DNA from: Tetracentron sinense
Taxonomy: Eukaryota > Streptophyta > Magnoliopsida > Trochodendrales > Trochodendraceae
Direction of reading: 5' to 3'
Assembly (NCBI GenBank): GCA_015143295.1
Contig: CM026567.1
Location: 10,620,416-10,684,415, forward strand
Length of the DNA: 64,000 bases
Part shown: one piece after another, positions 1 through 64,000 of the stretch
Layout: each line of letters opens with the position of its first letter
How positions within the stretch are numbered: position 1 is the first letter of the stretch
Program-made: the position numbers and the translations under genes
Notes under the pieces: model-generated
The model's input: the letters and a program-made list of their open reading frames with translations, nothing else
What the model was told of the DNA's origin: nothing
Databases searched by the model: none

Positions 1-2170
1 CAGTAGAATGCCAAGAAGCCTTTGACAGAATAAAACAATATCTCCTCAAACCTCCAGTACTTGTGTCTCCTACACCGGGATGGCCCCTGCTACTCTACAT
101 CTTATTACAAGAAACCTCCATAGGGTACGTCCTAGCATAGCATGACAAGACAGGCAGAAGAGAGCAAGACATCTACTACATCAGTAAGCGCCTGCTAGAA
201 TATTATCTGATCTCCCGGATAGACCCACTCAAGTACTTACTAGAAAAGCCAACCACCACTGGAAGGACTGTTCGGTGGCTTATAATATTGTCTAAATTCA
301 ACATCACATACATAACTCAAAAGTTAATCAAGGGGCAGGCGATTACTGATCACCTTGCCAACAGGCTAGTACAAGACTATGTTTTAGTACATGATCAGTT
401 TTCAGATGAAGCCATCCTATACATAGAAGCGGAAGAGCAAGAGTACTCTGGTTAGGAGTTATACTTTGATGGAGCTGCCAATAGTCATAGGCATGGGGCA
501 GGAGTAGTCTTGATCTCACCTAAAGGAGCACACCTCCCTATTTCAATCAAGCTAAAATTCAGATGCTCAAACAATGAAGCAGAATATGAGGCATGTATAG
601 CCAGATTAAAAGAAGCCCTGAACATCAGAATTAAAGAGGTAGACGTCTACGGTGACTCATCTCTGGTAATCTATCAGGCAGACAAATCTCTGGCCATCCA
701 AGAAGCAAGGCTAGTCGCGTACTTGGCCTACCTCAATCTACTAATCACTTAGTTCAGAAGAATTAGCTTCAGTGACAGGTCTAGGAACCACAATAGGTTC
801 CCTGATGCACTAGTTACTCTCGCTTCCATGGTCTAGATCCCCTCAGGCATCATGCTCTGGTCGATGGAGATTCAACAGTAGGATCAGCCTGCCTACTGCC
901 TTTAGATCGAAGAGGTATCAGACAACAACCTTTGTACGTAGACATCAAGCAATACCTCGAGGATAAGACCTTCCCACTCGATGCTACCAAAACAGACCGC
1001 TGGGTAATCAGAAGACTGGCCATTTAGTTTATCCTTTCAGGGGTAATCTTTTATAAAAGGTTGCCGATCCTACTCTGGCTCAGATGCCTAGATACTAGTG
1101 AAGTAGTATAAGTAGTCGAAGAAGTTCATGGAGGAGTTTGCGGCCCACACATGAATGGGTTGATGCTATCCAAGAAGATACTGAGGCTGGGCTACTACTG
1201 ATCTACAATAGAATCAGACTACTGTAAGCATGTACAGAAATGCCACCAGTGCCAAATCTAAGCCAACAGGGTAAATGCACCGCTAAATAGGCTGCACAAT
1301 CTGACTACTCCTTAGTCATTCTCTGCCTGGGGCATAGACGTAATCGGACCCATAGCTCTGAAAGCATCTAATGGACATCGATTTATCCTGGTTACAATTG
1401 ATTACTTTACAAAATGGATCGAGGTAGCCTCTTATGCCAACGTCATAGCCTCCATGGTTCAGCGTTTTCTGAAAAGGGACATCATCTGCCAATATGGGGT
1501 CCCGTATGAGATTGTAACAGACAATGCTCTCAACTTCTACAACAAGGGGATGAATGATCTCTACCAGAAATTCAAGATCCAACATCACAACTCCACGCCA
1601 TACAAGCCACAGACCAATGGTGCAGTTGAAGCCACTAACAAAAATATGAAGAAAATCATAAAGAAGATGGCTACCAAGTACTCTGCCTGGCATGAGATGC
1701 TCCCATATGCACTCATGGCCTACAGAATGTCCATCCGAACCTCAACTGGGGCAACGCCATTCTCTCTAGCCTATGGTTTAGAAGCAGTTCTCCCCTTCAA
1801 AGTTCAGATTCCATCAGTCCTGGTGTTCACAGAAGCAAAGCTATCAGAAGCAGAATGGGTACAAACCCGATATGAGCAACTGAATCTAATTGAAGACCGG
1901 CTACTAAAAGACATCAATTACTCTTAAGCCTATCAGAGGTATATGGCTAGCGCATTCAACAAGAAAGTCAAGCTGCGAAGCATCGAGATCGGTGACCTGG
2001 TTCTCTAGAAAATGTTGCCAAACTGCACTGACCCAAGGGGCAAGTTCTCTCCCAACTATGAAGGCCCATACATCGTCCAAGACAAATTCTCAAGCGACAC
2101 CCTTCGACTCAGACGTATGGATGATGAAGACCTCCCAGAGCCTGCCAATATAGACAAATTTAAATGATAC
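1..2170 (+). pseudogene. Decayed Ty3 (Tat-type) pol: end of RT, RNase H, integrase
   Basis: Translation in the plus frames gives the end of a reverse transcriptase/RNase H region (1-430), then a second RNase H that starts YFDGAANSHRHGAGVV and contains NNEAEYEA near 570-600, typical of the extra RNase H of Tat-lineage plant Ty3 elements. An integrase follows: GIDVIGPI near 1330, the longest open part at 1454-1927 with YGVPYEIVTDNA and PQTNGAVEATNK, and a C-terminal part to about 2167. The frame is broken by many stops, for example TAG at 138-140 and about 455. Most look like CAG/CAA or TGG changed to TAG/TAA, i.e. C-to-T decay. The start of the element lies outside the window. Lineage is inferred from motifs and could be Athila-like; dead coding status is clear. 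Confidence 0.85.
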
Positions 2171-2225
2171 TACACTTAGGGTCTAGATCAGATAGGTGCA
2201 TTGCACTTTTAGTTTCTCCGGGAAA

Positions 2226-2341
2226 TGACAGGAGGCCATCCTTGGCACACTCCTTATCCCCAGCAAATGTAACCTGTTTACGTATTAATGAAATCCGCTA
2301 GATATTAATGTGACAGGAGGCCATCCTTGGCACACTCCTTT
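2226..2341 (+). repeat. Direct repeat, about 30 bp, two copies
   Basis: The segment beginning TGACAGGAGGCCATCC occurs at about 2226 and again at about 2311, each continuing TTGGCACACTCCTT. The 85-bp offset resembles the period of the tandem repeat at 4005-4510, but the sequences are unrelated. Function unknown. Confidence 0.8.
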
Positions 2342-4004
2342 TCCTGAACTACGTCATGACCTGATCCTGCAAAGTGTACGTAGGCAACCTGACAAATCAG
2401 GTACGGTCACACAAAAAGGAGATCATGCCTCCCCTTACTCTCCTCGATGAAATCAACTCCTCCCTAGAAGAGCACATACCCCCTGACTCCCCCGAACAGA
2501 GTCAAGTTACCCCAGTGGAATCAAAGCCTCTCTAAAAACCTCTCCCCCAAAGTCCAGTGAAGCAGAAATCCTCTCAACTTCTCAACGAGTCGACTCTCAA
2601 AGGTACAAAGTTTTCATTAAAGGGAAATCCCAAAATAGAAGTCGAAACATTTTCAAAAGCCAGAGACTCCCCACAAAGACAATCTCTCCAGACTCTTTCC
2701 CCAGTAGAAAAATCTTTCAGGGACAACCTCGCCTGAAAAGCAATCTCCAAACAAAGGCAACCTCTCTATCCTCAGCACAGACAACCTCTCTTACCCTCCT
2801 CGGCAGAGACAACCTCTCTCGAATTCCCCAGCGGACCCCCAAATAAAAAAAAACACTGGGAGAAGCCCCCGAGAGAGTGAAAATCAACTATGACAAAGCA
2901 AACCTCCAAGGGAGAGTAAATCAACTATGACAGGAGAAATCCCAGGGTGTCCCAAACTTCGGTCCCCTGGCTTACATTTCATCCTACTCTAAGTCTTTCT
3001 AGATCCTCTAGAAACTACGAGTGCAAGTGCAATATTACATCTACATTCTCAGTGGAAATCTAGTCTCTACAAATCCCCAGAGGAGCGCCATTCAGGGCAA
3101 TAACGGGAGATGACCAATTTTCCCTAACAATTCGCGGGCATGAGTGAAAACTGGCAATAGCCTCATTGCATAAAAATTACGTGACCCTAGACCTAGTCTT
3201 GCGACTAGGGGCAAAACAGGGACAAAAACTAACTAGCTTTGCAGGCATGAGGAATCCAGCAAAGGCCTCATCGTGAAAACATTATGCAAACCACATGACT
3301 TGGTTATTCCAAGGATAAAAAATGGAGAAAAGCTGAAGAGCAGTTTGACAATAGAATCCGGTAGCAGTCAGTCTAGCCAGATGAATCCCTTGTAGCAGTT
3401 CCCAGTAGATGAAACTGAGAAATAGATTTTCAGGCAGTAGTCTCCCGTATAGGCCACAACGCCCCAAGCAGATAGTTATCAGCCTTCAACAAGGATATCT
3501 TTAGCTAAAGTCTGGTCTCTAGCCAATAGATCCCCAGTAGCGATCTACAACGGTGTCACATTCCTCAACGGATCTCCAGAAGAAGCTTCCTACTACTCTC
3601 TACAAGCACTCTCCCTAATAAGAGATTATAAGCATCCAATTTGATCCCCAGCAAGCTTCTCCCTAGCCAGAGTCGAATATTCGACAGTAGCAACATCCTC
3701 GGTGGTGACAAAACCTCTTCTGGGTCATACTCCACTCTCCGAGAGTGAAAGACAGATTACAAAATCCCCAAGCCTTGAGAAAGGAAATTCCTGGCAAATC
3801 TAAAAAGCTAAGCTAAGCTTTTTGTCTATCAAAATCAAAAATATTTGCAAAAGTCTAACACTTTTCTAAAAATGTTTCCAAAGCTATACCATTCGGTATC
3901 CAGACCGGGTCATACCAGCCTGCACTGAGCAACCCCGGTAAGATAAAAGCAGAAGAAGTTGACACCATGCATCCTCGTAAGTCGTAATCAGTAGAGTCAT
4001 GGGA

Positions 4005-4510
4005 ATGCATCCGCGCCTTTTTCCCCTGCATGACATCTCTGCATAGCATCACATCCCGTGTATATTCGACATCATGTGTGCTCCTTGACAATCTCATCAT
4101 ACTATAGTATTACCTCCTGCATGTCACCTCTTCGACACCCCTTGTGTCTTTGACATCTTGTGTGCTCCTTGGTAATCTCGTTATACTACAGTATTACCTC
4201 CTACATGTCACCTCTTCGACAACCCGTGAATCCAGGACATCCTATGTGCTCCTTGACAATCTCATCATACTGTAGCATTACCTCCTGCATTCAACCCTTT
4301 CGACACCCTCGTGTGTCCTCGACATCCTGTATGCTCCTTGGCAATCTCACCATACCACAGCATTACCTCTTGGATGTCACCCTGTAGACACCCCCACGTG
4401 TCATCGACATCCTATATGCTGCTTAACAATTTGGTCATACCACAGTATTACCTCCGGCATGTCACTTCTTTTTGACACCCCCGTGTGTCTTCGGCATCCA
4501 AGGTGAGCAT
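4005..4510 (+). repeat. Diverged 84-85 bp tandem repeat
   Basis: The phrase CTCCTTGACAATCTC and its variants recurs at 4081, 4165, 4249, 4334 and 4419, a spacing of 84-85 bp, with degraded copies on both sides. Each unit also carries a GACACC..GTGT segment and CATACTAYAGTATTACCTCC. Tandem minisatellites after pol are common in Tat/Ogre elements. No coding role is seen. Confidence 0.85.
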
Positions 4511-4879
4511 CAATATAACACACTTTGTCGGCACCTTGCATGTCCAACACCTCTTGCGTTTTTGACACCCCGTGTGTTCGGTCGATTCAGTTAATATCCC
4601 TTAGGAAACACCGTTTCGATCAACCCCCTCCGCTGCTTCTGAGCAACACCTTCTTCTAGCAGTGCCTCCGGGCTATGCCATCCTTGCATCCATCAATCCC
4701 CAGTGAGTAGACTGAGCTACTCGCTCTCCCCAGCAGTGGCTGTACTGCTACATTGTGCCCACTATTTGAACTACATGCATACATGTCATCATACCACATC
4801 CCTAAGATCCGAGCTCGGTGTGAAAATAAGATGATTCCAGTCTTTGCCGTTCAAGTTGCCAACCTTGGCACTCTCCAAC

Positions 4880-4892
4880 AAAGAGGGGCAAT
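4880..4892 (+). promoter_or_regulatory. Polypurine tract of the Tat element
   Basis: AAAGAGGGGCA followed by ATTATAAGCACC fits a polypurine tract directly before a 3' LTR. The LTR start appears decayed from TGTAAGC to TATAAGC, a G-to-A change. Inferred from position and composition. Confidence 0.5.
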
Positions 4893-5896
4893 TATAAGCA
4901 CCCTATTTTTACACCCCTATCTAACCATGGTTACCCCCAGTTGAGTCCCCCAAACCCTAGCTAAGCCTCTAGTTAGTCTTAGGCCTCACCCTAAGTCAAA
5001 CACTAGAAAACCATAGTACCAAACCCTAGGTAAACCCTAGGATCCAACCCTAGTTAAACCCTAGTGCAAAACCTAAGTCAAAACCATGGCCCCTATGGCC
5101 TAAACCTTGGTTTGGGCCCATAAAGCCCAAGAAACCCTAAAGCCTAACTCCCTTACCTGAGTGAGCATGGACCTGGCCCAAAATTTTCAAATTTTCAAAT
5201 TGGCAATAGATGATCTACCGTCAATCAAAACTTTGTCTGTTTTAACAATGGCGGTGGACCATCTACTGTCATTGTTGAAGTTCCCAGTTTGCAGCACTGC
5301 GCATACCTCCTGCACACTCTACCTTCACCTCACCGCCCTCACTCGACCTCCACCAGGTCTAACCACCTTCCCAGCCTTCCCCTAAATCCCAATTAGGTCC
5401 CAAGCCTTCCTTCTAACAACTATTGCTACATAACCCCCTGAGAACCCTCTTAGAACTCCTCTAAGCACTCCAGGGATCACCCATAGCTTCCCCAGCTACT
5501 ACAACACCATCACTGTAGCACCACCACCACTGTTACAGGCTTCCACCACTCTGGAAAAGGTAGAGCAGGGTAGGGCCCTGCCCCTCTTCCTTTTATTTTT
5601 CTTTTTATTGAATCCTCTGTGAGCCCCTAGTCATTTCCCGGGGAACTTGTTACTTCCTTGGTATTATTTGGTTATTGAAACCCAATACAGGGTTTTCATC
5701 TACCTTGATTGTAGGTGTGGTGAACCCCTATGGGTATAGCACTCTTCACTAAGCTCCAACAGCACCTTAGCCATTTCTGGGGGTCCCTTTGTTCATGAGG
5801 GAACCCCTGGTTACCCATGAGCACAACCCAGTGGGTACATTTCTGGTTTTCAAAAACCCAAGGAATGGCGGTAAACTCAGTACCGCCATTCCTGCT
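4893..5896 (+). repeat. First part of Tat 3' LTR, interrupted by element A
   Basis: Starts after the polypurine tract. It contains many AACCCTAG/AACCCTAR runs (4960-5080) and short inverted motifs such as AATGGCGGT...ACCGCCATT near 5864-5890. The sequence stops where LTR A begins at 5897, with flanking bases CTGCT. Its continuation seems to lie inverted at 40242-40471, which has the same GAATGGCGGTAGATGAT-type motif and the flank GGCAG, the complement of CTGCC. No gene is visible; small frames are chance. Confidence 0.5.
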
Positions 5897-6109
5897 TGTA
5901 GAGCCCCGGACCTTTTCACATTTAATGCATGACACTTTCGTTGCCATTTTGCCTTTAAAGAGGTATAATTAATAAATAAGGAAGAAATTGAAAATTCTGA
6001 AATGTCAGAAATGTTCATTTTCGAAGTACGAACCCAACGCAAGTTGAATCGTCAAAATCGGACGAACGAGTCAAAAGTTATGGCCAAAACAGTTTGGACC
6101 TGCAGACTA

Positions 6110-6291
6110 CGATCGCTCGGTCCATGGAGCGATCGATCGGTCCAAAACCGATCGCTTGGTAGCTATCGACTGGTCAAGATTTTTGTATGGGGAAATTTTC
6201 CAGAGAGTTGATTTTTGGTCGAGAGCTCGGTCAACAAACCGATCGCTCGGTAGGCAACCGATCGATCGGTCATTAACACCGATCGCTCGGT
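6110..6291 (+). promoter_or_regulatory. CGATCG palindrome cluster in LTR A (5' LTR)
   Basis: About seven copies of CCGATCGATCGGT or CCGATCGCTCGGT, some degraded, surround a core near 6185-6210 containing TATGGGGAAATTTTCC. A TTAAGAGTTTAACCC stretch lies about 65 bp downstream. The same layout is found in every long LTR here and in the SIRE-type LTR at 21570-21753. Promoter-proximal function is inferred from position. Confidence 0.7.
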
Positions 6292-7212
6292 ACTCGCGTT
6301 TTTGCAGAAATTTCAGTAAGGGTATTATGGTCTTTTAGTCGGTTCACTCTTACCTTAAGAGTTTAACCCGAGCCTTTAGGGCTTCATTTCGACACTTAGA
6401 GAGATTGGGAGATAAGAAGAGTGGAGAGGGCGATTCCTAAACCTAGGGTTTCTATTTTTGGAGAGAAATCAAGGGGTTTGTGAACCCACACTCAACTCAA
6501 GCCCATTTTTCTTCAAGATCAAGGCACAAGCTCGTGAGGAGCATCTCCTCAAGCTAGGGCAGCAACTCACGGCCGTTTTTGGAAGGGGATTTCTTCCTCA
6601 CTTGATCAAGGTCAGTACTTCTTGCTACCCTCCTAGTTATAGTTCCTTCTTTTACTTTATTTCTCTTTGTTTTCCTTCATTTACACATGTGCTATGAGAT
6701 GGATGGGTGTGAATGGTGAATGGAGACAGAATTGACGATTGGATGCCGTGTGAAATGATGTGATGAATGAAATGAGGAGGGCATTGTATCCATAATGAAC
6801 GGACATGTATGATGTGAGCATAACCCACCTAGAAAATCATGATTTAGGTTTAAATGAATAATGTATAATGAACACACCATGTTTGATGAAATGCCAAAGT
6901 GAATAAAGTGAGTTGTAAATTAGGAAATGCATGCCTAATAAATTATGGATATTGCTAGGGCCTATGATAGTGTGTTTTCTTGCTTTCCCTAAATGATGTG
7001 AATATTACATTGCTCAATCATTGATGTTATATGTGTTGTGAATTACCCAAATGTCATATTTAAATTTAAATGCAAGTATGTACACGATTCCCACGAGCAC
7101 GGCATGCATGACATGATTTACCGAGGTTTTCAAGAACATGGTTAGAGGTGGGACATATCCTACGATATGTTTTACCTCGCTTTTCACAAGAAAACAAGAA
7201 CCAACATTCCAC

Positions 7213-7350
7213 GAGGGGTCTCCCCTCACTCACAAGTGCATATCATGAAGAAGGGCCTCCCTTCCCTCGCAAGTACATACATATCATGAAGAAGGGTCTC
7301 CCTTCCCTCTCAAGTGCATTGCATAAAGAAGGGTCTCCCTTCCCTCTCAA
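7213..7350 (+). repeat. Hairpin array in LTR A
   Basis: Four units each hold a short perfect hairpin: GAGGGG-TCT-CCCCTC at 7213-7227, then GAAGGG-CCT-CCCTTC once and GAAGGG-TCT-CCCTTC twice, ending at 7342. The stems separate ATCATGAA/TCAAGTGCAT spacers. The first unit differs from the rest by a paired change (A-T to G-C), so pairing is kept. Confidence 0.85.
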
Positions 7351-7729
7351 GGCATCTCTCAAGCGCATCTCACAAGGATATCTCACAAGTGTATCTCACA
7401 AGTTACATGATCACAAGCAAGCATGCATGACATGCATGACATGACACGTACGACATGCTTGACAAGATCAAGCAAGACAAACACGACAAGCTTTCAAGTA
7501 CGAAAAGATATTTCAAGCCAAGTCAAGTGCATGATGTTTTCAAGAGGTTTTATCAGCTTTCTACGAAATACAAGCATGATTATAAATTGCTTTACTTCCT
7601 TGTATGATATGAATTGTTTCCGTCTAACATATATGAATTGCTCTTGATTTATGTATTGCCATTTTTATGCTATGACTATTGGTTAGTATTTGGTACCCGC
7701 TGAGTATTCCATGCTCAGCCGTACTTCTT

Positions 7730-7849
7730 ATGTCGGCAAGTTCTGAGGGAGCTGCTGCTCCATTTGATGTTTGTGCTCCTGGTCCATGGGTGGAGGAGGA
7801 GTATGTTGAGAAGCCTTTGGAGGAACCTCCCGTAGAGGGTTATCAGTAG
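7730..7849 (+). CDS. Conserved LTR small ORF, family A type (39 aa)
   Basis: ATG begins ten bases after a GCTGAG-N9-CTCAGC stem-loop. The peptide starts MSASSEGAAAPFDVC, has the core APGPWVEEEYVE and ends EGYQ with TAG. The other A-family copies (31437-31556, 40762-40881, 57348-57467) have the same length and stop, with MSAG at the start. Families B and C carry the same start and core with different tails and many synonymous changes, which suggests protein-level constraint. The peptide is acidic, with no signal peptide or membrane segment. It lies in the LTR, so it would sit in the leader of the element's RNA and in its 3' end. Function unknown; a regulatory upstream ORF or an acidic activator-like peptide are guesses. 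Confidence 0.55.
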   Translation: MSASSEGAAAPFDVCAPGPWVEEEYVEKPLEEPPVEGYQ

Positions 7850-8143
7850 GCGGTGTTAGATTCTGAGTGGATTAGCTGTGGGTGAGCATGAGTGATTATA
7901 TCCATGTATTTTGGCGGGCATGTCCGCACTTTCTTTGTTTTAATTTCTTTATATTAAACTTGGACCATGTGTATATACTTAGAGGTTGTTAGACTTCCGC
8001 TGTGCTTTATGGTTATGTTTCCACTATAATGTCCTCTATTGTATATGCTCTGTGGGTTTTGCAGGTTGGTTGTCAAGCAAGTCATGATTAGTCGTCCAAA
8101 GTTCACTCTAACTCCTAGGGTGGGTTTTGGGTCTCGACAGAAG

Positions 8144-8155
8144 TGGTATCAAAGC
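8144..8155 (+). promoter_or_regulatory. Primer binding site (tRNA-Met type)
   Basis: TGGTATCAAAGC lies four bases after the 5' LTR end. It matches the usual plant tRNA-iMet complement TGGTATCAGAGC except for one G-to-A change. This fixes the 5' LTR and the direction of element A. Confidence 0.85.
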
Positions 8156-8373
8156 TTAGGTGTAGCATCCCGGACTTTTTCATCCTTAATGAATTGCACC
8201 TTCGTAGTTAATTGGCCGTTTTTTTAGTCTAATTAATAAATAAGGGAGAAATTGGAAATTCCGAAACATCAGAAATGTTCATTTTCGAAAGACGGATCCA
8301 ACGCAAGTTGAATCGTCGAAATCCGACGAGCGAGTCAAAAGATATGGTCAAAACAGTCCAGACATACAGAGCA

Positions 8374-8542
8374 CCGATCGCTCGGTCCAGTCAGCGATCG
8401 ATTGATCGGTAGCTATCGCACGATCAGAAATTTTGTATGGGGAAATTTTCCAGAGAGTGAGTTTTTGACCGGTCGATCGGTCATAAACAACGATCGCTCG
8501 GTAGGCAACCGATCGATCGGTCATAACCACCGATCGCTCGGT
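8374..8542 (+). promoter_or_regulatory. CGATCG palindrome cluster in solo LTR B
   Basis: Boxes of CCGATCGATCGGT/CCGATCGCTCGGT flank a TATGGGGAAATTTTCC core, as in LTR A. One box has decayed to CGATTGATCGGT. A CCCATAAGGG segment lies downstream and may serve as a TATA-like element (inferred). Confidence 0.7.
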
Positions 8543-9375
8543 CTTCGCGTTTTTGCAGAAATTTCAGTAAGGGTGTTTTCGTCTTTTGGGTGTTAAACCC
8601 TTACCCATAAGGGTTTGCTCGACCCTTTGAGCCCTCATTCACAACCCTTAGACATTTTGAGAGCTAGAGAGTGAGAAGAAGAGGGTTTTGACCTAGGGTT
8701 TCCATTGAGGAAGAAATCAAAGGGGTGGACCATCCTGGGTTGTCCTCAAACTTGGATTTGCTTCAAGTTCAAGGCTTGGATTCTCCAAATCCAACCTCAA
8801 GCTCGTGTGGAGTACCTCTTCCAAGCTAGGGCAGCGTTTCTACATCATCCTCAAGGATTTTCTTTCCATTTTCAAGGTTAGTACACTCTTCCTAGTTACT
8901 TTGGTAATAACCTAGGATTTTTCTAAGTAAATATGTATTAGATCTTCCCCATTGCTCCCTTCTGTTGGTATATGCTAAATCCCTAAAACATAAACAAGAT
9001 AATACAAACAAATGGTGGAATGTATGAATGGATGAGGAGTGGAGGCGATTGGATGCCATGTTGTGATGTGTTGAATGATGAGAAAAATGGTGGAAGGGCA
9101 TATTACGCATAATGAACACACCCCAAGTGTTTGATGAAATGTTCGAATGAGAAAATATGAAATAACTAAAGGTAAAAAGGTTGAATACCACATGTTTGAT
9201 AGAATGCATGAATAAACTAAGATTTGAAAGCATGAGTCACATAAATGTCCCCCATTTGGCAAGTTGTATGCATGTGTTTATTTCGCTTCTTAAATTCTCA
9301 TGTGAGTTGGAAATTGTTAAAATGCTATATGTCATCATAATTTCACGATTGCTATGCACGAGCACATATGTAGAT

Positions 9376-9851
9376 GGAGGATATTGTCAAGAAGGTTGGT
9401 AGCCCAGGATTATGTGGGTGCTAACCTCTGGCTCATAAGAAACGTATTGCATTGTCAAGGGGGTTGGTAGCCCAGGGATCATGCGGGTACTAACCCCTGG
9501 CTCATAAGAAAGGACTCGGAAATGTTGCACTGTCAAGGAGGTTGGTAGCCCCGGTTAAGGGTGCTAACCTCTGGCTCATAAGAAAGGAAATAGTATTGTC
9601 AAGAAGGTTGGTAGCCCCGGTTAAGGGTGCTAACCTCTGGCTCATAAGTAAGGTATCCTACTGTCAAGGAGGCTGGTAGCCCAGGGATGTGCGGGTGCTA
9701 GCCTCTGGCTCATAAGAAGTGTATTGTACTGTCAAGGGGGTTGGTAGCCCAGGGATGTGCGGGTGCTAACCCCTGGCTCATAAGAAAGGTATTGTACTGT
9801 CAAGGAGGTTGGTAGCCCAGGGATATGCGGGTGCTAACCTCTGGCTCATAA
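9376..9851 (+). repeat. Seven-unit hairpin array in solo LTR B
   Basis: Units of 65-80 bp carry AAGGAGGTTGGTAGCCC, a variable loop and GGGTGCTAACCTCTGGCTC. The two halves pair: GAGGTT with AACCTC, AGC with GCT, CC with GG. Where the left arm reads GGGGTT the right reads AACCCC (units 2 and 6), and where it reads GGCTGG the right reads CTAGCC (unit 5). All seven units keep pairing at the variable sites. Confidence 0.85.
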
Positions 9852-10068
9852 GAAATATTAAAAGGAGAACTCAAAGAGGAATTGTATGATGCATAGATAT
9901 GTTTTAGTTTCATAATAATTATGACTTGATAAAATGTTTATGTATAAGGTTGCTAGAAATGATTATGAACTATACTCCTCCCATTTCTTGTATATGATGT
10001 TGTTCGTTATTACCATTGTTAGTTAGGGGCTTGTACTCGCTGAGTATTCCATGCTCAGCCGTACTTTC

Positions 10069-10224
10069 ATGTCGGCAGGTAGCCGAGTCCCTCTCGACAT
10101 TTGTGATCCGGGTCCTTGGATAGAGGAGGACTATGACGAGGAGGAACCTTATGAGGATCTAGTAGTTGAGCCTCAGGCGGAGGCGAGAGACTTAGACCAT
10201 TGGCCCCACGGGGATGACTATTGA
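10069..10224 (+). CDS. Conserved LTR small ORF, family B type (51 aa)
   Basis: ATG follows the GCTGAG/CTCAGC stem-loop at 10039-10059 by ten bases. The peptide begins MSAGSRVPLDICDPGPW, continues IEEDYDEEEPYEDL and ends in DHWPHGDDY before TGA. It is strongly acidic with two tryptophans. The copy at 35022-35177 is intact with three residue differences (S5T, D23G, D50G); the copy at 63391-63546 corresponds to this one. The start MSAG and PGPW[VI]EE[ED]Y core are shared with families A and C. Function unknown. Confidence 0.55.
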   Translation: MSAGSRVPLDICDPGPWIEEDYDEEEPYEDLVVEPQAEARDLDHWPHGDDY

Positions 10225-10507
10225 GCGAGACAGCGTTGTATTTTGTCTTTTGTATTTTGTTAGGTGGGCCTGTCCACCTTAGACTTAGACGTGTTGTATT
10301 TATGTTAACTTGGAATACTACATTTTGGATCATTATAAAGAAAAGAAAATTTTAGTTTTCGCTTCCGCAAATTATGTTTAGCTTCCGCGCTCTGATTATC
10401 ATTGTTTAGTACCTTATTTATCTTGTTCACTACAGGATGGTTTGGCAGGTTTGTATAGCCCACCTAAAGTATCCCTAAACTCCTAGGGGGTATTTTGGGG
10501 CGTGACA

Positions 10508-10852
10508 TTAGGCTTTAGGTCTCTAGGGTCACTTAGAATCTTATACCACCGCTTGACAAGAGCATATGTTAGGAAACAAGTTAGGAAGGAAGTAAGTCGG
10601 GAGCGAGTCTGGTTCCAAGTGTAAGACTAAACTTTAGTCTTAGTCTAAAATGGTTGCTTTAACCAATTACGGGTCCTAGGTACGCTAGAACACTAAAGTA
10701 TAAGTATAATGTGATGAATACTCTGATCACTTGATGTGATGTGTATTAGTATTATACAACTAATACATATTGAATTATTGTGAAATGGCATTGAAATAAA
10801 TTGTGGTTTCAAGTGAGACTCATGTGGTGTTATTATTCTCAGGACTTTTGTC
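10508..10852 (+). other. Leader of element A between primer site and gag
   Basis: Starts with the right-hand TTAGG duplication of solo LTR B and runs to the gag start. No ORF above chance. It is AT-rich near 10720-10850. Its inverted counterpart is 62773-63105. Confidence 0.75.
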
Positions 10853-13800
10853 ATGAGGCGGGGCACACGGGGTCGTGGACCACATACCAGAGCTTCATCT
10901 TCTTCCAGAGATGAGGATGAGCAGCCGGACCTCTCCCAGGTCTTAGGCTCTATTGCTGAGACACTCGCCATCCTGGCGGCTCGGCAAACTATACCGGCAT
11001 CAGCGGCACCTACTCCACCGCCCGCAGCTCCAGTACATCGTACCGCTGGAGTTGAGGCATTCAGGAGATTGAGGCCTCCACCATTCCATAGGAGTGTGGA
11101 CCCTCTTGCTGCGGAGGCGTGGATCCTCCAGATGGAGAAGATTTTCACAGTCCTCTCACCCACAGAGGAGGAGAGAGTAGCATGGGCAGCTTTCATGCTA
11201 GAGGGCGAAGCCCACCATTGGTGGTTTTCCGCGTTGAGGACGCGAGATTTGACCATGTAGGGTCAACCTTGGACTTGGGATGAGTTCAAGGACGCTTTTT
11301 ACAAGAAGTATTTTCCGATTGGAGCACGGGAAAAGAAAGAGAGAGAATTCATCAACCTCGAGCAAGGTTTGATGTCGGTGGCACAATACGAGGCCAAGTT
11401 CTCGGAGCTATCACGCTTCGCGACTCACATGGTTGCCACCGAGGCAATGAAGGCAAGAAGGTTTGAGCAAGGGCTCAAAGATGTTATCATGGAGAAGGTT
11501 TCGGTTTTCAGACATGCTACCTACCCTGAGGTAGTAGACAAGGCCTTATTGGTCGAGGCCAATTCAGAGACAGTGTCCAAGAAGAGGGAGTTGGCGAGAG
11601 GCCAAGCTAGTAGTTCAGCACCTTCAGAGAGGCGGGCTCGTACCGGCCCTTATCAGTATACATGGCCAACACCACTGATGAGGCTGACTTATGCGCCTCC
11701 AGCTCCACGGCAGTATGTGCCTCAGGCACCGCGACCTCAGGCTCTTTCGGCCCCACGGCCTGTTGCACCTCAAACGATGAGGTATGCTCCACCTCCGGCC
11801 CCTCCGACCTATACACACGAGGTCTGCACTTCGTGCGGCCGAAGGCACCCGGTAGGAGATTGCCGAAGGGCATCGGGTGGATGCTTTCATTGTGGTCACC
11901 AGGGCCATATGATCAGGGATTGCCCCAGTCGGCATTTACCAGGCTAGTCTCAGGGGATCAGGCCCCCAGCACGCCCAGTAGGATCATATCAGGCGTCATC
12001 CCAGACTACCCGGCCTACACCTTTGCCTCGCCAGGCGAACCAGGGGTGAGTTTTTGCCTTAACAGAGGGTGATGCACTTGCATCTGACGATGTAGTGCAA
12101 GGAACCCTATTAGTCAATGAGTATTTGACTCGAGTGTTGATTGATACCGGGTCTACTCATTCATTTGTCTCGCCGAGTTTTTTAGAAGGATTTTCTGTAG
12201 AGCCAAGTCAGCTAGAACCGGAGTTAGCCATTTCGACTCCTCTCGGCAAAACAGTATTGGCAAATAAAGTGTATAGAAATAGTGTGGTCCAAGTTGGAAG
12301 CCACGAGTTGGCGGTTGATCTCATCGTCCTGGGATTCCAAGACTTTGATGTTATATTGGGAATGGATTGGTTAGCAGCACATCATAGGCATGTAGCTTGC
12401 TTTGAGAAGATGGTACTCTTCAAGCCGGTAGAAGGAAAACCATTTCACTTTCGGGGGTTAAAAAGTAGAGATATCGCTCGTTTTGCGGCATTGAGCTTAG
12501 CGAACCTCGAGGCAAAGGACTCTTTGACTATTCCGGTCGTGAGTAAATTCCTGGATGTATTTCCAGAGGAGTTGCCAGGATTACCTCCAGACAGGGAGAT
12601 TGAGTTTGTGATTGAGCTTACACCAGGCACAGCTCCCATCTCTCGGGCTCCGTATAGAATGGCCCCGGTAGAACTCAAGGAGTTGAAGACTCAGTTGGAG
12701 GAATTGCAAGGCCTTGGTTTCATTCGACCAAGTGTCTCACCGTGGGGTGCCCCGGTGTTGTTTGTTAAGAAGAAAGATGGTTCGATGCGGATGTGCGTCG
12801 ATTACCGGCAATTGAACAAGATCACTATAAAGAATAGGTATCCATTGCCTAGAATTGATGATTTGTTCGATCAGTTGAAGGGAGCGAGATTTTTCTCAAA
12901 GATAGACCTTCGATCGGGTTATCACCAGTTGAAGATTAAGGTGGAAGATGTTCCCAAAACTGCTTTCAGGACTCGGTATGGACACTACGAGTTCTTGGTG
13001 ATGCCTTTTGGACTCACGAACGCGCCGGCAGCCTTTATGGATTTGATGAACCGGGTGTTCCGGCCATATCTTGATAGGTGCGTGATTGTATTTGTTGATG
13101 ACATTTCGGTCTATTCCCAGACACGGGAAGATCACACACGCGACCTACGCCTTGCTTTGGAAATGCTAAGAGAGCACAAGCTATACGCCAAACTTAGCAA
13201 GTGTGAGTTTTGGTTGGAAGAGGTGGCATTCCTAGGCCACGTTGTTTCTGCAGAAGGTATCTCAGTAGATCCAAAGAAGATCGAAGCAGTTATGAGTTGG
13301 GCAAGGCCCAAGAGTGTTACCGAGATACGCAGCTTTCTTGGGTTGGCAGGCTACTACAGGAGATTCGTAGAGGGTTTCTCTAGCCTTGCAGCACCGCTCA
13401 CTTACCTGACAAGGAAGAACGCCAAGTTTGTATGGAGTGATAAGTGCGAGATCAATTTCACGGAATTGAAGAAGAGGCTTACTACAGCCCCTGTTCTTAC
13501 TGTGCCATCTGGACCTTATGGGTATGAGGTGTATAGTGATGCCTCACACGTTGGACTTGGGTGTGTACTCATGCAGCACAAGAAAATCATTGCCTATGCA
13601 TCAAGGCAATTGAAGGAGCATGAGAAGAATTATCCCACGCACGACTTGGAGCTTGCGGCGGTCGTGTTTGCACTTAAGATTTGGCGTCATTACCTTTATG
13701 GGGTGGAGTTCTATGTGTTTACCGATCACAAGAGTCTCAAGTATCTCTTTTCCCAAAAGGAGCTGAATCTAAGGCAACGACGTTGGATGGAATTTTTGAA

Positions 13801-14280
13801 AGACTATGATTGTACCATTCAACACCACCCGGGTAAAGCAAATGTAGTGGCTGATGCTTTGAGTAGAAGACCTCCGGGGTTATTAGCATGCATGTTAGTG
13901 CGGGAATGGAAGCTACTTGAAGACTTGGAAAATCTGGACATTAGTGTGAATGACTCTGTCCGTAGTCCTATCTTGGCAAATGTCACGGTTCGGCCATACA
14001 TTATAGAATTGATCCAAGAATACCAAGCCACGGATGCTGAATTGTTGGCTTATCGGGACAAGGAAGTTGCTAAGGGTAGTGAGGACTTCTCTCTCACTAG
14101 CCAAGGTGCTATCACATTCAAAGGAAGGCTGTGTGTCCCAGCCAATGCAGATCTTCGGAGGGAGATTATGGATGAAGCCCACCGGTCAAAGTACACTGTG
14201 CATCCAGGGGGTACGAAGATGTACCGGAACCTCAAGAGTCACTTTTGGTGGCGGAATATGAAGAGGGAGGTTGCGGAATA
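10853..14280 (+). pseudogene. gag-pol of Tekay-type element A, plus copy (broken)
   Basis: One reading frame encodes gag (MRRGTRGRGPHTRAS), a CCHC knuckle ([14 protein letters not shown], near 11880), protease ([13 protein letters not shown]), reverse transcriptase with FVDD near 13090 in place of the usual YVDD, RNase H ([10 protein letters not shown]) and the start of integrase ([13 protein letters not shown]). Three in-frame stops break it: TAG at 11258-11260 (also in the minus copy, hence older), TAG at 11945-11947 (CAG in the minus copy) and TGA at 12047-12049 (CGA there). Integrase ends at 14280, where a solo LTR splits its zinc-binding domain; an open frame running on into the LTR is artificial. 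Most differences from the minus copy are transitions. Confidence 0.93.
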
Positions 14281-15574
14281 TGTAGAGCCCCGGACCTTTT
14301 CACATTTATGCATGACCCTTCGTAGCCATTTTTCCTTTAAAGTAATGCAATTAATAAATAAGGAAGAAATTGGAAATTCCGAAACGTCAGAAATGTGCGT
14401 TTTCGAAAGACGAACCCACGCAAGTTGAATCGTCGAAATCCGACGAGCGAGTCAAAAGATATGGTCAAAACAGTCCAGACATACAGAGAACCGATCGCTC
14501 GGTCCAGTCAGCGATCGATCGGTCCATAACCGATCGATCGGTAGCTATCGCGCGGTCAGAAAGTTTGTATGGGGAAATTTTCCAGAGAGTGAGTTTTTGA
14601 CGGCTCGATCGGTCATAAACACCGATCGCTCGGTAGGCAACCGATCGATCGGTCATAACCACCGATCGCTCGGTCCTTGCGTTTTACAGAATTTTCACTA
14701 AGGGCATTTTCGGCATTCGGGTGTTATACCCTTTCTCATATAGGATTACCCCGAGCCTTTAGGGCTCATTCTCAACCCTTAGAAGATTTGGAGATTAGAG
14801 AGAAAGGAGAAGGTTTTCCAAAACCTAGGTTTCCATTTGGAGAGAAATCAAAGGGTTTTGAGACCCTAGATCATCCTCAAGTACGTTTTCCTTCAAGATC
14901 TCGGCTCAGCTCGTGTGGAGCTCGTGTTCCAAGCTAGGGCAGCAACTCACGGTCGTTTGGAAAGGGGATTCTTCCCTCACTGATCAAGGTCGGTACTTTT
15001 TACTACCCTCCTCGTTATAGCCTATCTCATTTCCTTATTCTTCTGTTTTCCTTCATATAATCATATATCTATATTATGAGAATGGGTGGTATGTATGGTA
15101 CATGGAGATGGAATGTTGGCGAATTGATGCCGTGTGGATGATGTAACACTGAATGGGGAAGGGCATTGTACTCATAATAGGGAAACTACCGTGTATGTGA
15201 GTATAAAACCCCCTGAAAAGCATGTTGTAGGGTTTAATAAATACTGAATGTCCCTGTTTAGCTGACATGGACCAAGGTAATAAAATGAATATAATTAAGA
15301 AAAATGCATGTTTAGGTTTTTGAAATGCTAGGGTTTCTGGAGTGTGATTGGTCGCTTTCCCTTAAATGATATAAATATTAATTGCCCACATCATTGATTT
15401 TATGTGTTATGAATTACTCCAATTGCCATATTTAATTCCAAATGCAGTATCCACGACCTCACAGCACGCATCATTACATGATTTACCGCGTTTTCAAGAA
15501 TGGATTTCGAGGTGGGGGCCCTATCGTACGATATGGGTTACCTTCGCTTTTTGGCAAGGACAAACATCATGCAT
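14281..15574 (+). repeat. Solo LTR A in integrase (left part; cut by gap)
   Basis: TGTAGAGCCCCGGACC starts directly after GAATA (14276-14280), the same site and target bases as the complete solo LTR at 57044-59344 on the other strand. Compared with that copy this one has several one-base losses in runs after about 14940, and it stops at the gap where the GAAGGG hairpin array should start. Confidence 0.9.
14491..14674 (+). promoter_or_regulatory. CGATCG palindrome cluster in solo LTR A (+)
   Basis: Seven boxes in order, nearly all intact, flanking the TATGGGGAAATTTTCC core. Counterpart of 58951-59134. Confidence 0.7.
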
Positions 15575-15674
15575 NNNNNNNNNNNNNNNNNNNNNNNNNN
15601 NNNNNNNNNNNNNNNNNNNNNNNNNNNNNNNNNNNNNNNNNNNNNNNNNNNNNNNNNNNNNNNNNNNNNNNNNN
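15575..15674. other. Assembly gap of exactly 100 N
   Basis: Round-number gap. The left side is LTR A on the plus strand, cut at its hairpin array. The right side is LTR B on the minus strand, inside its array. The two are not natural neighbours in any other copy in this window, so the join and the real distance are unknown. Confidence 0.98.
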
Positions 15675-17398
15675 GCCCAGCCCACGCCCGCAGGCCAGGG
15701 GTTAGCCAATCAGCACATCCCTGGGCTACCAACCCCCTTGACAGTTACCAATACCTTTCTTATGAAGTCCAGGGGTTAGCCATCCCGCTCCCATCCCTGG
15801 GTACCCAACCCCCTTAACTAGCTACAATACCTTTCTTATAGAGCCAGGTGCGTTGACGCACTCCGCCACATCCCTGGTGCTACCAACCTCCCCTTGGACC
15901 GAGATACCTTACCCTTCTTATTGAGCCAGAGCGTTAGACAACCCTTAACCGGGGCTACCCAACCTCTCTTGACAATATCATTTCCTTTCTTATGAGCCAG
16001 AGGTTAGCACCCTTAACCGGGGCTACAACCTCCTTGACAGTGCAACATTTCCGAGTCCTTTCTTATGAGCCAGGGGTTAGCACCCGCACATCCCTGGGCT
16101 ACCAACCCCCCTTGACAATACAATACGTTTCTTATGAGCCAGAGGTAGCACCCGCATAATCCTGGGCTACAACCTCCTTGACAATATCCTCCATCTACAT
16201 ATGTGCTCGGCATAGCAATCGTGAAATTATGATGACATATAGCATTTTAACAATTCCCAACTCACATGAGAATTTAAGAAGCGAAATAAACACATGCATA
16301 CAACTTACCAAATGGGGAACATTTATGTGACTCATGCTTTCAAATCTTAGTTTATTCATGCATTCTATCAAACATGTGGTATTCAACCTTTTTACCTTTA
16401 GTTATTTCATATTTTCTCATTCGAACATTTCATCAAACACTGGGGTGTATTCATTATGCGTAATATGCCCTTCCACCATTTTTCCCATCATTCAACACAT
16501 CACAACATGGCATCCAATCGCCTCCACTCCTCATCCATTCATACATTCCACCATTTGTTTGTATTATCTTGTTTATGTTTTAGGGATTTAGCATATACCA
16601 ACACAAGGGAGCAATGGGGAAGATCCAACACATTTTCTTAGAAAAAAATCCTAGGTTATTACCAAAGTAACTAGGAAGAGTGTACTAACCTTGGAAAGGG
16701 AAAGGAAATCCTTGAGGATGATGTAGAAACGCTGCCCTAGCTTGGACGAGGTACTCCACACGAGCTTGAGGTTGGATTTGGAGAATCCAAGCCTTTAGAA
16801 CGGTTCTAGGGTTCTAAAACCCTTGATTCTCTCAAGTGGAAAACCCTAGATGTAAATCCCCCTTCTCTTCTCTTCTTCTCTCTCAAAACCTTCTAAGTGA
16901 GGTGAATGAGGGCTCAAAGGGTCGAGCAAACCCTTATGGGTAAGGGTTTAACACCCAAAAGACGAAAACGCCCTTACTGAAATTTCTGCAAAAACGCGAA
17001 GACCGAGCGATCGGTGGTTATGACCGATCGATCGGTTGCCTACCGAGCGATCGGTGTTATTGACCGATCGATCGGTCAAAAACTCACTCTCTGGAAAATT
17101 TCCCCATACAAAATTTCTGACCGTGCGATAGCTACCGATCGATCGGTTATGGACCGATCGATCGCTGACTGGACCGAGCGATCGGTGCTCTGTATGTCTG
17201 GACTGTTTTGACCATATCTTTTGACTCGCTCGTCGGATTTCGACGATTCAACTTGCGTTGGATCCGTCTTTCGAAAACAAACATTTCTGACGTTTCGAAA
17301 TTTCCGATTTCTCCCTTATTTATTAATTAGACTACAAAAACGGCCAATTAGCTACGAAGGTGCTATTCATTAAGGATGAAAAAGTCCGGGGTGCTACA
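15675..17398 (-). repeat. Partial LTR B (minus strand)
   Basis: Reverse complement of LTR B from inside its hairpin array (15675-16186) to its start TGTAGCACCCCGGAC, ending at 17398. It is inserted in LTR C; the bases after it are ATGCT. The right half is very close to the copy at 33056-35462. The part nearest the gap has many small insertions and losses compared with other arrays. The portion with the small ORF is absent. Confidence 0.88.
17003..17186 (-). promoter_or_regulatory. CGATCG palindrome cluster in partial LTR B
   Basis: Seven boxes, CCGAGCGATCGGT or CCGATCGATCGGT, on both sides of GGAAAATTTCCCC. Same arrangement as 33269-33452 in the opposite orientation. Confidence 0.7.
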
Positions 17399-17967
17399 AT
17401 GCTTGTATTGTGTCATGCCCTATATTGTTTCTTTGTGATGTTTCTATTACTGCTTGTATGATATCACTATTGTGTGTTTTATTATTGTTATGGTCTGCTA
17501 GTAGCTTGTACTCGCTGAGTATTCCATGCTCAGCCGTACTTTCATGTCGGCAGGTACTGAGGGAGCCCTCGACCCGGAGCCTTGGGTCGAGGAAGAGTAT
17601 ATAGAGGAGAGAGAGCCGGCTATTCCATTACAGTCTCAGGAGGACCGAGACCTCGATGCGTGGCCATACCTCGACTACTGTTGAGGGGAGAGTATGAGAG
17701 GGTCTTGTGTATTTTGATGTTTTGATAGGTGGGTCTGTCCACCTTAGACTTAGACATGTCTTGTATTTATGTTAACTTGGAATACTATTTTGGATCATTA
17801 GAAGAAATGAAAATTTGTTTACGCTTCCGCATATATGATAGCTTCCGCGCTCTGATTATCGTTGTTAGTATTGTATTTTATCTTGTGCATTACAGGATGG
17901 TTTGATAGGTACGCAGTGTGACACCTCAAATATCCCTAAACTCCTAGGGGTATTTCGGGGCGTTACA
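17399..17967 (+). repeat. LTR C, 3' part
   Basis: Matches the end of the LTR at 35927-36977 and ends GGGGCGTTACA. It contains the stem-loop (17514-17534) and small ORF (17544-17684). It abuts SIRE-type gag at 17968, flank GCAGT. Its left part lies beyond the LTR B insertion and the gap. Confidence 0.85.
17544..17684 (+). CDS. Conserved LTR small ORF, family C type (46 aa)
   Basis: ATG lies nine to ten bases after GCTGAG-N9-CTCAGC. The peptide starts MSAGTEGALDPEPW, continues VEEEYIEEREPAIP and ends RDLDAWPYLDYC before TGA. Its tail (RDLD-x-WP) aligns with family B (RDLDHWP), and its start (MSAG-x-EGA) with family A, so it links the two. Codons differ silently among the families. The copy at 36547-36687 has one in-frame TAA. 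Function unknown. Confidence 0.55.
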   Translation: MSAGTEGALDPEPWVEEEYIEEREPAIPLQSQEDRDLDAWPYLDYC

Positions 17968-20768
17968 GCAGTAGAAGGCTTTCCTAGTTTGGGAACACCT
18001 CTCACAAGCTCTTGCTTAGAGATTTTACATAGGTCTTTGAAGTTCATGTGACCTAGTCTTCGGTGCCACAAATCAACCTCCTCAATTCTAGTCTTATAAC
18101 AGACATTTGAGGGAATAGGACTGGGAGTTAAGCCGTAGCAATTGTCAGTGGTTCTCAATCCTTCTAGAACACACTTACCTTTACCATTAATGACTAAGCA
18201 TTTATTTTGGGTAAAGTGCACAGCATGATTATCATCACATAGTTGACTTATGCTAATTAAATTAGCTTTCAGTCCTTCAATAAACAAGGCATCTTTCAAT
18301 TTAGGTATGCCTGGTGAATCGATGATACCCTTTCCTTTGACTAAAGACTTGCTTCCATCACCAAAAGTAACAGTCCCATCAGGACAGTCCTCAAATTGAA
18401 TAAATAAGGACTTGTTACCTGTCATATGCCGAGAACACCCACTGTCGAAGTACCACATTTCTGTGTTTTGGGCTTTCAAGGTAGTATGAATGACAAAGCA
18501 CTTAAGGTCTTCCTTTCTTACATACACAGTCTTTAAACTTTGTTTAGATCTTTGATCATTAATCTGTGTAGTAGAGACCTTTTTCCTTTTTGTCCTCCTT
18601 GACCTTTTTCTGTTTTGTATAGTTCTAGTTTTTTGATAAGTCAAATTATTTCCTCTTAAATAATCATTTGGAATAAATTGACCAGTTCTTGTCCTAGAGA
18701 TTTGAGCAATTCTATTAACATCATCGCTCAACATTCTAGACTTTTCAGCTAGAACCTGAATCTGCCTTTGAAGAGTCCCTTGATTTTGATTTTGGTTCCA
18801 TGAACCATTTCGGGGAGCTCTCCTAAATGCATTACAATTAGGTTGAATGTGACCTCTCACACCACAAAAGTGACATGTGGGTATGAATCTTGGTAGAGGA
18901 GGAAGATTTCTTCTAACTGGAATTTGATTCCTTAAAGCATTCACTCTAGGAGCTGTATTTCTAGGCTTTACAAAATTTGTATAAGCCTTAGTACTTGATG
19001 TAGAAGGTAAATTTTCTTTAGGTTCAGAATGTATTGGCTCAAACACTGCACTACCCATTGTTCCAACAGCTAAAGGACCAGTTGGTGTGTCAACATGTCC
19101 TATCCCAGATCTACTAGAATTTGATCCATACTTTCTAACTAATTCATCTAGGCAGCTGGTGTTACCAAACATTCTTACTTCTTTTTCAAGAGTATAGACC
19201 TTCTGAATCAAGTCAGTCTTGTCTTTAAGGGTAATTTGGTGTTCTTTTTCAAGAAATTTCACCTTATCAACAAGAGAGACTTTAAAAGTTTCCAGCTCCA
19301 TTTGCAGAGTTCTTAACTCTTCAATTTCTTTCATGGAAGTGTCTCTTTCAACTTCTAATTTTCTGACCACATTAGTCAATGAGACATTCTCTTCCAAAAG
19401 ACATTGAACTTTTATAACAAATGCTTCTTTTTCATTTTCCAACTGACTAACTAGTGCACTCTTCTCTTCTGCTACTAGTTTACAGATATCTCTTTCATTT
19501 TGAATGAGTTTGAGTTTTTTGCTCAAAGAGATTTTTGTTTTAGTCAGTTTCAAAATTTCAGCATACAACTTATCATAAGTTGTTTTCAAATCTTCATCAC
19601 TTTCAGAGTCAGTTTGACTCTTCTGTAAGTCATCACTAGACTCAGTATGAATACTCTCATCACTTCTATCCTTTTCATCAACCGCAGAGGTAGTCTCAAG
19701 AATCCCAGAAAGGGAAACAGTGAAAGCCGTATGATTTCCAGTATCTTCACTTGAAGAGGAACTGTCCAATTCTTCATTCTCGGAATCACTGTCATCCCAG
19801 CAGGCATTCATCACCTTGCCCTTACTCTTCTTCTTGTTAGGACAATTAGGTGAAATATGACCGAAGCCATGACATTCATAACATTGAACACCTTGGGATT
19901 TCTTGTCGCCACTCTTGGAATTTTTCTTGTTTTCCCAGGGCTTAGACTTTGACTTCTCAAAAGATTTTCCTCCCTGTTTGGGATTAAATCTCTTTTTCAT
20001 TCTAAAAAATTTTCGAAATTTTTTAACGAAAAGAGCCATTTCTTCCTCATTCATTTCTCCATCACTGTCATCCTCATCCAAAGTTTCCTTGATGGTTTTC
20101 AAGGCTAAAGATTTATTCTTCTTGGATGGACGTAGATTGAGTTCATAGGTTTGGAGTGATCCAACCAATTCCTCAATCTTCAGAGAGTCAACATTTTTAC
20201 TCTCTTCGATTGCAGTGACTTTGGGTTGAAATCTCTCTGGGAGAGATCTAAGAACTTTTCTAACTATTTTGGACTCAGATATTTTCTCACCTAAATTGAA
20301 ACTAGCATTGACAATGTCACTAAGTTTTGCATAGAATTCATCAAAAGTGTCATTGTCTTCCATGTTTAAATGTTCAAATTTGGTGGTTAACATTTGGAGT
20401 TTTGAGATTTTAACAGTGGTAGTACCCTCATGGGTAATTTCAAGAATGTCCCAAGCCTCCTTTGCTGTTTCACATGAAGAAATTCGTCTGAATTCCTCAG
20501 CAGTGACTGCAGTAAAGATAGCATTGAGACCTTTAGTGTTCCATCCACTTGAATCAAGCTCTTCTCTGGTCCATTCATCAGAATATTTGACGACAGTCAA
20601 ATCACCTACAGTTTTTACGGGCGTAGTCCACCCATTCTGTATAGACATCCAAATTCTCTCGTCAAGAGATTTGAGAAAGGCTCTCATTCTAGCTTTCCAG
20701 TATGCATAATTATTTCCATCAAAAAGTGGGGGACGAGTGACGGATCCTCCTTCTCTTAGAGTACTCAT
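17968..20768 (-). pseudogene. SIRE-type Ty1 gag-protease region, 3' truncated
   Basis: The minus-strand frame is open from ATG at 20768 to the LTR C junction. It starts MSTLREGGSVTRPPLFDGNNY, a SIRE-like gag. In order: the gag domain with WDILEITHEGTT, a CCHC knuckle CYECHGFGHISPNC (about 19870), an acidic linker, a long heptad-like coiled coil (19500-19200), a second knuckle CHFCGVRGHIQPNC (about 18860), a protease-like WYFDSGCSRHMTGN and a pre-integrase LWHRRLGHMNF. Integrase, RT, RNase H and 3' LTR are cut away by LTR C. The residues an open frame adds past 17968 come from LTR C. No internal stop is seen, so this part looks young. Confidence 0.9.
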
Positions 20769-20821
20769 GATCACGGATAATACAGGATCACACTTAAGGG
20801 ATTAGCCTTATCAGTGAACAA

Positions 20822-20833
20822 GCTCTGATACCA
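20822..20833 (-). promoter_or_regulatory. Primer binding site of SIRE-type element 1
   Basis: On the minus strand the site reads TGGTATCAGAGC, complementary to tRNA-iMet, two bases after the LTR end TTTCA. The gag ATG follows about 54 bases on. Confidence 0.88.
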
Positions 20834-21514
20834 ATTGAAATTTATCCAGATCAATGATCTCTAAGACCTAGAGGGGGGGTGAATAGGTCTATCTAATAAT
20901 TTCTATCCAATTTTAATTTTTCAATTAATATGTTTAGAAATCAATGAATAATTCAATCAGACAATCCACACAAATCAAACACAGAAGATTTTTACGTGGA
21001 AAACCCTAACGGGAAAAAAACCACGGGACCTTGTCCAGCAATAAACTTCACTATGAAAAGATATCAAGTACAAGACAAGACCTTACCAAAACAGAAACGA
21101 CGTTCCTAGGTATTGACTCTTACTCTTGATTTCCACGAACCAGCAGGTTCGATCTCCGCCTTAGCAGCTTCGGTTCCACACCGACCAAATCTTTTCAAGC
21201 AACTTCAAATCCACGATCACACACGATCGATCTCCTTCCACGAAGGCTCCGGATCAAACACCGGACACACACACAAGGTGTAGGGTTGTGAATCAATTTA
21301 GTAAATTTCAAACCCTAGAGGGATCTCATACAGATCTGAGATCACACAATGCAAGATCAAAGGTTTAGATCTCTACTTGCATTCTCTAGGATCTAAGAAA
21401 GAGGAGGGATCAACAAAGATCTAATAAAAGCAATAAGAAAAACCCTAGAAGAGTTTCTCAGACCTCTACTCTTTCAAAAATATCAAAGACACGAATTAGG
21501 TCTCTCAAAAGTTG

Positions 21515-21522
21515 TTTATATA
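21515..21522 (-). promoter_or_regulatory. TATA box of SIRE-type LTR 1
   Basis: TATATAAA on the minus strand, about 48 bp downstream of the nearest CCGATCGATCGGT box. Fits a pol II core promoter; start site not determined. Confidence 0.6.
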
Positions 21523-21569
21523 GGGTTAAAAAAAAGAATCCAGAAAAAGAAAAATTCTTTTTACGGGGA

Positions 21570-21753
21570 CCGATCGATCGGTGGTCATTACCGATCGCTC
21601 GGTTCAAGACGGATCGATCGGTTCTAATGACCGATCGCTCGGTTATAAATCACCTCTCTGGAAAATTTCCCCATACAAAAATTTGGTCCAGTCGATAGCC
21701 ACCGATCGCTCGGTAGGCCACCGATCGATCGGTCTCAATACCGAGCGATCGGT
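21570..21753 (-). promoter_or_regulatory. CGATCG palindrome cluster in a Ty1/SIRE-type LTR
   Basis: Seven 13-bp boxes lie at about 21570, 21591, 21610, 21631, 21702, 21721 and 21741. Between the fourth and fifth is CTCTGGAAAATTTCCCCAT followed by ACAAAAATTTGGTCCAGTCG. Number, spacing and core match the Ty3 LTRs of this window, although the rest of the LTR is unrelated. Confidence 0.75.
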
Positions 21754-22047
21754 TGAGACAGAATTTTTGCCAAAACCATTTTCAGTTTATTTTTATTTGA
21801 TTCAACTAAGATCAAATAACTTTGGTAAGCTTAAAACTATCCTCCTAGGTATTTTTAGAGTTATCTAAGTCAAATCCAACCTAGGTAGGGTCTCTAAGTC
21901 AATTACCTGTCTAGATCCGGAGTAGAAGCTTTTTCCTTCACTTTCTTTGATCTTCTTTAAGCTTTAGCTCTTCTCTTCTGACAAGTCAAACATGACTGGA
22001 CGACTCGACTCAACTGACCTATCTAATGATCACGGAATTTGCCAACA

Positions 22048-23571
22048 CCTATTTAGGGATTTACAGAAGTTGATATTTTTAATATGGAAAAGTATATATA
22101 TATATATATGTCAGTTCTTTTCTAATGTTTCTTCAAAAGTGTTTTGGAGGTTCAGTTCAATGAAAAAGTAATCATGAGAAAGAGTTCTATTCATAAGCTA
22201 GGGACTAAGACAGTGGAATTGTTCCAATCCCGGAAGCTTACAAGTGATATCAGAATGTGGAAGGATTTATTTGTAAATATATTGTGAGATGGTACTTACA
22301 AGCAATTCTCTAATTTCTGGAGGTTAATCACATTGTGTTAATGGACATTAATTGTGATTGGTGGAAGTCCAGGAACTTAGATAACATTCAATGATCCTAA
22401 TGGAGTTTTAGGAAAGGTGCTTCCTAGTAACAATGCTTCAACCAAAAAGGTGAAGTACTTGGTCCCACAACTGGAAATAGGAGATCCCTTTAGATCCCAC
22501 ACACAAGGACCTTCTTAAAGTATTTAATTTAATTTATAATTAAATTAATTAATTTCTCTAAATAATCACTATATGGTATAGTGAAGCTCTAAAAGGTGGA
22601 ATCACATTAGATGTGAAAAACCAAATGGGTAGGACCCATTGGGAATTATTATAAAAGAATAATTCAAGTGACCAAGAGGGTTTTTGAAACCCTTTAGGCG
22701 TGTGGGGTGGGACCCACCTAGGGTGGGATGCCCACTTCAAGGAGGAATAATGATTGTTATTATTTTAATTAGTTTCTAATAACTAATATCCTTATTAGAT
22801 AAGATTAGTTAGTTAGTTACTAATTAAAGATTCCCTAATTGTTAGGGATTCCATTAGTTAGTTACTAATTCAAGATTCCTTATTGGATAAGGATAAGATT
22901 AGTTACTAATGGATAAGGTTGGTTTCTTTTAAGATTAATCCTAATTGGATTAGGAGAATAATCAATAAAGGAAACTATTGAGGAATCCTAATTGGATTAG
23001 GATAAGGTTAATGAATTATAATTGGATTACAATTCAAGCAACCAAGAGGGAACTTATATAAATGATTGGATGCCCAGCCCTTTAAGATATATAATTCTCC
23101 TGAATTTTTTCTTCTCTCCCTCTCCTCAAGTTCACGCCCAGCCCTCTCCCCCTATGAGGGTGTAAGGTCACCCTTCCCCTTCTTCTTTTTTGTTTGGTTT
23201 TTGATCTTGATGATCAAGAACAAGTTCTTTGAAGATCAAGATTGGATCTTGTTTGATCAAGAAAGGTTCTTGGTTCAAAGAAAAGAAGAAAAGATAAAAG
23301 AGCATGAAATTTGGAAGGGCTATTAGCTTCCATTAGAGAAAGCTTTAAAGGAAAAAGAAGGTTCGTGTGAATCGACAGGAGACTTGACACTTGTGAAGTT
23401 TTGCGAGTACTATTCTAACGTAGATTTGACTTAACAATTTTAAAGTCGCAAAGGTGAATGTTATTCCTACCTTCATTGAATAAAATCAATTAGAATCTTA
23501 GTCAGATCTTGGGATTCAATGTATGCCCCCTAAGAACTGTGTTTCTAAAATTAAAAAGAGGCATACTTTCA
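22048..23571 (+). repeat. 5' LTR of element F (5' truncated)
   Basis: Closely matches 37050-38561. Features: an AT run near 22090, repeated GGATAAGG/AATCCTAATTGG segments (22790-23000), a TATA-like CTTATATAAA near 23053, AATAAA near 23480 and end TTTCA before the primer site. No coding. Confidence 0.85.
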
Positions 23572-23572
23572 G

Positions 23573-23585
23573 TGGTATCAGAGCC
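23573..23585 (+). promoter_or_regulatory. Primer binding site of element F
   Basis: TGGTATCAGAGCC, one base after the LTR end. A perfect tRNA-iMet complement over the usual 12 bases. Confidence 0.9.
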
Positions 23586-26500
23586 TTGGCTATGCTTCTC
23601 TTTGATTTTTGAGTTTAATCAAGATTTATATCAAGATTGCCTCCCCTATGGATTTTGGTAGCCCTAATGAATCAATCTTCTAGATTCTTGATTATTGGAT
23701 AATCATTATTAGGCTTAAGGGATCCCCCTCTAGTTATTGAGGGAGTAATCAAGCCCTTAGAAATTAGTGTGATACTAATTTCAGTTTTGGATGATTTCAA
23801 AACCTCTCTTAATTCTATTAGGGATAAGTATATAGAGATATAAATTTGGTTAAAGCCCTTTAAGGATTTAGAGATCCTTTTAGTATATTAAATTAAATTG
23901 TTTAATTTATTTTAGAGAGCCCAGAGCAAGTTTTCCCTTTGATATATACCACTTAGATACCCATTGATATTTTGGCTAGCATATATAGATGAGATTTTAT
24001 TTATTAAATGTTAATTAATAAATCTCATGGTGTTAGACACCATTCCTTAAGCATTCTTGGAGATTAAAGCTTATTTCGATTAAAATTGATTCATGGATTT
24101 TCGGATTTGTATTTGATTAGAAGAATCGATATAGTTTCGGTATTTCGGCCATAACTTTGTGACCGTAAGTCCGATTTAGGTCCGTTAGTATATCGTTTCG
24201 AAGCCGTCGAAAATCAATCGTTTTGAGGGTCAAAACTTGAGTTGAAAATCTAAAGTGGGAAAAAGAGTTTTCTAAATTAATTTTTCAAGAGGCTTTCAAA
24301 TTTTTCCTAAATTCCATTATTTGATTTGAGAGCATGGGATGCTATTATATTATTTAATGGGCTATCAATTAATTAAATAGTTTAATTATTTGATTCGAGA
24401 GCACGGGCTGAGATTTAATTAAATTGTTTAATTATCTGCTTCGAGTCCACGGGCTATCATTTAATTAAATGTTAATTATGATATCATTTATGGTTCCCTA
24501 AAAAGTTTATGGGAATAATACCATAATTATTGTAGTTGATTTGGATCAATTACATGTGCTCGGAATGACTGCCTACATAGTATTTATAAGTTTTTATTTG
24601 ATTAATAGTTAATCAAGTAATTACATAAATGCCATTAGTTGAGATACATGGTTTTATCTCAAGTGAACTTTAATTGATAGAGATCAATTATTTTATGGAC
24701 ATTTAATACTATTGTTTAGGGTATTATATTATTTAATTGTTAAATCAAATAATCCATAAAGCAGTTGGCACTTATAGAAAATTTTGAATTCACCTATTAT
24801 TGATTTTGAATAAATATAAAGTGATATTAAAAAAAAAATTAGCAATTTTCTGATTGTTATTTTGTTCTTTTAATAGTTATTAGATCAAAATAATATGGAA
24901 GGGATTAGATCCCTAGCCTAGCCGAATTTAATATGGTGTTTTCTATTTTTTTATCAATTGAGGAATGTGAGGATGAATTTTAGGGTTAGATTAAATTTTA
25001 GAGAAATTGTTTCTCTAAATGATTTTCTAAGCATTAAAGGAAAATTGTTTTCTTTTTAATGATGATCTAAAAGCCCTAAGAATTCATTCTTGTCATGTTT
25101 GTTTTCTTTGCTCTAGAGTTTTTCTATTAAATGTTAATAGAGACCTTAACCATATGGGAAAGAGTTTCCCTAAGGTTAACAAAACTCTTGTTGAGGTTAT
25201 GGACTTTCTAAGTAATTTTTCATGCCATGTTATTATTCATAGTTGATGAATTGTTAAAATATATTCTTGTTGAATGATGGATGGGTTCCATGATCATGTC
25301 CTTCTTCTCTCTCTATTCTCTTCTCTTTCTTCTTATGAGTTGTACTCCCCTTGAGCACCCTATTTTGGGTGGTTTCTCAAGGTTTCTTATTTTGAATATA
25401 ATGTAATCTTAGTGTTAGGAGTTACTGATTTTTCTATGGAGAAATCAAATTGAAGATCGAAGATGATGGTGATCGCATGGAGAAGAAATCTTGGAAGGCG
25501 TTCTACAAGAGTAGTTGTAGGATTTCTAAGATAGCACATGATCATGTGGACCCATTGTGTGGCTATATTATGTATTTCATGTGATGATTTGTTATAGCTT
25601 TTAGTTGCTTAGAAAAGTCCATAACCCTTGTGATAATGTGATTATCGTTTTTTGTGCAAATTTTGGATAATTGGATCAAATCCCACAATATGTGTTTTGT
25701 TGAAACATAAAAAGTTTTTGTTTAAATAAAACACATTATTATAGCCCTTTTGGACGTGGTGCATGCAGTCCATGTTGAAATTTTTACGTGGAATATGTTA
25801 CTTGCATGATTATGAGATAATTATGCCTTAATTGGCATAGATATAAGCTAACAATATTCATGATTATGGGAAGTGCTTGAGTAACACTTATAGACTCTAG
25901 TAGAGGTCTTAAAGAGTTGTTTAAAGACTCCCATAATTTCTTTTAAACTTAGGGTTGGTGAACCTTAATGTGCTAAAAATAATTCGTAGAGAATTAAAGG
26001 GTAATATAGTCCATTTTGACTTATGGGCTTTAGTGATGCACATGGACACTTTATAATTGTTATTTTGGGCCCATGGTGCTTGGTATGACCAATGGTCCAT
26101 CATATGGATGTATGAACCATTTAAAGTCCACTGATGTTAAAAATGACCTTTGTACCCTTGGATTAGATCCATTAAGATTTCTGGGGCTAGTGGGAGTTCA
26201 TTGGAATTAGTTTGATCTAATTAAACAGAAATTTGATTTATTATCATGTGATGATTTTGTATATTGTTCTATACATGTGATACAATGATAAATATTGTGA
26301 ATGCTTTTGATATATGCATTAGATGTATAATTTGTTCATAATATTTTGTTTTCCCTCAAGAAAATATTAAGTGAATTAAATGGGCTAATCTATCCTATGG
26401 GATAATGTTGCCCTATGACCTTCCATTATCAATAAAACTAGGAATTAATTAGCCTGAGTCTTGTCTCTCTGACAGGAATCGGACATAATTCAGTCTAAAT

Positions 26501-27390
26501 TAAACTCCTAGTGTTTTATTTCTATAGTAGATAGGAATGTGTATGGCCTGATAGGGAGTGTCAACTAGCATGGGGGCATATTCCTACTTGATCATATGAC
26601 AACCGAGAATAATGGGTTTCACTTAACCAATGACCATGACGACTGACAGGTGACAGTCATGTTATCCTTGGAGGTCACAAGAAAATTTAGAATCACTGAT
26701 TTACATAAGGAGTTATGCACGAGATGTTCAGTGATGGATAGTTACTATCCACCTTGTAGTGCATGTGTGGTACTATCATAGCATGGAAGATTGCATGTGT
26801 ATTATAAGGCACCCAATGCTCATCAGAAATATGAAGTAGCATATTTCCTAATTTTATAGATTAAGGGGTCTATGAAATTTGACTGAATGATGAGCAATAT
26901 CATCAAAGATCGAAAGCCCTGATCTAATGATATTATAATGTGTGAAATATTATGATGTATGTTTTATTTTCATGTCATTTTATAACCACCTTACTAAGAC
27001 TTTAATGAGAATCTCTTGACCAAGTCAAAGTGTTTGGAATGGAAAAGGAATCTCAAGTTTGTGCTTACTATCTAAAGAATTGCCCAAGTTCTCACTACTG
27101 ATGTTAAATCTCATATGAGATGTTTACAGAATACAATAGGGCTGCTAGACAGCTTACTATATAAAAAGACAAGTGGACACTAAGTTGACTAGGGAAACCC
27201 AGTCACAAAGAATATGATAGAATCATTGGATTCATAAATCCCAATTCTTGGTGCTGAGATAAATTGAGATAAATTTATGGGATTAGGGGATATGATCCTC
27301 AACTAACTCCCAGAGTTTTTTATTATGGTTATGTTGAACAAGTAGGAAATCAGATTGTTTGAAATCCCACATGTTGCATATGGCTAAGAA
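23586..27390 (+). other. Non-coding AT-rich internal region of element F
   Basis: About 3.8 kb without any frame I can relate to a protein. Runs of TTTAATTAAATTG-type sequence (23890-24480) and scattered short repeats. It occupies the place of gag in a Ty1 element; it may be strongly decayed or replaced sequence. Confidence 0.5.
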
Positions 27391-28934
27391 CATTTGAAGA
27401 GTTCAATGCTGCTTGCAAAGATGTTCAAAAGAATTGAATTTTCAAAATCCCGAGCATTTATGCAAAGGAAAGAAATCCAAGATTTTCTATTGGAAAGGTA
27501 TTCTAGTAGTATGGATAAAGGCTCTTCTGAGAAGAAAGGAAAGTATAAGGATTGTGCTTCATGGTGGAGCAATTGGTCATTGGATACAGGAAAAACCTTT
27601 GGAAGGATTATCCAACTTGTACACTCATCAAATCCAACTTAATTGTTGGAAACTCCAGCTCCTAATGCTTGGTATGATCTTGCATAAGTGCAATAGTTGC
27701 ATGTTTGTTAAGGAGAAGGAGAAATTTGAGTGGATAAAACTTCTACTTGGGAATGGAACAAAAGTTAGATGATCGTAACTATATGAATCTTCCATTAAGA
27801 GGTAACTAACTTTATTTCACCTTCTTTGAAAAGTTCAAGGAATTCCACACTGAAATAAAGAAATAGTTAGGTAAGTCTTCCATGATTGAGAAGAGTACCT
27901 CTTAATAGAAATTTCATGATTTACTCTCATTACATCTTGTCTCAGATAATTCCCACAACAAACCATAGCATGATGGTGTTGCTAAATCGAATTATATTGG
28001 ATATGATTTGATAGAAGATGAGCTTGGGATTCCCATTAAAGATACTTAATCTCTATTCCTGGATAACAAAAGATATTTGTAAATAGGAATATAAGTTTCC
28101 TAGTAGAGAAACTGAATCTAGAATTGTTCTAGAAGCAGAAGCCCAATAAACCGATAATTATGAGAATTGATAAAGATCAACTCTCTACTCTCACTATACT
28201 TGAATAGTACACTAGAACCCACAGGTCCCAGAATCTATAGTTGGATTAACTTTTATTCTGATGAAGTAATCAAGCTGTTTGATTTTCATCTAAGAATGAA
28301 AGTATCATTTGTGTGCAAATTAGTTAATGGGAGCATAATTACTTTCCTGGCTCTATGCAAAGATAATATTCTTTTCATTATGAATGAAGTATGAATATTA
28401 TTCTTCCCTTAGATTTGATCAAGCAATTTTACAATGAAGGACAAAAACTTTGACATCATGTTTTCTTAGTCCTAAATGGTTTAGAGACAAAAGGAAAATG
28501 ATATTGTTATTCTCCCAATAACAATGATGTTTTTGTGCAAGTAAGATTCCAAAAAAAGAGTTTCTACCATTATGGAATGGAATCAGTTTCTCTTAGATAT
28601 GTGATATATTGAGAAAGTATACTTGTACTAGACCGGATATTCATCACATATTGATGTGATAAGATATTGATCAGATTAGTCCGGAGCATTGTACAATGGT
28701 AAAGCACAAGCATGTTAACTTCTGAAAATGACTGTTGGACAGTATCATTTTTGTTTAGTCTTTTAAGACTATGGTTATTGATAATAAATTTGCAAGAGTT
28801 GCAAGTATTATTGCATCACTACAATAGTTGTAGTAAAGCAGACATGACAGACCCATACATATTAAGTTATGTCTCAATTGGTGTTTGAGAAACAACGCTG
28901 AGCAGATGGGTATTACATCTAATTGGCTTAGAGT
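27391..28934 (+). pseudogene. Remains of Ty1 pol in element F
   Basis: Short segments in shifting frames resemble Ty1 pol. Protease/pre-integrase-like LLLGNGTKV lies near 27750, integrase-like DNSHNKP.HDGVAKSN near 27950, and RT-like KLVNGSIITFLALCKDNILFI near 28320, where a YVDD site would be expected. RNase H-like YTRPDIHH is near 28625, and a C-terminal part runs just before the polypurine tract. Frameshifts and stops are throughout. Identification rests on order and weak motif similarity. Confidence 0.6.
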
Positions 28935-28947
28935 GCAAGTGGGAGAT
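28935..28947 (+). promoter_or_regulatory. Polypurine tract of element F
   Basis: GCAAGTGGGAGAT immediately precedes TGTTGGACAT. The AAGTGGGAGATTGTTGG arrangement is common at the start of Ty1 3' LTRs in plants. Confidence 0.85.
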
Positions 28948-29563
28948 TGTTGGACATATATGCCCTCGAAAGCCAATAAGAGACTTTTCTATGTTGATTA
29001 GATAAGCATCATATTCACACAACCAACTATAAAGGGTATTTATATTAAATACCTGTCTCATATGATGAAGACTTAAAGTTCCATAGGTAACATTGTAGGA
29101 AACTCATGCAAAGGTTGCGAGGAGATATGATTTTCCAGTTCCTTGTAAACCTAATATTGTTCGAAGCCTCTAGAGTACTGGTTGGGCGTCGTACTTCATC
29201 ATGGCTTGCACATGTGTAGTTCTGTGAGATAGTGTGATGAATCTCATTCACAGAGAGTGGTGACCTTAACTAACATGTGAGTATATGTAGCAAGTACATA
29301 ATACTGAACGGGGTCACTAGTGGATACCCTATGGAATACACTGTCAGATTGTATTAGGGTTATCCATTTGACAAATTATCCTTAGACCTGAGAGGTTAAC
29401 ATCTTCTCAGACATCTGTCTATATGGCTTTGATGTGCCAATCGGCAATGTCCAATACACATGACTAACTCCGGGTACGTTGGGTCATGTACACAATGTTT
29501 GGAAAAGTGTGTAAACACTCAATAAGGAATCCACAACTCCTTAATTGGAGATAATAATATCAA
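28948..29563 (+). repeat. 3' LTR of element F, first part
   Basis: Starts TGTTGGACATATATGCC and ends ATCAA at the Tekay-C insertion. The sequence resumes at 36978 with ATCAAGGTGATAC. No coding. Confidence 0.82.
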
Positions 29564-29564
29564 G

Positions 29565-29628
29565 GGAGGAAGTTACATGGGAACGAGAAGCCGAAGTGTG
29601 GGAAAAGTATCCCCAGTTATTTGTTTAG
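29565..29628 (+). pseudogene. C-terminal end of Tekay-C integrase
   Basis: Reads EVTWEREAEVWEKYPQLFV then TAG. It matches the end of the element A integrase (EATWEREAEVKAKYPELIE), the last piece of the chromodomain region. Confidence 0.85.
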
Positions 29629-29705
29629 GGCCTTGACATTCCCTTGTAATTGTTATGGTCTTGTGCATGTATGTATCGTCCAAATTTCGGGGATGAAATT
29701 TTTGT

Positions 29706-29718
29706 AAGGGGGGGAGAA
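29706..29718 (+). promoter_or_regulatory. Polypurine tract of Tekay-C
   Basis: AAGGGGGGGAGAA sits directly before TGTAGCAACC. The same tract occurs in element A at 55791-55803. Confidence 0.9.
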
Positions 29719-31135
29719 TGTAGCAACCTGAACTTTTCTATATTTAATGAATAGCACTTTCGTGCCTAATTGGTCTTCCTCGTAGTCAAATTAATAAATA
29801 AGGGAGAAATTAGAAATTCCGAAATATCAGAAATGTTCATTTTCAAAAGACGAACCCAACGCAAGTTGAATCGTCGAAATCGGTCGAGCGAGTCAAAAGA
29901 TATGGCCAAAACAGTCCAGACATGCAGAGCACCGATCGCTCGGTCCAGTCAGAGATCGATCGATCCAAAACTGATCGATCGGTAGCTATCGGACGGTCAA
30001 AACTTTTGTATGAGAAAATTTTCCAGAGAGTAGTTTTTTGACCAGTCGCTCGGTCAGAGTACCGATCGCTCGGTAGGCAACCGATCGATCGGTCATAACC
30101 ACCGATCGCTCGGTCCCCGTGTTTTTGCAGAAATTTTTGTAAGGGCGTTTTTGTCTTTTGGGTGTTAAACCCTTTCTTATAAGGATAGGCCCGAGCCTTA
30201 GGGATTATTTACAACACTTAGAAGCTTTTGAGAGTTAGAGAGAGAGGAGAAGAGACTCTAACCTAGGGTTTTGATTTTGAGAAGGAATCAAAGGGTTTGA
30301 CAACCCTAGATCATCCTCAAACTTGGATTGCTTCAAGTTCAAGGCTCGAGCTCGTGGGGGATCTCGTTCTCAAGCTAGGGCAGCATTCTCCAAGGTATTT
30401 CAAGAGGGTTTTCTTCTCCAAACCAAGTATTCCTCAAGAAAAGGTTCCTCCTTTCAAGTTGGAGCTTAAATCAAGGTTCCTACCAAGATCAAGCCTTGAT
30501 CTAAGGTTAGTACACCCTACTAACTTACCCTAGCAATAAATCTAAGTTTTCTTTATGAAATGTGATTTGTGCTATTATGTTTGCTTTCTTGTGAAATGTA
30601 TCATCCCTAATAAATATAAACAAGATAAAGAAATGGTATGGATGTTTGGATGGATGTTGGATGTGGCGATTGGATGCCGAATGGGTGATGTATGGTATGT
30701 GTGGGTCGTGGATTAGAAAATGGAGGATGGGCATTACACAAATAATAAACTTACCTTGTGCGATTGAATGTAAAATATGCACTAAAAAGGAGAAAATGAA
30801 CAATGAGGAAACTTGCATGCTAAGTGTTTGACAAAATACCTAAACTATGAAATAATGATTTAAATGAAGAAATGGAAAGGGGCCTTATGCATGTATTCTC
30901 ATGAACGATGAATGGATTTAAATACCATGTTGATAACTCAAATTCTCATATGCATATATTGTGAATTGAATGGTGATGTCATACCTCTCTTATTATCCTT
31001 ATTCCATGGTTGTCACGATTAACATGTACACTAGCACGCATGATAGCATGAACCGAGATTTCAAGAGCATGTGCATATAATAACCAACAAGAAAATATTG
31101 CATGTCAAGGAGGTTGGTAGCCCAGGGACATTCGG
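29719..31135 (+). repeat. LTR C (3' LTR of Tekay-C), first part
   Basis: Begins TGTAGCAACCTGAAC and stops at 31135 inside the first GAGGTTGGTAGCCCAGGG hairpin unit, where solo LTR A is inserted (TTCGG left, TTTGG right). Includes CTTATAAGG near 30177 as a possible TATA element. Confidence 0.88.
29932..30114 (+). promoter_or_regulatory. CGATCG palindrome cluster in LTR C
   Basis: Seven boxes, two decayed (GATCGATCGATCC and CTGATCGATCGGT), around a TATGAGAAAATTTTCC core. CTTATAAGG follows about 65 bp downstream. Confidence 0.7.
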
Positions 31136-31436
31136 TGTCGCGACCCAAAACCCACCCTAGGAGTTAGAGTGAATCGTGGACGACTAAATCATGACTTACA
31201 TGACTTGCTTGACAAACCACCTGCAAAACACCCACAGAGCATATACAATAGAGGATAACATCGGAAGCATAACTATAAGACACAGCGGAAGTCTAACAAA
31301 CCTCTAAGTATATACACATGGTCCAAGTTTTAATACAAAGAAATCAAAACAAGAAAGTACGGACATGCCCGCCAAAATACATGGATATAATCACTCATGC
31401 TTACCCACAGCTAATCCACTCAGAATCTAACACCAC

Positions 31437-31556
31437 CTACTGATAACCCTCTACGGGAGGTTCCTCCAAAGGCTCCTGGACGTACTCCTCCTCCACCCAT
31501 GGACCAGGAGCACAAACATCAAATGGAGCAATAGCTCCCTCAGAACCTGCTGACAT
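31437..31556 (-). CDS. Conserved LTR small ORF, family A type (39 aa)
   Basis: Intact minus-strand frame, ATG at 31556, TAG at 31439-31437. Begins MSAGSEGAIAPFDVC, core PGPWVEEEYVQEPL, end VEGYQ. It is preceded by the stem-loop at 31567-31587. Same length as the copies at 7730, 40762 and 57348, although this LTR belongs to a more diverged subfamily with another hairpin array. Function unknown. Confidence 0.55.
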   Translation of the reverse strand: MSAGSEGAIAPFDVCAPGPWVEEEYVQEPLEEPPVEGYQ

Positions 31557-31899
31557 AAGAAGTACGGCTGAGCATGGAATACTCAGCGGGTACTAAATAC
31601 TAACCAACAGTTATAGCAAGAGATAGCAATGCATACCCAGGAAACAATATAGATATATATGAATTAGGAATAGTTAATATCATACAAAGAAATAAGGAAA
31701 TTCATAATCATGCTTGCAGTTCATGAAAAGCCGATAAAATCCTTGAAAAACACCATGCACCTGACTTGACTTAAAATACCCTTCGCGTAATTGGGAACTT
31801 ATTTACCGTGTCATGCTTGTATCATGCGTGTCATGTCATGCTATGCGTGTCATGCGTGTATCATGCTTGCTTATTCGGAATTTAAACATGTTCACATGC

Positions 31900-32094
31900 C
31901 TAGTTGCCGTTCATAGCCCGTCGCACCTAGTACCCTGTACACTTGAATGATATGCCTAGTTGCCGTTCATAGTCCATCACAACTAGTATCCTATATACTG
32001 AATGATATGCCTAGTTGCCATTCATAGTCCGTCGCAACTAGCATCCATGCGAAATGTGTATGCCTAGTTGCCGTTCATAGCCCGTCGCAACTAG
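31900..32094 (-). repeat. Four 31-nt hairpins (CTAGTTGC/GCAACTAG)
   Basis: Units at 31900-31930, 31956-31986, 32011-32041 and 32064-32094. Each has CTAGTTG(C) at one side and (G)CAACTAG at the other, 15-17 nt loops of the TTCATAG type, and 22-25 nt spacers. The first unit has one stem mismatch. It occupies the place held by the GAAGGG array in other A copies. Confidence 0.85.
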
Positions 32095-33268
32095 CATCCA
32101 TGCATGTCATGCCATGCCTTGACTGTCATGAGATGCTATGCCATGCGTGTAATGCGATGCGATGCCATGCGTGTGATGCGATGGGATGAGAGACCCTTCC
32201 CTATGCAATGCATGATCATCTTGTCCTTGCCAAAAGCGAAGTGAAACATATCGTAGGATATGCTCCACCTCTACATCTCGTCCATGAAAACATCGGTAAA
32301 TCACGTCGTTGCATGCCGTGCTCGTGTAATCGTGTACACACTTGCGATGGAAATTAAATATGACATTTTGGGGAATTCACAATACATTGCACATTACCAT
32401 ATATACAAGTAATAAATTAAACAATTTAGGGAAAGCGCGAAAACACACTATCATAACCTTAGCAATTTCCATAAATGTTTAAGCATGCATTTTCTTTATT
32501 TATTATTCTTTTCATTCATCTCGGCATTTCATCAAACATGGTGTGTTCATTATTGATTTACCCTACAACATGCTTTTCTAGATGGATTTTACTCAAATCA
32601 TGCATGTATGTTCATTATTGGAACAATGCCCTCCCCATTTTAATCATCACAACACAACCATTGGCATCCAATCGCCCATTCCATCTCGATTCACCATTCA
32701 CAACCATCCATCTCATAGCACATGTGTAAATAAAGGAAAACAAAGGGAAATAAAGGGAAAAGAGGAACTATAACTAGGAGGGTAGCAAGAAGCACCGACC
32801 TTGAACAATGAGGGGAGAAACCCCTTTCCAAAACGACCATGTAGCTACTGCCCTAGCTTGGAGAACGCTCTCCACGAGTGTTTGAGCCGTGATCTTGGAG
32901 AAGAGCCAAGCTTGAAGTAATCTAGGGTCTCAAAACCCTTTGATTTCTCTTCCAAAGACAAGCCCTAGCTTGGAATCGCCTTCTCCCCTTTCTCCTATTC
33001 TCTCAAACTCTCTAAGTGTCGAATGATGCCCTAAAGGCTTGGGCAAGACTCTTAATGTAGCACCCCGGACTTTTTCATCCTTAATGAATAGCACCTTTGT
33101 AGCTAATTGGCCGTTTTTGTAGTCTAATTAATAAATAAGGGAGAAATCGGAAATTCCGAAACGTCAGAAATGTTCCTTTTCGAAAGACGGATCCAACGCA
33201 AGTTGAATCGTCGAAATCCGACGAGCGAGTCAAAAGATATGGTCAAAACAGTCCAGACATACAGAGCA

Positions 33269-33452
33269 CCGATCGCTCGGTCCAGTCAGCGATCGATCGG
33301 TCCATAACCGATCGATCGGTAGCTATCGCACGGTCAGAAATTTTGTATGGGGAAATTTTCCAGAGAGTGAGTTTTTGACCGATCAATCGGTCAATAACAC
33401 CGATCGCTCGGTAGGCAACCGATCGATCGGTCATAACCACCGATCGCTCGGT
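33269..33452 (+). promoter_or_regulatory. CGATCG palindrome cluster in solo LTR B
   Basis: Seven boxes, one changed to CCGATCAATCGGT, around the TATGGGGAAATTTTCC core. Confidence 0.7.
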
Positions 33453-34272
33453 CTTCGCGTTTTTGCAGAAATTTCAGTAAGGGCGTTTTCGTCTTTTGGG
33501 TGTTAAACCCTTACCCATAAGGGTTTGCTCGACCCTTTGAGCCCTCATTCACCTCACTTAGAAGGTTTTGAGAGAGAAGAAGAGAAGAGAAGGGGGATTT
33601 ACATCTAGGGTTTTCCACTTGAGAGAATCAAGGGTTTTAGAACCCTAGAACCGTTCTAAACGCTTGGATTCTCCAAATCCAACCTCAAGCTCGTGTGGAG
33701 TACCTCGTCCAAGCTAGGGCAGCGTTTCTACATCATCCTCAAGGATTTTCTTTCCCTTTCCAAGGTTAGTACACTCTTCCTAGTTACTTTGGTAATAACC
33801 TAGGATTTTTTTCTAAGAAAATGTGTTGGATCTTCCCCATTGCTCCCTTGTGTTGGTATATGCTAAATCCCTAAAACATAAACAAGATAATACAAACAAA
33901 TGGTGGAATGTATGAATGGATGAGGAGTGGAGGCGATTGGATGCCATGTTGTGATGTGTTGAATGATGGGAAAAATGGTGGAAGGGCATATTACGCATAA
34001 TGAATACACCCCAAGTGTTTGATGAAATGTTCGAATGAGAAAATATGAAATAACTAAAGGTAAAAAGGTTGAATACCACATGTTTGATAGAATGCATGAA
34101 TAAACTAAGATTTGAAAGCATGAGTCACATAAATGTTCCCCATTTGGTAAGTTGTATGCATGTGTTTATTTCGCTTCTTAAATTCTCATGTGAGTTGGGA
34201 ATTGTTAAAATGCTATATGTCATCATAATTTCACGATTGCTATGCACGAGCACATATGTAGATGGAGGATAT

Positions 34273-34806
34273 TGTCAAGGAGGTTGGTAGCCCCGGTTAA
34301 GGGTGCTAACCTCTGGCTCATAAGAAACGTATTGTACTGTCAAGGGGGTTGGTAGCCCAGGGATCATGCGGGTACTAACCCCTGGCTCATAAGAAAGGAC
34401 TCGGAAATGTTGCACTGTCAAGGAGGTTGGTAGCCCCGGTTAAGGGTGCTAACCTCTGGCTCATAAGAGAGGAAATGATATTGTCAAGGGGGTTGGTAGC
34501 CCCGGTTAAGGGTGCTAACCTCTGGCTCATAAGAAGGGTAATGTACTGTCAAGGGGGTTGGTAGCCCAGGGATGTGCGGGTGCTAACCCCTGGCTCATAA
34601 GAAAGGTATTGTACTTTCAAGGGGGTTGGTAGCCCAGGGATGTGCGGGTGCTAACCCCTGGCTCATAAGAAAGGTATTGTACTGTCAAGGGGGTTGGTAG
34701 CCCAGGGATGTGCGGGTGCTAACCCCTGGCTCATAAGAAAGGTATTGTACTGTCAAGGAGGTTGGTAGCCCAGGGATATGCGGGTGCTAACCTCTGGCTC
34801 ATAAGA
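34273..34806 (+). repeat. Eight-unit hairpin array in solo LTR B
   Basis: Same hairpin as 9376-9851 with one unit more. At the variable stem position, seven units keep A-T or G-C and one (near 34490) has G opposite T, a G-U pair in RNA. Confidence 0.85.
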
Positions 34807-35021
34807 AATATTAAAAGGACAACTCAAAGAGGAATTGTATGATGCATAGACATGTTTTAGTTGCATAATAATTATGACTTGATAAAATGTTTATGTATGA
34901 GGTTGCTAGAAATGATTATGAACTATACTCCTCCCATTACTTGTATATAATGTTGTTCGTTATTACCATTGTTAGTTAGGGGCTTGTACTCGCTGAGTAT
35001 TCCATGCTCAGCCGTACTTTC

Positions 35022-35177
35022 ATGTCGGCAGGTACCCGAGTCCCTCTCGACATTTGTGATCCGGGTCCTTGGATAGAGGAGGACTATGGCGAGGAGGAAC
35101 CTTATGAGGATCTAGTAGTCGAGCCTCAGGCGGAGGCGAGAGACTTAGACCACTGGCCCCACGGGGATGGCTATTGA
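35022..35177 (+). CDS. Conserved LTR small ORF, family B type (51 aa)
   Basis: Intact. MSAGTRVPLDICDPGPW, then IEEDYGEEEPYEDL, end DHWPHGDGY and TGA. It has the same length as 10069-10224, with S-to-T and two D-to-G differences. The stem-loop at 34992-35012 precedes the ATG. Function unknown. Confidence 0.55.
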   Translation: MSAGTRVPLDICDPGPWIEEDYGEEEPYEDLVVEPQAEARDLDHWPHGDGY

Positions 35178-35532
35178 GCGAGACAGAGTTGTATTTTGTC
35201 TTTTGTATTTTGTTAGGTGGGCCTGTCCACCTTAGACTGAGACGTGTTTTGTATTTATGTTAACTTGGAATACTACATTTTGGATCATTATAAAGAAAAG
35301 AAAATTTTAGTTTTCGCTTCTGCAAATTATGTTTAGCTTCCGCGCTCTGATTATCATTGTTTAGTACCTTATTTATCTTGTTCGTCACAGGATGGTTTGG
35401 CAGGTTTGTATAGTCCACCTAAAGTATCCCTAAACTCCTAGGGGGTATTTTGGGGCGTGACACTTAAGGTAAGAGTAAACCGATCAAAAGACCATAATAC
35501 CCTTACTGAAATTTCTGCAAAAACGCGAGTAC

Positions 35533-35714
35533 CGAGCGATCGGTGTTAATGACCGATCGATCGGTTGCCTACCGATTGATCGGTTTCATAACCGAGCGAT
35601 CGGTTAAAATTTCACTCTCTAGAAAATTTTCCCATACAAAAATCTTGACCAGTCGATAGCCTCCGAGCGATCGGTTTTGGACCGATCGATCGCTCCATGG
35701 ACCGAGTGATCGGT
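35533..35714 (-). promoter_or_regulatory. CGATCG palindrome cluster in solo LTR A (nested)
   Basis: Seven boxes, some decayed (ACCGATTGATCGG, CCGAGTGATCGGT), around GAAAATTTTCCCATAC. Belongs to the LTR spanning 31136-35926. Confidence 0.7.
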
Positions 35715-35926
35715 GGTCTGCAGGTCCAAACTGTTTTGGCCATAACTTTTGACTCGTTCGTCCGATTTTGATGATTCAACTTGCGTTGGGTTCGTACTTC
35801 GAAAACGAACATTTCTGAAGTTTTAGATTTTCCAATTTCTTCCTTATTTATTAATTATACCTCTTTAAAGGAAAAATGACAATGAAAGTGTCATGCATTA
35901 AATGTGAAAAAGTCCGGGGCTCTACA

Positions 35927-36977
35927 TTTGGGTACTAGCCTCTGGCTCACAAGAAAACCCCTAAAATACCTATTGTCAAGGAGGTTGGTAGCCCAGGAAA
36001 AATTCGGGTACTAGCCTCTGGCTCACAAGAAAACTAAACAAGTAATAAAAATCACCTACAGTCGAGGAGGTTGGTAGCCCAGGGACATTCGGGTACTAGC
36101 CTCTGGCTCACAAGAAAACTAAACAAGTAATAAAAATCACCTATTGTCAAGGAGGTTGGTAGCCCAGGGACATTCGGGTACTAGCCTCTGGCTTACAAGA
36201 AAACCATACATATCAAGGAGGTTGGTAGCCCAGGGAGATTCGGGTGCTAGCCTCTGGCTCACAAGTTACAAGATGATGACAAGACATTCATGCATGCACG
36301 CATACATGATTTTAAAATGCATACCGGGACATGGAAACGGGTTTTCAAGCATGAATTTTGTCGGCGTTTTTGCATTCATGCGCATCAAGATGATAATATT
36401 GCTCCATGATTAATATTGTTTAATTCTATGATTTACTATTGCCTGGAATTGATGATTGGTATTGTACTACTCTTTGCATGTTTATTATTGTTATGGATTG
36501 CTAGTAGCTTGTACTCGCTGAGTATTCAATGCTCAGCCGTACTTTCATGTCGGCAGGTACTGAGGGAGCCCTCGACCCAGAGCCTTGGGTCGAGTAAGAG
36601 TATATCGAGGAGAGAGAGCCGTCTATCCCACTGCAGTCTCAGGCGGACCGAGACCTTGACGTGTGGCCATACCTTGACCACTGTTGAGGGGAGATTACAA
36701 GAGGGTCTTTTATGTATTTTGACATTTTGATAGGTGGGTCTGTCCACCTTAGACTTAGACATGTTTTGTATATATGTTAACTTGGAATACTATTTTGAAA
36801 ATCTTAGAAGAAAAGAAAAAGTTAGTTTACGCTTCCGCATTTATGTTTAGCTTCCGCGCTCTGATTATCATTGTTTAGTACGTTAATTATCTTGTTCATG
36901 ACAGGATGGTTTGGCAGGTACGTATAGTCACGCCTAAAGTATCCCTAAACTCCTAGGGGGCAGATTGGGGCGTTACA
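35927..36977 (+). repeat. LTR C, second part with hairpin array
   Basis: Continues LTR C after solo LTR A. Units to about 36264 carry GAGGTTGGTAGCCCAGGG...GGGTACTAGCCTCTGGCTC; here the left GGTTGG faces CTAGCC, giving a G-U pair. The stem-loop is at 36527-36547 and the end is GGGGCGTTACA. Confidence 0.88.
36547..36687 (+). pseudogene. LTR small ORF, family C type, one stop
   Basis: Same frame and length as 17544-17684, but the codon after PWVE is TAA (36595-36597) where the other copy has GAA. Beyond it the frame continues EYIEEREPSIP and ends in a shared TGA. This is the only broken copy of nine. Confidence 0.6.
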
Positions 36978-38561
36978 ATCAAGGTGATACTTGTTGAACT
37001 GAACTGTTAAATCCAGTACTGGTGTTTTTCGGTAAAATGGTTTTTATCGAAGTTGATATTTTTAATATGGAAAAGTATATATATATATATATATGTTAGT
37101 TCTTTTCTAATGTTTCTTCAAAAGTGTTTTGGAGGTTCAGTTCAATGAAAAAGTAATCATGAGAAAGAGTTTCTATTCATAAGCTAAGGACTAAGACAGT
37201 GGAATTGTTCCAATCTCGGAAGCTTACAAGTGATATCGGAATGTGGAAGGATTTGTTTGTAAATATATTGTGAGATGGTACTTACAAGCAATTCTCTAAT
37301 TTCTGGAGGTTAATCACATTGTGTTAATGGACATTGTGATTGGTGGAAGTCCAGGGACTTAGATAACATTCTATGATCCTAATGGAGTTTTAGGGAAGGT
37401 GTTTCCTAGTAACAATGCTTCAACCAAAAAGGTGAAGTACTTGGTCCCACAACCGGAAATAGGAGATCCCTTTAGATCCCACATACAAGGACCTTCTTAA
37501 AGTATTTAATTTAATTTATAATTAAATTAATTAATTTCTCTAACTAATCACTATATGGTATAGTGAAGCTCTAAAAGGTGGAATCACATTAGATGTGAAA
37601 AACCAAATGGGTAGGACCCATTGGGAATTATTATAAAAGAATAATTCAAGTGACCAAGAGGGTTTTGGAAATCCTTTAGGTGTGTGGGGTGGGACCTACT
37701 TAGGGTGGGACGCCCACTTCAAGGAGGAATAATGATTATAATTATTTTAATTAGTTTCTAATAACTAATATCCTTGTTAGATAAGGTTAGTTAGCTAGTT
37801 AGTTAGTTACTAATTAAAGATTCCCTAATTGTTAGGGATTCCATTAGTTAGTTACTAATTGAAGATTCCTTATTGGATAAGGATAAGATTAGTTACTAAT
37901 GGATAAGGTTGGTTTCTTTTAAGATTAATCCTAATTGGATTAGGAGAATAATCAATAAAAGAAACTATTGAGGAATCCTATTTGGATTAGGATAAGGTTA
38001 ATGAATTATAATTGGATTACAATTCAAGCAACCAAGAGGGAACTTATATAAAGGATTGGATGCCCAGCCCTTTAAGATATATAATTCTCCAGAATTTTTT
38101 CTTCTCTCCCTCTCCTCAAGTTCACGCCCAGCCCTCTCCCCCTTTGAGGGTGTACGGTCACCCTTCCCCTTCTTCCTTTTTGTTTGGTTTTTGATCTTGA
38201 TGATCAAGAACAAGTTCTTTGAAGATCAAGATTGGATCTTGTTTGATGAAGAAAGGTTCTTGGATCAAAGAAAAGAAGAAAAGATAAAAGAGCATGAAAT
38301 TTGGAAGGGCCATTAGCTTCCATTAGAGAAAGCTTTAAAGGAAAAAGAAGGTTCGTGTGAATCGACAGGAGACTTGACACTTGTGAAGTTTTGCGAGTAC
38401 TATTCTAACGTGGATTTGACTTAACAATTTTAAAGTCGCAAAGGTGAATGTTATTCCTACCTTCATTGAATAAAATCAATTAGAATCTTAGTCAGATCTT
38501 GGGATTCGATGTATGCCCCCCAAGAACTATGTTTCTAAAATTAAAAAGAGGTATACTTTCA
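36978..38561 (+). repeat. 3' LTR of element F, second part
   Basis: Resumes ATCAAGGTGATAC and ends TTTCA at 38561. Contains an AT run (37077-37094), a TATATAAA-type box near 38046 and AATAAA near 38470. Small frames near 38000-38300 are shared with the other LTR copy but show no recognised protein. Confidence 0.85.
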
Positions 38562-39000
38562 GCATAGAATTCATCAAATGTGTCATTGTCCTCCATTTTT
38601 AGATTTTCAAATTTTGTGGTGAGAATTTGAAGCTTAGAGATCTTGACAGTGGTTGTACCTTCATGAGTCATTTCCAAAATATCCCATACCTCCTTTGTTA
38701 TTTCACATGAAGAGATTCGTCTGAATTCTTCAATAGTGATTGCAGTAAAGATTGTATTGAGACCTTTCGTGTTCCAACCACTTGTCTCAAGCTCTTCTTT
38801 GCTCCAATCCTTGGTGCTTTTAGCGAGAATTACATCACCTAGAATATTCACCGGAGGAGTCCATCCATCCTAAATGGACATCCAGATTCTCTCGTCTATG
38901 GATTTGAGAAATGCTCTCATTCGAGCTTTCCAATACGCATAATTGTTCCCATCAAACAATGGGGGACGAGAGATGTATCCACCCTCTCTTAAAGTAGTTA
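38562..39000 (-). pseudogene. SIRE-type gag 2, N-terminal fragment
   Basis: Minus strand TLREGGYISRPPLFDGNNY and WDILEMTHEGTTTVK match gag of the element at 17968-20768. A TAG near 38873 replaces the CAG of the other copy, a C-to-T nonsense change. It is cut at 38562 by the end of element F. Confidence 0.88.
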
Positions 39001-39058
39001 TTGACTTAAGGATAGACACAAGATCACACTTAAGGGATTTAACCTTATGAGTGTACCT

Positions 39059-39070
39059 GCTCTGATACCA
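39059..39070 (-). promoter_or_regulatory. Primer binding site of SIRE-type element 2
   Basis: TGGTATCAGAGC on the minus strand, just inside the LTR. Matches the site at 20822-20833. Confidence 0.87.
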
Positions 39071-39072
39071 AT

Positions 39073-40241
39073 TGAAATTCCTTATTTCAATGCACTTTTA
39101 GACCTAGAGGGGGGTGAATAGGTCTACTTCAATTTTCTTTTCCAATTTTAATTTTAGACAATCACACATAAACAATCGCACTTGAACACCCAAGATTTTT
39201 ACATGGAAGACCCTTCCGGGAAAAACCACGGGACCTAGTCCAGCACAAAATTCACTATGAGAATATTTGAACAATACAAGACTCGAATCTTACTCAACCA
39301 GACATGACACACTGTTCCTCGGTATCGATTCCTTAGCTTGCAAACCACTAACACAACACGTTCAATCCCCGCAACAGCAGCTCCGGTTCCTCACCGGCCA
39401 ATCTTACTCAAAGTGATCAACCACGGTCTCGGAAAACCGATCTCGGTCCTTGACAGCTTTAGCTCAAGCTAACCAACGCTCACAGTGGAGCATACAGTGG
39501 GTTTTAGGATTTGTGAAAGCCCTAAGGTGATCTCTTAATGATTAAGGATCATCTAATGCAAGTTTGAGAAAATACGCTTGAAAACTTTGCACAACCTAGA
39601 GGCCAACTAATGGAGATGAAGATCAATGAATCCAAGTGTTTTCATGAACTCAAAATAAGCACAAAGTGCTCTAAAAAGTCTCCAATCAATATCAGTCACG
39701 GATCGGGAGAGGTCCAATATATATAGGAAAGGTTTAAGGGTTTAGAAGTTGCTAAAAATATTTTTAGAAAATTTTTCCATATATTGGTCGACCCACTATA
39801 GTAATCAAACTTAACAACCGAAATCCCATATCAGGGTCGACCCTGGGGGATGGTTCGATCAACCAAAGTGTACACTTCGGTCCACCCAACCATCCTTCAG
39901 GGTCGACCTCCAAAAATCTCACTGTCTGCCCGAAAACACCATACAAAACCTGGGCTATTCAAGGTCGACCCTGGGGTGTATTTTTTTCATATTTTTATCC
40001 TTTTAGCCTTAAATGCAATCCCCTATACCTCTAGTGTTTTTTGACTTAATTTTTTTGTTGAATAGGCCAATTCCATGAGGTAACCTAAGGCCATCTAGGC
40101 TCTTTCAAAACTTACTTTTTAAGCCAATGTGAGTGATGTAGCTTCAAGATTCTTCACGGCTTCTTCTTCACTTTGTCGTCAAACTGGATAAGACCTACTA
40201 TGACCTATATACAACATTTTGGGCTCGGAATTTTACCAACA
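39073..40241 (-). repeat. 5' LTR of SIRE-type element 2 (1169 bp)
   Basis: Minus-strand ends TGTTGGTAAAATTCCG and GGAATTTCA. Related to the LTR at 20836-22047 near both ends. A TATA box (CTATATATAT, about 39717-39726) follows a set of GGGTCGACC palindromes (39785-39970). It is inserted into the Tat LTR, flank CAACT. Confidence 0.87.
39785..39970 (-). promoter_or_regulatory. GGTCGACC palindrome cluster in SIRE-type LTR 2
   Basis: TTGGTCGACCC, AGGGTCGACCCT (twice) and AGGGTCGACCT lie around CACTGTCTGCCCGAAAACACC-ATACAAAA. This stands where the other SIRE LTR has CCGATCGATCGGT boxes around CTCTCTGGAAAATTTCCCC-ATACAAAA. Position upstream of the TATA box is the same. Confidence 0.65.
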
Positions 40242-40471
40242 CAACTTTGACTTTACAATTGCCAAAATAAGCAAACAAATGAATGGCGGTAGATGATATA
40301 CCACCATTCTGCACAGTGCTATTTTTGAATTTTAACCATGGTTAATGTTAACCCATGGTCCTGAAATGACCAGGTTAGACTCATGGTGGAGAGAGGGGTT
40401 CAACCCAGGCCCTGGACATGGACCAGGGCCCACCTAAGTAGGCTAACAATGACTGCTAAAGTAACTGGCAG
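40242..40471 (-). repeat. Continuation of the Tat LTR (inverted)
   Basis: Contains GAATGGCGGTAGATGATATACCACCATTC, a motif type also present in 4893-5896. It lies between the SIRE LTR and LTR A. The flank of LTR A is GGCAG, matching the complement of the flank at 5892-5896 with one transition. Read as the other side of the insertion site of element A. Confidence 0.45.
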
Positions 40472-40761
40472 TGTCGCGACCCAAAACCCACCCTAGGAGT
40501 TAGAGTGAACTTTGGACGACTAATCATGACTTGCTTGACAACCAACCTGCAAAACCCACAGAGCATATACAATAGAGGACATTATAGCGGAAACATAACC
40601 ATAAAGCACAGCGGAAGTCTAACAACCTCTAAGTATATACACATGATCCAAGTTTAATACAAAGAAATCAAAACAAAGAAAGTGCGGACATGCCCGCCAA
40701 AATACATGGATATAATCACTCATGCTCACCCACAGCTAATCCACTCAGAATCTAACACCAC

Positions 40762-40881
40762 CTACTGATAACCCTCTACGAGAGGTTCCTCCAAAGGCTC
40801 CTCAACGTACTCCTCCTCCACCCATGGACCAGGAGCACAAACATCAAATGGAGCAGCAGCTCCCTCAGAACCTGCTGACAT
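40762..40881 (-). CDS. Conserved LTR small ORF, family A type (39 aa)
   Basis: Intact, ATG at 40881. MSAGSEGAAAPFDVC, PGPWVEEEYVEEPL, end VEGYQ. The stem-loop before it (40892-40912) has lost one pair (CTTAG for CTCAG). Function unknown. Confidence 0.55.
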   Translation of the reverse strand: MSAGSEGAAAPFDVCAPGPWVEEEYVEEPLEEPLVEGYQ

Positions 40882-41268
40882 AAGAAGTACGGCTGAGCAT
40901 GGAATACTTAGTGGGTACCAAATACTAACCAACAGTCATAGCATAAAAATGGCAATACATAAATCAGGAGCAATTCATATATGTTAGACGGAAACAATTC
41001 ATATCATACAAGGAAGTAAAGCAATTTATAATCATGCTTGTACTTCGTAGAAAGCCGATAAAACCTCTTGAAAACATCATGCACTTGACTTGGCTTGAAA
41101 TATCTTTTCGTACTCGAAAGCTTGTCGTGTTTGTCTTGCTTGATCTTGTCGAGCGTGTCGTACGTGTCATGTCATGCATGTCATGCGTGCTTGCTTGTGA
41201 TCATGTAACTTGTGAGATACACTTGTGAGATATCCTTGTGAGATGCGCTTGAGAGATGCCTTGAGAGG

Positions 41269-41361
41269 GAAGGGAGACCCTTCTTCATGATATGTATGTA
41301 CTTGCGAGGGAAGGGAGGCCCTTCTTAATGATATGCACTTGTGAGTGAGGGGAGACCCCTC
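41269..41361 (-). repeat. GAAGGG hairpin array in 3' LTR A
   Basis: Three hairpins: GAAGGG-AGA-CCCTTC, GAAGGG-AGG-CCCTTC and GAGGGG-AGA-CCCCTC. The last shows the paired A-T to G-C change. Confidence 0.82.
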
Positions 41362-42190
41362 GTGGAATGTTGGTTCTTGTTTTCTTGTGAAAAGCGAGGT
41401 AAAACATATCGTAGGATATGTCCCACCTCTAACCATGTTCTTGAAAACCTCGGTAAATCATGTCATGCATGCCGTGCTCGTGGGAATCGTGTACATACTT
41501 GCATTTAAATTTAAATATGACATTTGGGTAATTCACAACACATATAACATCAATGATTGAGCAATGTAATATTCACATCATTTAGGGAAAGCAAGAAAAC
41601 ACACTATCATAGGCCCTAGCAATATCCATAATTTATTAGGCATGTATTTCCTAATTTACAACTCACTTTATTCACTTTGGCATTTCATCAAACATGGTGT
41701 GTTCATTATTCATTATTCATTTAAACCTAAATCATGCTTTTCTAGGTGGGTTATGCTCACATCATACATGTCTGTTCATTATGGATACAATGCCCTCCCC
41801 ATTTCATTCATCACATCATTTCACATGGCATCCAATCGTCAATTCCGTCTCCATTCACCATTCACACCCATCCATCTCATAGCACATGTGTAAATGAAGG
41901 AAAACAAAGAGAAATAAAGTAAAAGAAGGAACTATAACTAGGAGGGTAGCAAGAAGTACTGACCTTGATCAAGTGAGGAAGAAATCCCCTTCCAAAAACG
42001 GCCGTGAGTTGCTGCCCTAGCTTGAGGAGATGCTCCTCACGAGCTTGTGCCTTGATCTTGAAGAAAAATGGGCTTGAGTTGAGTGTGGGTTCACAAACCC
42101 CTTGATTTCTCTCCAAAAATAGAAACCCTAGGTTTAGGAATCGCCCTTTCCTCTCTTCTTATCTCCCATTCTCTCTAAGTGTCGAAATGA

Positions 42191-42465
42191 CACTACGTGA
42201 AAATGCGCTAAAAACGACGGCCCAAACTCGTCGTTGAAACACAATTACGACGTCCTTCGGCCGTCGTGTAGGCCGTGGGGAACGGGGGTGTAGTTCACAA
42301 TAAACGACGGCCTATAGCAGTCGCTATTTTGTCGGAAAGAACGACGGCTAATGACCGTCGTTTACATAAACGTCGTATTAAAGCCGTCGTTTATTTCGCG
42401 ACATAATATTTTTTTTAAAAATTAATTTTATTATAAACGACGGCCAATAGCCGTCGTTTTTGACG
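42191..42465. repeat. Left terminal inverted repeat and subterminal motifs
   Basis: CACTACGTGAAAATG then CGCTAAAAACGACGGC. Multiple AACGACGGC / GCCGTCGTT copies follow near 42216, 42303, 42340, 42355, 42381 and 42436-42458, often as inverted pairs. In CACTA elements such subterminal repeats bind the element's own protein (known for En/Spm; inferred here). Confidence 0.85.
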
Positions 42466-44740
42466 AAAAATTTTTTAAAAAAATTACTATTTTTTCCTGG
42501 ATGAACCTGTCAGTTATACATTTTACCTGCAAATTCGCTTAATATACATCTAGTCCAACCCATCACACAATACAATACAATACACAACTTCATCTTCTAA
42601 TTATCAAGCAAACGAGGCAATCACACGCACAAACAACGAAAACATAAATACTTAACCAATTTATATGTCAATACAAAAGTCAAAGAAATTTAACACAATA
42701 TTTGGGCCAAATGATAGTTTCGCCAATGCTAATATCTCCAAGTGTTCCCACTCGTTCATACAAATCTGTATTTTGATCATAGATGTCATCTACTATAACG
42801 CTATATACTTCAGGATTTTGTGGTACATCGCCATGAATCCGTCCCAAGGCAATAATTGCCCCTCTAAAATTCTTTAATAAACATTGCCTGGAAGTTGGGG
42901 GTGACTCGGGGAGAGAATGCCGCCTTCCCTACAAACATTAAAAAGAGTTTGTTAAACAATAAACCTCAAAAGAAAAACAATATAAGAGTAGTCAATATTA
43001 TCATTTACATGTCAAGCTTCCATAATAACAAATAAACCAATAAGATACTTTACATTTATGCTAAGCTTACAAAAAATATATAATAGCTAAGTCAGAAGTA
43101 TGGATTCCAATCTGGGATTTTGAGGATACACAAATACGGGCAGTGATGCTCATTTCTGTGTTTTGTTTCTGATCCTATTGTTGGGCTTGAAGCTGTGGTT
43201 GTCGCTTTGTGTCTTGTATCTTGTATATTGATTTTTATTTATAAAAATCAAGGTTAGATTGCTTAGCCCTGTAAGTGAGTGAATCAATCTTAACCATAGT
43301 TGATGATGGGTGTTAAAAAGGAGGGCATGGACCAATGAAGACCACATTCAACTACATAGTGGCATGCAGCGATAAAGTTGAATGTAGTGGTACTACATCT
43401 AATAAGATCGAATGGATACAAAACATCTCAAATTGAATATTTAACACAACCCACATTATTTGTTGTCAATATCATGGACCATTTCTAGAGTCAAAATAAA
43501 GTTAAAGGTGAAACTAAAAGTGAACATAGCTCCAAAAAAGTTTTCACCATAGCGTAGCAAGATCTATAAAATGCAGAACGTGGTGGTACTATGTTTTATA
43601 AGATGGTTTATGTGCCTAAATTTACACTACTTAATTACTCTAGGGCCTTTTAATTTGGAGTATTAGTTAGGTTCATAACAGGAAGAAAGTAGAGGAAATA
43701 CAAGCATGGTATATATTATATATGATAATGCCTTGGCATTAAACTTATTTTTATTACTAATAATATTATGATAAACGAAATGTCCGACGTAACACACCAA
43801 TCTTATAGGGTTCTTTCTACCAAAATGGTTATAAACAACTCATCAGATCGAGGTATCGGTCGAACATGACATCAAACAATAAATTTCTACTCTCCATATG
43901 GCTTAAGATAGCAATTACAAAAGACTACTAGAGACCAAATCCTCCTACTTGACTACAAAGAAAACATATTTGTTCTTCAACATTTTTTACTTTTAATAGG
44001 TGTCTTGTATTTGTTCTTCAACATATTAAGGTTGTGTCTTGTATATTTTTATTAGGTTGGTAATCTAAAATTGTACACACATAACAGGCCTAAGGTTACC
44101 ACTAGGGTGCCGTAAGGATAAACCTACAAAATCACTCCAAAAGAGCATGACTTAAGGAGGGTTTGTGGTGCCTTATACACCCTGCGAAGGCTAGTACCAA
44201 CTACCAACCGAGGTGCATGCGGGACTATCTGAGATCGTTTTCTTCGCCTTGGAAGGTATCCAGATTCCAGCACAAGCTTCTTGAGGACAACCCAACCACA
44301 ATGTTTGGCCCTTAGTCCAAACCAGTTCCACACCCCCCACCCCACCCCACACGTATCTTTGTATATTACACACGTCTCACCGTAGATGCAACACATGTCA
44401 TTGCTATACATTTAATTAACAAGTTATTAATTTTTTTTTTCAAAAGTAAGTAATGGCCACAAACGATTCTAAAGTTTAACAGAAAAAGCAATTAAGTTTT
44501 TTTCCCTACGTGTAACCTTTCTTTTCTAACTAAAGCCACAACCTTAATTATGTCTTTTTCATATATACAGGTGTGAGATTTTCTAGAAAGCGAGGGAGAG
44601 AGAACTGGAGTGATAGTTACAGAGGGTCAAAAGGAGCCTTCCACGACGAGCCATAGATGAGAGAGTAGGCACTGTGGGAACTAGAGAGATAGGAGTGAAA
44701 TAAAATTGGGAAATGCTAAACTTACTGTTGCATTAGACTA
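42466..44740. other. CACTA left internal region, no gene seen
   Basis: AT-rich. Short frames such as 42665-42877 and 43150-43347 match nothing I know and have no supporting features. Poly-T/A runs near 44430. Confidence 0.5.
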
Positions 44741-44947
44741 TATACTCTAATGGATAGACCTCATTGGGGCTTCTCCGAAGAATTACGAAGCATCGATGGG
44801 GCTTCTCCGAAGTCCCGCAATGCTTCTCCCATTGATCTGGATCCTCTGGTGGCCGGAGCTGAGAGCTCAATCTCCAGGAGCTTCAAGAGACTCTGCTGGG
44901 ATACAGTAGGCCCTGCAGTTGCTTAGCAAGTTTGGTGTTATGTCTAG

Positions 44948-45238
44948 GGGTGGAGACCAGCAATTACAGTGAAGCAAATTCTTGTGGGCATACAGGATTT
45001 GCTGGACCAGCCGAACCCTGCTGATCCTGCACAGACAGACGGATATCACCTTTTCATCCAGGCATTCTTCCACCTCCAAACTCTCAAAATTTGGATTCTT
45101 AAATTTACTATTGCCGCTCTCTGAAAATGCCACAACTGTTAATACTAAGCAATGTGATTCTGATATTTGCAGAAACCTGGGGAGTACAAGCGAAGGGTAC
45201 GGCAGCAGGCCAAGCAATTATATCCGCCTCTTGTCTAA
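44948..45238 (+). pseudogene. Captured SUMO-conjugating enzyme (SCE1/UBC9) fragment
   Basis: Two exon-like pieces. 44948-45061 reads [16 protein letters not shown], then [16 protein letters not shown] and YHLFIQ. 45173-45238 reads KPGEYKRRVRQQAKQ and ends PPLV with TAA. Together they match the C-terminal half of plant SCE1 (UBC9), the E2 enzyme for SUMO. The intron between keeps an AG acceptor but begins GC in place of GT, and the codon before GWRP is TAG. The catalytic cysteine region lies upstream in the family and is absent, so no active enzyme is possible. It lies inside the CACTA element on the strand opposite to the transposase. Confidence 0.88.
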
Positions 45239-46570
45239 TGCAACACCTGCCTTTGCTAGATATCTATCACTACATTTGTTAGTGACCCCTGTGTATGTGT
45301 TTACTGCATAGATACCACTTTTCAGGTTGGGGACAACTTTTATTGGAAGTGCACTGACAATAGACCACCGGCTTAAAAGCCAAGTATGCATATTGGTGTA
45401 ATGGTATGTTCATTTTAGGTGTGTTAAGTCGTGTGATTATACAACAGTAATTGGTACTGGTTCTCATTTTGGCTGAAGATCGAAAAAGCAAAAGCTGATC
45501 TCATATGCATACTTGTCAAGTGGAATAACTCGATGGTGTATATAACTCACCGAATTTTCGAAATACTGAATTCTATATTCCATTTGGAAGAACGTCTACC
45601 ACACACATCTGATGCTCGTGACACGATCACTGCTCTTATATGGAAGTTGAGTAAGACTTCACCAGCCAATCACGCTTGTCAATGACAGAGTGGGCCCCAT
45701 TTCCCCCAAAAAGGTACACCCTAATCTCCATCCATTGTCTTCTAACGTCCTTTTTTGGCGCCAAAAAACAAAATTATTTGATTTTACTCTATTTTTCCTT
45801 TTTAGTTCTTATCTACAAACTGGAGACTAAGAGCTGTCTCTGTTCTTGCCGTTTTCTGCAACTTGGAGAGCTTTAATGTCGGAATTATTGTTCACACGTT
45901 AGCAAGGTAACAGTATTTCTACATTTTCAAACCCTAGTTTACCCTCTTTGCAACTATCTATTCACTAATGTAAATAAGGAAGATGAAAATAAAAGAATCG
46001 TCTGAAATTCTTCTTTTCTTCTTAAAACGCTCCTTAATTTAGGGTTTTAGATATGCTTAAAGGCACCCCAGATCATTACATAATGTGAAAAGAAGAAAAA
46101 AATCAGCTTTATGGTCTTATGTTGGATGAATTGAAGTTTTTGGATCCTGTTCTCATGTTGGATGAATTGAAGTTTTTGGGAGGATTCCTATGTAATTGAA
46201 GTTTTTGTTTTTTGGTTTATTCATTAATGGTGTCTCAGAGATTCTGTTCTTCATTTTTCTAAAAAAAAATTTATTTGGGTTCTGTTTTTTTAGGTTTCGA
46301 GACTGTTACATACATGTTACAGGTATGAATTAAGATGAGATTACAAACTCATCAAGATTTTTAGTTTGTGGGGAGAGATATCAGGTTATCAGAAACTGAA
46401 TTGCGGTTCCTTGGATTTCAGGGAGCTTTCACTCATCAAGATTTTAATTAATATAGTATCTAAACGACTAAACCCAATTATCAGAAACAGAGCTCCGGAT
46501 CAAAATTTATCACAAAAAATAAAAACTTATAATAATCTGTAAATTCGAATGTAATAAATAGTTTCAAAAT
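45239..46570. other. CACTA region with E2F-like palindrome, no gene seen
   Basis: No coding match. It holds GCCAATCA near 45666 and the 18-bp palindrome TTTTTTGGCGCCAAAAAA at 45751-45768. An AAG-GTAACAG splice-donor-like site lies near 45905, followed by intron-like T-rich sequence. It looks like a captured promoter and first non-coding exon of a host gene, but this is inference. Confidence 0.4.
45751..45768. promoter_or_regulatory. Perfect 18-bp palindrome with E2F-type core
   Basis: TTTTTTGGCGCCAAAAAA contains TTTGGCGCC, which fits the E2F consensus TTTSSCGC on both strands. Nearby CCAAT (45668) supports a promoter origin. No adjacent gene is identified. Confidence 0.5.
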
Positions 46571-48019
46571 TTATACCTGGGAAGTACTACAAAACTCTGA
46601 GGAATCTGGCATATGTGCCCCATGAGTAGAAAACTCGGAAGATGAACGCCCCTTAATATTCTCTTCAAAAATTGAAAGTCGTTTGCTAAGGGCCTCAACT
46701 TTTGCCTCAAGGCTTTTAGATTCTTTCTTCCCCCGTTTAATAGCCTCCTTGTAAGGAGCTGACACACGAATAGTGGTCTTAGACACACCACTACCCAATC
46801 CTCGTACACGCCCCCTTCCATCACGACCACATACCTGATAACATAACAAAAATTAACATTAAATGAGGAATTTCAGTAGAAGGAATACAATACAAGAAGA
46901 GAGAAAGGAATCACATACCTGTGCAACAGGGTCATTATCTAAATCTGCATGTCCTAGTGATGGATCCATGCTAATAATTTGTCTTATTTCATCCTACAAA
47001 AAATAGAATTAGTTACAAAAACTTATATTAATTGCTTATTGATAAAATAAAAAAAAATAAAAAACTAGAGTTTTTATTCTCACTATTTGTTGGCTTGTGA
47101 CAGGATAAGGGCAAGTCCCATCTATCTTTGTATGGGTGGCCACATATACTTCTGTTCTTGACACTGTACCACTAGAGCTCTTTCTTTTCTGTAAAAGAAA
47201 ATATACAATTAAATAAGCAAGCATTAACATCTTATTTAATGATTAAAGCTCCTCACAGCATCTTTGCCATCATAATATTACCATAAAGTAATAATTAATA
47301 ATAATCAAGCATTCACATCATATTATTACCAGATCCTCGGCAGTTCTCGCTGCTCCTCGTCTACCAGACGTGTGCGGGCTCTTCATCTGCTCCCTAGAAT
47401 ACTTGCCCTTTGCCCGACGAGCCTTGACTTCATCTGTTGAACACATATCAACAAATTTCTCCCAATCTTCACTCCTCACCTGATGATGTGGATTTCTTTT
47501 TCGTTCGGCATCCGTTTCGAATTTGTCGTAATGTAGGTGGAGCTCGTGTTTCCAATTCCTCCAGGTGGAGTTGGCAGACTTCAATACTGCATCTTTATGT
47601 ATGATTGGAACATTATACTGGGACTGTGATCAACATTAGAAGATAAATCATATTTGTCAATATAAAAAGAAAATAAATTATAATAACAATCACATGCACT
47701 CACCATGACAAGGGTCCAAATAAGCTACTTGATTTCATCTGGAACTACAACCCAACTAGTGTATATAGGTGGACAATGTGTCCTCGTGACCTTCCCCACA
47801 AATGTCGAAAACTTTGTCTCACCAATGAACTGCCCATCTTCATTAAATTCGGCTAAGCGACGTTCATCTACACAAAAAATATATTATTAGGTAACAATTA
47901 ATAACAAATATTAAGCAAATGAATGTAATAAACTCACCACTTTGTCCAGACCCACTAGGATCAGACCCACTAGGTTGAGACCCACTAGGTTCAGACCCAC
48001 TTGATTGCTCTTGGCTCAT
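46571..48019 (-). pseudogene. CACTA second transposase gene (Transposase_24-like), one stop
   Basis: Six exons with GT-AG introns fit in phase: 48019-47938, 47867-47704, 47623-47330, 47188-47084, 46993-46919 and 46834-46571. They total 984 bases, 327 codons and a stop. The start is MSQEQSSGSEPSGSQPSG, a repeated P-S-G-S segment. Exon 3 carries KSANSTWRNWKHELH and EDWEKFVDMCSTDEVKARR, typical of the plant Transposase_24 family. The end has VCGRDGRGRVRGLGS and a coiled-coil-like KESKSLEAKVEALSKRLS. An in-frame TAG at 47725-47727 (after PDEIK) interrupts exon 2; the likely ancestor is CAG. Predicted partner of TNP2 in transposition. Exon boundaries are my reading. Confidence 0.75.
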
Positions 48020-48269
48020 TTCTGCAATTTTTTATAACAAAACTAATATAAAATGGGAACGAACTTATAATTATCCAACAAGTAAGCAAGTACATAAAGA
48101 AATGAGATTAATAATTAAATGCTACAAAAAATGCAGAAAATCCACGTACATGAATGATAGAGGAACAAACTAAGCAAGCAAGCAAAGATGTTTACAATCA
48201 AAATAATCTTATTCCATTGATAATTCATGTCAAAGATGTTTACATTCAAAATAAGCAAGCAAGTACATG

Positions 48270-51200
48270 CTAAATACATTCATTTTCATCATCTTCTACT
48301 ATATCAGCGACTAATGCAGATGTTAAACTATCTGCTTTCATTCTTGCTTCAAACACTAAGGGATCTTCATAAGCATCCACATCTCGATGCAATCTCTTTG
48401 GAGCATCTAAGACAACATACCAATTATCCCTAGTGTGATCCTTGCAATAAAAGACCTGAGTGGCTTGAGATGCAAGAATAAACGGCTCATCATCTTCCTT
48501 TAAATTTCTTTTGAACCTCCCCAGGTTAGCAAAGATCAAGTTTGTTTCTGGATCAACATAACATCCATTTGATTTATCTTCTATACGCACCCAATCACAA
48601 AAGAATACTACTTCTTTGAAATCATAGTAATTCAATTCAAGAATTTGTTTGATGATGCCATAATAAGTGACTTCTTCTTCCACAAGGTTCTTATCTTTGG
48701 CACTTGCCCTGAAACTAGTAACAGCCTTTATGGAGACTCCACTATTCTGTGTCGTCATGCTCATTTCCCATTCCGCTGTACAAAAAACATATCCATTTAC
48801 CGCATATGCACTATATGACAAGGCATTTAAGTCTGGACCATCAGCAAGCCTCTTCAGGGTAGATGTTTTTTCTTTTTCTAGTTGTTGTCGTAACCAAGGA
48901 ATGTAATCCATCGCTTTTTTTGTTTGTTGATTGCCTCTTCGACTTTTATCACTAGACATGTGTGATTGAAGGTATGTTTGATACTTCCTGTGAATGCAAA
49001 TAATAGATCTTTAAATTAAGTATTAAAGTGTGTTAAAATCAAAATAATAATTGTAAAGATATAAATATCAAATTTTGCTTACTTCTCCCACTCAGCATTT
49101 TCAGGGCATTGTTGTAGAACCCATCTGCGTGCTTGCTGGTAAAGTAAATGTGGGAGACGGTAGGCCTTTCCCTTTTTATCAATAGGATAGGCAAATTCAA
49201 CTTCATCATCTCTCAATGCCCTTCGTCCCCGCTTATGGCTTCCTTCCCTACCATTAGGCATGTACTCCATGCAGAACCTCATTGATTCTTCCATTAGGTA
49301 CTGTTCTGTAATAGAGCCCTCTGGAAAAGTTTGATTCACTACATATCGTTTGTATGTTTTCATCATCCTGTAAACGATAACATCAATCAACTATTGATAC
49401 GATACCTTTAAATTAAAAAAACTATGTAATCCAAAATAATTTTAATTTACCTCTCAAAAGGATACATCCATCGATATCTAACAGGTCCGCAAACCTGTGC
49501 CTCCTCTGCCAAGTGCACAACGAGGTGTGTCATGGAAACAAAAAATGATGGCGGGAAGTATTTTTCGAACACACATAGTGTTTCAACAATGCGTTGTCTC
49601 ATCTCCGAAAGCTCAATACGGACAATAACCTTGGAACATAGGATATTGAAAAATATTGACAATTGTCGAATAGCAGCACGCAATGGCTTATGTTTCTTGA
49701 ATGCGTGCATCAATAACACTGGTAGTAGTTGTTGTAGAAGGATGTGATAATCATGTGACTTCAAGCCTTTAAGTTGAAAATCCTGCAAACTAACATTATG
49801 TTTCCAATTTGCACTGTATCCGATAGGAACCTTCAAATTATGCAAAGTTTTACAAATTATCTCTTTCTCCACTCGAGACAAAGAAAAAGGAGCTTTTAGA
49901 AAAGATACTTTGTCATTTTTTTCAATCGGCCATAGATTTCTTCTTATCTTCATAGCCTTAAGGTCCTTACGGGCTTCAATATCATCTTTTGTCTTACCCT
50001 TCGTGTCCATAATTGTTGCAATTAAATTCTCTGCAATATTTTTTTCCACATGCATTACATCCAAATTATGACGAATATGCAAATCCTGTACAAATGAACG
50101 AGATATATTATTATCAATGCGATATATTCCACAAAACATTAATATTAGAAAACATCTTATAAAGCACCTTCCAGTATGGTAAGTCAAACAAGATTGATCT
50201 CTTTGACCATGCAGTGCTTTCCTCGGTCGTGGACTTCTTCCTCTTCTTTCCTGCTACCTTTCCAAACTTAGTCTGAATAGCTTCCATTTTGCATAATACT
50301 TCAAACCCACTCAAACGGCGAGGATGTTTCCTAAGTTCTTCTTTCCCATTAAATTGTGATTTTTGACTCCTGAAAGGATGATTTAAATCTGCTAGGAATC
50401 TTCTATGACCCATGTAGGCAAACTTTTTTCCATGTGATAGCCACACTGAGTCTATCCCTTCACTACAAACAGGGCAACCATACTTTCCTGCGGTCCTACA
50501 ACCCGAAAGATGGCCGTACGCTGGAAAATCATGTATAGCCCACAACAAAATTGCTTTCATGATGAACCTATTCTTAGTGTGAGAGTCATATGTTATGGTT
50601 CCAGTAGACCACAATTCATTCAACTCTGCGACCAATGGCTGCAAGTAGACATCAATGTCATGTCCTGGACCATTTGGGCCAGGAATCAATAGTGTTAGTA
50701 TGGTAAATTCCTTACGCATGCATAAAGATGGGGGAAGATTGTAAGGATCAATCATAACAGGCCAGCAACTATAAGAGTTACTCTTGTTCCCAAAAGGATT
50801 GAATCCATCTGTTGCAAGGCCTAGCCGAACATTACGTGGTTCAGCAGTAAAGTCACTCCACCTAATATTTAATGATTTCCAACAAGAAGAATCTACCGGA
50901 TGGCGCATGTGGCTATCATTTTCAACTGAATTTGCATGCCATTTCATACTCTCTGCAATCCATGGTACACTGTACATTCTTTGCAACCTCTGTGTCAATG
51001 GAAAATATCTTAGCTTCTTCCACGGTAAAGGTTTAGCCTTCGGCTTTGAGTCGTCCACCGGTTTCCATCTGCTTTCACCACACGTAGGACAACTATCCTT
51101 ACTAGCATGCTCTCTCCAGTATAGTATGCAATCATTACGACATGCATGGATAATCTGGTAGTCCATACGCAAAGACTTGATCAACTTCTTCGCAGTGTAG

Positions 51201-51838
51201 GTACTATCCGGCAAAGTGTTCTCATCTGGTAAAATCTTTTTGATCGTTTCTAATAGCTCTGTGAAGCTATTATTAGACCACTGATGTCTAGCTTTCATGC
51301 TCAACAACTGAACAGTGACTGATAATTTTGTGTGCTCACCTCGACACGAGGGATATAGGGGTTGCATCGCATCCTCCATTAACTTCTTGAACTGAATATC
51401 CTCCTGTGAATCACCTGAAGCTTGACCGTCATCTTTATCATGAACTTCATTTAGGCATGTATCCATGTCATCGGGACTAACACGTCCAAATGTGTTATTC
51501 AACATATCTGTCATTCTTGGGTACAAATCTTCATGTTGATTGCTAGTCGACGTACTAGGAACCCCAACATTATCATGATTTATCAGAAATGGTTCTCCAT
51601 GGTTGATCCACCTTGTGTACGACTTATCTATACCATCACATATTAAATGCTCTGAGATAACTTCTAGGGTTTTCTTCCCTTGCAGATTACGACATTTAAC
51701 ACAAGGACAACAATGCCAATCAACACCCTTACAATTCTGTTTTGCGAATGATAGGAATGATGCAACACCTTCAAGGTATTCAAAAGACATCCTCGGTGCT
51801 ATCATCCACTCCTTGCTTGGGGGGGTCGAAGAAGACAT
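48270..51838 (-). CDS. TNP2: TNP2-type CACTA transposase, apparently intact (1102 aa)
   Basis: Four exons in phase: 51838-50168, 50085-49451, 49367-49083 and 48987-48270, with GT-AG introns, 3309 bases in total. The start MSSSTPPSKEWM leads into a Transposase-associated zinc domain with WHCCPCVKCRN (about residues 40-85). Next is the TNP2 (Transposase_21) domain in exon 1, with TCGESRW, GHLSGCRTAGKYGCPVC and a LPYWK end. Exon 2 (RHNLDVMHVEKNIAENL, then FFVSMTHLVVHLAEE and RYRWMYPFER) is DUF4218. Exon 4 (YYDFKEVVFFCDWVR, GCYVDPETNLIFANLGRF) is DUF4216. The domain order is that of plant CACTA transposases, which cut and paste the element in the nucleus. The joins restore family sequence across every intron, e.g. 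LPYWK-DLHIRHNL. No stop or frameshift is seen. Confidence 0.9.
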
Positions 51839-52727
51839 CTTCTAGTTAGCTGGGTAAAAATTCAAAATGATATAAGAAACTTGGGATCTAATGTTCACAA
51901 TGATATAATTACATATATTATAATGTATTTATAGAAGTTGGCTTTTTGAAACCTTCACCCGAACCCAATCCAAAGTAAGCTTGGGTTTGGCATTTCTCAA
52001 TTATTCATTTTTTTCCTCTCATTCTCTCTGATCTCATCATCATTTCTCTCGAAGAGAAAGAGGAACTCAAAAAATAAAGAAATAGAGTTGGTTTCTTGGT
52101 GGCCACCGAGTGTGTGAGGTTTGAGTTATGGAAATATTCTCATTACAGAATGGGTTGTGACAACTGTTGAAACCAAACTACTAGATCAAAGATATATCAG
52201 TTTCAGCAGTGACCCCTAAGTACTAAGTAACACCTTGTGGGGTTGTGTTCAATAAAAAAAAATCTTATTTTTTTTTATAGAATAAGTCAAATAAGCTCTA
52301 TTCTAAACTTGCCAAATGCTAAGTCAGAAAGGCATAAGTAGGATGATATCATTCCCCCATAATCCTTGGAGACTATGATTCTAAAAACTCATACAGTGCT
52401 CTTTCTATGATCCATGCACCATGGTTGATTGATTTCGAATAAATATCTGAACTTGAAGCGTTTGAAGAAGGGAAACCCTAGAAATATTGGGATATCAACA
52501 AAATTAACTGAAAAACACAGTACTAAGCGGCAATGATCTCAAATAGCACGATCAATAACCTGCAACTTCTTAGAATCGGCTGTTCTGGCCAGAAATTTAC
52601 AGATCCATGTTTAAATATAAACAACTCATGCAAAAAAAAAAGATAGTGAAGATCAAAGACAAAAACTAATGAAACAGTATATAGATTAAAAAGGGAAAAA
52701 TATATAATAGCAAAGAAACCTTCAATA
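51839..52727. other. 5' flank of TNP2, no gene seen
   Basis: Upstream of the transposase start. AT-rich, with a CT-rich stretch near 52010-52030 that could lie near the transcription start. No coding feature. Confidence 0.45.
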
Positions 52728-53014
52728 AATCCAATCGAGAAGCCGGAATTTCATAAGGAGTAACCCCAAAAATTTCGTGAAAATATTTTCCTGAAATTTC
52801 AGCGGCGAGAGGAATCAAGAGAAGGAGGAGAAGAACGATACATGACACCGCGTGGAACGGAGCAGCGGCAAGTTCATGAGGAAATTCCGGTTGCCGGAGA
52901 ATGCAAAGGTGGATCAGGTGAAGGCGGCAATGGAGGATGGGGTTCTTACGATTACTGTTCCAAAGGAGGAGATTAAGAAACTGGATGTGAAGTCCATTAA
53001 GATCTCTGGCTGAG
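52728..53014 (+). pseudogene. Captured class I small heat-shock protein fragment
   Basis: From about 52797 the plus frame reads SGERNQEKEEKNDT, stop, [16 protein letters not shown], then [32 protein letters not shown] and KSIKISG with TGA. This is the end of the alpha-crystallin domain and the C-terminus of a cytosolic class I HSP20. The stop is TGA in place of the conserved TGG before [10 protein letters not shown] weaker match (EKPEFH) extends left to about 52728 with frame breaks. The first half of the gene is missing. A leucine-rich frame on the opposite strand (52666-52848) is the antisense of the lysine/glutamate-rich part. Confidence 0.9.
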
Positions 53015-54270
53015 TTCTGTTAAATGAATTTGGTTTACCTAGGGTTGGGTTCTTCTAGGGTTCTGATGTCAAATATAATATGATGTTCTGTTTTGTGAAT
53101 TTTCTGCAGTGACTTTTAAAGATAGAACTTCTATGTTTCTTATCACATTGTGCCAAATGAATCATCATCTGGTATTGTTCAGCTTTGATGATCCATTCGC
53201 CATTTCGAATGCTTACAATCATTCATATTCGAAGATAAATCCATCCATTTGATTTTCTGCAATCATTTAGTATTAGGAGGAAATGGGAGCAACTTGATTC
53301 AAATTGGTTAGCCATGAACAATTCAGACATTTTGATTTTGTTTGGGTTGTGGGACTATGCTAGCTATACTTCTACTTCTAGCATTGAAGTCAATTAAATA
53401 ATTATTAAGCACATAAGACTTATCTGGATGCAGTAAATGAACAAATTTTCCTGAAGTCTTGTAAGAAAATTGGAGATATCTTGAAACTGTATGGATGATT
53501 GAATCACAGAGAGAGAGAGAGAGAATAAAATTTGAATACCAATTATTAAATCTATTTCGATCTAGCCTAGCCAAATTCAATAAAAAAAACGATCATGCCT
53601 AAATAAATTTCTGCTCATCCAGGAAATTAAAAAGAGGAAGAAGATCAAACATTGAGAGCAATTTGGCCTTAAAAAAACCCTAGAAAACACAGGACTTGAA
53701 GATGAAGGTTTTAAAAATGAACTGATTTACAGTACTTCAGTATATGTATTTGAAAGATGATAAAGTTCGGCCTTTTAAGAACCCGAGCACAGATCTTAGA
53801 AGCTAAAGGATAAGCAAAGATTAATCAGCGATAATGCATAGAAAAGAAACAAAATCTTGTAATACGGAACTTTAACCTAAATTCCTCCAAGCGAACCTTA
53901 TCATCCAGATCTCAACAGCCTAGAAAAATGCAATATTTTCTAATGATTCACGGCAAAAGAGAAAAAATAAACCCTAAAAAACTACTGATCTTTACAAAAA
54001 CACTATAAAATTGGAACATTGGTCCTGTTTCTCCATAAAATTCTAGATGGTGATCTCAAAGATTACAACAGAACAAAGTACACTATTATCCGAGCATTAG
54101 TTCAGAATCTTTTCAAGAACCCTAAAAAACTACTGATCTTTACAAAAAAAAAACATCAAAAGATAAATACCTCAAACCCTAACCGATTATACGACCTCTT
54201 GTGCAAACCTCGGCTTTCACCACCACCACCACCACTTGATAATTACCTCTGGGGAAACCGAGAGACGGCC
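53015..54270. other. CACTA region between captured genes, no gene seen
   Basis: AT-rich with a (GA)n run at 53508-53524 and a CACCACCAC run near 54221. The first part may be 3' flank of the captured HSP20 gene and the last part 5' flank of the ERF; neither can be shown. Confidence 0.4.
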
Positions 54271-54380
54271 GGCGAGAGGGGAAACCGAGAGATGTCAAGA
54301 GAGTGACGTCGGCGAGAGGGGAAACCGAGAGATGTCAAGAGAGTGACGTCGGCGAGAGGGGAAACCGAGAGACGGCCGGC
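54271..54380. repeat. 40-bp tandem repeat, 2.7 copies
   Basis: Units at 54271-54310 and 54311-54350 are the same, beginning GGCGAGAGGGGAAACCGAGA and continuing GATGTCAAGAGAGTGACGTC; a partial third reaches 54380. Related GAGAGGGGAAACCGAGAGA pieces extend to about 54450. They lie just upstream of the captured ERF. Confidence 0.9.
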
Positions 54381-54499
54381 GACTAGAGGCCAGAGGGACT
54401 GCGAGAGAGAGACGTCGGCGAGCGAGCAGCAACGAGAGGGGAAACCGAGAGAGCAGAGCAGCCGAGAGAGTGAGAGAGCAGAGCAGAGCAGATTAGTCA

Positions 54500-55000
54500 A
54501 TGTCTGAATCACTTCTTGTTCCCGACCCAGAAATAGCAATCTCTGATTACTTGAACGATGACTCCAACCGCGATCGATCTCTCTCAGAGTTCTTCGGCCA
54601 CCATCCGATTCCTTTCGACGAGAATCGAAACGATTTCTTCAGTTTCGGAACAAAACGTCAAATGATTGATTTGACAACTCCAAAAAACCCTAATTCGAGT
54701 TCTCTCCCTCCACCTCCAGTTAAGAAACTCGAGTTGTTGCACTTCACGGAGCAGCCTCAAGTTCCCGGCCAAATATCGTCAGAGTTGGGGAAGCGGAGAC
54801 ACTACAGAGGCGTACGAAGAAGGCAACGGGGAAAATTCGCGGCGGAGATTAGAGACCCCAAACGTCGGGGATCAAGAATTTGGCTCGGAACCTTCGATAA
54901 CGCAATTGAAGCAGCAAAAGCTTACGATCGTGCAGCGTTCGAAATTCGCGGAAGCAAAGCCATCCTCAACTTCCCTCTCGAAGCCGGAAAGCGGGCTTAG
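54500..55000 (+). pseudogene. Captured AP2/ERF transcription factor, truncated (166 codons)
   Basis: The open frame starts [18 protein letters not shown]. It contains one AP2/ERF domain at residues 101-160 ([51 protein letters not shown]). The [13 protein letters not shown] and EAGK features fit ERF-type proteins near ERF5/ERF6. The conserved VRRRPWG is VRRRQRG here, so the DNA-contacting tryptophan is lost. TAG at 54998-55000 ends the frame, but homologous-looking sequence continues in frame (PEPPGSNGRKRRRGTE). So the gene was longer and is now cut by a stop. It has no intron, as usual for the family. It lies about 300 bp from the CACTA right end. Confidence 0.88.
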
Positions 55001-55217
55001 CCTGAACCACCGGGAAGCAATGGCCGGAAAAGACGCAGAGGCACTGAGATAGAGGAAGTAGAGAGAGAGAGAGGAAGAAACCGAGAGAGCAGAACAGCCG
55101 AGAGAGTGAGAGAGAGTAAGAAACCGAGAGAGATAGAGATAGAGTTAGGGTTAGGGTTCTCAAAGAATGACTGCCATACGCAGTTGTTTATTGCGCCACT
55201 CGTAAGCGACTCACACA

Positions 55218-55299
55218 AGCCGTCGGTAATTTAACGACATCCTTAAGCCGTCGTTTTTCCCGTCTTTTGGTGTCGTTTTTAACTCATTTTCACGTAGTG
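55218..55299. repeat. Right terminal inverted repeat and subterminal motifs
   Basis: Ends ATTTTCACGTAGTG, the inverse of the left end; similarity extends about 28 bp with a few mismatches. AAGCCGTCGGTAA, AAGCCGTCGTTTT and related copies lie just inside. TTAGGGTTAGGG near 55146 is a chance telomere-like stretch. Confidence 0.85.
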
Positions 55300-55790
55300 T
55301 GAAGCCCTAAAGGCTCGGGTTAAACTCTTAAGGTAAGAGTGAACCGACCAAAAGACCATAATACCCTTACTGAAATTTCTGTAAAAACGCGAGTACCGAG
55401 CGATCGGTGTTAATGACCGATCGATCGGTTGCCTACCGAGCGATCGGTGTGTTGACCGAGCTCTCGACCAAAAATCAACTCTCTGGAAAATTTCCCCATA
55501 CAAAAATCTTGACCAGTCGATAGCTACCGAGCGATCGGTTTTGGACCGATCGATCGCTCCATGGACTGAGCGATCGGTGGTCTACAGGTCCAAACTGTTT
55601 TGGCCATAACTTTTGACTCGTTCGTCCGATTTTGACGATTCAACTTGCGTTGGGTTCGTACTTCGAAAAGGAATATTTCTGACATTTTGGAATTTCCAAT
55701 TTCTTCCTTATTTATTAATTATATCTCTTTAAAGGCAAAATGGCAACGAAAGTGTCATGCATTAAATGTGAAAAGGTCCGGGGCTCTACA
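55300..55790 (-). repeat. LTR A (3' LTR of minus element A), proximal part
   Basis: Starts after the CACTA element with the second TGA; the LTR start TGTAGAGCCCCGGAC is at 55790. It is continuous with 40472-42190 before the transposon entered. Confidence 0.9.
55396..55578 (-). promoter_or_regulatory. CGATCG palindrome cluster in 3' LTR A
   Basis: Six to seven boxes around CTCTGGAAAATTTCCCCAT; one replaced by GAGCTCTCG. Close to the cluster at 6110-6291. Confidence 0.7.
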
Positions 55791-55803
55791 TTCTCCCCCC
55801 CTT
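55791..55803 (-). promoter_or_regulatory. Polypurine tract of minus element A
   Basis: On the minus strand the tract reads TAAGGGGGGAGAA directly before the 3' LTR start. Upstream is the TTCGAGGACGAAAGTTTTG stretch common after Tekay pol. Confidence 0.88.
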
Positions 55804-55891
55804 ACAAAACTTTCGTCCTCGAAATTTAGACGCTACTTGCATTACAAACCAAAGAGAAAATTACAAGTCATATACAAACTTATACAAAAAC

Positions 55892-57043
55892 TCATTCAAT
55901 TAATTCTGGGTACTTCGCTTTGACTTCGGCTTCACGCTCCCATGTAGCTTCTTCCCAAGCATGGTGTTGCCATTGCACAAGAACCAAAGGGATTGTCTTG
56001 TTGCGAAGCACTTGATCTCTTCGATCCAAAATCTGAACCGGCTTTTCAATGAAGTTGAGGTCCTCTCGAATCTCCAATGGTTCCAAGTCTATGACATGCG
56101 AAGGATCCGCAATGTACTTCCGAAGCATAGACACATGGAAAACGTTGTGACCTGCGGTCATGTGAGGTGGGAGAGCTACCCTGTAAGCAACCTCACCAAC
56201 TCGCGTGATAATCTCAAAAGGCCCAACATACCGAGGACTGAGCTTGCCTCGCTTGCCAAATCTCATGATCCCTTTGCTAGGAGATACTTTCACAAAGACT
56301 CGATCCCCTACTTGAAATTCCAAGTCCCTACGGCGCGTGTCCACATAACTTTTCTGGCGATCTTGAGCGGCTTTCAATCGATCCCGAATGATCTTAGCTG
56401 TGTTTACAGTTTGCTCAATCAACTCCGGACCAAGTACTTTCCTTTCTCCTACCTCATCCCAATAGAGAGGAGACCTACAACTTCGCCCATACAAGGCCTC
56501 AAATGGTGCCATTTGGATACTTGCCTGATAGCTGTTATTATAGGCGAATTCAACCAAAGGCAAGTGCTCTTCCCAACTGCCTCTGAAATCCAACATACAA
56601 GCCCGAAGCATGTCTTCAATGACTTGGTTCACTCTCTCGGTTTGTCCATCCGTCTCTGGATGAAAACCGGTGCTAAAATCAAGTTGGGAACCTATAGCCT
56701 CTTGGAAACTTTTCCAAAATCTTGACGTGAATCTTGGATCCCGATCTGACACAATACTGACTGGCACCCCGTGCAACCTCACCACTTCCTTGATGTATAG
56801 AGCGGCCAACTGGCTAGAGTTGAAAGTAGTTCGGTAGGGTAGGAAGTGCGCAGACTTCGTCAGACGGTCTACTACAACCCAAATTGCATCTGAGCCCTTT
56901 GCCGTTTTTGGCAAGCTAACTATGAAATCCATGGATATGTTCTCCCATTTCCACTCGGGAATAGGAAGAGAATGCAATAGACCGGCGAGTCGCATGTGTT
57001 CTGCTTTCACCTGTTGGCACACTAAGCACCGTGCCACATATTC
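55892..57043 (-). pseudogene. Integrase core and C-terminus of minus element A
   Basis: Open frame continuing integrase after the solo LTR. It begins with the CLVC half of the zinc-binding domain, then the catalytic core (MDFIVSLPKTAKGSD, VSIVSDRDPRFTSRFW, FHPETDGQTERVNQVIED), i.e. the D, D and E of a DDE integrase. It ends with a chromodomain-like C-terminus (VLVQWQHHAWEEATWERE). No stop until TGA at 55892-55894. It is separated from the rest of pol by 2.3 kb of LTR, so it is not functional as it stands. Confidence 0.92.
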
Positions 57044-57347
57044 TGTCGCGACCCAAAACCCACCCTAGGAGTTAGAGTGAATCTTGGACGACTTAATCAT
57101 TACTCACATGACTTGCTTGACGAACCAACCTGCAAAACTCACAGAAACATATACAATAGAGGATAACAGCGGAAGCATAACTATAAAACACGATGGAAGT
57201 CTAACAAACCTCTAAGTATATATACACATGGTCCAAGTTTAATACAAAAGAAAACAAAACAAAGAAAGTGCGGACATGCCCGCCAAAATACATGGATATA
57301 ATCACTCATGCTCACCCACAGCTAAACCACTTAGAATCTAACACCAC

Positions 57348-57467
57348 CTACTGATAACCCTCTACGGGAGGTTCCTCCAAAGGTTCCTCGACGTACTCCT
57401 CCTCCACCCAAGGGCTAGGAGCACAGACATCAAATGGAGCAGCAGCTCCCTCAGAACCTGCCGACAT
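57348..57467 (-). CDS. Conserved LTR small ORF, family A type (39 aa)
   Basis: Intact. MSAGSEGAAAPFDVC, then a changed APSPWVEEEYVEEPL (second G of PGPW is S), end PVEGYQ. The stem-loop at 57478-57498 is perfect. Function unknown. Confidence 0.55.
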   Translation of the reverse strand: MSAGSEGAAAPFDVCAPSPWVEEEYVEEPLEEPPVEGYQ

Positions 57468-57812
57468 AAGAAGTACGGCTGAGCATGGAATACTCAGCGG
57501 GTACTAAATACTAACCAATAGTCATAGCAAAACCATAGCAGTGTAGGAAGCAGGAAGTATTTCACATATATAAAGCAGGAAACAATTCAAGCATATAAAG
57601 CAGGAATAATTCATATCATGACAATAAAGTAAAGGAGTATATAATCATGCTTGAATTCATAAAAGCCGATAAAACCCTTGAAAACACCGTGCACTTGACT
57701 TGACTGAAAATACCATTTCCTTGCTTGAAAACTTGTCATGTTTGTCTTATCTCATCGTATCATGCGTGTCATGCCATGTCATGCTTGCTTGGAAAGTAAA
57801 CTACTTGTGAGG

Positions 57813-58036
57813 GAAGGGAGACCCTTCTTCCTAGAATGATTATGCTTGTCATGCCATGTCTTGTCATGCTTGCTTAAAAAAGTAAACTACTTGTGAGGGA
57901 AGGGAGACCCTTCTTCCTAAATGCCCATGCTTGTCATGTCCTTTCACTTGTGAGATGTTCTTGTGAGATGTACTTGCGAGGGAAGGGAGGCCCTTCTTAT
58001 GTTATGTATGCACTTGTGAGGGAAGGGAGACCCTTC
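57813..58036 (-). repeat. GAAGGG hairpin array in solo LTR A
   Basis: Four GAAGGG-AGA/AGG-CCCTTC hairpins within CTTGTGAGG...TTCTTC units. The counterpart in the plus copy falls in the gap. Confidence 0.82.
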
Positions 58037-58950
58037 TTATGAAAATGCATGATTGTCTTGTCCTTGCCAAAAGCGAGGTAAAACATATCGTACGATATGC
58101 CCCACCTCTAAATCCCATTCTTGAAAACCTCGGTAAATCATGTAATGTATGCGTGCTCGTGAGGTCGTGTGCATACTTGCATTTGGAATTAAATATGGCA
58201 TTTGAGTAATTCATAACACATAACATCAATGATTTGGGCAATTTAATATTGATATCATTTAGGGAAAGCGAACAATCACACTATCATAACCCTAGCAATT
58301 TCCATAAACCTTAAACATGCATTTTCTTAATTTATCATTCATTTTATTTACCTTGGCATTTCATCAAACATGGTACATTCATTATTTATTAACCCTACAA
58401 CATGCTTTTCTAGGTGGTTTATACTCACATCACACTTGTATGTTTATTATTAGTACAATGCCCTTCCCCATTCATTCGTTACATCATCCACACGGCATCC
58501 ATTCGCCAACATCCATCTCCATTTACCATACATACCACCCATCTCATAATATAGATATATATATGAAGGAAAACAAGAAGAAATAAGGAAATGAGAGGCT
58601 ATAACTAGGAGGGTAGTAAAAAGTACCGACCTTGATCAAGTGAGGAAGAAATCCCCCTTTCCAAAACGACCGTGAGTTGCTGCCCTAGCTTGGAACACGA
58701 GCTCCACACGAGCTTGAGCCGAGATCTTGAAGGAAAACGTACTTGAGGATGATCTAGGGTCTCAAAACCCTTTGATTTCTCTCCAAAATGGAAACCTAGG
58801 TTTTGGAAAACCTTCTCCTTTCTCTCTAATCTCCCAAATCTTCTAAGGGTTGAGAATGAGCCCTAAAGGCTCGGGTAATCCTATATGAGAAAGGGTATAA
58901 CACCCGAATGCCGAAAATGCCCTTAGTGAAAATTCTGTAAAACGCAAGGA

Positions 58951-59134
58951 CCGAGCGATCGGTGGTTATGACCGATCGATCGGTTGCCTACCGAGCGATC
59001 GGTGTTTATGACCGATCGACCGGTCAAAAACTCACTCTCTGGAAAATTTCCCCATACAAACTTTCTGACCGCGCGATAGCTACCGATCGATCGGTTATGG
59101 ACCGATCGATCGCTGACTGGACCGAGCGATCGGT
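58951..59134 (-). promoter_or_regulatory. CGATCG palindrome cluster in solo LTR A (-)
   Basis: Seven boxes, one changed to CCGATCGACCGGT, around CTCTGGAAAATTTCCCCAT. A CTCATATAGG stretch about 60 bp downstream could act as a TATA element. Confidence 0.7.
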
Positions 59135-59344
59135 TCTCTGTATGTCTGGACTGTTTTGACCATATCTTTTGACTCGCTCGTCGGATTTCGACGATTCAAC
59201 TTGCGTTGGGTTCGTCTTTCGAAAACGCACATTTCTGACGTTTCGGAATTTCCAATTTCTTCCTTATTTATTAATTGCATTACTTTAAAGGAAAAATGGC
59301 TACGAAGGGTCATGCATAAATGTGAAAAGGTCCGGGGCTCTACA

Positions 59345-62300
59345 TATTCAGCAACATCCCTCTTCATATTCCGCCACCAAAAGTGACTCTTGAGGTTCCG
59401 GTACATCTTCGTACCCCCTGGATGCACAGTGTACTTTGACCGGTGGGCTTCATCCATAATCTCCCTCCGAAGATCTGCATTGGCTGGGACACACAGCCTT
59501 CCTTTGAATGTGATAGCACCTTGGCTAGTGAGAGAGAAGTCCTCACTACCCTTAGCAACTTCCTTGTCCCGATAAGCCAACAATTCAGCATCCGTGGCTT
59601 GGTATTCTTGGATCAATTCTATAATGTATGGCCGAACCGTGACATTTGCCAAGATAGGACTACGGACAGAGTCATTCACACTAATGTCCAGATTTTCCAA
59701 GTCTTCAAGTAGCTTCCATTCTTGCACTAACATGCATGCTAATAACCCCGGAGGTCTTCTACTCAAAGCATCAGCCACTACATTTGCTTTACCCGGGTGG
59801 TATTGAATGGTACAATCATAGTCTTTCAAAAATTCCATCCAACGTCGTTGCCTTAGATTCAGCTCCTTTTGGGAAAAGAGATACTTGAGACTCTTGTGAT
59901 CGGTAAACACATAGAACTCCACCCCATAAAGGTAATGACGCCAAATCTTAAGTGCAAACACGACCGCCGCAAGCTCCAAGTCGTGCGTGGGATAATTCTT
60001 CTCATGCTCCTTCAATTGCCTTGATGCATAGGCAATGATTTTCTTGTGCTGCATGAGTACACACCCAAGTCCAACGTGTGAGGCATCACTATACACCTCA
60101 TACCCATAAGGTCCAGATGGCACAGTAAGAACAGGGGCTGTAGTAAGCCTCTTCTTCAATTCCGTGAAATTGATCTCGCACTTATCACTCCATACAAACT
60201 TGGCGTTCTTCCTTGTCAGGTAAGTGAGCGGTGCTGCAAGGCTAGAGAAACCCTCTACGAATCTCCTGTAGTAGCCTGCCAACCCAAGAAAGCTGCGTAT
60301 CTCGGTAACACTCTTGGGCCTTGCCCAACTCATAACTGCTTCGATCTTCTTTGGATCTACTGAGATACCTTCTGCAGAAACAACGTGGCCTAGGAATGCC
60401 ACCTCTTCCAACCAAAACTCACACTTGCTAAGTTTGGCGTATAGCTTGTGCTCTCTTAGCATTTCCAAAGCAAGGCGTAGGTCGCGTGTGTGATCTTCCC
60501 GTGTCTGGGAATAGACCGAAATGTCATCAACAAATACAATCACGCACCTATCAAGATATGGCCGGAACACCCGGTTCATCAAATCCATAAAGGCTGCCGG
60601 CGCGTTCGTGAGTCCAAAAGGCATCACCAAGAACTCGTAGTGTCCATACCGAGTCCTGAAAGCAGTTTTGGGAACATCTTCCACCTTAATCTTCAACTGG
60701 TGATAACCCGATCGAAGGTCTATCTTTGAGAAAAATCTCGCTCCCTTCAACTGATCGAACAAATCATCAATTCTAGGCAATGGATACCTATTCTTTATAG
60801 TGATCTTGTTCAATTGCCGGTAATCGACGCACATCCGCATCGAACCATCTTTCTTCTTAACAAACAACACCGGGGCACCCCACGGTGAGACACTTGGTCG
60901 AATGAAACCAAGGCCTTGCAATTCCTCCAACTGAGTCTTCAACTCCTTGAGTTCTACCGGGGCCATTCTATACGGAGCCCGAGAGATGGGAGCTGTGCCT
61001 GGTGTAAGCTCAATCACAAACTCAATCTCCCTGTCTGGAGGTAATCCTGGCAACTCCTCTGGAAATACATCCAGGAATTTACTCACGACCGGAATAGTCG
61101 AAGAGTCCTTTGCCTCGAGGTTCGCTAAGCTCAATGCCGCAAAACGAGCGATATCTCTACTTTTTAACCCCCGAAAGTGAAATGGTTTTCCTTCTACCGG
61201 CTTGAAGAGTACCATCTTCTCAAAGCAAGCTACATGCCCATGATGTGCTGCTAACCAATCCATTCCCAATATAACATCAAAGTCTTGGAATCCCAGGACG
61301 ATGAGATCAACCGCCAACTCGTGGCTTCCAACTTGGACCACACTATTTCTATACACTTTATTTGCCAATACTGTTTTGCCGAGAGGAGTCGAAATGGCTA
61401 ACTCCGGTTCTAGCTGACTTGGCTCTACAGAAAAGCCTTCTGAAAAACTCGGCGAGACAAATGAATGAGTAGACCCGGTATCAATCAACACTCGAGCCAA
61501 ATACTCATTGACTAGTAGGGTTCCTTGCACTACATCGTCAGATGCAAGTGCATCACCCTCTGTTAAGGCAAAAACTCGCCCCTGGTTCGCCTGGCGAGAC
61601 TGAGGTGTAGACCGGGTAGTCTGAGATGACGCCTGATATGATCCTACTGGGCGTGCTGGGGGCCTAATCCCCTGAGACTGGCCTGGTAAATGCCGACTGG
61701 GGCAATCCCTGATCATATGGCCCTGGCGACCACAATGAAAACATCCACCCGATGCCCTTCGGCAATCTCCTGCCGGGTGCCTTCGGCCGCATGAAGTGCA
61801 GACCTCGTGTGTATAGGTCGGAGGGGCCGGAGGTGGAGCATACCTCATCGTTTGAGGTGCAACAGGCCGTGGGGCCGAAAGAGCCTGAGGTCGCGGTGCC
61901 TGAGGCACATACTGCCGTGGAGCTGGAGGCGCATAAGTCAGCCTCATCGGTGGTGTTGGCCATGTATACTGATAAGGGCCGGTACGAGCCCGCCTCTCTG
62001 AAGGTGCTGAACTACTAGCTTGGCCTCTCGCCAACTCCCTCTTCTTGGACACTGTCTCTGAATTGGCCTCGACCAATAAGGCCTTGTCTACTACCTCAGG
62101 GTAGGTAGCATGTCTGAAAACCGAAACCTTCTCCATGATAACATCTTTGAGCCCTTGCTCAAACCTTCTTGCCTTCATTGCCTCGGTGGCAACCATGTGA
62201 GTCGCGAAGCGTGATAGCTCCGAGAACTTGGCCTCGTATTGTGCCACCGACATCAAACCTTGCTCGAGGTTGATGAATTCTCTCTCTTTCTTTTCCCGTG

Positions 62301-62772
62301 CTCCAATCGGAAAATACTTCTTGTAAAAAGCGTCCTTGAACTCATCCCAAGTCCAAGGTTGACCCTACATGGTCAAATCTCGCGTCCTCAACGCGGAAAA
62401 CCACCAATGGTGGGCTTCGCCCTCTAGCATGAAAGCTGCCCATGCTACTCTCTCCTCCTCTGTGGGTGAGAGGACTGTGAAAATCTTCTCCATCTGGAGG
62501 ATCCACGCCTCCGCAGCAAGAGGGTCCACACTCCTATGGAATGGTGGAGGCCTCAATCTCCTGAATGCCTCAACTCCAGCGGTACGATGTACTGGAGCTG
62601 CGGGCGGTGGAGTAGGTGCCGCTGATGCCGGTATAGTTTGCCGAGCCGCCAGGATGGCGAGTGTCCCAGCAATAGAGCCTAAGACCTGGGAGAGGTCCGG
62701 CTGCTCATCCTCATTTCTGGAAGAAGATGAAGCTCTGGTATGTGGTCCACGACCCCGTGTGTTCCGTCTCAT
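59345..62772 (-). pseudogene. gag-pol of minus element A (one stop, LTR insertion)
   Basis: Same domains as 10853-14280: gag from ATG at 62772 (MRRNTRGRGPHTRAS), CCHC knuckle [14 protein letters not shown], protease [15 protein letters not shown] with FVDD, RNase H, and integrase up to the zinc-binding histidines. Only one in-frame stop is seen, TAG near 62366 after RDLTM, shared with the plus copy. The two later stops of the plus copy are CAG and CGA here. Integrase is split at 59345 by the solo LTR. Apart from these two breaks the frame is open for over 1000 codons, so this is the better preserved copy. Confidence 0.93.
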
Positions 62773-63105
62773 GACAAAAGTCCTGAGAATAATAACACCA
62801 CATGAGTCTAACTTGAAACCACAATTTATTTCAATGCCATTTCACAATAATTCAATATGTATTAGTTGTATAATACTAATACACATCACATCAAGTGATC
62901 AGAGTATTCATCACATTATACTTATACTTTAGTGTTCTAGCGTACCTAGGACCCGTAATTGGTTAAAGCAACCATTTTAGACTAAGACTAAAGTTTAGTC
63001 TTACACTTGGAACCAGACTCGCTCCCGACTTACTTCCTTCCTAACATATGCTCTTGTCAAGCGGTGGTATAAGATTCTAAATAACTCTAAAGACCTAAAG
63101 CCTAA
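62773..63105 (-). other. Leader of minus element A
   Basis: Counterpart of 10508-10852. Ends at CCTAA (63101-63105), the target duplication of solo LTR B. A frame across it and gag on the plus strand (62369-62932) is antisense. Confidence 0.75.
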
Positions 63106-64000
63106 TGTCACGCCCCAAAATACCCCCTAGGAGTTTAGGGATACTTTAGGTGGGCTATACAAACCTGCCAAACCATCCTGTAGTGAACAAGATAAATAAG
63201 GTACTAAACAATGATAATCAGAGCGCGGAAGCTAAACATAATTTGCGGAAGCGAAAACTAAAATTTTCTTTTCTTTATAATGATCCAAAATGTAGTATTC
63301 CAAGTTAACATAAATACAAAACACGTCTAAGTCTAAGGTGGACAGGCCCACCTAACAAAATACAAAAGACAAAATACAACGCTGTCTCGCTCAATAGTCA
63401 TCCCCGTGGGGCCAATGGTCTAAGTCTCTCGCCTCCGCCTGAGGCTCAACTACTAGATCCTCATAAGGTTCCTCCTCGTCATAGTCCTCCTCTATCCAAG
63501 GACCCGGATCACAAATGTCGAGAGGGACTCGGCTACCTGCCGACATGAAAGTACGGCTGAGCATGGAATACTCAGCGAGTACAAGCCCCTAACTAACAAT
63601 GGTAATAACGAACAACATCATATACAAGAAATGGGAGGAGTATAGTTCATAATCATTTCTAGCAACCTTATACATAAACATTTTATCAAGTCATAATTAT
63701 TATGAAACTAAAACATATCTATGCATCATACAATTCCTCTTTGAGTTCTCCTTTTAATATTTCTTATGAGCCAGAGGTTAGCACCCGCATATCCCTGGGC
63801 TACCAACCTCCTTGACAGTACAATACCTTTCTTATGAGCCAGGGGTTAGCACCCGCACATCCCTGGGCTACCAACCCCCTTGACAGTACAATACACTTCT
63901 TATGAGCCAGAGGCTAGCACCCGCACATCCCTGGGCTACCAGCCTCCTTGACAGTAGGATACCTTACTTATGAGCCAGAGGTTAGCACCCTTAACCGGGG
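63106..64000 (-). repeat. Solo LTR B, minus copy (cut by window end)
   Basis: Starts on the plus strand with TGTCACGCCCC after CCTAA and continues past the window. Almost the same as the right part of 8161-10507, hence the same insertion. Hairpin array from 63766: four units visible, including the GGCTAGC/GCTACCAGCC double variant. Confidence 0.92.
63391..63546 (-). CDS. Conserved LTR small ORF, family B type (51 aa)
   Basis: Intact counterpart of 10069-10224. ATG at 63546 after the stem-loop at 63556-63576. MSAGSRVPLDICDPGPW, end DHWPHGDDY and TGA. Confidence 0.55.
   Translation of the reverse strand: MSAGSRVPLDICDPGPWIEEDYDEEEPYEDLVVEPQAEARDLDHWPHGDDY

Follow-up and report, generated by a model that had tools for sequence, protein, structure and literature searches.

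The window analyzed here, a 64,000-nucleotide stretch of contig CM026567.1 of Tetracentron sinense, is plant repeat DNA carrying nested Ty3 elements. An open gag-pol frame at 62364-59345 (minus strand) encodes gag, protease, RT, RNase H, and integrase zinc-binding domains, and a near copy of it lies at 11261-14278 on the plus strand (98.5% over 1006 residues). Downstream of the former, the segment 57064-55895 supplies the integrase C-terminal domain and, at its end behind the integrase, a chromodomain (PF00385, E 3.3e-06), which marks the element as a chromovirus; presumably it belongs to the Tekay/Del group, a label carried over from the follow-up suggested by an earlier, sequence-only reading of this DNA. 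The LTRs are 2.2-2.5 kb long (seven measured, three of them summed across nested insertions), start with TGTAG, and end with ACA. A primer-binding-like TGGTATCAAAGC directly follows the LTR of copy A1, and a polypurine tract precedes the LTRs of copies A3 and C2 (copy names as in Table 1); A2 (with one mismatch), A4, B1, and B2 are solo LTRs flanked by 5-bp target duplications.

Several further repeats share the window. The LTR of A3 is interrupted by a 13-kb insertion (42191-55299) with Transposase_21 and DUF4218 frames, which we take to be of the CACTA type. An open 978-aa Copia-type gag and pre-integrase frame (17868-20801, minus strand) runs into the C1 LTR, overlapping its end (17967) by about 100 bp, and the region 1229-2071 holds a distant integrase fragment of another Ty3-like element (24.7% over 292 residues). 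In LTRs of the A and B types, a palindromic ACCGATCGATCGGT-like unit recurs in short tandem arrays within the 5' part (e.g., 14489-14675, 17001-17184, 33268-33453, 35530-35605, and 58949-59132). The B LTR has about 3 to 6 copies of a 68-bp tandem repeat upstream of its conserved block (9525-9855, 34410-34808, and 63760-63990), and similar words occur in an 85-bp array of C2 (35963-36204).

Nine LTR copies, falling into three families (A, B, and C), contain a short ORF close to the LTR end (Table 1). The sequence-only reading had listed these nine ORFs, with lengths fixed by family at 39, 51, and 46 aa and with eight of the nine open, and translation bears it out on each point; the one that is not open is the ORF at 36547, which has a TAA in its core. 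The ORF starts 410-441 bp (seven LTRs measured) and stops 283-304 bp (eight LTRs measured) from the LTR end, and a tblastn search of the window with one peptide per family returned the same nine ORFs, all remaining matches having E values of 0.7 or worse. The length of the ORF is ordinary, the plus-strand ATG ORFs of the A4 LTR measuring 74, 72, 54, 42, and 42 aa; hence, the excess over chance reported below lies in the pattern of change and not in ORF length. GC profiles of seven copies show the ORF (52-57% GC) as an island between flanks with 20-45% GC in the 180 nt before it and 25-38% at +180 to +300; plant exons likewise are GC islands between AU-rich flanks. The openness of the frame in solo LTRs, which had been taken as a sign of selection, was indeed seen but is not in itself evidence of it, since such copies may be young.

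Table 1. The LTR-encoded ORFs and the motifs that accompany them (window coordinates)
Feature	Position	Strand	Context or basis
Microprotein ORF A1, 39 aa	7730-7849	+	in 5' LTR 5897-8139
Microprotein ORF A2, 39 aa	31437-31556	-	LTR 31136-33055 + 35463-35926, split by solo LTR B2
Microprotein ORF A3, 39 aa	40762-40881	-	3' LTR 40472-42190 + 55300-55790, split by 13-kb insert
Microprotein ORF A4, 39 aa	57348-57467	-	solo LTR 57044-59344 within pol gene, target duplication TATTC
Microprotein ORF B1, 51 aa	10069-10224	+	solo LTR 8161-10507, target duplication TTAGG
Microprotein ORF B2, 51 aa	35022-35177	+	solo LTR 33056-35462, target duplication CTTAA
Microprotein ORF B3, 51 aa	63391-63546	-	duplicate of B1 insertion
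Microprotein ORF C1, 46 aa	17544-17684	+	LTR end at 17967
ORF C2, TAA in core	36547-36687	+	3' LTR 29719-36977, A2 and B2 nested inside
Hairpin GCTGAGTAT-TCC-ATGCTCAGC before ORF A1	7699-7719	+	motif match
Same hairpin	10039, 17514, 34992, 36517 (1 mismatch)	+	motif match
Same hairpin	31567, 40892 (2 mismatches), 57478, 63556	-	motif match
Weaker second hairpin behind ORF A1	7912-7926	+	folding
TATA-like TATATAC, A1	7972-7978	+	242 nt past ATG; motif match
TATA-like TATATAC, A2	31308-31314	-	motif match
TATA-like TATATAC, A3	40633-40639	-	motif match
TATA-like TATATAC, A4	57216-57222	-	motif match
TATA-like TTATAAAG, B1	10333-10340	+	motif match
TATA-like TTATAAAG, B2	35288-35295	+	motif match
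TATA-like TTATAAAG, B3	63273-63280	-	motif match

These copies are not all independent. The stretches 9615-15574 and 58045-64000 lie in inverse orientation and are 97.7% identical over 5989 columns, nested insertions included, which may reflect an inverted duplication or an assembly artefact. One of the two ends at a 100-N gap (15575-15674). Since they are one stretch copied inversely, B1 and B3, whose ORFs are identical, represent a single insertion; A1 and A3 seem to be the two LTRs of one duplicated element. By this count, the evidence base comprises about seven independent insertions, not nine, in three lineages within one window.

The last ~550 bp of the LTRs were aligned at the nucleotide level with MAFFT, and codon models were fitted by maximum likelihood to eight copies, B3 being dropped because its ORF is identical to that of B1. 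In the codon alignment, family A was truncated at the stop codon, a single gap in C was shifted by one base to the codon edge, and the C2 stop was masked. Omega in the ORF frame is 0.265 (2dlnL 23.58 versus omega = 1; best of eight kappa values), and the five shifted or reverse frames of the same copies give 0.945, 1.992, 1.119, 0.588, and 2.407. None of 400 column shuffles within gap classes reached 0.265 (lowest, 0.428; best signed 2dlnL, 10.4). Further, the 3' block was scanned in all six frames with windows of 120 columns, 210 in total. The top eight, which overlap each other and, like all neighboring windows, are not independent, all overlap the ORF in its own frame and score 25.3-10.8; the best other window scores 10.1, as does the best of 146 windows from the 5' block of the LTR (first 480 columns of that block). 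The null kappa was fixed at 2.5 for both the shuffles and the scan. Under F3X4 codon frequencies, omega is 0.254 (2dlnL 15.5), and under equal frequencies it is 0.314 (19.6). Removal of the first four codons leaves 0.239 (23.8), and removal of these together with the core weakens the signal to 0.403 (7.3). One copy per family yields 0.313 (12.4), and family A alone yields 0.312 (6.1).

Within families, the pairs A3-A4, B1-B2, and C1-C2 differ by 16 silent and 10 nonsilent changes, with the C2 stop counted among the latter and 24.5% silent changes expected (P = 6e-5). Substituting A2-A4 for A3-A4 gives 15 and 12 (P = 5e-4), and the A3-A2 pair alone runs in the opposite direction (1 silent and 4 nonsilent). 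The indels between families within the ORF are all multiples of three (9 in A4-B1; 9, 9, and 3 in A4-C1; and 9, 3, and 3 in B1-C1), and the within-family pairs compared have none there. Behind the ORF, B1 and C1 are separated by indels of 7, 2, 2, 2, 1, 2, 1, 1, 1, and 1, so that 0 of 10 are multiples of three; the corresponding counts are 1 of 10 for A4-B1 and 3 of 10 for A4-C1. Neither a dN/dS near 1, nor frameshifts, nor equal constraint in all frames, outcomes named beforehand as contrary to selection on a peptide, is seen in this window. The proposal of such selection thus gains support here from the frame-specific omega, the shuffles, the scan, and the in-frame indels; it has to be qualified by a stronger nucleotide-level constraint in a hairpin block adjoining the ORF.

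In all nine copies a 9-bp hairpin ends 9-10 nt ahead of the ATG (seven exact, the rest with at most two mismatches; 0 expected), and every hairpin-bearing LTR of the window (9/9) has the ORF, which is open in eight. As RNA, its outer and inner stems are predicted to fold at -15 to -16 kcal/mol, and shuffle tests of three copies gave z scores of -4.9 to -6.8; the full stem is predicted in eight of the nine copies and is weakened in A3. Over nine pairs compared, the 45-bp hairpin block is 84-100% identical (84-96% between families), and the ORF, taken over the length it has in A, reaches 60-67% between families. The ORF exceeds the DNA behind it in A versus B (59.5% versus 51.6%) and in A versus C (66.7% versus 53.3%) but falls below it in B versus C (64.6% and 61.9% versus 82.1%), and within families it is about as conserved as that DNA or a few per cent more so. 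Judged from these alignments, the strongest constraint of the region is on the hairpin and not on the ORF, and a frame-specific constraint in the ORF coexists with a nucleotide-level constraint in the block. Conservation starts about 40-70 nt before the ATG, with the sequence further upstream having diverged: in A1-A2, A1-A4, A2-A4, and C1-C2 the upstream DNA is 57-69% identical versus 98-100% for the hairpin block. The young pairs A1-A3 and B1-B2 display no conservation step upstream of the ORF.

A weaker second hairpin occurs 37-63 nt past the stop in all nine copies, with a 4-bp stem in family A, a 6-bp stem in the other two families, and z scores of -0.5 to -2.7 (mononucleotide shuffles, nine copies). 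One of its stem pairs is altered on both sides between A and B/C; as this amounts to one paired change at most, we do not regard it as a proven structure and claim no function for it. The fold of the whole region in B1 (491 nt) has a z score of -0.06, and Rfam recognized no family in the window at gathering scores. The exact hairpin was not found in a collection of viral contigs, in which two gag-pol scans likewise found no relative. A looser form of the hairpin matched 20 loci in genome contigs, all bacterial and none with the ORF start behind it (0/20), and we dismissed these matches as chance.

The peptide is invariant at MSA, P, P, W, E, E, and Y in an alignment of seven copies (excluding B3 and C2 with its interrupted frame), with the invariant residues lying at the N-terminus and in the core and not at the C-terminus. 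Its conserved motifs are PW[VI]EE[ED]Y and, in B and C, DLDxWP. It had been described as acidic with one or two tryptophans, and this is accurate: pI is 4.05 (one copy per family), the charge is about -10 to -15, and there is one tryptophan in A and two in B and C. The difference stems from a TAG found in all four A copies where B and C read on, with loss of the tail bearing the second tryptophan. Behind this TAG, family A has LDSEW (LDSKW in A4) in place of RDLDxW, and its tail shows, over the four copies, three replacements, one stop-to-stop change, and no silent change, a pattern that gives no hint of ongoing constraint. Hence, read-through of the TAG is not supported. AlphaFold gave no confident fold (pLDDT 66 and pTM 0.16 from a seven-row alignment), which does not establish disorder. 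Three peptides hit no Pfam family at E values up to 10 and no PHROGs family; the single PDB match (peptide B, E 0.94) was discarded as chance. A search of 5.8 billion proteins with peptides B and C yielded no candidate; many plant gag-pol proteins are present in that database, with Solanum and Tanacetum among the top-scoring ones, but short unannotated ORFs are unlikely to be, so the negative carries little weight. We also set aside descent from gag or pol, as the peptides have no match elsewhere in the window by tblastn.

The position of the ORF in the transcript can be approached through motif matches. A downstream TATA-like box stands 242-245 nt from the ATG in A (4/4) and 265-267 nt from it in B (3/3), which places it 168-181 bp from the LTR end (six measured). 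C1 and C2 lack such a box at the aligned place, with C2 having TATATA at +222, about 20 nt closer to the ORF. TATA-like strings also occur upstream, at -149 (A1 and A3), -176 and -105 (A4), -103 (A2), -126 (B1), and -78 (B2); their places are not homologous among the copies, and C2 lacks them. The downstream box, at a matching place in seven of the nine copies, is thus the better conserved. By these matches, the ORF likely lies in U3, but R might instead begin where conservation sets in, 40-70 nt ahead of the ATG. The ATG has a poor context, with C or T at -3 and T at +4, which favors a special RNA or weak expression. Moreover, in all nine copies the hairpin itself contains an ATG, which in B and C lies 18 nt upstream of the ORF start and in frame with it and in A is out of frame, and 6 to 11 other ATGs occur in the 200 nt before the ORF (seven LTRs). 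Acceptor-like CAGG is found 332-379 nt past the ATG in 9/9 copies (e.g., from 8062 in A1 and 10433 in B1), and donor-like CAGGT is found at codons 3-4 in 8/9. A leader intron removing the ORF is possible on the sequence.

Several other readings of these data deserve consideration. Transcription might start upstream of the ORF, R having its start close to where the conserved block begins. The ORF would then be a leader uORF, and the peptide and hairpin would tune the translation or packaging of the gag-pol RNA, in the manner of conserved-peptide uORFs. Such an arrangement would account for the onset of conservation before the ATG, the upstream TATA-like strings, and a stable hairpin beside the start codon. 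We nevertheless think it rather unlikely: those strings are nonhomologous and missing from C2, whereas the downstream box keeps its place in most copies; the many preceding ATGs are a further difficulty, and the invariant residues are N-terminal and in the core rather than C-terminal.

It could also be argued that there is no peptide at all and that a nucleotide-level constraint, such as a hairpin, promoter, or dimerization or packaging signal, surrounds a fortuitous ORF. The hairpin block is, after all, the most conserved part of the region, the DNA behind the ORF rivals the ORF within families and surpasses it in B versus C, the ORF is not unusually long, and only about seven insertions are available. 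Constraint on DNA or RNA is, however, not expected to produce the frame-specific omega, the results of the shuffles and the scan, or the in-frame indels, and the signal is undiminished without the first four codons, which renders this reading improbable. Least probable of all, in our estimate, is that the peptide was needed by the ancestor of the three families and is now decaying. The TAG shared by the A copies, with its replacement-only tail, and the TAA of C2 have that appearance, but the silent excess within families and the omega of family A alone speak against it.

LTRs generally count as regulatory DNA, and annotation of coding sequence usually passes over them. Coding frames inside the LTR of a retroelement have a parallel in MMTV Sag and Rem, which are longer proteins than the LTR microprotein. 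As described in passages of PMC3840357, these are encoded in the 3' LTR; unlike the present ORFs, they belong to an animal retrovirus and have known RNAs, and a relation to our peptides was sought via Pfam, where the three gave no family. According to parts of a review of plant LTR retrotransposons (PMC7264820), aORFs such as Grande gene23 and those of RIRE2, Retand, and Athila resemble the ORF found here in being additional to gag-pol, kept in family copies, and mostly without known homologues. They differ in being internal to the element, in most cases behind pol and ahead of the 3' LTR, whereas the present ORF is within the LTR in all nine cases, is thereby doubled, is kept in solo LTRs, and spans 39-51 aa. 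The sunflower Tekay element has a further extra ORF in the chromovirus lineage, a 5' aORF named for its place 5' of gag-pol, with an RNA-silencing role proposed in the abstract for such proteins; this one is 402 aa long and is not placed in the LTR by the passages of PMC11728184.

Short ORFs of other kinds offer partial parallels. The shunt uORFs of pararetroviruses likewise pair a short ORF with a stable stem in a plant reverse-transcribing element, but there, per the relevant section of PMC5902531, the uORF ends a few nucleotides before the stem, and its peptide is dispensable and not conserved. In the LTRs, by contrast, the strong stem lies ahead of the ORF (9/9), the peptide is conserved, and the stem behind the ORF is weak and 37-63 nt away. 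Plant conserved-peptide uORFs, as portrayed in excerpts of PMC2075485, are comparable in that a short peptide is under selection, and the LTR ORF shows such peptide-level constraint; they reside in the leaders of host genes. The LTR ORF has TATA-like strings on both sides, the downstream one being the better conserved. The passages of a paper on LTR motifs (PMC11656987) do not mention ORFs, and those of a grape peptidomics study (PMC9070638) link unconventional peptides with LTR retrotransposons in general. The earlier reading, which knew of no description of such an LTR microprotein, agrees with our literature searches: among the open-access papers listed, we recognized from titles and the beginnings of abstracts no account of a small ORF inside plant LTRs.

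Taking these findings together, we propose, with somewhat more confidence than doubt, that an acidic accessory microprotein of 39-51 aa, likely a ligand of a host factor, is encoded in the LTRs of this chromodomain Ty3 element, probably in U3. Its coding step has in silico backing in the frame, its conservation, and the codon-level constraint. The U3 placement is suggested by the location of the ORF between the fixed hairpin and the TATA-like box, about 290 bp before the LTR end, which makes U3 the most likely assignment; as the ORF is present in both LTRs, the genomic RNA would carry it at its 3' end. Splicing or an internal start could then supply the RNA from which the peptide is made, as happens for retroviral genes of the 3' LTR. 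Given the lack of a confident fold in the model, the charge of -10 to -15, and the tryptophan motifs, it is most likely a short-linear-motif ligand of a host protein: probably unstructured, it would bind a host factor via its tryptophan and acid motifs, which we take to resemble Argonaute hooks or acidic activation domains. The transcription or silencing machinery might be guessed as the partner.

If the peptide is indeed selected, its gene would be doubled in every full element and would survive in solo LTRs; at 39-51 aa and with a strong motif, it would be an accessory product of a retrotransposon that lends itself to testing, and the nearly invariant hairpin would offer a possible handle on LTR function. 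One could go further and regard each plant chromovirus LTR, solo ones too, as a small gene for an acidic tryptophan microprotein that counters silencing or drives transcription, perhaps by serving as a ligand of the Argonaute-hook or acidic activation type, and that is paired with a fixed hairpin acting as RNA or DNA. We offer this as a speculation that is unlikely to hold; were it true, thousands of solo LTRs could be peptide genes.
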